Origin: Rhizobiaceae bacterium
Lineage (GTDB): Bacteria; Pseudomonadota; Alphaproteobacteria; Rhizobiales; Rhizobiaceae
Length of the DNA: 46,792 bases
Direction of reading: 5' to 3'
Assembly (NCBI GenBank): GCA_013214695.1
Contig: JABSRX010000002.1
Location: forward strand, 11,541 to 58,332
The notes beneath the pieces were generated by a model that was not told where the DNA came from, ran no database searches, and worked only from the letters and a program-made list of their open reading frames with translations. Below, one piece after another: positions 1-46,792 of this stretch (its first letter is position 1; each line of letters starts with the position of its first letter). The position numbers and the translations under genes were made by a program.

Positions 1-2
1 GC

Positions 3-2111
3 TGCGTCCGCTTTCTTCTTGCTGCCGCCGCTGCTGCTGCCTCCCTTGCCGCCGAGAACAATCACCGGTTCCATGGCGTCGAAGACTTCCTGTGCCAGGT
101 GACACTTCACCTCGTGGCCATTGCCCAGTTTGCGGGCTGGAGGCATTTCGGTTTCACACAAAGTGCCGCCGACTTCCGCCTTGCGCGGACAGCGTGTCTG
201 GAACGGACAGCCGCTTGGCGGGTTGAGCGCCGAAGGAATATCGCCTTCCAGAACAATGTGCTGCTTCTCAACGCTGGTATCGGCAATCGGGATCGCCGAC
301 AGAAGCGCTTCCGTATACGGGTGATACGGAGGCGAGAAAATCTGATCGGTCGTGCCTTGTTCCACAATATGACCGAGATACATCACCACCACGCGGTCGG
401 CGATATAGCGCACCACCGACAGGTCGTGAGAGATGAACAGCATGGTCGTTTTGGCTTCGCGCTGAATGTCCATCAGCAGTTCGGTGACCGCCGCCTGCAC
501 CGACACGTCGAGCGCCGAAACCGGCTCGTCGGCAACCACAACCTGCGGCTGTCCGGCAAAGGCACGGGCCACACCGATACGCTGTTTTTGACCACCCGAG
601 AGCTGACGCGGCATGCGCTCGGCAAAGGCGCGCGGCAGTTTCACAAGATCCAGCAATTCCAGCATCCGGGTCTTGCGGTCTTCCTCGGTTTCGCCAATGC
701 CGAATTTCTCCAGCGTGCGCATGATCTGCGAGCCGATCGTGTGGCTCGGGTTCAGCGTATCAAACGGGTTCTGGAAAACCATCTGCACCGACGACACTGT
801 CTTGCGGGTCCGGTCATTGACCTCGGTGTCGCCAATCGACACGGCACCGAGCATGACTTGACCTTCAGTAGCGGTCTCCAGACCCAGCAACACCTTCGCA
901 AGGGTCGACTTACCGCAACCGGACTCACCGACGATGGCCACGGTTTCGGATTCGCGCGCCTGGAAGGTGATGGCCTCATTGGCCTTCACGGTGCGGACAT
1001 CGCCCCCACCGAACATCTTGTTGGCGGCCACGTCGTAGTATTTTTTCAGATCCCGAATATCGAGCACCACTTCGCCCGGCCGTGCAGGATCGTCGACCAA
1101 ACGACGTTCTGGCTCGGCATTCCAGTCGATTTCGTTGATGCGCATGCAGCGCGACATGTGGTTTGCCTCGCCGGGCACGGGCTGCATAAAGACCGGACCG
1201 GCGTTACAAATCTCTTCGACATACTGGTCGCAGCGCGGCCCGAAGTTACAGCCCACCGGCCTTTCCATCGGCAGCGGCAATTGTCCGCGAATGGAAATCA
1301 GCGGGCGGGAGTTCTTGTCGGCACCCGGCAGTGGGATCGAGTTGAACAGACCCTGCGTATAGGGGTGGCGCATCCGGTCGAACACCTCATGCACCGAGCC
1401 GGTTTCCACCGCTTCCCCGGAATACATCACAGTGATGCGGTCACAGGTTTCCAGGATCAGGCCCAGATTGTGCGAGATGAACAACATCGAGGTGCCGGTC
1501 TTTTCGCCAAGCTCCTTGACCAGTTCGACGATGCCCGCCTCGACGGTCACGTCGAGCGCGGTGGTTGGCTCATCGAGCAGCAGCAGATCCGGCTTCGACA
1601 ACAGGGCCATCGCGATAACGATACGCTGCTGCTGACCACCGGAGATCTGGTGCGGAAAGGCTTCCATGACGCGGGCCGGATCGGGCAGTTTGACCGATTC
1701 CAGCATTTCCAAAGCCCGGTCATAGGCCTCCTGCTGACTGACCTGTTCGTGGATCAGCGGCACTTCCATCAGCTGTTTGCCGATTTTCATCGCCGGGTTA
1801 AGGCTGGCCATCGGCTCCTGATAGATCATAGCGATCTTCGAGCCGCGAATGGAGCGCAGTTCTTCCTCCGACATTTCGCCCATGTCGCGGCCTTTGAACT
1901 TAATCTTGCCGCCAACAATCTTACCGCGATTGCCCATGTCCCGCATGATGCCGAGCGCAACGGTGGACTTGCCGCAGCCGGATTCGCCCACCAGACCCAT
2001 GGTCTCGCCGGGCATCACCTTACAGGAGAAGTCCATCACCGCCGGAATTTCACCCGCGCGGACAAAGAAGGAAATGTTGAGATCTTCAATTTCGAGAATT
2101 GGTTCAGTCAT
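3..2111 (-). CDS. Dipeptide/oligopeptide ABC transporter, fused double ATP-binding protein (3' end cut by window edge)
   Basis: Cytoplasmic ATPase that powers peptide-type import. Two complete ABC modules lie in one chain, as in GsiA or YejF. Module 1 has Walker A GESGCGKST at about residues 42-50, the signature ISGGQQQR at about 156 and Walker B LLLLDEP at about 176. Module 2 has Walker A near 399, LSGGQKQR near 505 and VVVADEP near 527. Each is followed by a Cys-containing oligopeptide C-terminal segment (GCNFGPRC, GCPFQTRC). About 703 codons are visible and no stop is reached. The last ones form a Gly/Ser/Lys low-complexity tail, so the protein probably ends just outside. The start ATG lies 4 nt after the permease stop, with an AAGGA ribosome site, so the genes are co-translated. 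The substrate is inferred only from family. Confidence 0.93.
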   Translation of the reverse strand, partial: MTEPILEIEDLNISFFVRAGEIPAVMDFSCKVMPGETMGLVGESGCGKSTVALGIMRDMGNRGKIVGGKIKFKGRDMGEMSEEELRSIRGSKIAMIYQEPMASLNPAMKIGKQLMEVPLIHEQVSQQEAYDRALEMLESVKLPDPARVMEAFPHQISGGQQQRIVIAMALLSKPDLLLLDEPTTALDVTVEAGIVELVKELGEKTGTSMLFISHNLGLILETCDRITVMYSGEAVETGSVHEVFDRMRHPYTQGLFNSIPLPGADKNSRPLISIRGQLPLPMERPVGCNFGPRCDQYVEEICNAGPVFMQPVPGEANHMSRCMRINEIDWNAEPERRLVDDPARPGEVVLDIRDLKKYYDVAANKMFGGGDVRTVKANEAITFQARESETVAIVGESGCGKSTLAKVLLGLETATEGQVMLGAVSIGDTEVNDRTRKTVSSVQMVFQNPFDTLNPSHTIGSQIMRTLEKFGIGETEEDRKTRMLELLDLVKLPRAFAERMPRQLSGGQKQRIGVARAFAGQPQVVVADEPVSALDVSVQAAVTELLMDIQREAKTTMLFISHDLSVVRYIADRVVVMYLGHIVEQGTTDQIFSPPYHPYTEALLSAIPIADTSVEKQHIVLEGDIPSALNPPSGCPFQTRCPRKAEVGGTLCETEMPPARKLGNGHEVKCHLAQEVFDAMEPVIVLGGKGGSSSGGSKKKADA

Positions 2112-2115
2112 GACA

Positions 2116-3312
2116 TCAATCCTTCAGCGATTCTTCACGCAAGCCATCGGCCAGCAGGTTAAGTCCAAGCACCAGTGACATCAGCGCAAGCGCTGGTGGC
2201 AGTGCCAGATGCGGATAAAGCGAAAGCAGCTTGCGGCCTTCGTTGATCGTCTGACCCCAGTTGGGGCTTTCCGGCGACACGCCCAGGCCAAAGAAGCCCA
2301 AGGTTCCCAGCAGGATAGTCGTGTAACCAATGCGCAGACAGAAATCGACGATCAGTGGACCACGGGCGTTCGGCAGCACTTCCCACAGCATAATGTACCA
2401 GGGGCGCTCGCCGCGGGTCTGAGCCGCTGCCACATAGTCGCGAGTCTTGATGTCAATCGTGACACCGCGAACGATACGATAGACCGTTGGCGAGTTCACG
2501 AAGACCACCGACACGAAGATGTTCAGCAGGTTCGGGTCCATGTAGAACAGACCGAGCGGATCGGCGTTGAATACCAGACCGGTATAGGCCCAAGCACCGA
2601 TGACCAGGGTCACGGCCAGATAGATGGTCAGCTTCTGCGGCTGTGTCGAATACCGTGATACCCACAACACCACAAAGAAGATGATTGGGAACAGGAACAG
2701 GAACAGCGCCATTAGGTTCGGCACCGAGGCAATCCACTTGTGACCACCCCACAGTTCAAACTCCGGACCATCAGCACGAATTTCCGGTGTCACCAACAGG
2801 AAGAACAGCAGGATAACCGGGAAGGCCAGGACCAGGTTGGCAACAAAGGACAGCACGGTGTCCATGCGGCCGCCATAGAAGCCGGCCGGCAGGCCCAGCG
2901 TGATACCAACCATGAAGGCAAACAGCGTTGCGGCCGGCGCAATGACCAGCACTTCGCGACTGCCATAGACCATCCGACTGAACACATCGCGGGCCAGATT
3001 GTCACCACCCAACAGGTAGTGCTGACCTTCCAGACCAGTGACTGGCCAGCCGGGTTTCTTGTTCTTCATGCCCGACACCTGATCCAAGGCGTCGAAGGTG
3101 GCGATCTGGTCAGCGAAGATCGCCGTCAAGACCCAGAACAGCACGATGACAAGGCCGACAATACCGATGGTGCTGTCAAACAGCTTGCCGTAGAGCCCAA
3201 GGCGGCTGCGGAAATGCACCGAAGCACCGAGGATGATGATCAGGCCAATCCATACTGGCAGAAACTGCCACATGACCTGGAGAAAGATTTCAAATCCACC
3301 AAGACGTTCCAT
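2116..3312 (-). CDS. Dipeptide-type ABC transporter permease (DppC/OppC family)
   Basis: Inner-membrane permease. The family motif GGDNLARDVFSR is at about residues 102-113. The coupling (EAA-type) loop, around EVLPNARGPL, is near 311-320 and is followed by GFFGLG. At 398 residues it is longer than usual DppC proteins (about 280-310). The extra length is a hydrophobic insertion at about 195-275 that looks like additional membrane segments between the normal helices. A strong GAGGAG ribosome site precedes the ATG. It sits 11 nt after the partner permease and 4 nt before the ATPase gene, in one operon. Permease identity is clear; the substrate is not. Confidence 0.93.
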   Translation of the reverse strand: MERLGGFEIFLQVMWQFLPVWIGLIIILGASVHFRSRLGLYGKLFDSTIGIVGLVIVLFWVLTAIFADQIATFDALDQVSGMKNKKPGWPVTGLEGQHYLLGGDNLARDVFSRMVYGSREVLVIAPAATLFAFMVGITLGLPAGFYGGRMDTVLSFVANLVLAFPVILLFFLLVTPEIRADGPEFELWGGHKWIASVPNLMALFLFLFPIIFFVVLWVSRYSTQPQKLTIYLAVTLVIGAWAYTGLVFNADPLGLFYMDPNLLNIFVSVVFVNSPTVYRIVRGVTIDIKTRDYVAAAQTRGERPWYIMLWEVLPNARGPLIVDFCLRIGYTTILLGTLGFFGLGVSPESPNWGQTINEGRKLLSLYPHLALPPALALMSLVLGLNLLADGLREESLKD

Positions 3313-3323
3313 GACTGCTCTCC

Positions 3324-4373
3324 TCAGCTAACGCGGATACGTGGGTTGAGGAAGACATAGCCAATGTCCGAAATGAGCTGCGTCAGCAGCACCACGAACA
3401 CCGCCACCACGGAGGCTGCCATCATCAGTTCGATGTCGTTGTTGCCGACGGCGGCAACGAGCGTCCAACCAAAGCCCTTGTAGTTGAACAGGGTTTCGAT
3501 GATCACCACGCCGGTCAGCAGCCATGGGATCTGCAACATGATCACCGTGAATGGGGCGATCAGAGCGTTGCGTAGCGCGTGCTTGAGAACAACGGCTCTG
3601 AACGACAGGCCCTTCAGGCGCGCGGTTCGAATATACTGCTCGGTCATCACCTCCGACATTGAGGCGCGTGTCATGCGGGCGATATAGCCCATGCCGTATA
3701 GCGCCAGCGCCATCACAGGCAGGAAGAAATTTTCAAATGTGATGTTGTCCATCGCCGAGGCGGCCGTGCCTTTGAACCATTGAAGGCCGCCCAGCCGGCT
3801 GGCAAAGATAACGATCAAGATAACCCCCGACACATATTCCGGTGTTGAGGTGGTTATGATCGAGAACGTGGACAGCGAGCGGTCGGTCTTTGATCCCTCC
3901 CGCATACCGGCGATCACTCCGATCAGCAGTGCCATGGGAACCATGGCAATCATCACCCAGAGCATCAGCCATCCGGTCAGCCCCAACTTCTTGATAATGA
4001 TCCCGCCAATCGGTTCCTTGAACACCAGGGAATGGCCCCAATAGCCCTGTAGCAGGCCACAGAAAGTAGACGCTTCCTTTGGATCAATCCCGCCACGAAT
4101 GCATCGACCGGTCACGACCCCGGTTTCGGGATCTGTGCGGGTCCAGCCGGGCGCCACACCCAGCCACTCGCCGTAGCGTTTGACAAGATTCTGCCGATAG
4201 CCGTTACGGACCAACCAGGATTCAACCTGCTGGTCGGTCATGCGCTGGTTGCCCTCACTCTTGGTGAGTTTCTCCAGGTTCGGATCCAGATTTGTCAAAA
4301 AGAAAACAATGAAAGTCAGACAGAACGCAGTAAGCAACATGACGCCGCTGCGCTTGAGCAAGAAACTACCCAT
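3324..4373 (-). CDS. Dipeptide-type ABC transporter permease (DppB/OppB family)
   Basis: Inner-membrane permease of 349 residues. It has an N-terminal membrane helix, a periplasmic stretch of about 100 residues beginning with the family-typical DPNLEKL, then a block of further helices. The coupling loop around LRNALIAPFTV is in the C-terminal half, followed by the conserved FNYKGFGW region. GGAGTATT places a ribosome site immediately before the ATG. It follows the substrate-binding protein gene after a 195-bp gap holding a strong terminator-like hairpin, so its transcription depends on read-through or on a weak internal promoter. It pairs with the following DppC-type permease. Confidence 0.93.
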   Translation of the reverse strand: MGSFLLKRSGVMLLTAFCLTFIVFFLTNLDPNLEKLTKSEGNQRMTDQQVESWLVRNGYRQNLVKRYGEWLGVAPGWTRTDPETGVVTGRCIRGGIDPKEASTFCGLLQGYWGHSLVFKEPIGGIIIKKLGLTGWLMLWVMIAMVPMALLIGVIAGMREGSKTDRSLSTFSIITTSTPEYVSGVILIVIFASRLGGLQWFKGTAASAMDNITFENFFLPVMALALYGMGYIARMTRASMSEVMTEQYIRTARLKGLSFRAVVLKHALRNALIAPFTVIMLQIPWLLTGVVIIETLFNYKGFGWTLVAAVGNNDIELMMAASVVAVFVVLLTQLISDIGYVFLNPRIRVS

Positions 4374-4522
4374 AATACTCCCCGTTTGCCATTTCTAGGC
4401 TGTCCGTTTTGGACTTGGACGGACTTGTTTTTGAGCCCGCCTGATTTTCCAGTCTTCCAAGAAACACAACGTCTTGCAACCTTGATCACTGGGCTGCGGG
4501 CAGAAAGTCTGAAAAAAGGTGC

Positions 4523-4550
4523 AAAAAAAAGGGGGCCACGAATGGCCCCC
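4523..4550 (-). terminator. Rho-independent terminator or attenuator after the peptide-binding protein gene
   Basis: On the minus strand an 8-bp perfect stem (GGGGGCCA/TGGCCCCC, 4531-4550) closes a TTCG tetraloop and runs straight into eight T residues (4523-4530). It lies 19 nt after the stop of the binding-protein gene and before the permease genes of the same importer. Placement suggests partial termination, giving more binding protein than permease. Confidence 0.88.
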
Positions 4551-4568
4551 TAATTGGATCACTGAAGC

Positions 4569-6236
4569 TTATGTCCAGTAGACGTCCGCTGGACGGAACT
4601 CGAATGAGATGTGGTGCTCGGCACCCATCAGCTTGCTCTTCGAGAAGTTTGTCAGTGTGCGCCAGTAAGGCTGACAGACAACACCTTCGTCCTGCATGAT
4701 CTTTTCACACTTGGCGACCAGTTCACGACGCTTGTTAACGTCGGCAACAGCCAGAGCTTCGGTCAGTGTGTCGTCAAACTCTTTGTTGGCGAACGCGGCT
4801 TCGTTCCAGGCTTCGCCGGAGCGGTAAGCCAGGGCCAGAACCTGAACGCCGAGCGGACGGTGGTTCCAGTTCGTGGAGGAGTATGGGTATTTCGCCCAGT
4901 CGTTCCAGAAAGTGGAGCCTGGCAGAACTGTACGCTTGACCTTGATGCCGGCCTTACGCAGCTGGTCCGCCACAGCGTCGGTTGTGTCCTTACGGTAACC
5001 GGCGTCGATGGAGATCAGCTCATGCTCGAAGTCTCCCATGCCAGCTTCTTCCATCAGGGCCTTAGCGCCTGCTGGATCGTGCGGCACACCACCGATGTCT
5101 TTATAGTCGGGGTGCATTGGACCAACGTGGTGGTTCTGCGCGGTGATGCCGAGACCGGCAATACCCAGTTCCAGGCAGACATTGTTGTCGACAGCCATCT
5201 GCAGAGCGCGACGAACGCGAGCGTCTGCGTAAGGCTTCTTGCCGTCAACTTCGGCTTCCTGGTTCGGACGGATAACGATCGTGGCAGCAGTCACGATGTC
5301 GTCCTGACGCCAGCCGTCGATAGAACCGAACAGCTCGATGAACTCGCCTTCAATTGAGTAGACAGTGTCCACTTCGTCGGATTCAGCGGCAGCCACCCAC
5401 GCAGCTGGCTCAGTGCCGAAGTCGATATATTCGAAGCGGTCAACAAAGGCGCCTTTGCCTTCGTTCCACCATGTGTGGTCTTCGTTGCGGACCAGAACAG
5501 CTTTAACGCCAACTTCCAGGGACTCCGGCTTGTATGGGCCGGTACCGATTGGGTTGGACAGAGCGGTTTCTGCGGTGAACGAGCTGTGTACGATCGCACC
5601 TGGATAGTCAGCCATGCCTGGGATCAGGGAAATGTCTGGCTTCGGCAGGTTCAACTGAACGGTGTGGCTGTCAACAACAACGATGGCGCCGTCGATGGCT
5701 TTGTTGGTGTCAGGGTCGATCAGCGTGGCGAAACGACCGGCCATGGAGTTGCCTTCCACGGTCTTGTCACACCAGCCGGTGATGTTGCGGGCTACGTCTT
5801 CAGCAGTGAAGTCGTCACCGTTGTTCCACTTAACGCCTTTACGGACGTTCAATGTGTAGGTTTTCGCGTCATCGGACACTTCCCAGCTTTCCAGCAGCAT
5901 TGGACGGAAAGTCGCGTCGTTCATGTACTGAACAAGATATTCCAGCCAGCCGCGCGAAAAGTTGGCGATCTGAGACCAGTCATAGGTACGTGGATCTTTC
6001 AGAGGGCGCACTTCTGTCTGGTAGCGCACGGTGCCGCCTTTTTTGGCATGACCGTCAGCCAGAGCCGGTGTTGGCAGGCCAATCATGGCATATGCGGTTG
6101 CAGCAGTAGCCCCGAAGACGCTTGCAAGAGCCAGGAATTCGCGGCGGTTTACACCATCTGCGCCTTCTTTGACCTTTTCAGCCATCTCGACGATGTGCTC
6201 GGGCATAGGCTGCCCGTTGCGTTTAAAGAACTTCAT
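4569..6236 (-). CDS. Extracellular solute-binding protein, family 5 (peptide/nickel type), Tat-exported
   Basis: Periplasmic receptor of the ABC importer encoded after it. It has 555 residues, normal for the SBP_bac_5 family. The N-terminus is unusual: about 30 hydrophilic residues come before a twin-arginine motif (NRREFLAL, Arg 31-32), a hydrophobic stretch and a likely cleavage site near residue 59 (ALA before DGHAKKGG). This predicts folded export by Tat, and such an extended N-region is common in alphaproteobacterial members. The body carries family features such as [32 protein letters not shown] (given here as a description of about residues 118-149). GGGAGAAAAAT precedes the ATG. The ligand cannot be read from sequence; context suggests peptides or imino-acid derivatives. 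Confidence 0.92.
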
Positions 6237-6302
6237 ATTTTTCTCCCATTGAAGTTTTTCATTGCTGAAGGATGGACCCGAAACATCATACTGTCGGTTC
6301 TA

Positions 6303-6315
6303 AATGCGACGCATT
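6303..6315. promoter_or_regulatory. Palindrome AATGCG-A-CGCATT upstream of the peptide-binding protein
   Basis: A 13-bp perfect odd palindrome (6-bp arms around one base) sits about 70 bp upstream of the binding-protein start in an AT-rich intergenic stretch. The position suits an operator or a promoter-overlapping site. The cognate regulator is not identifiable. Confidence 0.35.
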
Positions 6316-6408
6316 ATAGCTATTCCGGTTCCAATTTTAACTTTTTCGCCCAACAGTGTCGAAAACCTAACAAGCTTCCCAGATAAAGTTAAGCCTGTCG
6401 ATCAGTCG

Positions 6409-6421
6409 ATGGTCGGACGAT
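6409..6421. promoter_or_regulatory. Possible GntR/FCD operator ATGGTCGGACGAT
   Basis: The 13-mer is symmetric as ATnGTCnGACnAT. It matches the general T-N-G-T-N3-A-C-N-A pattern known for FCD-type GntR regulators such as FadR. It lies between the Ldh2-family gene and the binding-protein gene, about 170 bp upstream of the latter. An FCD regulator is encoded at 15739-16443. The link between the two is inference. Confidence 0.35.
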
Positions 6422-6448
6422 TGACTGCCAATAAGTCTGCAGAGTTAA

Positions 6449-7519
6449 TCAGGCCTTTTCAAGGATGTTTTGCAGGACACCCTCTTCGACCTCGAAATGA
6501 CCGGCCATTTCGATGATCTGGGCAATGGTTTGCTCGTCCACCGGAACCCCTTCGGCCAGTCGTTTCTTGCGGCTGATGTTTTCCGGATCCCCGGGCAGCA
6601 AGACAGCATCACGGCCTTTGGCTGGCTGTTTGCGCCGCAGGTAGTCGCTGTAGGTTTGGGTGCGCGCTGCGATCGCTGCCGGATCATCGAAGGCGGCCGG
6701 GTCGAGGATCACTGACAGCATATTATTAAAGACACCGTTTGGAATGGTTTCTGCTTCGGCAATTGTATTGGTGCCGACCAGGGCGCCAGCCATCAGTTCA
6801 GCAAACACCCCAAGGCCAGACCCTTTGTGGGCGCCAAACGCCGAGAGAGCGCCGATCTTGCTGTCGGCCATCGGGCCAGGATCGGTGGTCTCCAATCCCT
6901 CCGCGTCGACCAGACTGCCGGGCGGCACCTGTTCACCTTTGTTGTTGGCAACCCGGACCTTGCCAAAGGCGATGGTGCTGGTCGCCATATCGAGCAACGG
7001 GCTGGCCTGGTTATTGACCGGCATGGCCATCGACACGGGATTGGTTGAGAAGCCGCCCTCGCGTGCACCAAAGGGCGCAACGATCGGATCGTGGCCTATC
7101 ACGTTGACCATGTGGATCGAGACATAGCCTTTGCTGGCGCAATATTCCGAATAGGTGCCCACCCGCGCGATGTGTCCGGCATCCCGCAGCGCCAGAATGG
7201 CCACGCCGTGGTCGGCGACGTTTTCCATTGCGTAATCGAGCGCCAGCAGCGCCATGCGGTGACCAAAACCCTTTTTGGCATCAACCACGGAAACAGCCCC
7301 ATTGCGCGGCAGGAATTCCGGGGTTTGGTTGGCGATCAGATTGCCGTCCTCCACCTGTGCCCCATACATGGGCAGCATGCCGATGCCGTGGGAATCGTGT
7401 CCTGCCAGATTGGCACCAACCAGATGGTCGGCGACGATTCTCGCTTCTTCTTCATTGCAACCGTAGCTCTGGAGCACGGTGTTGGTCAGCTTGGCAAGCG
7501 ATGCAGCGGTGTAGTTCAT
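6449..7519 (-). CDS. Ldh2/malate-L-lactate dehydrogenase family NAD(P)-dependent oxidoreductase (possible delta1-pyrroline-2-carboxylate reductase)
   Basis: A 356-residue cytosolic enzyme of the Ldh2/YlbC/DpkA family, which has its own fold and reduces 2-keto or cyclic 2-imino acids. The diagnostic N-terminal region GANLAGHDSHGIGMLPMY (about residues 49-66) carries the conserved DSHG. The central region FSTNPVSMAMP and the later GAHKGSGLGVFAELMAGAL are also typical. It follows the permease gene at 7528 after 8 nt. Because the same operon encodes an enolase-superfamily enzyme and a DadA-like enzyme, reduction of a cyclic imine (to proline or a relative) is attractive, but malate, lactate or ureidoglycolate activity cannot be excluded from sequence. 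Confidence 0.82.
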   Translation of the reverse strand: MNYTAASLAKLTNTVLQSYGCNEEEARIVADHLVGANLAGHDSHGIGMLPMYGAQVEDGNLIANQTPEFLPRNGAVSVVDAKKGFGHRMALLALDYAMENVADHGVAILALRDAGHIARVGTYSEYCASKGYVSIHMVNVIGHDPIVAPFGAREGGFSTNPVSMAMPVNNQASPLLDMATSTIAFGKVRVANNKGEQVPPGSLVDAEGLETTDPGPMADSKIGALSAFGAHKGSGLGVFAELMAGALVGTNTIAEAETIPNGVFNNMLSVILDPAAFDDPAAIAARTQTYSDYLRRKQPAKGRDAVLLPGDPENISRKKRLAEGVPVDEQTIAQIIEMAGHFEVEEGVLQNILEKA

Positions 7520-7527
7520 GGAATAGA

Positions 7528-8463
7528 TCAGCTCCGTTCAGGCGGCTCCCCTTGCGCGTCCTTGTAAAGCCATTTCAGCAACAAGGGGGTCAGATACATT
7601 GGTATCTGATAACAGCCGATATAGAGCAAGAGCGGATCGGTCACGGATGTCGGCAGGGCTGTGATAAACAGCGCGTTGTTGCGGCAACCCGACACGATCG
7701 AATAGCCGACGCGCTGACCCGCTGTCTGGCTCTTGGGCAGTACATAATAGGCAATCAACTGCAGCCCGAAGCTGGCAATACAGGCAATCAGCAAGGTGTA
7801 GATCACCACCATCGGACCGGTTTCCAGCGCCGGACCAATCGCCGTCATCAGGCCGATGACAATGCCGGCCATGGCGATCGCCGACAGGCCGTCGACGGAA
7901 TTGGTGAATTTGGGCGTTGCCTCCTTGAAGACGAAAATGCGCAGCAGAAAGGCGACGCTGGCGGCGGCCCCGATCAGGACCAGCAGGCGAAATGCCGAGA
8001 TGGCGACCTCGTATGCTGATCCGAATGCCGGATCAAAGTTGAAGACGATAAAGGCGGTTCCCGGTACTGCTGCGGTGCCAGCGATCAACAGCCGCAAGGC
8101 CGGCGCCGGGTCATGACCGACCATCATGGTGAGATTTGGCGAGCCTGAAATCGACGGTGCCGCCGCCATCAGACTGATCGCCGTGACCAAGACTGGTGAC
8201 AGGCCGGTAAACGGCAGGATGAATATGAACGCCAGGGGAACGGCGATCTGGTAGATGCCGATGATCGGAATGATGTCGCGTAGATCGCGCAACTTGCCGA
8301 TCGCCTGTTGCGGACCGATCCGCAGGGCGGCGAGGAACAGGGTGGTCGCCACCATGTGCGGCAGGTACGGTTTCATCACCGCGGCCAGGTCTGGCAAGCC
8401 GACGCCCGCCGCCAGACCGAGCACAAGGATCAGCCTGCCGTGACGGGCGAAGAAGGCCAACAA
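7528..8463 (-). CDS. Multi-pass membrane transporter resembling the bile acid:sodium symporter (BASS) family
   Basis: A 311-residue protein made almost entirely of hydrophobic helices (eight to ten). Small-residue, polar breaks such as AAAPSISGSPNLTMMVGHD (about residues 108-126) and SGCRNNALFITALP (about 258-271) resemble the two crossover regions of BASS-type carriers. The second is close to the family pattern GxRNxxLxL. It is sandwiched between the TRAP large permease (13-nt gap) and the Ldh2-family gene (8-nt gap), so it is co-transcribed with a second, unrelated importer. It may export a pathway product or take up a related acid. The substrate is unknown and the family call is by pattern only. 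Confidence 0.6.
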   Translation of the reverse strand: MLAFFARHGRLILVLGLAAGVGLPDLAAVMKPYLPHMVATTLFLAALRIGPQQAIGKLRDLRDIIPIIGIYQIAVPLAFIFILPFTGLSPVLVTAISLMAAAPSISGSPNLTMMVGHDPAPALRLLIAGTAAVPGTAFIVFNFDPAFGSAYEVAISAFRLLVLIGAAASVAFLLRIFVFKEATPKFTNSVDGLSAIAMAGIVIGLMTAIGPALETGPMVVIYTLLIACIASFGLQLIAYYVLPKSQTAGQRVGYSIVSGCRNNALFITALPTSVTDPLLLYIGCYQIPMYLTPLLLKWLYKDAQGEPPERS

Positions 8464-8476
8464 TTGGGTCAGCGCG

Positions 8477-9790
8477 CTATCCTCCCGGTTGGGCGCGAAT
8501 GTTCTCCGGCAGCCATGTTGCCAGATCCGGGAAGCCGATCAACACGAAGACCATCAGCACCATGATCAGGAACATCGGGATCGCCGCCTTGGCGATATAG
8601 TTCATTTCATGGTGGGTCATGCCTTGCAGCACGAACAGGTTGAAGCCGATCGGTGGCGTGATCTGAGCCATTTCGATGACGACAACAATGAAGATGCCGA
8701 ACCAGATCAGATCAATGCCGGCCTGACGGATCATCGGTTCAACGACGGCCATGGTCAGCACCACAGACGAAATGCCATCCAGGAAGCAGCCAAGGATGAT
8801 GTAGAACACCAACAAAGCCATCAGCAGTTCAAACCGGGTCAATTCCATTGAGGCAATGAAGTCCGCCAACCCGCGGGGCAGTCCGGTGAAGCCCATCGAC
8901 AGGGACAGAAAAGCGGCGCCGGCCAGGATCAATGCGATCATCGCCGATGTGCGGGTCGCGCCCATCAGGCTTTCAACAAAGGTCGAGAAGTTGAGCGAGC
9001 CTTGGAAAGCGGCCAGGGCGAGCGAGCCCAGCACGCCGAAGGCTGCAGCCTCGGTTGCGGTGGCAAAGCCCATATACATGGAGCCGATAACCAGCAGGAT
9101 CAGTGCGATGACCGGCAGCAGGAAGCGCGAATTTTGAACCTTTTCGGCGAACGACATTTTTGGTTCCGGGGTCGGATCGAAATCCTTCGAGACCTTTGAC
9201 ATGATGGCCACATAGCCCATGAACATCAGTGCCAAAACCAGGCCGGGAAAGACGCCGGCCATGAACAGTTTGGTGATCGATTCATTGATCGTCACCCCAT
9301 AAACAATCAGGGTCAGGGACGGCGGGATCATCAGACCCAGCGTTGCCGCACCAGCCAGCGTGCCGATGACCATGGATTCCGGATACTGACGCTTGCGCAG
9401 CTCCGGGATCGACATCTTGCCGACAGTGGTCAGAGTGGCGGCAGACGAGCCGGAGACCGCGGCGAAGACCGTGCAGCCGACAATGTTAGTATGGACCAAT
9501 CCGCCCGGCAGGCGCGCCATCCACGGCGACAGGCCGCGGAACATGTCTTCCGACAAACGCGTCCGGTAGAGGATTTCGCCCATCCAGATAAACAGGGGCA
9601 GGGCGGTTAGCGTCCAGGACGACGAGGCTGTCCAGATCGTGGTGATCATAGCATCGCCGGGCGGCCGCGAGGTGAACAGTTCCATGCCGACAAAGGCAAC
9701 GCCCAAAAGGGCCAGTCCAACCCAGACACCACTGCCGAGCAAGGCAAACAGAACGAACAGGAAAATGATAACGGGGGCGAGTTGTTCCAT
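8477..9790 (-). CDS. dctM: TRAP transporter large permease, DctM type
   Basis: Inner-membrane transport subunit of a tripartite ATP-independent periplasmic transporter; it couples uptake to the sodium or proton gradient. The chain is about 437 residues with some twelve to fourteen helices. Family landmarks include GxxxxFAAVSGSSAATLTTVG in the first third, GTLAGAATLGLMIPPS, and a late QITPPIGFNLFVLQG. An earlier in-frame ATG exists at 9817, but I chose 9790 because an AACGGAGTAAG ribosome site sits just before it and the upstream option lies inside dctQ. It follows the small permease stop after 4 nt. Confidence 0.93.
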   Translation of the reverse strand: MEQLAPVIIFLFVLFALLGSGVWVGLALLGVAFVGMELFTSRPPGDAMITTIWTASSSWTLTALPLFIWMGEILYRTRLSEDMFRGLSPWMARLPGGLVHTNIVGCTVFAAVSGSSAATLTTVGKMSIPELRKRQYPESMVIGTLAGAATLGLMIPPSLTLIVYGVTINESITKLFMAGVFPGLVLALMFMGYVAIMSKVSKDFDPTPEPKMSFAEKVQNSRFLLPVIALILLVIGSMYMGFATATEAAAFGVLGSLALAAFQGSLNFSTFVESLMGATRTSAMIALILAGAAFLSLSMGFTGLPRGLADFIASMELTRFELLMALLVFYIILGCFLDGISSVVLTMAVVEPMIRQAGIDLIWFGIFIVVVIEMAQITPPIGFNLFVLQGMTHHEMNYIAKAAIPMFLIMVLMVFVLIGFPDLATWLPENIRAQPGG

Positions 9791-9794
9791 GGTC

Positions 9795-10325
9795 TTACTC
9801 CGTTCCCTCTGACTCAATGGCGGCAGATTGCATCGCGTGTTGTCCGGTGAAGATCAGGCGGGCGAGATTGTCCCAAAAACAGATCGCCAGCAGCACGGAA
9901 CCGATCGACATGGCCAGTTGGGGGATCCAGATCGGCGTCGCGTCCTGGCCCTGGCTGATGTCGTTGAGCAAGCGTGACCAATAGGTCGCCTTGATGGCGT
10001 AATAGGCAAAGTAGGTGGAGAGGACGGAGCCGATGCCAAAGCACCAGATCTCGCCCCAGCGGCGCTTTGAGCCCATGGCGTTCAAAGCGATACTAACCCG
10101 GATATGCGCACCGTGGTTGAGCGCATAGGCAAAGGCGAAGAAGGAAGCGGCGGCCATGCAATAGCCCGCATAATCGGGTGCACCGGAGAATACTTCGCCG
10201 GTCCATCGGGCCACCATTTGAATGACGATCAGGCCCAGAATGGCGATCAGGAACAGTGCGGCCAAAACGCCACCTGCCTTGTATAGCGCATCTAAAATGC
10301 GTCTAAGTGTTGCGAAATATGCCAC
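9795..10325 (-). CDS. dctQ: TRAP transporter small permease, DctQ type
   Basis: Small membrane partner of DctM, about 176 residues with four helices. The pattern of helix, GAPDYAGYCMAAASFFAFAYALNHGAHIRVS, then two more helices is typical; the GAHIRV sequence is a family landmark at the second helix end. The open frame extends to 10445, inside the preceding dctP gene. A GTG at 10325 is the better start: AAGGGGAG lies about 10 nt before it, the resulting N-terminus VAYFATLRRIL leads straight into helix 1, and the length becomes normal. It lies 56 nt after dctP, across a strong hairpin. Confidence 0.88.
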   Translation of the reverse strand: MAYFATLRRILDALYKAGGVLAALFLIAILGLIVIQMVARWTGEVFSGAPDYAGYCMAAASFFAFAYALNHGAHIRVSIALNAMGSKRRWGEIWCFGIGSVLSTYFAYYAIKATYWSRLLNDISQGQDATPIWIPQLAMSIGSVLLAICFWDNLARLIFTGQHAMQSAAIESEGTE

Positions 10326-10351
10326 CGCTTTTTCTCCCCTTAAAGGCAAAA

Positions 10352-10374
10352 GGCCCCGGCACAATGCCGGGGCC
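10352..10374 (-). terminator. Hairpin between dctP and dctQ (attenuator-like)
   Basis: A perfect 10-bp stem, GGCCCCGGCA/TGCCGGGGCC with a 3-nt loop, begins 8 nt after the dctP stop. On the transcribed strand it is followed by only four T residues. This suits partial termination or protection of the dctP message end, so that the binding protein exceeds the membrane subunits. Confidence 0.7.
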
Positions 10375-10381
10375 AATCTAC

Positions 10382-11359
10382 TTATTGCATCGCTTTGAAG
10401 GCATCGACGATGGCTTTGCCTTCCGCACCAGCATTTTCCAGCCATTCAGCTGTCATGGTCTTGCCGATTTCTTTCAGCTCGTTAACCAGGCCTTCGCTTG
10501 CTGGACCAACGGTCATGCCGCCGGCGCGCAGGCCGTTCAGCGTGAAGCCGGTATACTCTTTCGAGCGGTAGTTGCCGGCATATTCAGCAATCGACGCGCA
10601 GCCGCGGATAACGGCTTTGACGGAATCATCGGTGCCTTCCCAGACGCCTTTGTTGACCATCACGTAGTTGCGCGGAAGCCATGCATCCACTTCGTAGAAG
10701 TGTGTGAGGCTTTCCCAAACTTTACGGTCGTACCCGGTGGAGCCGGAGGAGACCATGGATTCTGCAACACCGGTCGCAAACGCCTGAGAGATTTCTGCCG
10801 CTTCAATCTGTACTGGCAGCATGCCGGTCAGCTCGGCCAGACGGGCGGTTGCAGTGTTGTAGGAGCGGAACTTGACGCCCTTCATGTCGGCAACGGAATT
10901 GACTTCTTTCTTGAAGTACAGGCCCTGTGGTGGCCATGGCACGGCGTAGAGCAGGACCAGGTTCTGGCTGTCGAGCAGCTTTTCGATGGTTGGCTTGGCA
11001 GCTTCCCACAGCTTGGCGGAATCATCGAACGATGTCGCCAGGAAGGGCACGGAGTCGAAGCCGAACAGGGCGTTTTCGTTCTGGTGACCCGACAAAAGAC
11101 GCTCACCGATAGGCGCCTGGCCGGTCTGGATGGCGCGCTTGATCTCACCACCTTTAAATAGCGAACCGGATGGGTGTGTGACGATTTCGAGCGCACCGCT
11201 GGTGCCGGTTGTCACGCATTTGGCGAATTCAGCGCCGGTTGCAGAGTGAAAGTTGGTGGCGGAATAGGCCATTGGCATATCCCACTTTTCAGCTACGGCC
11301 GCGGTAGCGGTCATCGCTGTGAGGGCAGTCGCTGCCATCAGGGTTTTAAGGTGCTTCAT
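10382..11359 (-). CDS. dctP: TRAP transporter substrate-binding protein, DctP type
   Basis: Periplasmic receptor for the TRAP transporter. It has 325 residues with a Sec signal peptide (MKHLKTLMAATALTAMTATA, cleavage near AVA before EKWDMPM). The DctP family is shown by the mature N-terminus, by the GVKFRSYNTATARLAELTGM region (about 154-173), which holds the conserved Arg that usually contacts a substrate carboxylate, and by the later AESMVSSGSTGYD. The ligand is therefore likely an organic or amino acid. It sits 30 nt after the DadA-like gene and a hairpin follows its stop. Confidence 0.93.
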   Translation of the reverse strand: MKHLKTLMAATALTAMTATAAVAEKWDMPMAYSATNFHSATGAEFAKCVTTGTSGALEIVTHPSGSLFKGGEIKRAIQTGQAPIGERLLSGHQNENALFGFDSVPFLATSFDDSAKLWEAAKPTIEKLLDSQNLVLLYAVPWPPQGLYFKKEVNSVADMKGVKFRSYNTATARLAELTGMLPVQIEAAEISQAFATGVAESMVSSGSTGYDRKVWESLTHFYEVDAWLPRNYVMVNKGVWEGTDDSVKAVIRGCASIAEYAGNYRSKEYTGFTLNGLRAGGMTVGPASEGLVNELKEIGKTMTAEWLENAGAEGKAIVDAFKAMQ

Positions 11360-11389
11360 AATAGTCTCCCATTTTCTGAGCCAAGAAAC

Positions 11390-12652
11390 TCAACTGTTGA
11401 AACGTAAAGGTGAAAAGGCGGAGAGTTCAATGTTGGGCTTTTGCCCATCAATCATCTGCGCCAGCCACCGGCCGGTTTTTGGGCCTGCGGTCAGGCCGAT
11501 ATGCTGGTGGCCAAAGCCGGTCCAGACATTCGAATAGCGCTCGCTGGCGCCGATAAGGGGAAGTGAATCGGTGGTGGAAGGCCGAAAGCCCATCCACTCG
11601 TCGATGCGGTCATATTTCAGGTCGGGCAGCAGCGCCAATGTCTGGCGCTTCAGCAGTTCAAGCGGACCACGACTGCGTTCTTCGGTCAGGCCGCCGAATT
11701 CAACAATGCCGGCACAGCGCATGCGACCCTCCATCGGGGTCATCACATATTTGCCGCTGGCCACCATGATCGGCGCCTTTGGCATGATCGACGGATTGAC
11801 GAATTCAATGTGATAGCCGCGCTCAGCTTCCATCGGCACGCTAATGCCAAGCCTTTCAGCCAACGGCCCAGACCAGACACCGGTGGCCAGAACCACATCG
11901 TCGGCGTCGACATTGCCTTTGCTGGTTACAACGCCGGTGACGGCGCCACCGGTCTTTTGCAGGTCTGTCGCTTCGGCCTGGAGGAATGTGCCGCCCTGCT
12001 TTTCCACATGGGCCGCGAGGGCTTTGACATAGCCACCTGGATCGCTGATGTGACCATGCTCGGGACAGCGCACACCAAAGCCGAACAGGCCCGCCATTGC
12101 CGGGTCAAATTCGGCAAATCGGGTGGCATCCATTTCCTCGAATTCATACTCGCGGTCACGCCGCAACTGCCAGCCGAAAGCGTCGGCCTCGTAGGCGGCG
12201 CGATCCACATAGCCGAAAACATAGTCGCCGACGGTGACGAATTTCTCAGCCCCTGTGCCCTTGGCAACTGCCACATGTTGATCAGCAGCGTCGCGCAGCA
12301 GCAGCGCCAGACCATCGGCGATGCGGTTGACGTCAGCGACGTTGCCGTGGCGCAGATATTTGGTCAAAAACGGCAACAGCTTGGGCAGATAAGACCAGCG
12401 CAGAAACAGTGGGCCGTTTTTGTCAAACAGCAGTTTGGGGGCCTTTTTCAACAGACCGGGCACCGTCACCGGCACAATCGAGGCGGATGCCAAAACGCCA
12501 GCATTGCCATAGGACGTGCCCCCGGCAGCGCCGCGACTGTCAATCAGCGTGACCGAATGACCGGCGCGTTGCAGCCACACGGCTGTCGAAACGCCGACAA
12601 TGCCTGCGCCAATAATGGCTACATGCTTTTGAGACTCCGCCGCCTCTGTCAT
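11390..12652 (-). CDS. FAD-dependent D-amino acid dehydrogenase/oxidase-like protein (DadA family)
   Basis: A 420-residue DAO-fold flavoenzyme. The N-terminus carries the FAD-binding GxGxxG motif in VAIIGAGIVGVSTAVWL (about residues 11-27), followed by the acidic strand end TLIDSRG. The C-terminal DAO signature includes GFRPSTTDSLPLIG and WTGFGHQHIGLTAGP. Family members oxidise D-amino acids, glycine derivatives or D-hydroxyproline and pass electrons to the respiratory chain. It stands directly before a TRAP transporter gene and after an enolase-superfamily gene, which suits oxidation of an imported amino or imino acid. Which one is not visible in the sequence. Confidence 0.85.
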   Translation of the reverse strand: MTEAAESQKHVAIIGAGIVGVSTAVWLQRAGHSVTLIDSRGAAGGTSYGNAGVLASASIVPVTVPGLLKKAPKLLFDKNGPLFLRWSYLPKLLPFLTKYLRHGNVADVNRIADGLALLLRDAADQHVAVAKGTGAEKFVTVGDYVFGYVDRAAYEADAFGWQLRRDREYEFEEMDATRFAEFDPAMAGLFGFGVRCPEHGHISDPGGYVKALAAHVEKQGGTFLQAEATDLQKTGGAVTGVVTSKGNVDADDVVLATGVWSGPLAERLGISVPMEAERGYHIEFVNPSIMPKAPIMVASGKYVMTPMEGRMRCAGIVEFGGLTEERSRGPLELLKRQTLALLPDLKYDRIDEWMGFRPSTTDSLPLIGASERYSNVWTGFGHQHIGLTAGPKTGRWLAQMIDGQKPNIELSAFSPLRFNS

Positions 12653-12692
12653 GCCTGTTCTCCCAAGGCCCTCTCGAATTCAGCTTTCCATG

Positions 12693-12724
12693 ACATCTAC
12701 ATTTTGTCAATAAATTATAGATGT
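12693..12724. repeat. Inverted repeat ACATCTA-N18-TAGATGT in the gap before the DadA-like gene
   Basis: Two perfect 7-bp arms are separated by 18 AT-rich bases in the 80-bp gap between the enolase-family gene and the DadA-like gene. A TTGACA hexamer occurs in the loop on the minus strand. It may be an operator or promoter for the second half of the run. The long loop and absent T-tract argue against a terminator. Confidence 0.4.
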
Positions 12725-12732
12725 TTTGTTTT

Positions 12733-13878
12733 TTAGCCCTTTTTGCTCGCCACGACCGCGTGTTGTTCCAAGACCTGCATATCCACATTCATGCCCAGAC
12801 CCGGGCAGTCTGGCACGACAACCTGACCCGCTTCAATCGGGAAGGGGGCGTCCATCAGATCTTGATTGAGGTAGTAGGTCGCCTGATAAAACTCGCATCC
12901 CAACGAAATATTCGGCGCGCAGGCGATCATGTGAACGCCGGCCAGATGCGCTAGTCCGGATTCAAACATGTCGCCACCATAGGCCGGCAGCCCGGCTTCG
13001 GCAGCGAGGCGGGCAACTTCCATGCCCTGCACCATGCCGGCCGACTTCATGATCTTGACCGAAACCCCGTCACAGATTTGCTCGCGGATTGCGCGGCGCA
13101 TGTCCTGTGGGCCGAATACGCTCTCGTCGGCCAATAGCGGCGCCTGTGTCAGGCTGCGCAATTGCGCCATCGCCTCATATTCATAATGCGCCACCGGCTG
13201 CTCAATAAATGAAGGGGCGAGCTGATCGATCTCCGGCACATCTTTGAGCGCCTGCTCGACGGTGAGCCCTTGGTTGTAGTCAACGCGTACGGTCAGGCTG
13301 GGACATTGGGTCTGCAGATATTCCAGCCGCATCATGTCAAAGGCATGATCCTTGAAACCGGTTTTCAACTTCACAAAGCCGACTTGGTCATCGATCAGGC
13401 GTTGGACCAGTTCCTTGTCCTGATCAAAATCCAGATTGGCCAGTGAGACGGAGAGAGGAATTGTGCTGCGGCATTGCGCCCCCAACAGAGCCCAGACCGG
13501 CTTGGCTAAAATCTTGCCTGCAAGGTCCAGCCACGCGGCTTCCAGCGCAGCCTTGGCTTCCGTGCAGTGGACAACCGCCTTACGGGCCAGCGCCATTGTC
13601 GCCTCGAAATCACCGAGCTTTCGACCCACAACATGCGGCCTCAAATAGCGATCAAGAGCGGCAAAACTGGCTTCAGGGGTTCCGGTGAAAACCGACCAGG
13701 GTGACGCTTCGCCGAAGCCGGTCTGCCCACTTTCACCGGTCAGCCGCACAACCACGATTTCAATGGCGTCCGCGACGGTGCCGATACCGTGGTCGCGCCG
13801 GGAGTTCACCGGCAGGGCGACATGCCACACATCCATGGCAACAATCTTCTCTTCAAGTGTTGCCAGGTCGGGATGCAT
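12733..13878 (-). CDS. Enolase-superfamily enzyme, muconate lactonizing (MLE) subgroup; candidate cis-3-hydroxy-L-proline dehydratase
   Basis: A 381-residue (alpha/beta)7-barrel enzyme. The MLE-subgroup catalytic set is visible: VKLKTG (KxK general base, about 170), VRVDYNQ (first metal Asp, about 196), SFIEQP (Glu, about 222), LADESVF (Asp, about 247) and SVKIMK (second Lys, about 270). The DYNQ variant and the late GGDMFESGLAHLAG remind me of enzymes described as cis-3-hydroxy-L-proline dehydratases, whose product is delta1-pyrroline-2-carboxylate; that recollection is unverified. An Ldh2-family reductase in the same run could act next. Dipeptide epimerase or cycloisomerase activity remains possible. 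I chose ATG 13878 over the upstream GTG at 13890 because it overlaps the previous stop as TGATG (translational coupling). Confidence 0.8.
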   Translation of the reverse strand: MHPDLATLEEKIVAMDVWHVALPVNSRRDHGIGTVADAIEIVVVRLTGESGQTGFGEASPWSVFTGTPEASFAALDRYLRPHVVGRKLGDFEATMALARKAVVHCTEAKAALEAAWLDLAGKILAKPVWALLGAQCRSTIPLSVSLANLDFDQDKELVQRLIDDQVGFVKLKTGFKDHAFDMMRLEYLQTQCPSLTVRVDYNQGLTVEQALKDVPEIDQLAPSFIEQPVAHYEYEAMAQLRSLTQAPLLADESVFGPQDMRRAIREQICDGVSVKIMKSAGMVQGMEVARLAAEAGLPAYGGDMFESGLAHLAGVHMIACAPNISLGCEFYQATYYLNQDLMDAPFPIEAGQVVVPDCPGLGMNVDMQVLEQHAVVASKKG

Positions 13879-15608
13879 CAGGCGACCCACTCGCTGACCG
13901 GGGCGGCGGCCTCGTGGAGAGGTTGGGAGATAACATCCACGAGGGTTGGCCCATCGTGAGCCAATGCTTGCTTGAGCACCTTGTCCAGATCCCTCGGGTC
14001 GCTCACCGTCCAGGAACGCACCCCAAAGGCGCTGGCCACGGCGGCATGATCGGTGCGGTTGAAATCGACATTGTAATAGCGCTGGCCGAAGCCGGAATCC
14101 TGGCCCGCCTTGATCCAGCCATAGGTGGCATTGGAGAAGACGATGGCGGTGATCGGCATGTTGTGGCGAACGATCGTTTCAAATTCGCCGCAGCAGAAAC
14201 CGAACGATCCATCACCCATGACGGCGACAGTTTTGGCTTCGGGCCGACCGACATGCGCACCCATGGAGGCGGCAAGCGCATAGCCAAGCGCGCCATGCGC
14301 ACGGTTGGTGATGAAATGGCGACCGGCTTTTGGCCAACGGTAATGGGCTGAAAAATAGGGGCAGGGTGTACCGGGATCGGCGACGATCACCGCATCTTCC
14401 TGCAGATTGTTCTGCAGCACCTGAACCACGCGTTCGGGACGAATGGGGGTTTCGTCGCTGGTGGCGAGGGGAGCAAAGGCTGCAAGCTTCCCCTGCCACG
14501 CAGCGGCTGCGCGCGCTGTCCCGTCACAATCGCCCGAAAGGTCACGGCGCTGACACTCGGCCACCAATGCCGCGAGCGTCAGCTTGGCGTCGGCGGCGAT
14601 AGCGACCTCGGTGGCATAGTTGGTGCCAATGACATCGGGATCGCTGTCGATATGAATGATCGGTGTGCCGGGATTCGGTGACCGCCAGCGCTCGGTGGTG
14701 ACTGATCCGGCGCGACAGCCGATAAAGATCACTAGATCGGCCTCGTCGACAACTGCGCGGGTGAAGGGGCTGGCACCGTTTGAGCCAACCACGCCAACCG
14801 CCAATGGATCGGTTTCTGCAATCGCCCCCTGACCAGATACCGTGGTGGCAATCGGCAGGTTGAAAAGCCGTGCCAGTGCGGCGAGTTCGTCATGCGCGCC
14901 GGCAATGACCGGACCGCCGCCACAAACAATCACGGCTTTCTTGGCCGCCGCGATGGCGTCAATAGCGGCCGCCACTGCATCCGGATCTGGCCCCATGCGC
15001 GGCTCAGCCGGAAACGCGCGATGTCTTTCCTCGGCCCAGACTTCATCTGGATTGACGGGCGCTTTTTGAGTGTTGAACGGCAGTGCAAGATGAACCGCGC
15101 CGGGCGTGCCGGTGGTCATGGCTCGAAACGCCCTGCGCACCATCGCAGGCAGCCGTTCGGCTTGATCCAAAGAGGCATTCCACTTTGTCAGCGGACGGAA
15201 AAGTGCCTCCTGATCCAATTCGGTCAGTGGGTATTTGCCGCGCGACGTTGTCGCCACATCCGTGGTGATCGCCAGGATGGGAATCGAGCTTTCATTGGCT
15301 TCAACAACGCCAGGCAGAATATAGGTCGCGCCACCACCGGAGGGACCTTCGCAGACGCCGGGTTTGCCGGTCACCCGGGCGTATCCGTCCGCCATATATC
15401 CCGCATGCCGCTCGTCGCGGGTCAGAATATGCGTGATGCCGTGGTCGAGCCGCGCCAGACTGTCATAGAAGGGTAGGGTGGTGTCGCCGCACAGCCCGAA
15501 CATGTGGGTGACCCCCTGTGCCTGCAGCATGCGCACCAGCGCATCGGCACCGGTCATTTCGTTGGTGTTTATGGCGGCGGTGGAAGAAGCGGCTGACATA
15601 CAAACCAT
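13878..15608 (-). CDS. Thiamine pyrophosphate-dependent enzyme, acetolactate synthase-like
   Basis: About 576 residues with the three-domain architecture of the TPP/acetohydroxyacid synthase family. The N-terminal PYR domain has the catalytic Glu in RDERHAGYMADGYAR (about residue 66). The central domain starts near KKAVIVCGGGPV. The C-terminal domain has the TPP/Mg motif beginning GDGSFGFCCGEFE (about 464) and ending in FSNATYG. Family members make or break bonds next to a keto group. It is not a clear match to Xsc, IlvB or oxalyl-CoA decarboxylase. The open frame runs to 15749, but starts before 15608 would cover the intergenic operator region. ATG 15608 or 15599 is preferred although neither has a strong ribosome site. 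It is first in the minus-strand run. Confidence 0.85.
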   Translation of the reverse strand: MVCMSAASSTAAINTNEMTGADALVRMLQAQGVTHMFGLCGDTTLPFYDSLARLDHGITHILTRDERHAGYMADGYARVTGKPGVCEGPSGGGATYILPGVVEANESSIPILAITTDVATTSRGKYPLTELDQEALFRPLTKWNASLDQAERLPAMVRRAFRAMTTGTPGAVHLALPFNTQKAPVNPDEVWAEERHRAFPAEPRMGPDPDAVAAAIDAIAAAKKAVIVCGGGPVIAGAHDELAALARLFNLPIATTVSGQGAIAETDPLAVGVVGSNGASPFTRAVVDEADLVIFIGCRAGSVTTERWRSPNPGTPIIHIDSDPDVIGTNYATEVAIAADAKLTLAALVAECQRRDLSGDCDGTARAAAAWQGKLAAFAPLATSDETPIRPERVVQVLQNNLQEDAVIVADPGTPCPYFSAHYRWPKAGRHFITNRAHGALGYALAASMGAHVGRPEAKTVAVMGDGSFGFCCGEFETIVRHNMPITAIVFSNATYGWIKAGQDSGFGQRYYNVDFNRTDHAAVASAFGVRSWTVSDPRDLDKVLKQALAHDGPTLVDVISQPLHEAAAPVSEWVA

Positions 15609-15633
15609 CAGGGCAGGAGATGAATGAAAAAAT

Positions 15634-15641
15634 TGTATACA
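15634..15641. promoter_or_regulatory. TGTATACA palindrome between the TPP enzyme and the GntR regulator (putative operator)
   Basis: The sequence AATTGTATACAGCT lies about 25 bp upstream of the TPP-enzyme start and about 100 bp upstream of the GntR start, in the only divergent gap of the cluster. TGTATACA-type cores are common in operators of FCD-family GntR proteins. A single 8-bp palindrome is weak evidence by itself; its position gives it weight. Confidence 0.5.
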
Positions 15642-15738
15642 GCTAAAAATACAGGTTCGTCTACGAAAATTATTGCAAGTTGGGGAAATTTGCGTCAGGT
15701 GATGGAATGCCCGGTCTGCCGACCGCCACAGATTTCGG

Positions 15739-16443
15739 TTGGGCAGCACAGCAGCGTCAATTCAGGAGATCGTCGCAACCTTGGCCAGCAATGTAGACAG
15801 CATCTACCAGACCGTTCGGGCCATGGCGGCGGCATTTGAGTTCAAACCGGAAGAGCGCATCAACGAAAGTGATCTGTCGAAGCGGTTGGGCATCAGTCGC
15901 ACGCCATTGCGCGAAGCGCTGAACCGGCTGGTGGCCGAAGGCTTGTTGACCGTCCAGGAAGGACGTGGATTTTTCTGCCGCTCTTTGGTGCCCGAGCAGA
16001 TCGTGCACATTTACGAACTGCGTCAGGCGATTGAGTCGGAAACCGTCATGCGGGCCGTCGAGCGAGCAACCGATGCGGAACTAACCGATCTGAAAAACCA
16101 TCTCGATGATATCGCAGCCAAATATGTGAGCACATCTTCGGCCCGTGAAATCGTTGAGCTGGATGAAGCCTTCCATCTGCGCATCGCCGAACTGTCCAAG
16201 AACGCTGAACTGGTACGCGCGCTGGAAAACCTCAACGAGCAGATCCGTTACGTGCGCTGGATTTCCATGCGCAGCAAGATCGACATCACCAAATCGGTGC
16301 ACGAGGAGATCATCAACGCCATGCTGGCGCGCGATGTTGCAACCAGCGTCGCCCGCATGCGGGCGCATATCGAAAAGAGTACCGACGAGGCCAAGGAAAC
16401 CGTGCGCACGGCCTATTCGCAGATTTATGTACCAGGCGAATGA
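15739..16443 (+). CDS. GntR-family transcriptional regulator, FCD subfamily
   Basis: A ligand-responsive DNA-binding protein of about 234 residues. The N-terminal winged helix (about 30-95) contains the GntR signature NESDLSKRLGISRTPLREAL followed by LVAEGLLTVQEGRGFF. The all-helical FCD ligand domain follows, with the metal-binding pattern in LDEAFHLRIAEL (Asp and His about 135-140) and later His residues in VHEEIINAM and MRAHIEKS. It probably represses the minus-strand run and is released by a pathway intermediate, usually a small organic acid. The TTG start is uncertain; another TTG at 15781 has AGGAG 12 nt upstream, and the first in-frame ATG would be too close to the helix-turn-helix. 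Confidence 0.9.
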   Translation: MGSTAASIQEIVATLASNVDSIYQTVRAMAAAFEFKPEERINESDLSKRLGISRTPLREALNRLVAEGLLTVQEGRGFFCRSLVPEQIVHIYELRQAIESETVMRAVERATDAELTDLKNHLDDIAAKYVSTSSAREIVELDEAFHLRIAELSKNAELVRALENLNEQIRYVRWISMRSKIDITKSVHEEIINAMLARDVATSVARMRAHIEKSTDEAKETVRTAYSQIYVPGE

Positions 16444-16473
16444 CGGGCGTCGGGCGAGTTAAGTGAGAGCGAG

Positions 16474-17184
16474 ATGAAAGCTAAGGGTGGCAAGTCAATC
16501 TACGGGGCAGCGGTCGGCATCTTGATGCTTGAGGCTCGCTTTCCGCGCATTCCTGGCGACATGGGCAATGCCACGACCTGGGATTTTCCGGTCCACTATA
16601 AAGTGGTGCGCGGCGCCTCGCCCGACCTGGTCGTACGTCGGGGAGGTGAAGGCACGCTGGACGCCTTCATCGATGCCGCCCGGGAACTGGTGGCCGACGG
16701 CGTCGATGGCATTACCACCAATTGCGGTTTCCTGGCGCTCTTTCAGCAGCAGATTGCCGCTGCCGTTCCGGTGCCGGTCGTGACCTCGTCATTGATGCAG
16801 GTGGAGATGGTCAACAAGATTTTGCCGGCCGGGAAGCGCGCCGGCATATTGACGATCAACGCGTCCAGTCTGACACCGGCTCATCTGGAGTCGGCATCAG
16901 CGCCCGATGGCACGCCGATTGGTACCACCGAAGGTGGCCGCGAATTCACCCGCGCCATTCTCGACAACGAACTGGAACTTGATGTGGAGCTGGCGCGTCA
17001 GGACAATGTCGAGGCGGCGTTGGCCATGCAGACAGCCAATCCAGATCTCGGCGCGATTGTGCTCGAGTGCACCAATATGGAGCCCTACGCTGCAGACATT
17101 TCTGCCGCTACCGGACTGCCCATCTTTTCGATCCAAACTCTGGTCAACTGGTTCCAGCGTAGCCTGGTGCCACAAACCTATTAG
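16474..17184 (+). CDS. Aspartate/glutamate racemase-superfamily protein
   Basis: A 236-residue cytosolic protein of the Asp/Glu racemase fold, which also includes hydantoin racemases and maleate isomerases. Two cysteines lie where the catalytic pair is expected: TTNCGFLAL (about residue 89) and LECTNMEPY (about 196), each in the typical strand-to-helix setting. This supports a two-base, cofactor-independent racemase or isomerase. It starts 30 nt after the GntR gene on the same strand and may be co-transcribed with it. Whether it acts with the imino-acid genes on the other strand or with the PhyH/UxaA genes downstream is not clear. Confidence 0.82.
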   Translation: MKAKGGKSIYGAAVGILMLEARFPRIPGDMGNATTWDFPVHYKVVRGASPDLVVRRGGEGTLDAFIDAARELVADGVDGITTNCGFLALFQQQIAAAVPVPVVTSSLMQVEMVNKILPAGKRAGILTINASSLTPAHLESASAPDGTPIGTTEGGREFTRAILDNELELDVELARQDNVEAALAMQTANPDLGAIVLECTNMEPYAADISAATGLPIFSIQTLVNWFQRSLVPQTY

Positions 17185-17271
17185 CCACAGCATGAAAACC
17201 GCCCCACTTCATCCGCAGCGACAATCGGCCTATACTGGCGTCACCAATCCGGCAATTTCGGGAAATTCCTC

Positions 17272-18225
17272 ATGTTAAACGACGAACAGATCGAGAGTTT
17301 TGAACGCGATGGTTTCGTAGTTGTCGAGGATGTCTTCGATCAGCAAGCTGTGCTGGATCCGGTGCGCGCCGAGTACAGCGAGTTGCTGGACCGGCTCTAT
17401 GACCAATGGCACCGCGAAGGCAAGGTCGACGTCGCACCGCACGGGCTGAGCTTCGACGACAAGTTGCTGATCGCCTATCGCAACCGGTGCGATTGGTTCC
17501 AGCCCTTCGACATCTCGCTGCCCGGTGATCGCATCACAACTGACACGCCCATGCATTTTGGCCCGGCTATCTTCGATCTGGTGACCCATTCACGCCTGCT
17601 GGATCTGGCCGAATCCCTAATCGGCCCGGAAATCACCTCCAATCCGATCCAGCATATCCGCATCAAACCGCCGGCGCTTGATCTGCAGAGCGATGAAATC
17701 CGTCCCCACATCACGGCGACCGATTGGCATCAGGACCGCGCGGTGGCCTTGGAGGAAGCCGATCAGACCAACATGATCACCGTGTGGTGCGCGATCTCAG
17801 ACGCCACCGTCGACAATGGCTGCCTGCAGGCAATTCCGCGCGCTCATCATGACGGCATGGTGCCCCATTGCCCGCAGGTGCAGACATCGATTGCCGACAA
17901 TTATGTCGACACCAGCCGTGCCCAACCCTTGCCGGTAAAATCTGGGGGCGTCGTGGTCTTTCATCCGCTGACCCCGCACGCCTCAATGGTCAACAAGTCA
18001 GAAGGGTTTCGCTGGTCTTTCGACCTGCGGTTCAACGTCACTGGTGAGCCAACCGGCCGCGCCCACTTCCCGGAATTTGTTGCCCGCAGCAAATCCAACC
18101 CGGACAGCGTGTTGAGGGACTGGCAAGCATGGCGCGACCTCTGGTATGAAGCCCGTGACAGATTGGCGGTTTGCCCGCATATCGATATTCACCGCTGGAG
18201 CGCTGATGCGCCGGCCTGTGCATAG
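17272..18225 (+). CDS. Phytanoyl-CoA dioxygenase (PhyH) family Fe(II)/2-oxoglutarate oxygenase, first copy
   Basis: A 317-residue non-heme iron oxygenase. The facial triad is visible as H-x-D in TDWHQDRAVA (about 153-155) and a distal His in PLTPHASMVN (about 235), with downstream Arg residues (RWSFDLRFN) for 2-oxoglutarate binding. Family members hydroxylate a wide range of small molecules, so the substrate is unknown. It is followed after 9 nt by the UxaA-type dehydratase gene. A second, divergent PhyH gene occurs at 19818. Two oxygenases in one operon suggest either two sequential hydroxylations or a substrate with two sites. Confidence 0.88.
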   Translation: MLNDEQIESFERDGFVVVEDVFDQQAVLDPVRAEYSELLDRLYDQWHREGKVDVAPHGLSFDDKLLIAYRNRCDWFQPFDISLPGDRITTDTPMHFGPAIFDLVTHSRLLDLAESLIGPEITSNPIQHIRIKPPALDLQSDEIRPHITATDWHQDRAVALEEADQTNMITVWCAISDATVDNGCLQAIPRAHHDGMVPHCPQVQTSIADNYVDTSRAQPLPVKSGGVVVFHPLTPHASMVNKSEGFRWSFDLRFNVTGEPTGRAHFPEFVARSKSNPDSVLRDWQAWRDLWYEARDRLAVCPHIDIHRWSADAPACA

Positions 18226-18234
18226 GAAACAAAT

Positions 18235-19740
18235 ATGAGCAATGTGGTTCGGCTTGACCCGTCCGATAACGTGGTCACGGCCATCAAACCTTTGGAACTT
18301 GGCGTTGATATTGAGGGGCATGCCACGACCGGCCTGATCCCGCGCGGGCACAAGATCGCAACGGCGTCCATGGCCGTCGGGGATCCCATTCGCAAATACG
18401 CTCAGATCATCGGCTACGCTGCTGAACCGATTGCCCCCGGCGACCACGTGCATTCCCACAATGTCGAATTCCGCAACACCGATGCGGAGTATGAATTCGC
18501 CACCGACCTACGACCCATCGAGCCCGCCAAAACCCAGGATACGTTCATGGGCTATCGCCGTGCCAACGGCAAAGTCGGCACCCGCAACTATATTGCGGTT
18601 CTGACCTCGGTGAACTGTTCGGCCACCGCAGCGCGCAAAATCGCCGATGCATTCGGTCCCGAAGAACTGAGTGCCTATCCTAATGTCGATGGCGTGGTGG
18701 CTTTTGTCCATGGCACCGGCTGCGGCCTGGCCGGAGACGGCGATGGGTTTGCCGCCCTGCAACGGGTGATGTGGGGCTATGCCCGCCATCCCAATCATGC
18801 TGGCGTGCTGATGGTCGGCCTTGGCTGTGAAGTCAACCAGATCGATTGGCTGCTCGAAGCCTACGGGATCGAACAGGGGCCACTGTTCCAAACCATGAAT
18901 ATTCAAGATGTCGCTGGTCTGTCCAAGACCGTGGAACTGGGCATTGAAAAAGTCCGTGCCATGTTGCCGGCAGCCAACGAGGCGCAGCGCGAGCCTTGCC
19001 CGGCATCGGAATTGAAAGTGGCCCTTCAATGCGGCGGTTCCGACGCGTGGTCCGGGATTACTGCCAACCCCGCCGTCGGCTATGCCTGCGATTTGCTGGT
19101 TGCCCAGGGCGGCACAGGCGTGCTGGCCGAAACACCGGAAATCTACGGTGCCGAACATCTGCTGACCCGCCGGGCAGTGGATGAAAAGGTCGGCAAGAAA
19201 CTGATCTCATTGATCCGCTGGTGGGAAGATTACACCCACCGCAACAAGGGCTCGATGGACAACAACCCATCTCCTGGAAACAAGAAGGGCGGTCTGACAA
19301 CCATTCTTGAAAAGTCGCTTGGCGCGGCGGCAAAGGGCGGCACCAGCCCGCTCACCGGCGTCTACAATTACGGCGAGCTGGTCGACAAGCCGGGCTTCGC
19401 CTTCATGGATTCGCCCGGTTACGACCCGGCTTCCGTCACCGGCCAGATTGCCAGTGGGTGCAATGTGGTGACCTTCACGACCGGGCGCGGATCGGCCTTC
19501 GGCAGCAAGCCAGCGCCTTGCTCGAAGATCGCCACCAACACCCAGATGTATGAGCGCATGACCGACGACATGGATTACAATGCCGGCGCGATCCTCAGCG
19601 ACGGCAAGTCGGTGGAGCAGGCGGGCCGTGAGATCTACGAAATGTGGCTGCGGGTTGCATCGGGTGAACAGACAAAATCGGAGCTTCAGGGGCTTGGCGA
19701 TTTCGAATTCGTACCCTGGCAAATCGGCGCCACCATGTAG
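18235..19740 (+). CDS. UxaA-family altronate/galactarate dehydratase-like protein
   Basis: A 501-residue protein with the two-part arrangement of UxaA: an N-terminal SAF-type domain (about 1-100, with PRGHKIA and DPIRKYAQIIGYA) and a C-terminal catalytic part beginning GYRRANGKVGTRNYIAVL. Conserved Cys and His candidates for metal binding are in SVNCSATAARK, VHGTGCGLAGDG and CGGSDAWSG. The family removes water from hydroxylated sugar acids to give 2-keto-3-deoxy acids. The length matches E. coli UxaA. AGGAAAC precedes the ATG. Its neighbours (two oxygenases, a beta-hydroxyacid dehydrogenase) suggest that the true substrate is a hydroxylated acid other than altronate, but this is inference. 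Confidence 0.88.
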   Translation: MSNVVRLDPSDNVVTAIKPLELGVDIEGHATTGLIPRGHKIATASMAVGDPIRKYAQIIGYAAEPIAPGDHVHSHNVEFRNTDAEYEFATDLRPIEPAKTQDTFMGYRRANGKVGTRNYIAVLTSVNCSATAARKIADAFGPEELSAYPNVDGVVAFVHGTGCGLAGDGDGFAALQRVMWGYARHPNHAGVLMVGLGCEVNQIDWLLEAYGIEQGPLFQTMNIQDVAGLSKTVELGIEKVRAMLPAANEAQREPCPASELKVALQCGGSDAWSGITANPAVGYACDLLVAQGGTGVLAETPEIYGAEHLLTRRAVDEKVGKKLISLIRWWEDYTHRNKGSMDNNPSPGNKKGGLTTILEKSLGAAAKGGTSPLTGVYNYGELVDKPGFAFMDSPGYDPASVTGQIASGCNVVTFTTGRGSAFGSKPAPCSKIATNTQMYERMTDDMDYNAGAILSDGKSVEQAGREIYEMWLRVASGEQTKSELQGLGDFEFVPWQIGATM

Positions 19741-19817
19741 CGGCGGCAAGATTCGCGACCGCGATGGCAGCGAGAGCTGCTGAGTGGCTCAGGAAGAAAC
19801 GGAGCGGGGAACAGGGT

Positions 19818-20720
19818 ATGGAATTCTTAAGCCAGGCGCAGCGCGATTTCTACGATGACAACGGCTATCTGGTGCTCGAAGCCCATTTGCCCAGGGACAT
19901 CATCGAACAGGCCCATGCCGAAATCGCCTGCCTGTCGGAACATGCCAAATCGATCACCCAAAGCGATGATCTCATCGATTTGGAAGACAGCCACACAAAG
20001 GACGAACCGCGCATTCGGCGCATCAAGCGGCCCGACCTGCAAAGTGCATTCTTTGATCAGCTGATGCGGAGCGATCACATTCTGGGTCCGGCCCGTGATC
20101 TGCTGGGCGCCAATATCCGCATGCATACGGCCAAGCTGAACTGCAAAAAGGCCGAGTTTGGCGCTCCCGTTCAATGGCATCAGGATTTTGCCTTCTACCC
20201 CCATACCAATGACGACGTTCTGGCCATCGGCGTGGTGTTTGACGATATCGGCATGGAAAACGGCCCGCTGCAGGTTTTCCCAGGCTCCCATAGGGGGCCC
20301 ATTCTCGATCACCACGACAACGGTGTCTTCACCGGTGCCGTCGATCTGGAGGCAGCTGGATTAAACCTCGATGACGCCGCTTCGCTGACTGGTCCGGCAG
20401 GCACGATCACCATCCATCACGCCCGCACCCTGCACGGTTCGGCCCTCAACCGCTCCGAGCGGGACCGGCAGATCCTGTTCTATGAAATGATGGCGGCGGA
20501 CGCGTTCCCGGTGATGGGGGCGATGACCAAATTCGAGTCGATTGAAGACTACGACAAGCTGATGTTGTGCGGTGAAACCACCAAGCAGCCGCGCCTGGAA
20601 AACATCCCGGTGAGAATTCCACAACCACAACCCGCAAAAGCCGGTTCGATCTATGAGATCCAGTCTCAAAGCGAGAAACCCGGCTATGCCACCTACGAAG
20701 AAGTGAAAGAAACAGTATGA
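19818..20720 (+). CDS. Phytanoyl-CoA dioxygenase (PhyH) family Fe(II)/2-oxoglutarate oxygenase, second copy
   Basis: A 300-residue oxygenase. H-x-D occurs in PVQWHQDFAFYPH (about 121-123), the distal His in ARTLHGSALNRS (about 205), followed by Arg residues in SERDRQILFYE. The motif set resembles the PhyH branch with QWHQD, which is better conserved than in the first copy. The open frame extends upstream to 19764, but ATG 19818 follows a GGGGAACAGGGT purine-rich site and gives an N-terminus (MEFLSQAQRDFYDDNGYLV) typical of the family. Its stop overlaps the next start as ATGA, so the dehydrogenase is translationally coupled. Substrate unknown. Confidence 0.88.
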   Translation: MEFLSQAQRDFYDDNGYLVLEAHLPRDIIEQAHAEIACLSEHAKSITQSDDLIDLEDSHTKDEPRIRRIKRPDLQSAFFDQLMRSDHILGPARDLLGANIRMHTAKLNCKKAEFGAPVQWHQDFAFYPHTNDDVLAIGVVFDDIGMENGPLQVFPGSHRGPILDHHDNGVFTGAVDLEAAGLNLDDAASLTGPAGTITIHHARTLHGSALNRSERDRQILFYEMMAADAFPVMGAMTKFESIEDYDKLMLCGETTKQPRLENIPVRIPQPQPAKAGSIYEIQSQSEKPGYATYEEVKETV

Positions 20721-21607
20721 GCAAACCCGAAATCGGATTCATCGGACTGGGCCTGATGGGCGACGCCATGGTGCAGTGCCTGCAGAAAAAGGGCTACCAA
20801 CTGCATGTCATGGCCAACCGCAGCCGCACCAATGTCGAAGCGGCGGTTGCCCGTGGTGCGGTTGAGCACACATCCGGCAAGGCTGTGGCGGAAGCCAGCG
20901 ACATTGTTATGTTGTGCATGGACACCTCCAAGTCGGTAGAAGCGCGCATGCTCGCCGATGATGGCATTCTGGCCGGCTTGTCAGAGGGCAAGACCGTCAT
21001 TGATTTCGGCACGTCCCTGCCAGCTTCGACCCGCGCGTTGGGCGAAAAGGCCGCCGCAATCGGCGCTGGCTATATGGACGCGCCCCTGGGTCGCACACCG
21101 GCACATGCCCTGGACGGCGCGCTGAACATCATGGGTGCGGGTGACATCGCCGTGTACGAACGGGTCAAACCTGTGCTGGACGATTTGGGTGAAAACGTTT
21201 TCCATCTCGGCCCGCTCGGTGCCGGTCATACGGTCAAGCTGCTCAACAACTTCTTCGGTATGACGGTTGCCAACGCCATGGCGGAAGCATTCGCCATGGC
21301 TGATCTGGCGGGTGTTGAACGTCAAAGGGTCTACGATGTCATGTCCGCCGGACCGCTGCATTGCGGTATGATGGATTTCGTCAAAGGCTATGCCGTCGAC
21401 GGGGATCCCGAGCAATTGGCCTTCGCCATCAAGAACGCCCGCAAGGATGTCGGCTACTACGCCACCATGGCTGACGATGCCGGTGTCACCAGCCTGATGT
21501 CCGGTGCGGCGAAGACTGCTCTGGGCATGGCTGTTGCCGATGGACGTGGCGATCAGATGGTCTCGCAGATGACCGACTTCTACGCGGATCTGTTCAAGGG
21601 CAAATAA
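20717..21607 (+). CDS. NAD(P)-dependent beta-hydroxyacid dehydrogenase (3-hydroxyisobutyrate dehydrogenase family)
   Basis: A 296-residue oxidoreductase. The Rossmann motif GLGLMG is in IGFIGLGLMGDAM (about 6-18). The substrate-binding block, usually DAPVSGG, here reads DAPLGRTPAHALDG (about 120-133), and the catalytic Lys is in GHTVKLLNNFF (about 173). Related enzymes act on 3-hydroxyisobutyrate, tartronate semialdehyde or other beta-hydroxy acids. The altered DAPLGRTP block (Arg-Thr-Pro in place of Gly-Gly) suggests a different substrate from the classic enzymes. It is coupled to the second PhyH gene by an ATGA overlap. Confidence 0.88.
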   Translation: MSKPEIGFIGLGLMGDAMVQCLQKKGYQLHVMANRSRTNVEAAVARGAVEHTSGKAVAEASDIVMLCMDTSKSVEARMLADDGILAGLSEGKTVIDFGTSLPASTRALGEKAAAIGAGYMDAPLGRTPAHALDGALNIMGAGDIAVYERVKPVLDDLGENVFHLGPLGAGHTVKLLNNFFGMTVANAMAEAFAMADLAGVERQRVYDVMSAGPLHCGMMDFVKGYAVDGDPEQLAFAIKNARKDVGYYATMADDAGVTSLMSGAAKTALGMAVADGRGDQMVSQMTDFYADLFKGK

Positions 21608-21627
21608 GCCCGGGAAGGCAGCGCAGC

Positions 21628-22548
21628 GTGGTAGGGATTGCCGCCAAGGCAACGGAGGATCGTGCGGTCTTGGGGATTGGCCTGATGCTGATCGCCTACC
21701 TGACCTTTTCCTTTGTCGACACGACGGTCAAATGGCTGGCTGTCGCCGGCATTCCGGCGCTGCAGCTTGCCTTCATGCGCTACTTCGCGCACTTCGCCTT
21801 GTCCTTGGTGATTGTCGGCAAGGATGGCTTCACTCGCGACCGGTTCAACAGCGATCGAATGACGCTGGTCATCCTGCGCGGTGCGATGATCATGTTTTCA
21901 ACCGTGTTCAACTTCTTTGCGGTTCGTCATCTGCCGCTGACGCTGACCTCCACAATCCTGTTTTCGTCGCCGCTCATTGTCTGCGCCCTTTCCTGGCCGA
22001 TGTTGGGCGAGCGGGTCGGGCCCTGGCGCTGGCTGGCGATTATGGTGGGGTTCTGCGGAGTGCTCGTCGCCATTCGCCCGTTTGGCGAGACCTTTCATTG
22101 GGCCGTCATCCTGTCAGTGCTGTCGGCGATCAGCTTCTCCATGTATCTGTTGCTGACCCGCAAACTGGCCGGGCAGGTGTCGACCGATACGATGCAGTTC
22201 TATTCCGGTGTGGTCGGCGTTGTGGCGCTGGCGCCCTTTGCGTTGGCGACCTGGACAAATCCAGCGACACTTGTCGATTGGCTGTTGATGATCAGCATCG
22301 GACTATGGGCCTGGGGCGGTCATCAAGTGCTGACCAATGCCTACCGCTTCGCGCCGGCCAATATCCTCAGCCCCTATTCCTATTCGTTCATCATCTATGT
22401 GTCGTTCTGGAGCTATCTTCTGTTTGATCACCTGCCGGATCGCTGGACTATCATCGGGGCCGGCTTCATTGTCGCCGCTGGCCTGTTCATCTGGATGCGC
22501 GAATACCAGCTGGCCAAACGCCCCAACCCGGCACCGCTTTCCCAATAG
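21628..22548 (+). CDS. EamA/DMT-superfamily permease
   Basis: A 306-residue inner-membrane protein with about ten helices in two similar halves, the hallmark of EamA/DMT transporters. The first half begins GIGLMLIAYLTFSFVDTTVKW and includes ALQLAFMRYF; the end of half one has the family-typical PLTLTSTILFSSPLIVCALSWPMLGERVG (about 105-133, described by position). It starts with GTG, 20 nt after the dehydrogenase, and closes the plus-strand run. It could export or import a compound handled by the preceding enzymes; direction and substrate are unknown. Confidence 0.87.
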   Translation: MVGIAAKATEDRAVLGIGLMLIAYLTFSFVDTTVKWLAVAGIPALQLAFMRYFAHFALSLVIVGKDGFTRDRFNSDRMTLVILRGAMIMFSTVFNFFAVRHLPLTLTSTILFSSPLIVCALSWPMLGERVGPWRWLAIMVGFCGVLVAIRPFGETFHWAVILSVLSAISFSMYLLLTRKLAGQVSTDTMQFYSGVVGVVALAPFALATWTNPATLVDWLLMISIGLWAWGGHQVLTNAYRFAPANILSPYSYSFIIYVSFWSYLLFDHLPDRWTIIGAGFIVAAGLFIWMREYQLAKRPNPAPLSQ

Positions 22549-22568
22549 GCGGCGAGGGAACGGACAGG

Positions 22569-23474
22569 TTAGGAGCTCGCTTTCTCGTCTAGGGCGGCCA
22601 ACACGATATCGGCGCGTTCGCGATAGTCTTCCGGCCCCAGTTCAAGGTTCGGATCGAGCTTCATCTCGCCAATCCGCTGCTGCCATTCGACCGTCGCTGT
22701 CGACATGTCGTTGTCGAGACCCAATTGCTCAACCGTGAGCGCCACCTCACGCAGTTCGGCGGCGCGGCGCACCCCGTGCACCATCACGCGCTCTAGCATA
22801 TAGGCCGCCTTTTCGCGGAAATTGAACCCGGGATAGGTCTTGTCGAGACTGTCCAACACCAGATCGTCGACCCCGGCTTTGCGCCCTGCCAAGACGCATT
22901 CCACCATCACCGCTTCCAGCCCTTTCATCATGATCGAACGCACCATCTTGGTGGCCGATGCATGGCCGACAGCACCCTCCATTACGGTGACATTCATGTC
23001 CAGCCTGGCCATCTGCGCTTCGGCTTTGGTGGCGTGGGGGCCGCAAATGTGAACCTTCGTCTGGTGCATTTTGGGATAGACCGGGGCCATGACGGCCACA
23101 TCCACATAGTGCCCGCCATCGGCCTCGATCAGCTTGGCGGAGCCCCGTTTGGTATCAGGGGCGCAGGAATTGCAGTCGAAAAACAACGTCCCTGCATGGC
23201 ACTGGCCCAGCACGCTGCGCGCCGCCTCCTGTGCCCGGTCGGCGGTCACGAAACTGAAGATCACGTCGCAATCGGCAACCGCATCAGCCAGCTGGTCACA
23301 CCCTTCAACACCGTATTGGGCATAGCGTTCGATCATCGCAACCCGCGTGGCATCGCTTTGGGTTTTCACGTCAAAGGCCTTGATTGAAACACCCGAATGT
23401 TCTTTCCAGCCTTCGGCAAAGGCCGCGCCGGCTTCGCCAAATCCGATCATGGCGACGTTGAGTTTTTCGGACAT
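22569..23474 (-). CDS. NAD(P)-binding beta-hydroxyacid dehydrogenase-like protein with DUF1932 C-terminal domain
   Basis: A 301-residue protein with an N-terminal Rossmann fold (VAMIGFGEAGAAFAEG, GxGxxG at about 11-16) and a C-terminal helical domain of the DUF1932 (6-phosphogluconate dehydrogenase-like) type, with a likely catalytic Lys in GHASATKMVRSIMMKG (about 174). Family members include dehydrogenases of four-carbon sugar acids and related compounds. It converges on the EamA gene with a 20-bp gap and is transcribed from the 403-bp upstream gap that carries phased A/T tracts. It is probably part of the same catabolic function as the plus-strand genes, but under its own promoter. Confidence 0.82.
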   Translation of the reverse strand: MSEKLNVAMIGFGEAGAAFAEGWKEHSGVSIKAFDVKTQSDATRVAMIERYAQYGVEGCDQLADAVADCDVIFSFVTADRAQEAARSVLGQCHAGTLFFDCNSCAPDTKRGSAKLIEADGGHYVDVAVMAPVYPKMHQTKVHICGPHATKAEAQMARLDMNVTVMEGAVGHASATKMVRSIMMKGLEAVMVECVLAGRKAGVDDLVLDSLDKTYPGFNFREKAAYMLERVMVHGVRRAAELREVALTVEQLGLDNDMSTATVEWQQRIGEMKLDPNLELGPEDYRERADIVLAALDEKASS

Positions 23475-23877
23475 GCTGGTTTCCTCAAATGGGCGGTGAT
23501 GTGGTGATGCATTGATGGCACTGTCCGTACTTTGATTTCAACTCGGGTCATCGAATTCCAGCAGAATTTTCGCCAGTGATGGAACCGGCACAATCGGGTG
23601 GAAATGGACAAATGGGCGTTTCGGCGGCGATGGTCAATATTATCGATTTTTGTGCATTTTCGGCAATTTTGAGCACAATTTTGGTGATTTTGGCCGATTT
23701 TACAAAAATCCTGCAGTTTTATTCTGATGGTGAAAAGCAGACCCGATTGGGCCGCCGAACCAGTTGTGTCCGGCCGTTCATTTTTGATTAGGGATGACGT
23801 CGACTCGGAGGGTTGGTTAAGGGCGTATTAGTGACTTGCGTGGTAGTTTTCCGACTTCACAAGTCTGGATTGATCCT
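23475..23877. other. 403-bp divergent intergenic region with curved-DNA signal
   Basis: This gap between two divergent genes has no convincing coding content; an open frame of 71 codons (23576-23791) is mostly AT-rich tract sequence without homology I recognise. It holds six ATTTT tracts at a helical-repeat spacing (listed separately) and presumably the promoters for both flanking genes. No clear -35/-10 pair or terminator could be assigned by eye. Confidence 0.6.
23646..23701. promoter_or_regulatory. Six phased ATTTT tracts (probable intrinsically curved DNA)
   Basis: ATTTT occurs at 23646, 23656, 23666, 23678, 23687 and 23697. Spacings are 10, 10, 12, 9 and 10 bp, mean 10.2, which matches one helical turn. 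Phased A/T tracts are known to bend DNA and often lie upstream of promoters or bind nucleoid proteins such as IHF or H-NS-like factors. GC content is otherwise high around it. Confidence 0.6.
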
Positions 23878-24177
23878 ATGTCACACATTGCCCCAAGCAA
23901 CTCCGTCCGCAGATTGGCAAAAAGCGCCAATGTCATCGATTTCGTTTCGACCGGCACCTTTGCGCTGGTGGTTGGTATGACCTTGGTTCAGTTTCTGCTA
24001 CCGAACGTTCCCGCTCCTATGGCCGATACCGTCACGCTGTCGACGGCAAAGGCGATTGTTGGCGGTTCGATTGCCGCATTGATTGTGCCATTTGCCTATC
24101 TGAGCGTGCGCATGGTCAGTGAATTCATCAACTGGCTTGGTCCGAACCTGCCGGTTCTTAAAGGCACAAAGCGCTAA
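23878..24177 (+). CDS. Small membrane protein of unknown function
   Basis: About 99 residues with two hydrophobic helices (around FALVVGMTLVQFLLPNV and AIVGGSIAALIVPFAYLSV) and short polar ends. The frame extends upstream to a TTG at 23836, but ATG 23878 gives a compact protein beginning MSHIAPSNSV. No ribosome site is strong. I do not recognise a family. It converges on the LacI gene with a 6-bp gap. It could be a small accessory or stress membrane protein; nothing in the sequence tells which. Confidence 0.65.
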   Translation: MSHIAPSNSVRRLAKSANVIDFVSTGTFALVVGMTLVQFLLPNVPAPMADTVTLSTAKAIVGGSIAALIVPFAYLSVRMVSEFINWLGPNLPVLKGTKR

Positions 24178-24183
24178 GCACCC

Positions 24184-25209
24184 TCAGCTTTTACCGATGC
24201 GCGCACTGCTGCGCACCACAAGCCGCGCCGGTATCACCGCTGCCTTGCGGGTTGCGTCTGGATTGGCGATCTGGTCGAGCAGAATATCGACAGTTGCATC
24301 GATCATCTGTCCCGAAGGTTGTTCGACTGTGGTCAGGTCATAGGCCTTCCATACCGCTTGCGGCACGTCGTCATAACCGACCACCGAAACATCCTCGGGA
24401 ATGTTCAGACCAAATTCGGTGCGTAGCACGTCCATCACGGCAAACGCCATGTGGTCATTGGCCACGAACACAGCGTCTGGCCGCTCCCCACTGCCCTCGC
24501 CGCTTTCGCCGTTGAACAGGTCGCGCGCTGCTTGTGCCGCGCCTGCTTGGGTATAGGCCCCGACGCCTCGCGAAAAACAGACCACACCCCGTTCGGCCAG
24601 GCCTTTGTAGAAACCGGCCTCGCGGTCGCGGTTGGTGGAGGAATCTTCAAATCCGGCGATGAAGGAAATGCGCTCATGACCGCCATCGACGAGAAAGTTG
24701 GCGACCAGCCGACCGCCTTCCAGATTGTCCGACGTCACCGAGTTGGCTGGCGACGTGGCGATGTAGCGGTTGAAGAGGACAACCGGAATGCCGTTATTGG
24801 CGCATTGTTGGGCCAGTTTCGACGACAGGTGAGCCGAGGCCATCACCACGCCTTCGACCTGGTATTGCAGCATGTCCTTGACCACCGCGTCCTGGTCGCC
24901 CTGATCGGTCATGAACAGCAGAACGCGATAACCTTTTTCCTGCAGGGAGCGGGACAGCTTTTCGATCACCACCGGATAAAACTGATTGTCGAGATAGGCG
25001 ACCAGCACTCCAATAATGCCCGACTTGCCGGAAATCAGCGAGCGGGCCAGGGCGTTGGGCCGATAGCCGAGCTCATCCGCCGCCTGCAGCACCTTGCGTC
25101 GTGTATCTTCCGACACCGACGCGCCACGGGTGAACGTACGACTGACAGCGGACTGTGAGACGTGCGCAGCGCGGGCAACATCGGCAGAAGTGACGGTCGG
25201 TTTGGCCAT
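24184..25209 (-). CDS. LacI-family transcriptional regulator
   Basis: A 341-residue repressor. The N-terminal helix-turn-helix reads TSADVARAAHVSQSAVSRTF, followed by the hinge region RPNALARSLISGKSG. The periplasmic-binding-like effector domain follows (IIGVLVAYLDNQFYPVV onward, with SVVGYDDVPQAV near the end). It is divergent from the second TPP enzyme, which it may control. The upstream TTG at 25233 would put a palindrome inside the coding sequence, so ATG 25209 is preferred. LacI proteins bind palindromes with a central CG. The two 16-bp sites at 36228 and 41352 have this feature, so this protein is a candidate to bind them, though it lies 11 kb away. Confidence 0.92.
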   Translation of the reverse strand: MAKPTVTSADVARAAHVSQSAVSRTFTRGASVSEDTRRKVLQAADELGYRPNALARSLISGKSGIIGVLVAYLDNQFYPVVIEKLSRSLQEKGYRVLLFMTDQGDQDAVVKDMLQYQVEGVVMASAHLSSKLAQQCANNGIPVVLFNRYIATSPANSVTSDNLEGGRLVANFLVDGGHERISFIAGFEDSSTNRDREAGFYKGLAERGVVCFSRGVGAYTQAGAAQAARDLFNGESGEGSGERPDAVFVANDHMAFAVMDVLRTEFGLNIPEDVSVVGYDDVPQAVWKAYDLTTVEQPSGQMIDATVDILLDQIANPDATRKAAVIPARLVVRSSARIGKS

Positions 25210-25214
25210 GCGCG

Positions 25215-25231
25215 GGAATGTGTCACGTTCC
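25215..25231. promoter_or_regulatory. Palindrome GGAATGTGTCACGTTCC just upstream of the LacI gene
   Basis: A 17-bp odd palindrome with one mismatched pair (GGAAnGTGnCACnTTCC) ends 6 bp from the LacI ATG in the divergent gap shared with the TPP-enzyme gene. It is a plausible autoregulatory operator. It lacks the central CG usual for LacI proteins, so another regulator is possible. Confidence 0.4.
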
Positions 25232-25355
25232 AAGCGCGCGATGCAATGGGCAAATCACCTAATCACACATCTGCGACATCGCTCCAAAAAGGCAGTTGCC
25301 AGTTCTTCGGTGGGGGATTATCCAGACCCGAACCCTCTTCAACCGGAAAATTTCC

Positions 25356-26993
25356 ATGACCGCTGCACAATCCGCTCCAACGGGCGCCAACATCATTGCG
25401 CAAAAACTCAAGCAAGCCGGCTGTAAGCGCGCCTTTGGCATTCCCGGCGGCGAGGTGTTGGCCATTTTGACCGGGTTGGACGAGGCGGGCATCGATTTTC
25501 ACCTGGCCAAGCATGAAAACGCTGCAGGTTTCATGGCCGAAGGCGCTTGGCATGCCGAGGAACCAGGCTCCCGCGCCCCCGGTATTTTGGTGGCAACGGT
25601 TGGTCCCGGTGTTTCCAACGCGGTCAATGTGATCGCCAATGCCGAGCAGGACCGCGTCCCACTGATCTTCCTGACCGGCTGCGTTGATATCGATGTGGCC
25701 GAAACCTACACCCACCAGATCTTTGACCATCAGGCGATCCTGCGTCCGATCGTCAAAGCCTCCTTTCGGGCTAGCAAAGGCACGATCGGCGTGATGATGG
25801 AGAAGGCTTTGTCCATCGCCATGGACGGTCAACCCGGCCCGGTTCACATCGACGTGCCGATCAGCGTGGCCGAAGGCGAAAGCAACGAAGTACTGACCGA
25901 GCTGGCGCAACTTGCGCCGGCTTCAATGACCGCGCCCGATCCCATAGTCGGCGATGCCATTGATGCGCTGAACGCCGCCGAGCGCCCGCTGGTGATTGCC
26001 GGTGTCGATGCTGTGACCGAAAATGCCAGCGCCGAACTGACGGCTTTTTGCCGCCAGCACCACATCCCTGTCATCACCACCTACAAGGGCAAAGGTCTGT
26101 TGGATGAGCACGACCCGCTTTGCCTGGGCGGACACGGCCTCTCACCAAAGGCTGAGAAAAGCCTGCTGCCGTTTGTCAAACAGGCCGACTGCGTTTTGTT
26201 GGCAGGTTATGATCCGATCGAAATGCGCGCCGGCTGGCGCAATCCATGGGCTGACGACGCCAAGGTGATCGAGATCACCCCGGTCCTGCGCACCCATGGC
26301 ATGCACCGGGTCGACATCACCCTGCGGGCGGCCATCAAGCCGACGCTTGCGCAACTGGGCCATGGTCTGGAGGTGAAAACCCGCTGGACTGGTGGCGAAG
26401 CCCTGGCCGTCCGGAGTGATTTGGAACAGGCCTTCACTGCCAGCGATGACTGGGGCCCGGGTCAGGTTTTTGCCACGCTGAACGACTGCCTGCCTGAAGA
26501 TCGGGTGGTCACTGCAGACGCTGGCGCCCACCGCATCCTGGTGTCCCAGATGTGGCAGTGCAAGCATCCCCATTCCTTCCTGCAGTCCACCGCTCTGTGC
26601 ACCATGGGCTGCGCCGTACCGCTCGCTGCCGGTTACAAATTGGCCAAGCCGCAGACACCGGTCTGCGCCTTTGTTGGTGATGCCGGACTGGAAATGGGTT
26701 TGGGCGAACTGGCCACCATCCGCGACATGAAATTGCCTGTCATCATTTGCGTTTTGGTGGATGAGTCCCTGGCGCTGATTGAACTCAAGCAGCGCGGCAG
26801 CCAGCGCAAGAATGTGGGTGTTGATTTCGATGGTACTGATTTTGTCGGCGTCGCCAAAGCAATGGGCGGCCACGGCGTCTGGGTTGATGACGCGGAGACG
26901 CTGAAGGTGGCGGCCGCTGAAGCACTGCAGCGCGACACCTTTACGGTACTGGCATGCCGCATTGGCCGCCGTGCCTATGACGGAACCTTTTAG
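25356..26993 (+). CDS. Thiamine pyrophosphate-binding enzyme, acetolactate synthase-like, second copy
   Basis: A 545-residue TPP enzyme of the acetohydroxyacid synthase superfamily. The catalytic Glu is in AKHENAAGFMAEG (about residue 54). The TPP/Mg motif begins GDAGLEMGLGELATI (about 440) and ends around VDESLALIELKQ. It is only distantly similar to the copy at 13878 and has no strong link to IlvB. ATG 25356 was chosen over 25296 because GGAAAA precedes it and the longer start adds non-family sequence. Its TAG stop overlaps the TAA of the convergent DUF302 gene. The divergent LacI gene suggests substrate-responsive control. Reaction unknown. Confidence 0.85.
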   Translation: MTAAQSAPTGANIIAQKLKQAGCKRAFGIPGGEVLAILTGLDEAGIDFHLAKHENAAGFMAEGAWHAEEPGSRAPGILVATVGPGVSNAVNVIANAEQDRVPLIFLTGCVDIDVAETYTHQIFDHQAILRPIVKASFRASKGTIGVMMEKALSIAMDGQPGPVHIDVPISVAEGESNEVLTELAQLAPASMTAPDPIVGDAIDALNAAERPLVIAGVDAVTENASAELTAFCRQHHIPVITTYKGKGLLDEHDPLCLGGHGLSPKAEKSLLPFVKQADCVLLAGYDPIEMRAGWRNPWADDAKVIEITPVLRTHGMHRVDITLRAAIKPTLAQLGHGLEVKTRWTGGEALAVRSDLEQAFTASDDWGPGQVFATLNDCLPEDRVVTADAGAHRILVSQMWQCKHPHSFLQSTALCTMGCAVPLAAGYKLAKPQTPVCAFVGDAGLEMGLGELATIRDMKLPVIICVLVDESLALIELKQRGSQRKNVGVDFDGTDFVGVAKAMGGHGVWVDDAETLKVAAAEALQRDTFTVLACRIGRRAYDGTF

Positions 26994-27469
26994 TCGCTGC
27001 TGATTGCCCGCCGGGCGATCTTGTCGAAAACGCCGTCCAGTTCCTTGGCCAATGAGGCAAGGTCCGGTTTCGCTGTGGCGAAATAGGGGGCAAAGACATG
27101 GCTCGGCGTTTTATAAGCAAGCGTCGCGCTGCCGTTGACGTTTTCGGTGATGTAGAATCGGATCGGCGCCTCGATCCCGGCCTTAACGCTGGCCTCCAGC
27201 ATGCGAAGGGCATAATCGTTGCGGTAGACGCCGATGATCATATTGCCCGGAATTTTGATCTTGCGGCGCTTGGCGCCGGATGAGGCGCTGGCCCGGGTAA
27301 CCAGCAGCATCTTTTCCGCCTTCACGGCAGCATTCAGTTTCTTGACCATGTCGGAATAGCTGATGGTGGTTTCATGACGTACCCAGCCCGTGGGCTCGGC
27401 TGTATGGGCCGTGAGGCTCCAGCCAATAAACAGAACGAGCAGGGCAGTCAGCTTCAGCGGGTAGTTCAT
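26990..27469 (-). CDS. DUF302-domain periplasmic protein
   Basis: A 159-residue protein with a Sec signal peptide (hydrophobic LKLTALLVLFIGWSLTAHT, cleavage near TAHTA before EPTGW) and one DUF302 domain (about 30-150), recognised from VRHETTISYSDMVKKLNAAVKAEKMLLV (about 31-58, described by position) and the later PGNMIIGVYRNDYALRMLEA. Function of DUF302 is not established. It begins 9 nt after the YeeE/YedE gene, so the two are one transcription unit. The domain has a pattern of small beta-alpha units and no cysteine in the mature part. The last codons overlap the stop of the opposing TPP enzyme. Confidence 0.82.
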   Translation of the reverse strand: MNYPLKLTALLVLFIGWSLTAHTAEPTGWVRHETTISYSDMVKKLNAAVKAEKMLLVTRASASSGAKRRKIKIPGNMIIGVYRNDYALRMLEASVKAGIEAPIRFYITENVNGSATLAYKTPSHVFAPYFATAKPDLASLAKELDGVFDKIARRAISSD

Positions 27470-27478
27470 GTCAATTTC

Positions 27479-28660
27479 TCACCAATTGTAGCGGATTTTC
27501 AATTTGGCCATCACCGAACTGCCGGCAAAGGCAACGACGCCCCAGAGCCAGCCGTGCATGCTGCCGGAGACGATGCCACCGAGATAGGCGCCGATATTGC
27601 AGCCATAGGCGAGCCGGGCGCCGTAACCCATCAGCAGGCCACCGATGACGGCGGTCGCGACGTTTCTCCAGCCAATGCGCAGGATCGGGTTGAACTTGCC
27701 GGCCAGTGATGCGGCGGCCATGGCGCCGAAAATAATTCCAAAGTTCATGATCGACGTGGAATTGGCAAAGACGCTGTTCTCGACGGCCCGCGCCCGCCCG
27801 CCGCTCCAATAGGGCCAGCTCAACACATCGATGCCGATGATGTTGGCAAACTTGGCGCCCCATAAAGCGAAACCCGATGTGATGCCCCAGGGGCGGCCCA
27901 GTGTTAGAATGGTGGCCACGCTGACAACGACCAGCGCAATGATGCCGAGCGTATGGGACCAGGGCCCACCCAGAATGGATCCGGTCTGGCGTGGTGATTC
28001 CAAACTGCCATGGGCTTTCACCTCAATGCGCCGGCTCCACCACCAGATCAGGCCGGTGATGGCAAAAATCACTACCAGCGCGCCGGGTGCCCCGAATTCT
28101 CGAACCATGGAAAAGCTCTCTATTCGGGGCAGTCCGCGCCAGGCCGGCAAGTGCCAGGTGCCGATCAGCGATCCGGTGATGAAGGCGGCAAGCGTGATCA
28201 CCATACGGGTGCTGCCACCGCCGACGGTAAACAAGGTGCCGGATCCACATCCACCGCCGAGCTGCATGCCCATGCCGAAGATAAAGGCGCCGACTGTGGC
28301 CGTCACACCAAACGGCAGAACCCAGGCGCCGCTGCGCAGACCGAGATCGGCGAAGGGCGGGCCATAGTCGATCAGCGGAAAGGTGAACAGACAGGCCGCC
28401 GCCAGCAGAATCATCTGCGCCCGCAATCCCTGACCACGGCGTTCAGTGACAATGCGCCTCCAGGCGGCCGTGAAACCGAAGGCGGCATGATAAAGCCCGA
28501 TGCCTGCCAATCCACCGATGGCCACCGCAATGACATAACGCGTGCCGCCATAATTGGAGGCAGCATAAGCCACCCACAAAATGCCCAAAACCGCGATGGC
28601 AAAGGGCAGTTTGGGCGGAATGTGCGTGTTTTCACCCTGAAAAACGGCAGTTTGGGACAT
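27479..28660 (-). CDS. YeeE/YedE-family membrane protein (sulfur-compound transporter type)
   Basis: A 393-residue polytopic membrane protein. Two family motifs around conserved Cys are visible: MQLGGGCGSGTLFTVGGGS (about 132-150) and GYGARLAYGCNIGAYLGG (about 345-362). These match the YeeE/YedE (sulfur transport, PF04143) pattern, whose best-known member, TsuA, moves thiosulfate by relay between cysteines. Here both Cys-bearing motifs are intact, so transport of thiosulfate or another small sulfur compound is plausible. It is followed by DUF302. The gene is divergent from the TTC38-like gene and has no visible link to the sulfur-oxidation genes usually near its relatives. Confidence 0.85.
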   Translation of the reverse strand: MSQTAVFQGENTHIPPKLPFAIAVLGILWVAYAASNYGGTRYVIAVAIGGLAGIGLYHAAFGFTAAWRRIVTERRGQGLRAQMILLAAACLFTFPLIDYGPPFADLGLRSGAWVLPFGVTATVGAFIFGMGMQLGGGCGSGTLFTVGGGSTRMVITLAAFITGSLIGTWHLPAWRGLPRIESFSMVREFGAPGALVVIFAITGLIWWWSRRIEVKAHGSLESPRQTGSILGGPWSHTLGIIALVVVSVATILTLGRPWGITSGFALWGAKFANIIGIDVLSWPYWSGGRARAVENSVFANSTSIMNFGIIFGAMAAASLAGKFNPILRIGWRNVATAVIGGLLMGYGARLAYGCNIGAYLGGIVSGSMHGWLWGVVAFAGSSVMAKLKIRYNW

Positions 28661-28839
28661 GATTTCCAGCTCGCAAGGGGCACTTCAATGCGTCGAACAT
28701 AGCATTGCCACAAGTAAGGCGGGCCGAAAGTCAACTTTTGCGGTTTTTCTTCACACAAATGTCACGAGGGTTTATTTGCCGATTCCCCCGTCGAAATGTT
28801 GTCTGGGCTCAACAAAATTCTGGCGAGGCCAACATCAAT

Positions 28840-30219
28840 ATGACAACACGCGACGATTTGTTTGGGTGCACCGTCACCATGTCTTCTGAGGGCGATATGA
28901 CGGCATGGAATGACACCCAATTGGGCTTTCTGGCCCACGCCGCCGCCACCCCAGATCACCTTGGCAAAACCATGGCCAGTGATCCCGGATTTGCACTGCC
29001 AGTGATCTGTAAAGGGCTGTTTTCGCTGCTGCTGGCCCGCAAGGAGCTCAATGCTGTTGCTGTTGAAGCGGAGACAAAGGCACGTCAGTTGGTTGAGGCG
29101 CGGCCGGTTTCGCAACGTGAAATGGCTTTCCTTGAAGCACTGGCCGATTGGAACAGGGGCCGTCCGAAAGCTGCCGGCGACCGCCTCAACCAGGTCGTGC
29201 TGGCCAATCCCCATGACGCCCTGGCAATGAAACTGGTTCAGGCCATTCGCTTTGTGCTGGGCGACGCGGTCGGTATGCGCGCTTCCATTGAAACGGTCAT
29301 TCCGCATCTGTCTCCCGATCAGCGGCTTTATGGATATGCCTTGGGCTGCCATGCCTTCACCCTTGAAGAAAGCAGCGAATATGCGCAGGCAGAACGCATC
29401 GGTCGCGAAGGCGTGCTGCATTCGCCGGACGACGCCTGGGGTCTGCACGCTGTGGCGCATGTCTATGACATGACCAATGATACGACGGCTGGCCTGCAGT
29501 GGTTGAACAAGCGCACCCAGGCCTGGGCGCACTGCAACAATTTCCGTTACCATGTCTGGTGGCACATGGCGTTGATGCATCTGGATCGCGGCGAGATCGA
29601 CGCCGTCTTTGATCTCTATGATCAGAAAATCCGCCAGGACAAAACCGACGACTATCGCGACATTTCCAATGCAGCCTCGCTGCTGTCACGTCTTGAACTG
29701 GACGGGCACAAGGTTGGCGATCGCTGGGAAGAACTGGCGCAATTGTCACAAGGCCGCACCGAAGATGGCTGTTTGGCCTTTGCCGACTTGCATTACGTGC
29801 TGTCGCTGATTGGTGGCGAGCGCAAGGCGGCGGTGGGTGACCTGCTCACACGCATGCGCAAGGATGCCGCCACCGAAGCCAGCGACATGGACCGGATCAT
29901 GAAGCATCCGGGTCTGTCCGCCGCTGAAGGTCTCGAGGCCTTTGGTGAAGGCGACTATGCCCAGGCGTTCCAGCATCTCGCCGGAGCACGCCGCGCTATG
30001 CAGACCATCGGTGGCAGCCACGCACAGCGCGATGTTTTCGAGCGTTTGACAATTGAGGCAGCGCTGCGTGGCGGTTATTTTGACACGGCAGAACAGTTCT
30101 TGATGGAGCGTACCCAATGCCGCGCCGGCAAGATGGACCGTTTTGCCAGCAGCCGAATGGACGAGTTGAACCGACTGCGCAGCCACCGCGGCGCGCCGCA
30201 GGTGATCCCCGCAGAATAA
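28840..30219 (+). CDS. Tetratricopeptide-type repeat protein of the TTC38 family
   Basis: A 459-residue, largely helical soluble protein. Repeated helix pairs with TPR-like spacing run through most of the chain. The segment DDAWGLHAVAHVYDM (about 203-217), followed by WHMALMHLDRGE (about 241-252), matches what I recall of the TTC38-like family, named after a vertebrate protein and also found in bacteria. Function is unknown. The frame is open upstream to 28705, but ATG 28840 follows GCGAGG and begins a clean protein (MTTRDDLFG). It is separated by 68 bp from the opg operon and could be read into it. Confidence 0.78.
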   Translation: MTTRDDLFGCTVTMSSEGDMTAWNDTQLGFLAHAAATPDHLGKTMASDPGFALPVICKGLFSLLLARKELNAVAVEAETKARQLVEARPVSQREMAFLEALADWNRGRPKAAGDRLNQVVLANPHDALAMKLVQAIRFVLGDAVGMRASIETVIPHLSPDQRLYGYALGCHAFTLEESSEYAQAERIGREGVLHSPDDAWGLHAVAHVYDMTNDTTAGLQWLNKRTQAWAHCNNFRYHVWWHMALMHLDRGEIDAVFDLYDQKIRQDKTDDYRDISNAASLLSRLELDGHKVGDRWEELAQLSQGRTEDGCLAFADLHYVLSLIGGERKAAVGDLLTRMRKDAATEASDMDRIMKHPGLSAAEGLEAFGEGDYAQAFQHLAGARRAMQTIGGSHAQRDVFERLTIEAALRGGYFDTAEQFLMERTQCRAGKMDRFASSRMDELNRLRSHRGAPQVIPAE

Positions 30220-30287
30220 TGGTTGCGCAATAGACGAATTGGCGGCATCTGAACGGCGATTGCGGCACAAGACTTGGAACTGACGAC

Positions 30288-31562
30288 ATGACGGCAACGG
30301 CACCAAAGAGAACGGTTCGCGATCCGCGGCTGGACTTCTTCCGCGGACTGGCGATGTTTGTCATCTTCATCGCCCATACGCCGCGCGATTTCTGGGCGCT
30401 TTGGATTCCGGCCCGGTTCGGATTTTCCGACGCCACCGAGACCTTTGTTTTCTGCTCCGGCATGGCCTCGGCGCTGGCCTTTGGGGCTGTCTTCCATAAA
30501 AAGGGATGGCTGATGGGCACGGCGCGGATTGTTTACCGCGTCTGGCAGGTCTATTGGGCCCATATCGGCCTGTTCTTTGCGGTTCTGCTGCTGGTCACCA
30601 GTTTCGATGCCGCGGGCATATTCACCAGCGAATATTGGCAGCGTTCCTATGTCGGGGCGCTTAACCTGAAGCACTTCTTCACCAAGACCCCGGATCTGAT
30701 CATTGGCCTGTTCACGCTGACCTATGTGCCGAACTATTTTGACATTCTGCCGATGTATCTGGTGATCCTGGCGATGATCCCGATCGTCATGGGCCTGCAG
30801 CGGATCTCTCTTTGGGCGGTTGCGTCCTTCGTGATCGGCGTGTGGCTGCTGGCCAACCTGGAACTGTTCGGCGCCGAGCCGATCAATTTTCCAGCCGAGC
30901 CCTGGTCACAGCGTAATTGGTTCTTCAATCCACTGGGCTGGCAGTTGGTCTTCTTTACGGGCTTTGCCTTTATGAGCGGCTGGATCAAGCCGCCACCGGT
31001 CGACAAGCGGCTGATCATCCTGGCCATCGTGATCATTCTGGTCAGCCTGCCCTTTGCCTATTTCCGCATCTACAATGCCAAGCCGGGCTGGTTCCTCTAC
31101 ACCGAACTGAGCCCCTGGTTCAAAGAGCAACGAGCAGCGATTGCGCCGCTTCGCGGCAAGTCCGAGTTTGGTCTGTTCCGCTACATCCACTTCCTGGCCA
31201 CGGCCTATCTGGCCTGGGTCGCTGTCGGTCCGCTGGGATCGCGGCTGAAGAACTGGGGCCGCTTCCAGATCATTGTCGACACCATTCGCAAAGTGGGTCA
31301 GCAGTCGCTGGCGGTGTTTGTCTCGAGTTTGGTGATTGCGCAGATCGTTGGCATGGGCTTCCGCATGTTCAGCACCCATTGGGCGGTTGTCCTGATTGGT
31401 AACCTGATTGGCTTTGCCGCGCTGATTGCCGTTGCCCACACCGCGGCCTGGTTCAAATCTCAACCGTGGCGTCAACAAAAAGTGACCCCGGCTGCCACAT
31501 CGCCTTCGCATTCAGGCGGTTCAACAATGCCCATGGGCGCCCCAGCAAGAAAGATCGATTAA
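30288..31562 (+). CDS. opgC: OpgC-type membrane acyltransferase (periplasmic glucan succinyl transferase)
   Basis: A 424-residue inner-membrane protein with about ten helices. The N-terminus RDPRLDFFRGLAMFVIFIAHTPRDF carries the conserved FRGLA block and the His of OpgC proteins (about 10-34, described by position). OpgC-type enzymes add succinyl groups to osmoregulated periplasmic glucans, using a cytoplasmic acyl donor. In Rhodobacter sphaeroides opgC lies in the opg cluster. Here it is first, and opgG starts only 4 nt after it. The length is close to the known proteins. Confidence 0.9.
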   Translation: MTATAPKRTVRDPRLDFFRGLAMFVIFIAHTPRDFWALWIPARFGFSDATETFVFCSGMASALAFGAVFHKKGWLMGTARIVYRVWQVYWAHIGLFFAVLLLVTSFDAAGIFTSEYWQRSYVGALNLKHFFTKTPDLIIGLFTLTYVPNYFDILPMYLVILAMIPIVMGLQRISLWAVASFVIGVWLLANLELFGAEPINFPAEPWSQRNWFFNPLGWQLVFFTGFAFMSGWIKPPPVDKRLIILAIVIILVSLPFAYFRIYNAKPGWFLYTELSPWFKEQRAAIAPLRGKSEFGLFRYIHFLATAYLAWVAVGPLGSRLKNWGRFQIIVDTIRKVGQQSLAVFVSSLVIAQIVGMGFRMFSTHWAVVLIGNLIGFAALIAVAHTAAWFKSQPWRQQKVTPAATSPSHSGGSTMPMGAPARKID

Positions 31563-31566
31563 GCGC

Positions 31567-33156
31567 ATGATCAGCAGACGCACACTTTTGGGTTTGATCG
31601 CCATGGCCGGCAGCGCTGGCCTGCCGACACTGGGTGCGTTTGCCTCCGATGGAGAATCGGGTGAATCGGCCAGCGATGCAGCTGCCACAAAGCCGGTGAA
31701 GAAACCCGCTGTGCCTGTCAAACTGGGTAAGGCACAGGCATTCTCCCGCGATGCGCTGGTGGCCAAGGCCAAAGCTTTGGCCGAAGCCGATTACGTGCCG
31801 CCGCGCAAGATCCCGCAGCCTTGGATCGACATGTCCTATGACGAGTACAAGGGCATCCAGTTCAATCCGGAATCCGGCCTGTGGGCCGACAGCGAAATGC
31901 CCTACATCATGGAGTTTTTTGCGCCGGGTCTTTACTTCCCGTCGGCGATCACCATCGACGTGGTCGAGGGCGACACCAGCCGGCCTGTGCTGTTCTCCAA
32001 AGAAGTGTTCCGCTACGGCCACCTGGTGCCGGATCTGCCGGTCGACGATACGCTCGGTTATGCCGGGTTCCGTGTGCGCACCACGATCAACGACCCGGTG
32101 CGCAAGGACGAATTTGTCGTCTTCCAGGGTGCCAGCTATTTCCGGGCCGTTGGCAAGGGTCAGTATTACGGCCTGTCGGCACGTGGTCTGGCGATCGATA
32201 CCGGCGAAGCCAAGGGCGAGGAATTCCCCGATTTTCGCAGCTTCTGGATCGAAGGGGTGGAACCGGGGGCCAAGAGCTTTACCGTCCATGCGCTGCTCGA
32301 TTCACCCAGCGTCAGCGGGCTGTATTCGTTTGAGATCACCGCCGGTCTGACAACCGAGATGGACGTCAAGGCCGTGCTGTTTCCGCGGGTCGACCTGAAC
32401 CATGTGGGCATTGGTGCCGAGACCAGCATGTTCCTGTTTGACGAGACCAACCGTCACCGCTTCGACGACTTCCGTCCGGCGGTGCATGACTCCGATGGTC
32501 TGCTGATTGAAAACGGTGCGGGCGAAACTCTGTGGCGGCAATTGGCCAACCCGCTGACATTACAGGTCTCCAGTTTTGTCGACGACAATCCACGCGGTTT
32601 CGGACTGTTGCAGCGGCCACGCGACTTTGGTGACTTCGCCGATCTCGAAGCCCATTATCACAAGCGCCCGGGTCTGTGGGTCACGCCCGGCGAGGGCTGG
32701 GGCAAGGGATCTGTGACCCTGGTTGAAATTCCCGCCGACCGCGAAATCTATGACAATATCGTTGCCTACTGGCGGCCGCGTGAGCCACTGAAGGCTGGAT
32801 CGACCCATCACTTCACCTACCGGCTGAACTGGTGCGAGGAACCGCCGACCAATCAGAAATTGCCGAAGGTGCTGAACACCCGCATGGGCAACCGTTTCGT
32901 CGGTGGCCGATTGGTGACGATCGATTTCTCCGACGCACCGATCCTGCCCAAGAAGCTGGAAGACATCACGCTGCATGTCAGCTCCAACCGCGGCAAGGTG
33001 AGCGAAGGTATATTGCAGCGCAATCCACGTACCGGCGGTGTGCGGCTGGCCTTCACCTTCTATCCAGAAGAGCTGACCTCCATCGAATTGCGCGCCCAGC
33101 TGCTGGTCGACGGCAAGATGGCTTCCGAGGTCTGGCTTTACAGGTGGACTGCATGA
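31567..33156 (+). CDS. opgG: Glucan biosynthesis protein OpgG, Tat-exported
   Basis: A 529-residue periplasmic protein required to build the beta-glucan backbone. The N-terminus MISRRTLLGL with a following hydrophobic stretch is a Tat signal (Arg 4-5). The conserved MdoG domain (about 63-520) is visible from AQAFSRDALVAKAKALAEADY through PYIMEFFAPGLYFPSAI to the C-terminal beta-sandwich. Family glycosidase-like features include RHRFDDFRPAVHDSDGLLI near the middle. OpgG is needed for branching or polymerisation with OpgH. The gene overlaps opgH by 4 nt as ATGA, so both are translated together. Confidence 0.93.
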   Translation: MISRRTLLGLIAMAGSAGLPTLGAFASDGESGESASDAAATKPVKKPAVPVKLGKAQAFSRDALVAKAKALAEADYVPPRKIPQPWIDMSYDEYKGIQFNPESGLWADSEMPYIMEFFAPGLYFPSAITIDVVEGDTSRPVLFSKEVFRYGHLVPDLPVDDTLGYAGFRVRTTINDPVRKDEFVVFQGASYFRAVGKGQYYGLSARGLAIDTGEAKGEEFPDFRSFWIEGVEPGAKSFTVHALLDSPSVSGLYSFEITAGLTTEMDVKAVLFPRVDLNHVGIGAETSMFLFDETNRHRFDDFRPAVHDSDGLLIENGAGETLWRQLANPLTLQVSSFVDDNPRGFGLLQRPRDFGDFADLEAHYHKRPGLWVTPGEGWGKGSVTLVEIPADREIYDNIVAYWRPREPLKAGSTHHFTYRLNWCEEPPTNQKLPKVLNTRMGNRFVGGRLVTIDFSDAPILPKKLEDITLHVSSNRGKVSEGILQRNPRTGGVRLAFTFYPEELTSIELRAQLLVDGKMASEVWLYRWTA

Positions 33157-34997
33157 GCCGGCACGATTCGCATCTGACGGCCTTGATGCCGAAGCCTGCC
33201 CCGCTGGCCATGCCGCTGCAGGATTTTTCCAAGCCCCATCTCGACCCAGAGGTGCAAAAATTGGGGTCGATGAAGCCAGCCTTTCGTACCGGCCTGTTTC
33301 GACTGGGCACCTTTCTGCCGGCCATCGCCACCTCGCTGGTCCTGTTCTTCATTATCATGGACTGGTTCCGCCGCGATGGGTTCACCGGCATTGAGATTGC
33401 CATGATGCTGATGGTGACCTTCACTTCGTTCTGGATCTCGCTGTCAGTGGCTTCCAGCACGATCGGCTTGTTCTTTGCCCGCAAGGACAAACCGGCTGCT
33501 GCCAGCACCCCGGATGACGCGATGGATGTCGCTCTGCTGATTCCGGTTTACAACGAAGATCCCGATGCGGTTTTTGCCCGCTTGCAGGCGATGCGAGGAG
33601 ATTTGACAACCAGCAAGTCGCATCATCGGTTTGGCATCTTCATGCTCAGCGATACCCGTGACGATGCAATCGCCTTCCGCGAGGCGGCGCTGATTGATCA
33701 GATTCAACATCAGATGGGCAATAAGGTTCCCGTCTTCTATCGACGCAGGGCCCACAATGTTGAGCGCAAGACCGGCAATATCCGCGACTGGATCGAAAAC
33801 TGGGGCGGTGATTGGCAGGCCTTTTTGACGCTGGATGCCGACAGCCTGATGTCGGCTGGTGCGATCATTCGACTGGCGGATGAAATGGCGGCGCAGCCGC
33901 ATGCCGGGCTGATCCAGACAGTGCCGCGCCTGGTCGGGGCCAATTCCATCTTTTCGCGGGTTCAGCAGTTTGCCAACAATGTCTATGGCGGCGCGCTGGC
34001 GCGGGGCCTGGACCGATGGTCCGGCCACGAAGGCAATTATTGGGGTCACAACGCGATCATTCGCACCAAGGCCTTTGCCGCCTGCGCCGGCCTGCCGATA
34101 TTGCGCGGCAGGGGTGCGCTGGCCGGCACGATCAAGAGCCATGATTTTGTGGAAGCGGCCCTGCTGCGCCGGGCTGGATGGTCGGTGCGCCTGATACCGG
34201 AAATCACCGAAACCTACGAAGAAACTCCGCAGACGATCATCGATTACGTCTTGCGCGATCGGCGCTGGTGTCAGGGCAATCTGCAGCATCTGCGTCTGCT
34301 GTTTTCGGCCGGTTTCAAGGGCGCCTCGCGCTTCCACATGCTGCAGGGGGCGATGGCCTATATCGCCTCTGTCGTCTGGTTCGCCCTGCTGGTTGTCTGG
34401 GCGCTGATGGGCCGCGGCCGTGAGGACAGCGTGTTCCGCTATTTTGCCGAGACCAATCCGCTGTTTCCGCAATGGCCGGAAATCGACACGGTCAGCCGCA
34501 CTGTGGTGCTCGGTTTCATGTTGGGTCTGTTGTTGATCCCCAAACTGTTCGGCATTGCGCTGACCGTGCTGGATGATCCGTCACTGAAGGATATGGGCGG
34601 CCGCCGTCGTTTCTTCGCCAATGCGTTTTGCGAAATCACGCTTTCCTTCATTCTTGCCCCGATACTGATGGTCCAGCATGTGTCCGCCGTGTTCCGCACC
34701 GCCATGGGGCTGGATGTCGGCTGGTCACCGCAAAACCGCGCCGGCAGCGTTTATGGCTGGGGAATGCTGATCCGCTTCCATTGGCTGGAAACGCTGGTCG
34801 GATCCTTGCTGATCGCCGGCATCGTGGCCGGTCTGGTTACCCTCTGGCTGGCGCCCATCGCGATCAGTCTGGGATCGGCTGTGTTGATTTCGCACTGGAG
34901 CAGCAAGCCGCTGGCCAGCAATTCGGCCCTGTCGTCGATCATGGAAACCCAGGAGCGGCGTGCGCCGCCGCCAATCATTACGTCCTGCTACGTATAA
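33153..34997 (+). CDS. opgH: Glucans biosynthesis glucosyltransferase OpgH
   Basis: Membrane glycosyltransferase (GT2) that uses UDP-glucose to make the glucan chain. It has 614 residues. The GT2 domain shows LLIPVYNEDP (about 128), LDADSLM (about 226), HDFVEAALLRRAG (about 329) and RRWCQGN (about 370), the last being the conserved Q/RxxRW element. Membrane helices lie at about 50-70, 80-105 and in the C-terminal third. E. coli OpgH has 847 residues; the short form here lacks the long N-terminal extension and resembles Rhodobacter OpgH. A longer open frame from 32832 lies inside opgG; ATG 33153 overlaps the opgG stop. Confidence 0.92.
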   Translation: MSRHDSHLTALMPKPAPLAMPLQDFSKPHLDPEVQKLGSMKPAFRTGLFRLGTFLPAIATSLVLFFIIMDWFRRDGFTGIEIAMMLMVTFTSFWISLSVASSTIGLFFARKDKPAAASTPDDAMDVALLIPVYNEDPDAVFARLQAMRGDLTTSKSHHRFGIFMLSDTRDDAIAFREAALIDQIQHQMGNKVPVFYRRRAHNVERKTGNIRDWIENWGGDWQAFLTLDADSLMSAGAIIRLADEMAAQPHAGLIQTVPRLVGANSIFSRVQQFANNVYGGALARGLDRWSGHEGNYWGHNAIIRTKAFAACAGLPILRGRGALAGTIKSHDFVEAALLRRAGWSVRLIPEITETYEETPQTIIDYVLRDRRWCQGNLQHLRLLFSAGFKGASRFHMLQGAMAYIASVVWFALLVVWALMGRGREDSVFRYFAETNPLFPQWPEIDTVSRTVVLGFMLGLLLIPKLFGIALTVLDDPSLKDMGGRRRFFANAFCEITLSFILAPILMVQHVSAVFRTAMGLDVGWSPQNRAGSVYGWGMLIRFHWLETLVGSLLIAGIVAGLVTLWLAPIAISLGSAVLISHWSSKPLASNSALSSIMETQERRAPPPIITSCYV

Positions 34998-35038
34998 AAC
35001 CGGCGCCCTCGCAGCCGCTACATCGCCGCGTCGCCGCC

Positions 35039-36166
35039 TCAGCGGTGACGCAGGCCCAGCTTGTTGCGTCCGAATTGATCACGCACCCGCGCCATGATGT
35101 CGACGTCGAGCTGCAGCAGAATGTGGATGACATCGATGGGCACCCAGTTTTCACGGATCTTGCCCTCGTGATGAAGATAGAAATCCATCACCCGCATTTC
35201 TGTACGCTTGCCGGTTGTGCCGCTGCCGAACAGGCCGCCACCGGTATTCTGCGCAATCACACTGGGCCAGCCTCCGGTGACCGAATAGGGGCCGTCGCCG
35301 ATCTGAATGTAATGGCCGGAATCTGAAGCCGTGCCGCTCTGAGTTTCTTCGTTGATGATCGACTGGCCACCCTTGCGGCCGGGCCAGAACAGGCGGAACG
35401 GCAACTGGTGGAAGTCGACAAAGCCTTCCAGGGCACGGGTGGTGCCGATCCCGGAGGGGCCGTACCACATCATTTTCTCATGCCAGTGTTCCTTCTGTGG
35501 CATGTTGATCAGGCCGTCACGGCCCTTCATTTCGTGATCCTTGTAGTCACCGAGCGATTTGTGCATCGCCAGCGTCTGGGCAATCGAGGCGAGCCCTTCG
35601 TCCATGTCTTGTTCGCTGAGGACCAGCCCGTCGCAGGTGATCGGCCCCATCCAGCGCCCCTCGGTGCCCCAGCTTGGCGCCAGGGGCCAGAAGCCCGCCT
35701 GGCGAATAACATCAAGCACGTCCCAAAGACAGGTTGATTGAACGATCTTGTCGCCGTCCAGAATATGCACCTCGCCATAGCGCAGAAAGATCGGCTGCCC
35801 GGTGGCCGGGATGTCGAGCCAGTCTTCGACAAAGGTTCCGCAATAGTGTCCCACGCAGGCGACCATGTCCTGTTCCTCACCATGACGGTTGCGATACCGC
35901 CCGCCGACCAGGATTTCGTCCCGCCGTTCCAGGTTCGGAAAGCTCGTTTTCAGCGGCAGCCAGGCCGTCTCGGCGACCGCCTGTGTGCCTTGCACTTCGT
36001 TCATTGGATGAGACCCGCGCCAGTGTGCGTCTTGGGCGTAGATGGCGTCGAGAGCCGCTGACAAATCCTCAATTGAGCAATCGGCAATGGCGTGCATTTT
36101 GGCTTGAATCAGCCGTTTATTGGCCAAATTGAGTGCCTGTGGAATGGGAAGGCATCCGTTTTTCAT
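35039..36166 (-). CDS. Tandem SnoaL-like (NTF2-fold) protein, long form
   Basis: A 375-residue protein with two weakly similar SnoaL/NTF2-type halves (about 25-170 and 200-365). Visible features are DAHWRGSHPMNEVQG in half one, repeated Trp-rich segments, and KMMWYGPSGIGTTRALEGFVDFHQLPFR at the start of half two (about 238-265, described by position). NTF2-like proteins bind small hydrophobic or polar ligands in a cone-shaped pocket and often isomerise or dehydrate them. The protein is divergent from the sugar-binding protein gene, sharing a regulatory gap with several palindromes, and resembles in layout the 43541 protein. The first ATG was used; MHAIADCS is an alternative. Function unknown. 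Confidence 0.72.
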   Translation of the reverse strand: MKNGCLPIPQALNLANKRLIQAKMHAIADCSIEDLSAALDAIYAQDAHWRGSHPMNEVQGTQAVAETAWLPLKTSFPNLERRDEILVGGRYRNRHGEEQDMVACVGHYCGTFVEDWLDIPATGQPIFLRYGEVHILDGDKIVQSTCLWDVLDVIRQAGFWPLAPSWGTEGRWMGPITCDGLVLSEQDMDEGLASIAQTLAMHKSLGDYKDHEMKGRDGLINMPQKEHWHEKMMWYGPSGIGTTRALEGFVDFHQLPFRLFWPGRKGGQSIINEETQSGTASDSGHYIQIGDGPYSVTGGWPSVIAQNTGGGLFGSGTTGKRTEMRVMDFYLHHEGKIRENWVPIDVIHILLQLDVDIMARVRDQFGRNKLGLRHR

Positions 36167-36227
36167 CGTAAAATCAATCTATTGCGTTGGAAGTTCGTCA
36201 AAATTGGCTATTCGATCACATTAATCG

Positions 36228-36243
36228 TTGCATACGTATGCAA
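36228..36243. promoter_or_regulatory. 16-bp perfect palindrome TTGCATACGTATGCAA (putative operator 1)
   Basis: A perfect 16-bp palindrome with a central CG lies in the divergent gap between the SnoaL-like gene (start 36166) and the sugar-binding protein gene (start 36388). The same 14-bp core TGCATACGTATGCA recurs at 41353-41366. The central CG and 16-bp size suit a LacI-family operator. Confidence 0.75.
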
Positions 36244-36250
36244 TAAGTGA

Positions 36251-36339
36251 TTGTCTTAACGACAAACGAGTGGCTTGTCTTGTGGTTTTTGTAATCACTA
36301 GACTTGTTTCCGGTCGATGACCGTCGTTTTGCGCGCAAA
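36251..36339. promoter_or_regulatory. Further palindromes in the SnoaL/ABC divergent region
   Basis: Three more symmetric elements lie downstream of operator 1: TTGTC-TTAAC-GACAA (36251-36265), CGGTC-GAT-GACCG (36311-36323) and TTTGCGCGCAAA (36328-36339). Together with operator 1 they occupy much of the 221-bp gap, consistent with a complex control region. None can be assigned to a named regulator. Confidence 0.4.
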
Positions 36340-36387
36340 CACAGTTTTTGAGGTCACTATCAGCCTCAATATCTAGGGAGAAACCAT

Positions 36388-37623
36388 ATGATAAAGAAAC
36401 TACTTCTGGCCAGCGTATTGGCGCTGGCAACATCAGCTACAGCCCACGCTGCCTGTGACATCAGCAGCGGCCGCGTCAGCGTTGTTGGAAACGAGTTCCC
36501 GGCAATTCAGACCGTTGGCAAGGGCGCCATGGCCTGTGCTGGTGATGGTGTTGAAGTCAAAACAAACCTCACAGCTGACCACCAGAAAATCAATCTGGCC
36601 GGTATGCAGGGCAACCCAGCCGAATACACATCCGCGATCATCGCGAACTCTTCAATCGTCGCTCTGATGAACGAAGACGTGATCCGTCCGCTGGACGATC
36701 TGGTCGCCAAATACGGTGGCAGCCTGAAGAAAAACCAGCTGATCACCATCAACGGCAAGGTCATGGCTGTTGCCTTCATGGCCAACGCCCAGCATCTCGT
36801 CTACCGCGCTGACGTGCTGGAGAAAATCGGTGTTGAGCCGCCAAAGACCTACGAAGACATGCTGGCTGCTGCGAAGATGATTCGCGAAAAGGGCATTCTT
36901 CAGAACCCTGTTGGTGGCGCCTATAAAGCTGGCTGGAACCTGGCTCAGGAATTCAACAACATGTTCCTCGGCTACGGCGGTTCGCACTTCAAAGACGGTT
37001 CGGCCATGCCAAACGTCAATTCAGAAGCTGGTGTTAAAGCTCTGAACATGATGAAGGCGCTGAGCGAGTACATGAACCCTGACTTCCTGACCCACGATTC
37101 CAACGCAACCAACGCTGAATACCGCGCCGGTAACGTGGCTCTGATGAACATGTGGGGTTCCCGCGCAGCAACCATGACCGATGCTGACGGCGTGCCACAG
37201 GAAGTCATCGACGGCTTCAAGATTGCTGGCCCAATGACTGTCGGTGGTGGTTCCACTGCAGCCTCCACCCTGTGGTGGGACGGTTGGACCGTTGCCAAGA
37301 ACATCTCCGATGCAGACGCTGAAGCGACCTTCAAGGCGATGATGAACGGTATCGACCCAGCTATGCTGAAAGACGCAGAAGTCGCCAAGCAGGCTGTCTG
37401 GCTGATCGATGGATATGAGCCAACTGCAGCCGCCACCGGCGTGTTTGCTGCTGCTCAGATGAACACCATTCCTTACCCAATGTTGCCTTACATGGGTCTG
37501 ATGCACACTGCACTGGGTGCAGAGCTTGCAGACTTCATGCAGGGCAAGGAAAGCGCCGAGCAGGCTCTGGCAGACGTTGAAGCTGCCTACACTGCTGCCG
37601 CTAAGGAAAACGGTTACCTGTAA
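36388..37623 (+). CDS. Sugar-type ABC transporter substrate-binding protein (family 1)
   Basis: A 411-residue periplasmic receptor with a Sec signal peptide (MIKKLLLASVLALATSATA, cleavage near AHA before ACDISSG). It belongs to the SBP_bac_1 type of carbohydrate ABC importers by fold pattern (TADHQKINLAGMQGNPAEY early, GYGGSHFKDGSAMPNVNSE in the middle, YRAGNVALMNMWGSRA later). Ala is mostly GCT and Leu mostly CTG, so codon use looks restricted, consistent with high expression. GGGAGAAACCAT gives a good ribosome site. A hairpin follows its stop. It is the first gene of a four-gene importer. The ligand is probably a sugar, polyol or a similarly hydroxylated compound, but it is not known. Confidence 0.9.
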   Translation: MIKKLLLASVLALATSATAHAACDISSGRVSVVGNEFPAIQTVGKGAMACAGDGVEVKTNLTADHQKINLAGMQGNPAEYTSAIIANSSIVALMNEDVIRPLDDLVAKYGGSLKKNQLITINGKVMAVAFMANAQHLVYRADVLEKIGVEPPKTYEDMLAAAKMIREKGILQNPVGGAYKAGWNLAQEFNNMFLGYGGSHFKDGSAMPNVNSEAGVKALNMMKALSEYMNPDFLTHDSNATNAEYRAGNVALMNMWGSRAATMTDADGVPQEVIDGFKIAGPMTVGGGSTAASTLWWDGWTVAKNISDADAEATFKAMMNGIDPAMLKDAEVAKQAVWLIDGYEPTAAATGVFAAAQMNTIPYPMLPYMGLMHTALGAELADFMQGKESAEQALADVEAAYTAAAKENGYL

Positions 37624-37630
37624 AAACCTT

Positions 37631-37661
37631 GGAGCGGCGCCGCACTTGTCGGTGCCGCTCC
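37631..37661 (+). terminator. Hairpin after the sugar-binding protein gene (attenuator-like)
   Basis: A 12-bp stem, GGAGCGGCGCCG/CGGTGCCGCTCC with one G-T wobble and a 7-nt loop, starts 8 nt after the stop and is followed by CTTCTCTTTT. The T-tract is imperfect, so partial termination between binding protein and permease genes is likely. Confidence 0.75.
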
Positions 37662-37686
37662 CTTCTCTTTTGGCGGACATTTCAGC

Positions 37687-38712
37687 ATGAAACATAAGAC
37701 CTTCTTCTGGTTCTTTTTGCCGACCGGCCTGGCGATGCTGGTATTCATTGCCGCGCCCATCGTCTCCGTCGTCATGCAGTCCATGTTCCTGCCCATCGAG
37801 GCGGTGCTGGTTGAGACCGAAAACTGCGGTCCCTTCGGCTGTAAGACGGAAACCACGATCGATCAGGAAGCCACCGCGAAACTGCGCGAAGCCAATCCGC
37901 TTGGGCGTTTTGCCGGTCTGGAAGTCTATTTTGACCGGGGCCATCTGGCGACGTCTGAAGTTGCTGAAGCCTGGAACACCAGCGAAAGCTGGGGCGCCTT
38001 TTTTGCTGAACTGCGCGACCTGCCCTTCTATCGGGCCATTGCTTTCACGCTGACCTACACATTTGTCTGCACACCTTTGTTGATCGCCCTTGGCTTTGCC
38101 ATCGCCGTTGCTGTCAACTCGCTTCACCGGCATCTCAAAGGCCTGGTGATCTTCTTTTCCCTCCTGCCGATGATCGTCACCCCGCTGGTTGGATCACTGA
38201 TCCTGTTCTGGATGATCGATTCCCGCGGCATATTGGGGAACTTCATCTCATTTCTGGCCAATGACCCGGACCTCAGCTTGAAGGCATCGACGCCGTTGAT
38301 GTGGACTTCGCTGATTGTCTACGGCATCTGGTCATCTGCTCCATTTGCCTTTGTGGTGTTCTATGCCGGCCTTCAGACGGTGCCGCAGGACACGCTTGAA
38401 AGCGCCCAGATTGACGGCGCCACCCGTTGGCAGCAGATCCGTTATGTAACTATTCCGCACATCATGCCGCTGGTCACTTTCGTGGCGCTGATTCAGCTGA
38501 TGGACAATTTCCGCGTGTTTGAACCGATTGTCGGGTTCAACGCGGAAGCCCATGCAACCTCACTCAGTTGGATCATCTTTAACGATCTCGGCGGAGAGAC
38601 CCGCCAGTTGGGGGCGGCGGCGACGACCTCGGTGCTGACCATTTTGGGCGTGGCTATTTTGCTCAGTCCGGTGCTGGTGCGCACCTGGCGCGACTTCCGT
38701 GGGAGGACCTGA
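37687..38712 (+). CDS. Sugar-type ABC transporter permease, MalF-like
   Basis: A 341-residue inner-membrane permease. After an N-terminal helix (FFWFFLPTGLAMLVFIAAPIV) comes a periplasmic loop of about 70 residues that contains two close cysteines (ENCGPFGCKTE, about 41-51). The helices then resume near FYRAIAFTLTY. The EAA loop reads ESAQIDGATRWQQIRYVTIPHI (about 238-259, described by position). The Cys pair in the loop is unusual and could form a disulfide outside the membrane. It is followed by the second permease after 3 nt. Confidence 0.92.
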   Translation: MKHKTFFWFFLPTGLAMLVFIAAPIVSVVMQSMFLPIEAVLVETENCGPFGCKTETTIDQEATAKLREANPLGRFAGLEVYFDRGHLATSEVAEAWNTSESWGAFFAELRDLPFYRAIAFTLTYTFVCTPLLIALGFAIAVAVNSLHRHLKGLVIFFSLLPMIVTPLVGSLILFWMIDSRGILGNFISFLANDPDLSLKASTPLMWTSLIVYGIWSSAPFAFVVFYAGLQTVPQDTLESAQIDGATRWQQIRYVTIPHIMPLVTFVALIQLMDNFRVFEPIVGFNAEAHATSLSWIIFNDLGGETRQLGAAATTSVLTILGVAILLSPVLVRTWRDFRGRT

Positions 38713-38715
38713 TCG

Positions 38716-39597
38716 ATGGCTGCTGCTTCCCAAAGAAAACCGCTTGGACTGCAGATCTTCCTGTCGGCCTTTGTCGTCATCTGGCTGATCATGGCGGCGT
38801 TCCCGTTCATCTGGACCCTTTGGGGCTCCTTTAAGGTTGAACTCGACTTCTTCTCAATCGCCGACTGGACGAACGCCATTACCGGCGTCCGCACCGAGAC
38901 CACCCATGGCTCGCCGTTTACCGATGCCGGCTATGTCGGCGCCTGGGTCCAGGAAGAATTCTGGCGCAATGTGATCAACACGTCGCTGGTCTGCATTTTC
39001 GTGGTCGCCACGTCGCTGACCATTGGAACGCTTGGTGGCTATGCGTTAAGCCGGTCCGGTTTCAAATATGTCTTCTGGCTGCTGATCATCGCCCTGATCT
39101 TCCGCGCCATGCCGCCGATTACCCTGGTGTCCGGCTATCTGCCCGTGTTCTTTGACTACAATGTCTGGGGCTATTTGCCGACGGCGATTGTCGTCCTGGT
39201 GGCGATCAACCAGCCGTTCACCCTGTGGATGCTGCACTCGTTCTTTGAGGGCATTCCAAAGGAGTTGGACGAAAGCGCCAAGGTCGACGGCTGCACCCAG
39301 TTCCAGGCGTTCCGTCAGGTGATCATTCCGGTGATGTGGCCGGGTGTCATCACCACAGGGCTGTTCTCGTTCCTGTTGGCCTATAACGACTTTGCGGTAA
39401 CTTCGATGGTTCTGGCTGAGCAGAACCGCACCATGGTGCCCGCCATCGCGGCCTTCCTGGGAACCACCTATACGGAAGGCAATGTGATGTTTGCGGTGGC
39501 CGCTGTGGTCTCGGCAACAGCGCCGCTCTTCGTGCTTGTCATGTTCTTCCAGCGCCAGATCGTCAGCGGCCTCACCGCCGGCGCGGTCAAGGGGTAG
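38716..39597 (+). CDS. Sugar-type ABC transporter permease, MalG-like
   Basis: A 293-residue inner-membrane permease with six helices. The EAA loop DESAKVDGCTQFQAFRQVIIP (about 188-208, described by position) shows the family pattern ESAxxDG, followed by the VITTGLFSFLLAYNDF region. The first periplasmic loop (about 42-85) is longer than in many MalG proteins. It starts 3 nt after the MalF-like gene and pairs with it to form the transport channel. A gap of 60 bp then precedes the ATPase gene. Confidence 0.92.
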   Translation: MAAASQRKPLGLQIFLSAFVVIWLIMAAFPFIWTLWGSFKVELDFFSIADWTNAITGVRTETTHGSPFTDAGYVGAWVQEEFWRNVINTSLVCIFVVATSLTIGTLGGYALSRSGFKYVFWLLIIALIFRAMPPITLVSGYLPVFFDYNVWGYLPTAIVVLVAINQPFTLWMLHSFFEGIPKELDESAKVDGCTQFQAFRQVIIPVMWPGVITTGLFSFLLAYNDFAVTSMVLAEQNRTMVPAIAAFLGTTYTEGNVMFAVAAVVSATAPLFVLVMFFQRQIVSGLTAGAVKG

Positions 39598-39657
39598 AAC
39601 ATGGTGCCACAGCAAAAAACTAACCGCGCTTTTTGGCGCCCATTCGAAGGTTGAGAA

Positions 39658-40707
39658 ATGGCCAGTATCAGTCTCAAGAAAGTAAGCAAACGCTGGGGCG
39701 ACTTTGTCGGTGTTCAGGAGTTTGACCTGGAAATTGCCGACAAGGAATTCCTGGTTCTTCTCGGGCCATCCGGTTGTGGCAAGACCACGACCATGCGGAT
39801 GATCGCAGGACTGGAAGAAGCAACTTCCGGAGAAATCTGGATTGGCGATCGCATGGTCAACGATCTGGAGCCGAAGGACCGCGACATTGCGATGGTGTTC
39901 CAGAGCTACGGCCTGTATCCGAATATGACGGTCTACGATAACATTCGATTTCCTCTGAAGGTGCGTAAAGTCGATGCCTCGACCCACGCGGAACGGGTTC
40001 AGCGCGCCGTTGATATGGTGGAGCTGAACGAGTTTACACATCGTCGCCCGGCGGAACTGTCTGGTGGTCAGCGTCAGCGCGTTGCCCTGGCACGCGCGAT
40101 TGTCCGTGAACCCACCGTGTTCCTGATGGACGAGCCGCTGTCCAACCTAGACGCCAAACTGCGCGTTTCGACCCGCGCCCAGATCAAGAACTTGCAGAAC
40201 ACACTTGCGACCACAACCATCTACGTGACCCATGATCAGATCGAAGCCATGACATTGGCGGATCGCGTTGTCGTCATGAATGCTGGCGTCGTGCAGCAGG
40301 TCGGCACGCCGGTCGACATTTACGACCGCCCACAGAACACCTTTGTGGCCAGCTTTATCGGCTCGCCCGCCATGAACCTGATGGAAGGCACGCTGGAGAA
40401 CGGCGTGTTCACCGGCGAAAACGTTAAGGTGACAGGCTTGAGCAAAGATCATTCAGGTCCTGTCACCCTGGGTTTCCGCGCCGAGGATGCTGAGATTTCA
40501 GACAAGGCCGCGGCAATTGAAGCGCCCGTTTATTCGATGGAACTGCTGGGTGAAGCTACGATGGTCACGGCCAAGGCCGGCGGCAATCTAGTTTCGGTCA
40601 AGGCGGCAAAGGATTATCGTTCGGATATCGGTGATACCGTGCATGTCTCGATCCCGGGTGACATCTGTCATCTGTTCGACGGCACGTCCGGCGAGCGCCT
40701 CGACTAG
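39658..40707 (+). CDS. Sugar-type ABC transporter ATP-binding protein (UgpC/MalK/MsmX type)
   Basis: A 349-residue ATPase. Walker A GPSGCGKTT is at about 36-44, the Q-loop VFQSYGLYPNMTV near 81, the signature LSGGQRQR near 136 and Walker B VFLMDEP near 157, followed by SNLDAKLR typical of the MalK group. The C-terminal third (about 240-349) is a TOBE/regulatory domain (FIGSPAMNLMEG, LGFRAEDAEI). It completes the importer with the two permeases. A SnoaL-like gene follows 37 nt later. Confidence 0.94.
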   Translation: MASISLKKVSKRWGDFVGVQEFDLEIADKEFLVLLGPSGCGKTTTMRMIAGLEEATSGEIWIGDRMVNDLEPKDRDIAMVFQSYGLYPNMTVYDNIRFPLKVRKVDASTHAERVQRAVDMVELNEFTHRRPAELSGGQRQRVALARAIVREPTVFLMDEPLSNLDAKLRVSTRAQIKNLQNTLATTTIYVTHDQIEAMTLADRVVVMNAGVVQQVGTPVDIYDRPQNTFVASFIGSPAMNLMEGTLENGVFTGENVKVTGLSKDHSGPVTLGFRAEDAEISDKAAAIEAPVYSMELLGEATMVTAKAGGNLVSVKAAKDYRSDIGDTVHVSIPGDICHLFDGTSGERLD

Positions 40708-40744
40708 ACCGGCTCACGATTCATAGAGAAAGACCAAGGCGTCC

Positions 40745-41290
40745 ATGAAAGGCTCCCGTCCTGAACAGTCCTACCTGACTCGCGACAACGACCCTGCCGC
40801 AACCGAAGCGACACGGGGCGTCATCGAGGACATGGTGGATGGTCTCAACGACCACCGTATCGCCGATATTGGCGAGTTTTTTGCTGACGGCTTCCGCTGG
40901 ATGGGCAATGCCGGCTGCGGCTTCAAGGAAGGTCTGCGGGAGTTTCAGGAAGCCTGGCAAAAGCCGTTTCAGGCGGCCTTTTCCGACAAGGTCTGCATCG
41001 ATGAAGCGCGGCTGTTCGATGGTCAATGGGCGGCTGCCCTTGGCCGTCAGGAAGCGGTGCATTCCGGCCCGTTTTTCGGCATCGAACCAACCGGCAAAAA
41101 GGTCGTTATCCGCTACATGGATTTCTGGAAGGTTGTTGACGGCAAGATCGTCGACAACTGGGTCATGGTCGATTTTCCCAGCGTGCTGCAACAATTGGGG
41201 CACGACGTTTTCGATGGAAAAGGCTGGGAAAATCTGACCGACAATCCCAAGCGGGATTTCCGTCCAGAACAATTGCCGTGGCGAACTTAA
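40745..41290 (+). CDS. SnoaL-like (NTF2-fold) protein, short form
   Basis: A 181-residue protein with one NTF2/SnoaL domain. The core reads VIEDMVDGLNDHRIADIGEFFADGFRWMGNAG at the start (about 26-57, described by position) and VVIRYMDFWKVVDGKIVDNWVMVD near the end, a pattern typical of ester cyclase/SnoaL-like proteins. It may isomerise, dehydrate or cyclise a small ligand. It sits between the ATPase gene and the HisD-like gene, with AAGG before its ATG. It is the second of three SnoaL-like proteins in this cluster, the others being double-domain. Confidence 0.78.
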   Translation: MKGSRPEQSYLTRDNDPAATEATRGVIEDMVDGLNDHRIADIGEFFADGFRWMGNAGCGFKEGLREFQEAWQKPFQAAFSDKVCIDEARLFDGQWAAALGRQEAVHSGPFFGIEPTGKKVVIRYMDFWKVVDGKIVDNWVMVDFPSVLQQLGHDVFDGKGWENLTDNPKRDFRPEQLPWRT

Positions 41291-41351
41291 GTCAATCAAA
41301 CCCGTAAATTAGAGGAGAAGGGCCAAAGCGAAATCCGAACCAGTCGAACCA

Positions 41352-41367
41352 CTGCATACGTATGCAG
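41352..41367. promoter_or_regulatory. 16-bp perfect palindrome CTGCATACGTATGCAG (putative operator 2)
   Basis: A second perfect 16-bp palindrome with the same 14-bp core as operator 1 (TGCATACGTATGCA). It lies 43 bp upstream of the HisD-like start and 62 bp after the short SnoaL-like gene. It indicates an internal promoter or regulated site for the downstream enzymes and ties them to the importer. Confidence 0.75.
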
Positions 41368-41409
41368 GCCCATCGTCGACGCGGAATTTCCCGGCCAATG
41401 GAGCAACAC

Positions 41410-42738
41410 ATGATCCGTCATCTGAAAACTGCCCGTAGTGAAGAAGACCGCGCTGAAGACGATGCCAAGGTGCGCAGCACCGTTGAAGGCATCTTGAAGG
41501 ACATCGAAACCCGGGGTGACGCGGCGGTGCGTGAACTGTCGCAGAAGTTCGACAATTATGCGCCGGACAATTTCCGTCTGAGTGAATCCGAGATTGAAGC
41601 GGCGATGAACAAAGTGTCCGAGCGGGACATGGAAGACATCAAGTTTGCACAGACCCAGATCCGCAACTTTGCCGAAGCGCAGCGGGCGTCGATGACCGAT
41701 ATCGAGGTCGAGACCTTGCCGGGCGTAATTCTCGGCCACAAGAACATCCCGGTTCAGTCGGTGGGATGTTACGTTCCTGGTGGCAAGTTCCCAATGGTTG
41801 CTTCGGCCCATATGTCGGTGCTGACCGCATCGGTTGCCGGCGTGCCACGTATTGTTGCTTCCGCACCGCCACAAAATGGCGAGCCGCATCCGGCGATTGT
41901 CGCCGCCATGAAGATGGGCGGCGCCCACGAAATTTATGTCATGGGGGGCATTCAGGCCGTGGGCTCCATGGCACTCGGCACCCAGACCATCGAGCCTTGT
42001 CATATGATCGTCGGTCCCGGCAATGCCTTCGTGGCCGAAGCCAAGCGGCAGCTGTTTGGCCGCGTTGGTATCGATCTGTTTGCCGGCCCCACCGAGACCA
42101 TGGTGATTGCCGATGAGACGGTTGATGCAGAAATGTGCGCCACAGACCTGCTCGGCCAAGCGGAGCACGGTTACAACTCGCCGGCTGTTCTGGTCACCAA
42201 TTCAGAAAAACTCGCCAAGGAGACCGTGGCCAAGATCGACCGCATCCTGAAGATTCTGCCGACCGCTGAAACCGCGTCGAAGAGCTGGGAAGATTATGGT
42301 GAGGTGATCGTTTGCGATACCTATGTTGAAATGTTGGAAGTCGCTGATGACATCGCTTCTGAACATGTGCAGGTGATGACCGATCGTGATGACTGGTTCC
42401 TGGAAAACATGACCTGTTACGGCGCGTTGTTCCTGGGCCCACGCACCAACGTGTCGAATGGCGACAAGGTGATCGGTACGAACCACACCTTGCCGACCAA
42501 GAAAGCTGGCCGCTACACCGGTGGTCTGTGGGTTGGCAAATTCCTGAAGACCCACTCCTATCAGAAAGTTCTCACAGACGAGGCAGCAGCCCATATCGGT
42601 GAAGTCGGCTCGCGTCTGTGCATGCTGGAAGGCTTTGTTGGTCACGCGGAACAGTGCAATGTACGCGTACGCCGCTATGGGGGCCGCAACGTGCCCTATG
42701 GCGCAGCTGCTGAGCCGATCGTCGACGCGGCAGAATGA
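41410..42738 (+). CDS. Histidinol-dehydrogenase-family NAD-dependent alcohol dehydrogenase, HpsN-like
   Basis: About 442 residues. Equivalents of the HisD zinc ligands and catalytic pair are present: LLGQAEHG (Gln, His), SEHVQVM (Glu, His), [13 protein letters not shown] (Asp, His) and EGFVGHAEQ (His). The sequence around [21 protein letters not shown] resembles HpsN-type enzymes, which oxidise (R)-2,3-dihydroxypropanesulfonate to sulfolactate. As there is no histidine operon here, a catabolic alcohol dehydrogenase is far more likely than histidine synthesis. The frame opens at 41362, but that start falls within the operator palindrome; ATG 41410 has GGAG 6 nt upstream. The real substrate is unknown. 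Confidence 0.85.
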
Positions 42739-42760
42739 GAGCCAAACTGGAGACACCTGA

Positions 42761-43528
42761 ATGACCGACCTGCCGCGCACGCCCACCTTTCAATTGAATG
42801 GCAAAAAGGCACTTGTCACCGGTGCCTCCCGGGGCATCGGTCTTGGCGGCGCCATGGCCCTCGCCGAGCATGGGGCGCATGTGGTCATGGCGGCCCGCAA
42901 TGCCGAGGAAATCGGCCTGGCCGCCCAGGCCATTCGCGACGCCGGTTACAAAGCCGACGGCATCGCGCTGGACGTTGCAGATCGCGAATCGATGATCTCG
43001 TCGATCCGCCAACACGGTCCGTTCGACATTCTGTTCAACAATGCCGGCACCAATGACCCAACACCGTTTGTCGACGTGACGCCGGAAAACTTCGACAAGA
43101 TCATGGACCTCAACCTGCGCTCCGCGTTTTTTGTCGCCCAGGAAGTGGCGAAGGGTATGATCGAGGCTGGCAATGGCGGGTCGATCATCCACACATCGAG
43201 CCAGATGGGCCATGTCGGTGGCATCGACCGGGCGGTTTATTGTGGGTCGAAGTTTGGCATTGAAGGGGTGACGAAAGCATCGGCCATCGAACTGGCAGCC
43301 CACAAGATCCGGGTCAACACAATCTGCCCGACCTTCATCCGCACGCCGATGACCGCAAGCACGTTTGAAAATCCCGAGCGGGTCGCCTGGCTGGAAGAGA
43401 AGATCAAACTTGGGCGGGTCGGTGAAATTGAGGATGTCATGGGAGCCGTCGTGTTCCTGGCCAGCGATGCCTCGGCATTGGTGACCGGAACCAGCCTGCT
43501 CATCGATGGTGGCTGGACCGCTGATTAA
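42761..43528 (+). CDS. Short-chain dehydrogenase/reductase (SDR)
   Basis: A 255-residue classical SDR. The cofactor motif TGASRGIGLGG is at about 21-31, NNAG near 91, and the catalytic Ser and YxxxK are in HTSSQMGHVGG (about 145) and AVYCGSKFG (Tyr about 158, Lys about 162). The C-terminus has the usual VTGTSLLIDGGWTAD. Acidic or basic selectivity of the cofactor is not decisive: RNAEE follows strand 2, suggesting NADP use. It lies 22 nt after the HpsN-like gene with GGAG before the ATG. It probably oxidises or reduces a secondary alcohol in the same pathway. Confidence 0.92.
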   Translation: MTDLPRTPTFQLNGKKALVTGASRGIGLGGAMALAEHGAHVVMAARNAEEIGLAAQAIRDAGYKADGIALDVADRESMISSIRQHGPFDILFNNAGTNDPTPFVDVTPENFDKIMDLNLRSAFFVAQEVAKGMIEAGNGGSIIHTSSQMGHVGGIDRAVYCGSKFGIEGVTKASAIELAAHKIRVNTICPTFIRTPMTASTFENPERVAWLEEKIKLGRVGEIEDVMGAVVFLASDASALVTGTSLLIDGGWTAD

Positions 43529-43540
43529 AGGAACCAAACA

Positions 43541-44542
43541 GTGACGATCAAAGGCTTTTCCCAGCAGTGGAAAGATTTTCCCGACTACATTCTCGGCATT
43601 ACCCAGGAGATCTGGGAAGGCCGCGGTATTGGCACGCTCAACCACTATTACACCGACGATATTCCGGTGCGCTCCCCGATGGGTATCCAGCAGGGCAACG
43701 AGGCTGTCATGGCCGCGACCATGGGCACTCTGTACGAGTTTCCTGATCGTGAGCTGCTCGGCGAAGACGTGATCTGGTCCGGCGATCCCGAAACCGGCCT
43801 GTTGTCCTCGCATCGCATCATTACCACCGCCACCCATGCCCGTGATGGCGCCTTCGGTCCGGCGACGGGCAAGAAGTTCAAGGTCCGGGTGATCGCTGAT
43901 TGCGCCGCCAAGGACAACGCCATTTTCGATGAATGGCTGGTGCGCGACTATGGCGGCATTGTCCGGCAATTGGGCATGGATCCGAAAACCTACGCGGCTG
44001 ATCTGATCGCCCGCGAAGGCGGTCCCGACCATTGCGGCAAGCCCTTCACACCCGCCATGGATATCGACGGCGGCTACCATGGCACCGGCAATGACAATGA
44101 GTGGGGGGCTAAATATGCCACCATTCTCAACCGCTTGATGGACAAGGATTTCAACGTCGTCACGGAGGTCTATGACCGCGCTGTGGTGGCCGAATATGCC
44201 GGCGCCGTCTCGGGACTGTCATTTGCTTCGGTCGACGCCTTCTGGCTTGGCCTGCGCTCTTCTTTCCCGGACGCCGAGTTCAAGATCCATCACCAGATCG
44301 GATTGGACGGCGACAATAGGATGTCGCCAAGAGCTGCCATTCGATGGTCGCTGGACGGCACTCATTCTGGCTGGGGCACATTCGGCGCACCAACCGGAGC
44401 ACCGGTTCATGTGATGGGCATGTGCCACGCGGAATTCGGCCCCTACGGCGTCAATGGCGAAGGCATCCGGCGCGAATATGCCCTGTACGACGAAATCGCA
44501 ATCTGGAAACAAATCTTAATGCACAGTGGAGAGCTTTCATGA
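43541..44542 (+). CDS. Tandem SnoaL-like (NTF2-fold) protein
   Basis: A 333-residue protein starting with GTG behind AAGGAA. Two NTF2/SnoaL halves are seen (about 15-160 and 195-330), with YYTDDIPVRSPMGIQQG in half one and TEVYDRAVVAEYAG followed by DAFWLGLRSSFPDAEF in half two. No catalytic motif can be named with certainty. It resembles in design the divergent 35039 protein, so the cluster has two such double-domain proteins. Its stop overlaps the bicupin start as ATGA, which couples their translation and suggests that the two act together. Confidence 0.75.
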   Translation: MTIKGFSQQWKDFPDYILGITQEIWEGRGIGTLNHYYTDDIPVRSPMGIQQGNEAVMAATMGTLYEFPDRELLGEDVIWSGDPETGLLSSHRIITTATHARDGAFGPATGKKFKVRVIADCAAKDNAIFDEWLVRDYGGIVRQLGMDPKTYAADLIAREGGPDHCGKPFTPAMDIDGGYHGTGNDNEWGAKYATILNRLMDKDFNVVTEVYDRAVVAEYAGAVSGLSFASVDAFWLGLRSSFPDAEFKIHHQIGLDGDNRMSPRAAIRWSLDGTHSGWGTFGAPTGAPVHVMGMCHAEFGPYGVNGEGIRREYALYDEIAIWKQILMHSGELS

Positions 44543-45510
44543 CACCCGAAGAGATGGAAGCGAGAATTGTTCGCTACGGGGATCTGATGCCCTGCAAGAC
44601 GGCCTTTATCGACGCGCACACCCCCGGTTCAGACAGCAAGGAAAACTTCACCATCATCGGTGGTGGCGTGTCTGAGTCACCGGACCAGCATGTCCATATT
44701 GCCGAAACCCCAGGTTTCAATATCGGCGCCGCAGGCCAGCCACCAAAGTGCCGCAACTCGCTGCACAGCCATCGCACGGCGGAGGTGTTTTATGTCCACA
44801 AAGGGCGCTGGCGCTTTTTCTGGGGCCGCCATGGCACGGCAGGCGAGGTCACTTTGGAAGAAGGCGACATCTTCAACATTCCAACCGGCATCTTCCGCGG
44901 CTTTGAGAATATCGGCACCGACTATGGAATGATCATGGCCATTCTGGGTGGTGATGATGCTGGTGGTGGCGTGATCTGGGCACCGCAGGTGATCCAGGAT
45001 GCAACCGATCATGGTTTGGTTCTGGCTGAAACAGGCCGTCTCTATGACACTAAAAAGGGTGAAGCTTTGCCCGATGGCGTTAACCCGATGCCCCTGCTTA
45101 CCGAAGATGAGCTGAAAAACTATCCGGAAGTGCCGGTCGACGAGGTCGTGCCTTATTATATCGGCCGCTATCACGATATGGCCGCTCTGGCCGCCAACAA
45201 GCCCGCCGACATCATCTCGGAAGATGGCCTGATCCGCGACAAGCCCGGCTTTGAGGTTGAATTCATCACCCGCGGCTCGCTTTCGGGTCCGCAGGGTGGC
45301 AATGGGCGCCACCACGTTTTGATGATTCATGAAGGCCATTGGCGCTTGAGTTGGGACGGTTCTGAAAAGACCCTCGCGCCAGGCGATTGCTGTGCTGTTC
45401 CGCCCGGCGTTTCCTACCAGCTTGACCCCAGCATGACCGGCACCTGCAGCCTGTTCCGGGTGATCGATACCGACGATCCGGCCGGCCCGACCGCGACCGA
45501 CCTGAACTGA
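44539..45510 (+). CDS. Bicupin-domain protein
   Basis: About 323 residues with two cupin barrels. The first (about 65-145) has the metal pattern LHSHRTAEVFYVHKG (His, His and Glu) followed by GDIFNIPTGIFRGFEN. The second (about 235-315) has HHVLMIHEGHWRLSWDG and LAPGDCCAVPPGVSYQL with fewer obvious metal ligands, so it may be structural. Bicupins include dioxygenases, isomerases and decarboxylases. The longer frame from 44344 runs inside the SnoaL-like gene; ATG 44539, overlapping its stop, is the real start. The reaction is unknown, but the setting is catabolic. Confidence 0.83.
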   Translation: MTPEEMEARIVRYGDLMPCKTAFIDAHTPGSDSKENFTIIGGGVSESPDQHVHIAETPGFNIGAAGQPPKCRNSLHSHRTAEVFYVHKGRWRFFWGRHGTAGEVTLEEGDIFNIPTGIFRGFENIGTDYGMIMAILGGDDAGGGVIWAPQVIQDATDHGLVLAETGRLYDTKKGEALPDGVNPMPLLTEDELKNYPEVPVDEVVPYYIGRYHDMAALAANKPADIISEDGLIRDKPGFEVEFITRGSLSGPQGGNGRHHVLMIHEGHWRLSWDGSEKTLAPGDCCAVPPGVSYQLDPSMTGTCSLFRVIDTDDPAGPTATDLN

Positions 45511-45524
45511 TACAGGTTGGCTGA

Positions 45525-46792
45525 ATGAACCACATCGCCGAACCCGCGCGACAGACGCCGATCGTGCACGAAACCGACGTGCTGGTCGTCGGGTCTGGCC
45601 CCGGTGGTCTTGCTGCGGCATTGGCCGCCGCCCGCTGCGGTGCAGATGTCACGCTTGTCGAACGCTTTGGCTGTTTTGGCGGCAATATCACGGTTGTCGG
45701 TGTTGAAGGCTTTGCCTGGTACCGCCACGAGCAGACGGTTGAAGCAGGCGGCATCGGTCGCGAATTCGAAGAACGCGCCAAGCAGATGGGGGCGGCGGTG
45801 CCCGAAAGCCAGTCGCTGTCTTATGAACTGGACAGTGAAGGTTTCAAACTGGTGGCCGACAAATTGGTGCAGGAAGCGGGCATTACACCGATGCTGCATC
45901 GCCAGTTCGTCGCGCCGGTGATGAGCGGCAATACAATCACTGGCATTATTGTTGAAAGCAAAAACGGCCGCGAAGCTATCATGGCCAAACGGGTGATCGA
46001 CGGCACCGGCGATGCCGACATTGCCCACCGCGCCGGAGCGCCGACGATCAAAACACCGATGGAAGACATGCAGGCGGCCTCAGTCATGTTCCATGTGGCG
46101 GGGGTCGACAAACAGGCTTTCATGGAAGGCGTGCGCCAAGACCCGCAGACCTATTCAGACTGGTCGACAGGTGAATGGCAGGTGGAAACGTCGGGCAAGG
46201 AAGACGATATGTTTTCGCCGTTCTTGAAAAAGCCGTTTGAGCAAGCAATTGCTGACGGCGTCATTTCGGCCGATCTCAACACCATTGCCGGTACCTGGGG
46301 TGCCGTCCATGACAGCGGTGAAATGACCTATATGAACCTGATTCATCTCGACGGATGCGACGGCACCGACGCCGACAGCATGACCCGTTTCGAGATCGAA
46401 GGCCGTCGTCAGGCGATGCAGGCGATCGAAGCGCTTCGGCGGTATATGCCTGGAGGCGAGGGCATACGGCTGCGCAATTTTGGCATGTCGATTGGCATCC
46501 GGGATACGCGCAAGATCGATGCCGTCTACAATATGACGGAACAGGATGTGCGTGAGCAGGGCCGTTTTGAGGACAGTATCGGCATCTATCCCGAATTTAT
46601 TGACGGGTATGGCATATTGATCCTGCCGACCACCGGGCGTTACATGCATATTCCCTATCGCTGCATGGTGCCGAAGCAAGTTGACAATCTGCTGGTCGTA
46701 GGTCGGGCGATTGGTGGCGACAAGGTTGCCCACGCGGCAACCCGCAACATGGCGTGTTGCGCAGTGGTAGGGCAGGGGGCCGGCATTGCTGC
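45525..46792 (+). CDS. FAD-dependent oxidoreductase (FAD_oxidored family), 3' end beyond the window
   Basis: The visible 422 codons begin MNHIAEPARQT. A dinucleotide-binding motif VLVVGSGPGGLAAALAAARCG (described as about residues 19-39) binds FAD, followed by VTLVERFGCFGGNITVVG, in which the Cys-Phe-Gly-Gly pattern is typical of this family. Near the end, LLVVGRAIGGDKVAHAATRNMACC matches the second FAD contact, close to the usual C-terminus, so only a small part is missing. Such enzymes oxidise or reduce hydroxylated or unsaturated acids. It closes the visible cluster 14 nt after the bicupin gene. Substrate unknown. Confidence 0.88.
   Translation, partial: MNHIAEPARQTPIVHETDVLVVGSGPGGLAAALAAARCGADVTLVERFGCFGGNITVVGVEGFAWYRHEQTVEAGGIGREFEERAKQMGAAVPESQSLSYELDSEGFKLVADKLVQEAGITPMLHRQFVAPVMSGNTITGIIVESKNGREAIMAKRVIDGTGDADIAHRAGAPTIKTPMEDMQAASVMFHVAGVDKQAFMEGVRQDPQTYSDWSTGEWQVETSGKEDDMFSPFLKKPFEQAIADGVISADLNTIAGTWGAVHDSGEMTYMNLIHLDGCDGTDADSMTRFEIEGRRQAMQAIEALRRYMPGGEGIRLRNFGMSIGIRDTRKIDAVYNMTEQDVREQGRFEDSIGIYPEFIDGYGILILPTTGRYMHIPYRCMVPKQVDNLLVVGRAIGGDKVAHAATRNMACCAVVGQGAGIA

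Follow-up and report, generated by a model that had tools for sequence, protein, structure and literature searches.

A recurrent operon of marine bacteria with a HisD-like dehydrogenase, SnoaL-type proteins and a MetE-like protein: a possible route for the catabolism of a methylated polyol-type compound

The operon at the 3' end of the window (the whole stretch of DNA that was analysed, 46,792 nucleotides) may, as a tentative reading of its sequence, serve to take up and break down, under LacI control, a methylated polyol-type compound whose methyl group would be passed to homocysteine. Its genes are real and belong together and, because the set recurs in distant lineages, their co-occurrence was judged not to be due to chance. 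Ocean bacteria that are not related to one another, SAR116 and SUP05-type genomes among them, have nearly the same dozen genes, and this suggests a widespread marine compound with no assigned breakdown pathway. A sequence-only reading of the window had already held that no pathway with this set is described, and no description of it stood among the papers listed by searches of the open literature, some of which were aimed at the MetE-like gene only.

Layout and regulation of the operon

The genes named in the sequence-only reading were all recovered as open frames at or near its positions and in the families it had assigned (Table 1), including the complete sugar-type importer of binding protein, two permeases and UgpC-type ATPase. 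The solved protein closest in sequence to the binding protein is SmoF, which binds sulfoquinovosyl-glycerol (E 4e-10). The finding's 3' end at 46792 is the edge of the window and not the end of the operon: the sequence beyond, to which that reading had pointed, continues in the same direction with genes for a MetE-like protein and an alpha/beta hydrolase. These two genes, like the LacI-type regulator and the RraA-type gene of relatives, had been missed owing to the window edge and to distance. From 37687 onward the intergenic spacing by open frames is -4 to +71 bases, and the gap before the dehydrogenase becomes 119 bases if this gene starts at 41410. That start is likelier than 41362, because a palindrome occupies 41352-41367 and the orthologues mostly begin close to that residue; for the bicupin, 44539 is likelier than 44344 because orthologues start there. 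A promoter and terminator scan gave the same counts as shuffled sequence, hairpin-type sites in the region being no more frequent (14 vs 13.9).

Table 1. Features of the operon and its putative regulator; positions beyond 46792 are window-equivalent, and L004 is the locus in which they were read
Feature	Position	Strand	Basis or remark
LacI-family regulator	24184..25233	-	PF00356 + Peripla_BP_3
Double SnoaL-domain protein snoA2	35039..36166	-	PF07366, 2 stretches; divergent from importer
Operator-like perfect palindrome TTGCATACGTATGCAA	36228..36243	no strand	divergent promoter region
Sugar-type solute-binding protein (SBP)	36388..37623	+	PF13416/PF01547
Strong hairpin, 12 pairs	37631..37661 (L004 5172-5202)	+	between binding protein and permease genes
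ABC permease A	37687..38712	+	PF00528
ABC permease B	38716..39597	+	PF00528
ABC ATPase, UgpC subfamily	39658..40707	+	NF008653, 459.4 bits, cut-off 432
Single SnoaL protein sno1	40745..41290	+	PF07366
Second operator-like palindrome CTGCATACGTATGCAG	41352..41367	no strand	palindrome scan
HisD/HpsN-superfamily zinc dehydrogenase, loop GKFPM	41410..42738 (open frame from 41362)	+	PF00815
SDR dehydrogenase	42761..43528	+	PF13561
Double SnoaL-domain protein snoB2	43541..44542	+	profile match
Bicupin	44539..45510	+	Cupin_2
FAD_oxidored flavoprotein	45525..46792, cut at window edge; stop at 46886	+	PF12831, 303 bits
MetE-like protein	46938-48071 (L004 14479-15612), beyond window	+	PF01717
Alpha/beta hydrolase	48076-48786 (L004 15617-16327), beyond window	+	PcaD-type models below cut-offs

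A LacI-type regulator and a perfect palindromic putative operator tie the set together. The regulator encoded in the window is 54% identical over 339 aa to a LacI gene that lies inside the operon of relatives, and it is probably the displaced regulator of the operon. With up to 3 mismatches allowed, the window contains two matches, these two palindromes, against 0.17 expected. Among the loci of relatives, 29 of 101 contain such sites (43 in total at up to 2 mismatches, vs 0.4 in shuffles); of the 72 loci with no operator at this limit, many either do not include the promoter region or may have an operator that has diverged. The bacterium's own genome has five operator-like places at up to 1 mismatch (reversed-pattern control none, rough chance estimate 0.7), two of them in the operon, and the other three give no clear pathway that would extend the regulon.

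Recurrence of the gene set in relatives

A scan of genome contigs gave 583 confirmed relatives, the best 80 of which were kept; 17 of these 80 MetE-like loci were left out for their short flanks, leaving 63 usable. A gene was counted as present wherever in the retrieved locus it was found, with an identity limit set gene by gene between 25 and 60%, and the counts are of copies and not of independent events, some loci probably being the same contig twice (L043 and L070). Within these 63 loci (from the best 80 of 583 relatives), the HisD-like gene and the SDR were each found in 59, snoB2 in 58, the bicupin in 56, snoA2 homologues (at least 25% identity) in 54, LacI in 53 and sno1 in 49, followed by the hydrolase (41) and an RraA-type gene (39); the importer is represented by permease B in 50, permease A in 48, the binding protein in 37 and the ATPase in 21. 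Two of the four loci in which the HisD-like gene is absent (L123 and L134) are without nearly the whole set, and therefore the MetE-like protein can also stand alone. Roseobacters, Rhizobiaceae, SAR116, SUP05 and Granulosicoccaceae are among the carriers listed, and the Roseobacters include the cultured Ruegeria halocynthiae and Ruegeria conchae.

Several other genes were considered as members of the core and set aside as too rare in about 100 loci, some of their matches being partial or outside the set: a GMC oxidoreductase (10 matches), a SAM methyltransferase (9) and a DmdA-like protein and an amidohydrolase (2 each). The sequence-only reading had also assigned a redox step to the flavoprotein. 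The gene is present in the window, but this is not a general step of the pathway, nor the protein a core one, as no homologue at E 1e-20 was found in the other loci examined; an FAD protein beside a haloarchaeal MetE-like gene is unrelated.

The HisD-like dehydrogenase

By its signature, the dehydrogenase is neither HisD nor HpsN. The zinc and catalytic residues (Gln, His, Asp, His; Glu318/His319) are kept in 80 of 81 copies from 103 loci, one being partly covered, and the substrate loop reads GK[FY]P[ML] in all 79 readable copies (GKFPM 75, GKYPM 2, GKYPL 2, with 2 not covered). The signature given for HpsN is GRY[A/S]H, containing the sulfonate-contacting His126 (PMC11382572); the position of this His is taken by Met or Leu in 79/79. 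A PF00815 protein at locus L191 with 62% identity has the loop GRYPM, and thus the loop shows some variation beyond the loci counted. In a midpoint-rooted FastTree of 46 sequences, with clades named by loop and characterised HpsN and HisD absent from the tree, the GK[FY]P sequences form a clade of their own (23 sequences, support 0.878) beside the GRY[A/S]H-loop clade. The window enzyme is likewise not part of the clade that is taken to be the biosynthetic HisD, in which loops such as GTASY and GLASY occur.

The sequence-only reading had argued against a HisD role, and loop, clade and context all bear this out: no histidine genes were noticed in the window operon or among the recurrent neighbours of relatives. 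The dehydrogenase does match the NCBIfam hisD model (439 bits vs a cut-off of 243.8), but this was given little weight since HpsN belongs to the same Pfam family, and the HisD role was rejected. A further group is thereby defined in a family whose members receive automatic histidinol dehydrogenase names.

SnoaL-type proteins and the bicupin

A His/Asp pair is a feature of SnoaL polyketide cyclases, and in sno1 it is retained (H106 in 61/62 and D126 in 62/62 copies). The predicted model of snoB2 (mean pLDDT 94.3) gives Foldseek matches to IdmH, ChaU, AclR and SnoaL2, and its predicted domain fold agrees with the SnoaL-family matches at a TM of about 0.8 by target. What sets the window proteins apart from the SnoaL/AclR/IdmH cyclases, with which snoB2 shares the fold and sno1 the pair, is that two of the three have a double domain, together with the catabolic context; polyketide genes were found neither in the window operon nor noticed among the recurrent neighbours of relatives.

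The bicupin has the fold of bicupin dioxygenases (quercetinase, gentisate/salicylate type) but not their full metal set, which in the first cupin is HxH...E...H. Residues H76, H78, E82 and R120 occur in 88 of 89 copies, one not being covered, and Arg120 stands at the usual last metal His of the first cupin, so that the fourth usual ligand is missing. For its predicted model (mean pLDDT 79.4), Foldseek matches include 1gqh, 4fag and 5vg3, with a query TM of 0.42-0.52 among the 50 matches listed, which is not discriminating; the matches are too general for assigning a reaction.

The MetE-like protein and the origin of the methyl group

The MetE-like protein (377 aa) consists of the catalytic domain only, lacking the folate-binding N-terminal domain. 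The zinc ligands (H243, C245, E277, C343) and homocysteine residues (S11, E63, D197) described for methionine synthases (PMC7857596) were kept in 98/98 copies, their positions having been read from alignments with the MesD structure 3rpd and with MetE structures. In this it resembles the core folate-independent methionine synthases MesA-MesD, which share the catalytic domain only, the HCEC ligands and S/E/D; however, it is only distantly similar in sequence to MesD (E 7.9e-9, a comparison that covered MesD of the four) and it sits in a catabolic operon. Its presence there suggests that catabolic demethylation is within the reach of core methionine synthases.

A related arrangement is found in two sphingomonads with MetE-like proteins of 52-53% identity, where a DesA syringate O-demethylase (849.9 and 834.9 bits vs a cut-off of 800) lies 1.4 kb from the MetE-like gene in one and 6 kb in the other. 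In Novosphingobium pentaromativorans US6-1 the MetE-like gene (52% identical) is followed by a SnoaL_4 protein, DesA is 1.4 kb away and a nearby alpha/beta hydrolase is 32% identical to that of the window. In contrast to this methoxy-aromatic O-demethylation, the window operon is without DesA/LigM and LigAB and has a sugar-type importer.

Against methyl transfer speaks the need of a core MetE for an activated methyl donor, while neither a corrinoid protein nor a MesX-like partner was recognised in the window operon. The recurrence of methyl-transfer genes near MetE-like relatives, the DesA genes included, counts in its favour, but the other such genes are few among about 100 loci searched: a DmdA-like GcvT protein occurs in one SAR116 and one Planktomarina locus, and a SAM methyltransferase in nine loci, eight of which have the set.

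The proposed pathway

In the methylated-polyol reading, the substrate would be small, water-soluble and polyol-type (sugar, cyclitol or glyceryl type) and common in the sea, and the gene content suggests the following order of steps. The compound would be imported by the ABC system, and its terminal CH(OH)-CH2OH group oxidised to the hydroxy acid with two NAD+ by the HisD-like zinc enzyme, which has the metal and catalytic residues of HpsN/HisD and a different substrate-recognition loop. A secondary alcohol could then be oxidised by the SDR, and the SnoaL-type proteins may dehydrate, isomerise or eliminate on the resulting keto compound. Through the MetE-like protein, homocysteine would receive the methyl group of a pathway intermediate (or of a carrier) and so become methionine. 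Finally, opening or trimming of the product may fall to the bicupin together with the alpha/beta hydrolase, and relatives would use their RraA-type protein, a member of the class II aldolase family, to split a 2-oxo acid to central metabolites.

Alternative readings

A possible, though doubtful, alternative is that the same catabolic operon acts on a substrate without a methyl group, and the MetE-like protein is a travelling core methionine synthase or recycles methyl groups from elsewhere. MetE-like relatives do occur without the set, as in L123, L134 and a second copy on contig C41 of the own genome (73% identical). This copy and frames on C369 that by eye resemble Bmt and a corrinoid protein are also other candidates for methionine synthesis in that genome, a point in favour of the methylated-polyol reading. 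In Phaeobacter inhibens, deletion of a Mes-like gene, a possible orthologue, is reported to have had no effect on the DMSP response (PMC12366255). Against this alternative stand the 59 of 63 MetE-like loci that carry the HisD-like gene, and the position of the MetE-like gene, which in lineages only distantly related lies within the operon rather than next to it.

A more specific form of the methylated-polyol reading, and an unlikely one, takes O-methylated sugars from marine polysaccharides as the substrate, with oxidation at C1 and C6, demethylation and retro-aldol cleavage. The CUT1-type importer and the LacI regulator would suit it, as would the SDR, closest to glucose 1-dehydrogenase (211.3 bits, just under the cut-off of 215). 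A fuconolactonase-like amidohydrolase (103 bits, cut-off 400) adjoins the set in 2 loci, the RraA-type genes are present at scores far below the NCBIfam cut-offs, and 4 loci have frames that by eye resemble HpcH aldolases. Yet the recurrent neighbours in the relatives' loci included no conspicuous glycoside hydrolase or sugar kinase, and a zinc thiolate accepts methyl groups poorly from O-methyl ethers unless these are activated first.

A bolder and rather improbable proposal is that the operon encodes a route by which bacteria break down methoxy-cyclohexenone sunscreens of the gadusol/mycosporine type. The HisD-like enzyme would here oxidise the ring CH2OH beside the tertiary OH, the SnoaL-type enzymes would dehydrate and isomerise the ring and the bicupin open it, the hydrolase and RraA-type aldolase would finish as in gallate degradation, and the MetE-like enzyme would pass the O-methyl group to homocysteine. 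If true, a core methionine synthase would here serve for demethylation, and algal sunscreens would have a sink across Roseobacters, SAR116 and SUP05.

Degradation of a quaternary ammonium or betaine-lipid head group, with glyceryl and N-methyl groups, is very unlikely. It draws on the Thioglobus locus L129, where the region immediately upstream encodes a carnitine dehydrogenase (704 bits, cut-off 592) together with a BKACE-type protein and an MttB-like fragment, and on L137, with similar frames upstream (by eye) and a DAO-GcvT protein just downstream; a glyceryl end would also suit an HpsN-like enzyme. But these are two loci of one lineage, and three SnoaL proteins and a bicupin would have no apparent use.

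The HpsNOP pathway of R-DHPS degradation imports by TRAP, whereas the window operon has ABC import and extra SnoaL, bicupin and MetE-like genes. Both contain a dehydrogenase of the same zinc- and NAD-dependent family, adjoined by an SDR of the same Pfam family, and HpsN is the closest solved relative of the window enzyme (8v35, E 3.8e-113); HpsO is an SDR of PF13561, the family of the SDR that comes after the dehydrogenase gene (PMC11382572). A variant DHPS (sulfonate) pathway with HpsN and an HpsO-like SDR is nevertheless scarcely credible, as the recognition loop is lost, the clade is separate, and neither HpsP (MDR) nor a sulfolyase was recognised in the window operon or, inspected by eye, among the relatives' recurrent neighbours, so that the HpsN role implied by the sequence-only reading is not supported. 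Two ThDP enzymes of the window were rejected as Xsc, one (13881-15749) at 262.8 bits vs a cut-off of 676.4 and the other (25296-26993) with two pieces only, of 79 and 75 bits. Elsewhere the genome has a true Xsc on contig C386 (932 bits vs 676) and a separate GRYAH-type copy of the dehydrogenase on C312, between frames that by eye resemble MDR and TRAP genes.

The gene set and its extension

The window lies in contig C112 of a draft genome of 4.35 Mb. The sequence-only reading had described, at 35039-46792, an importer linked to a dehydrogenase, an SDR, SnoaL-like proteins, a bicupin and an FAD oxidoreductase. Every gene it named is an open frame of the family stated, and the linked set stands. 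Sequence past 46792 completes the FAD gene and extends the set, in the same direction, by a MetE-like protein (377 aa) and, downstream of it, an alpha/beta hydrolase (236 aa); an ABC exporter-like frame, named by eye, follows about 450 bases beyond the hydrolase. Since the spacing between open frames is -4 to +71 bases from 37687 on, these genes are likely one transcript. The set is very probably a catabolic importer operon, and no description of it was found among the papers that searches of the open-access literature listed. The earlier interpretation is correct in kind, as undescribed catabolism, but two of its parts, the HpsN-like role as such and the flavoprotein as a core step, are wrong, and neither the regulator nor the enzyme for methyl transfer was part of it. 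A methylated substrate, with methyl transfer to homocysteine, is a tentative reading that we place slightly short of even, and any one named substrate is improbable.

Coordinates of features in the window and in fetched loci
Feature	Location	Remark
LacI protein	24184-25233	about 10 kb upstream of the operon; 54% identical to relatives' in-operon LacI
Perfect palindrome TTGCATACGTATGCAA	36228	gap between snoA2 and binding protein
Near copy of TTGCATACGTATGCAA	41352	upstream of the dehydrogenase
OpgC, MdoG, OpgH-like glycosyltransferase (periplasmic glucan genes)	30288-34997	between LacI gene and operon
GntR-type regulator, Asp/Glu racemase-like protein, two PhyH-type oxygenases, galactarate/altronate dehydratase-like and tartronate-semialdehyde-reductase-like proteins	15739-22548	one run; a possible separate undescribed pathway
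Operator-like site	L163 8120-8133 (G000:C369:17119)	1 mismatch
Second, partial set, own genome	L053 (G000:C63:1-11408) 4816-11231	near contig end; binding protein 51%, permeases 63% and 73%, two snoA2-like, one snoB2 (57%)
Carnitine-dehydrogenase, BKACE-type genes, MttB-like fragment (Thioglobus)	L129 1-3125	upstream of the set
Carnitine-dehydrogenase, BKACE-type genes (Thioglobus; named by eye)	L137 1-2124	upstream
DAO-GcvT protein (Thioglobus)	L137 18156-20570	downstream
MetE-like (47%), Rhodococcus plasmid	L139 9989-12186	2OG-Fe(II) oxygenase directly after it
GRYPL HisD-like clade	L056 2283-3632; L124 14126-15595; L190	loop fits neither HpsN nor HisD signature

The MetE-like protein

The MetE-like protein is the catalytic domain alone. 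In E. coli MetE, the zinc ligands are H641, C643, E665 and C726, and the homocysteine residues S433, E484 and D599 (PMC7857596). Alignment to MesD (3rpd) and other MetE-type structures places the corresponding sites at H243, C245, E277 and C343, and at S11, E63 and D197. All seven are retained in 98 of 98 copies, and they recur in three further relatives, from a sphingomonad (52-53%), a Rhodococcus (47%) and a haloarchaeon (42%). The lone catalytic domain and the seven kept residues point to what is probably a homocysteine methyltransferase with a donor other than folate. PF02965 has no match in the draft genome (94.66% complete). The genome also holds Bmt-like and corrinoid protein-like frames (C369, by eye) and a second MetE-like copy (C41, 73%) beside a FolE2-like frame, so the operon copy is not an obvious requirement for general methionine synthesis.

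Methyl-transfer genes recur around the MetE-like relatives. A DmdA-like GcvT protein is found in one SAR116 locus, where it scores 370.9 bits (DmdA cut-off 410), and in one Planktomarina locus, where it is 65% identical to the SAR116 protein and one small frame intervenes. A SAM methyltransferase occurs in nine loci, of which one lacks the set; carnitine and DAO-GcvT-type genes adjoin two Thioglobus copies, and DesA syringate O-demethylase lies close to two sphingomonad MetE-like copies, with LigAB in one of the two. In Phaeobacter inhibens, loss of a Mes-like gene, which may not be an orthologue, is reported to have left the DMSP response unaffected (PMC12366255). The Rhodococcus pair of MetE-like protein and oxygenase could be a simpler system for studying the methyl donor.

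The HisD-like dehydrogenase

The nearest solved relatives of the HisD-like protein (PF00815) are the DHPS dehydrogenases 8v35 (E 3.8e-113) and 8wwe, with HisD behind these. The HpsN signature is given as GRY[A/S]H, with His126 contacting the sulfonate, and that of HisD as GSAPL (PMC11382572). The metal and catalytic residues (Gln, His, Glu, His, Asp, Lys, His) are common to HpsN and the window enzyme and are retained in 80 of 81 copies from 103 loci; the loop, in contrast, is GK[FY]P[ML], namely GKFPM in 75 copies, GKYPM in two and GKYPL in two, two copies not being covered. In a tree of 46 sequences, with clades named after loops and no characterised enzyme included, the 23 proteins with GK[FY]P group together (support 0.878) in a clade that adjoins the GRY[A/S]H sequences and is apart from the GRYPL and GKGSF clades and from one that we take to be biosynthetic HisD. 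A neighbour of the 23 (L191) has the loop GRYPM and is 62% identical. The genome carries a further PF00815 copy with a GRYAH loop, 47% identical to the window's and flanked by MDR-like and TRAP-like frames (by eye), and a true Xsc.

The HpsN-like role proposed earlier is thus not upheld as such, given the loop, the separate clade and the GRYAH copy elsewhere. Because the catalytic residues are kept and loop and clade differ, the enzyme probably shares the mechanism of HpsN and HisD and acts on another substrate; the NCBIfam hisD model, over whose cut-off the protein scores, counts against this reading. Another PF00815 protein of the genome (L002/L006, G000:C390; loop GKGSF, 31% identical) shares a long-branched clade with the sequences of three further members of the genus in the tree and is possibly the histidine-biosynthetic enzyme of this genus.

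SnoaL proteins, bicupin and flavoprotein

The double SnoaL-domain protein snoB2 is predicted confidently (mean pLDDT 94.3), and its single domains, taken alone, match IdmH, ChaU, AclR and SnoaL2. The single-domain sno1 retains the His/Asp pair of SnoaL. Structure matches of the bicupin model (mean pLDDT 79.4) do not discriminate, quercetinase, salicylate dioxygenase and oxalate decarboxylase all being among them. Its first cupin retains two His and one Glu; the last metal-site residue, usually His, is replaced by Arg in each of the 88 copies (of 89) that cover the site. A flavoprotein core step was not borne out, as a search of the other loci at E 1e-20 gave no homologue of the FAD gene; a GMC oxidoreductase is present in some relatives (10 matches, some of them partial).

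Regulation

At up to three mismatches, the palindrome occurs in the window at just the two tabulated sites, against 0.17 expected. At up to two mismatches, the loci of relatives yield 43 sites, spread over 29 of the 101 and missing from the other 72; mononucleotide shuffles yield 0.4. The 14-base core, with at most one mismatch, occurs at five places in the genome. One of the five, the operator-like site on C369, lies about 50 bases before a Bmt-like homocysteine methyltransferase gene (by eye), a position that may be chance.

Distribution of the set

Of 151 genomes in the family, 19 have a snoB2 homologue (E 0.001), 16 of them, own genome included, at 57% identity or more. Neighbourhoods L038-L055 repeat the set, whole or in part, and add two genes that the window operon lacks, one for a LacI-type regulator and one of RraA type; the RraA name comes from annotated records, the protein being far under NCBIfam cut-offs. 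In the order, a MetE-like match (E 1e-60) was obtained for 26 of 297 genomes, in 19 at 67% identity or more and in seven at 38-51%. Named genomes were scanned with a MetE-like alignment, and the best 80 of 583 relatives were taken as loci. Among these 80, the closest are Rhizobiaceae MAGs (85-88%), and the carriers are Roseobacters, Rhizobiaceae, SAR116, Planktomarina, SUP05, Thioglobus, Granulosicoccaceae and Porticoccaceae, which we take to be mostly marine; the Porticoccaceae set (L081) is divergent and partial. Co-occurrence was counted in the 63 loci with sufficient flank (17 of 80 left out). A gene was scored wherever in the fetched locus it lay, with an identity limit that ranged from 25% (snoA2, hydrolase) to 60% (HisD-like); divergence or contig ends can thus lie behind low counts.

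Genes of the set in the 63 MetE-like loci
Gene	Loci
HisD-like	59/63
SDR	59/63
snoB2	58/63
bicupin	56/63
snoA2	54/63
LacI	53/63
permease B	50/63
sno1	49/63
permease A	48/63
hydrolase	41/63
RraA	39/63
binding protein	37/63
ATPase	21/63

At two Litoreibacter loci (L123, L134) a MetE-like gene occurs but the set does not. Plasmids of Ruegeria conchae and Octadecabacter arcticus carry the set, its genes annotated as ester cyclase or NTF2 family, histidinol dehydrogenase, SDR, LacI, cupin, cobalamin-independent methionine synthase II, alpha/beta hydrolase and RraA.
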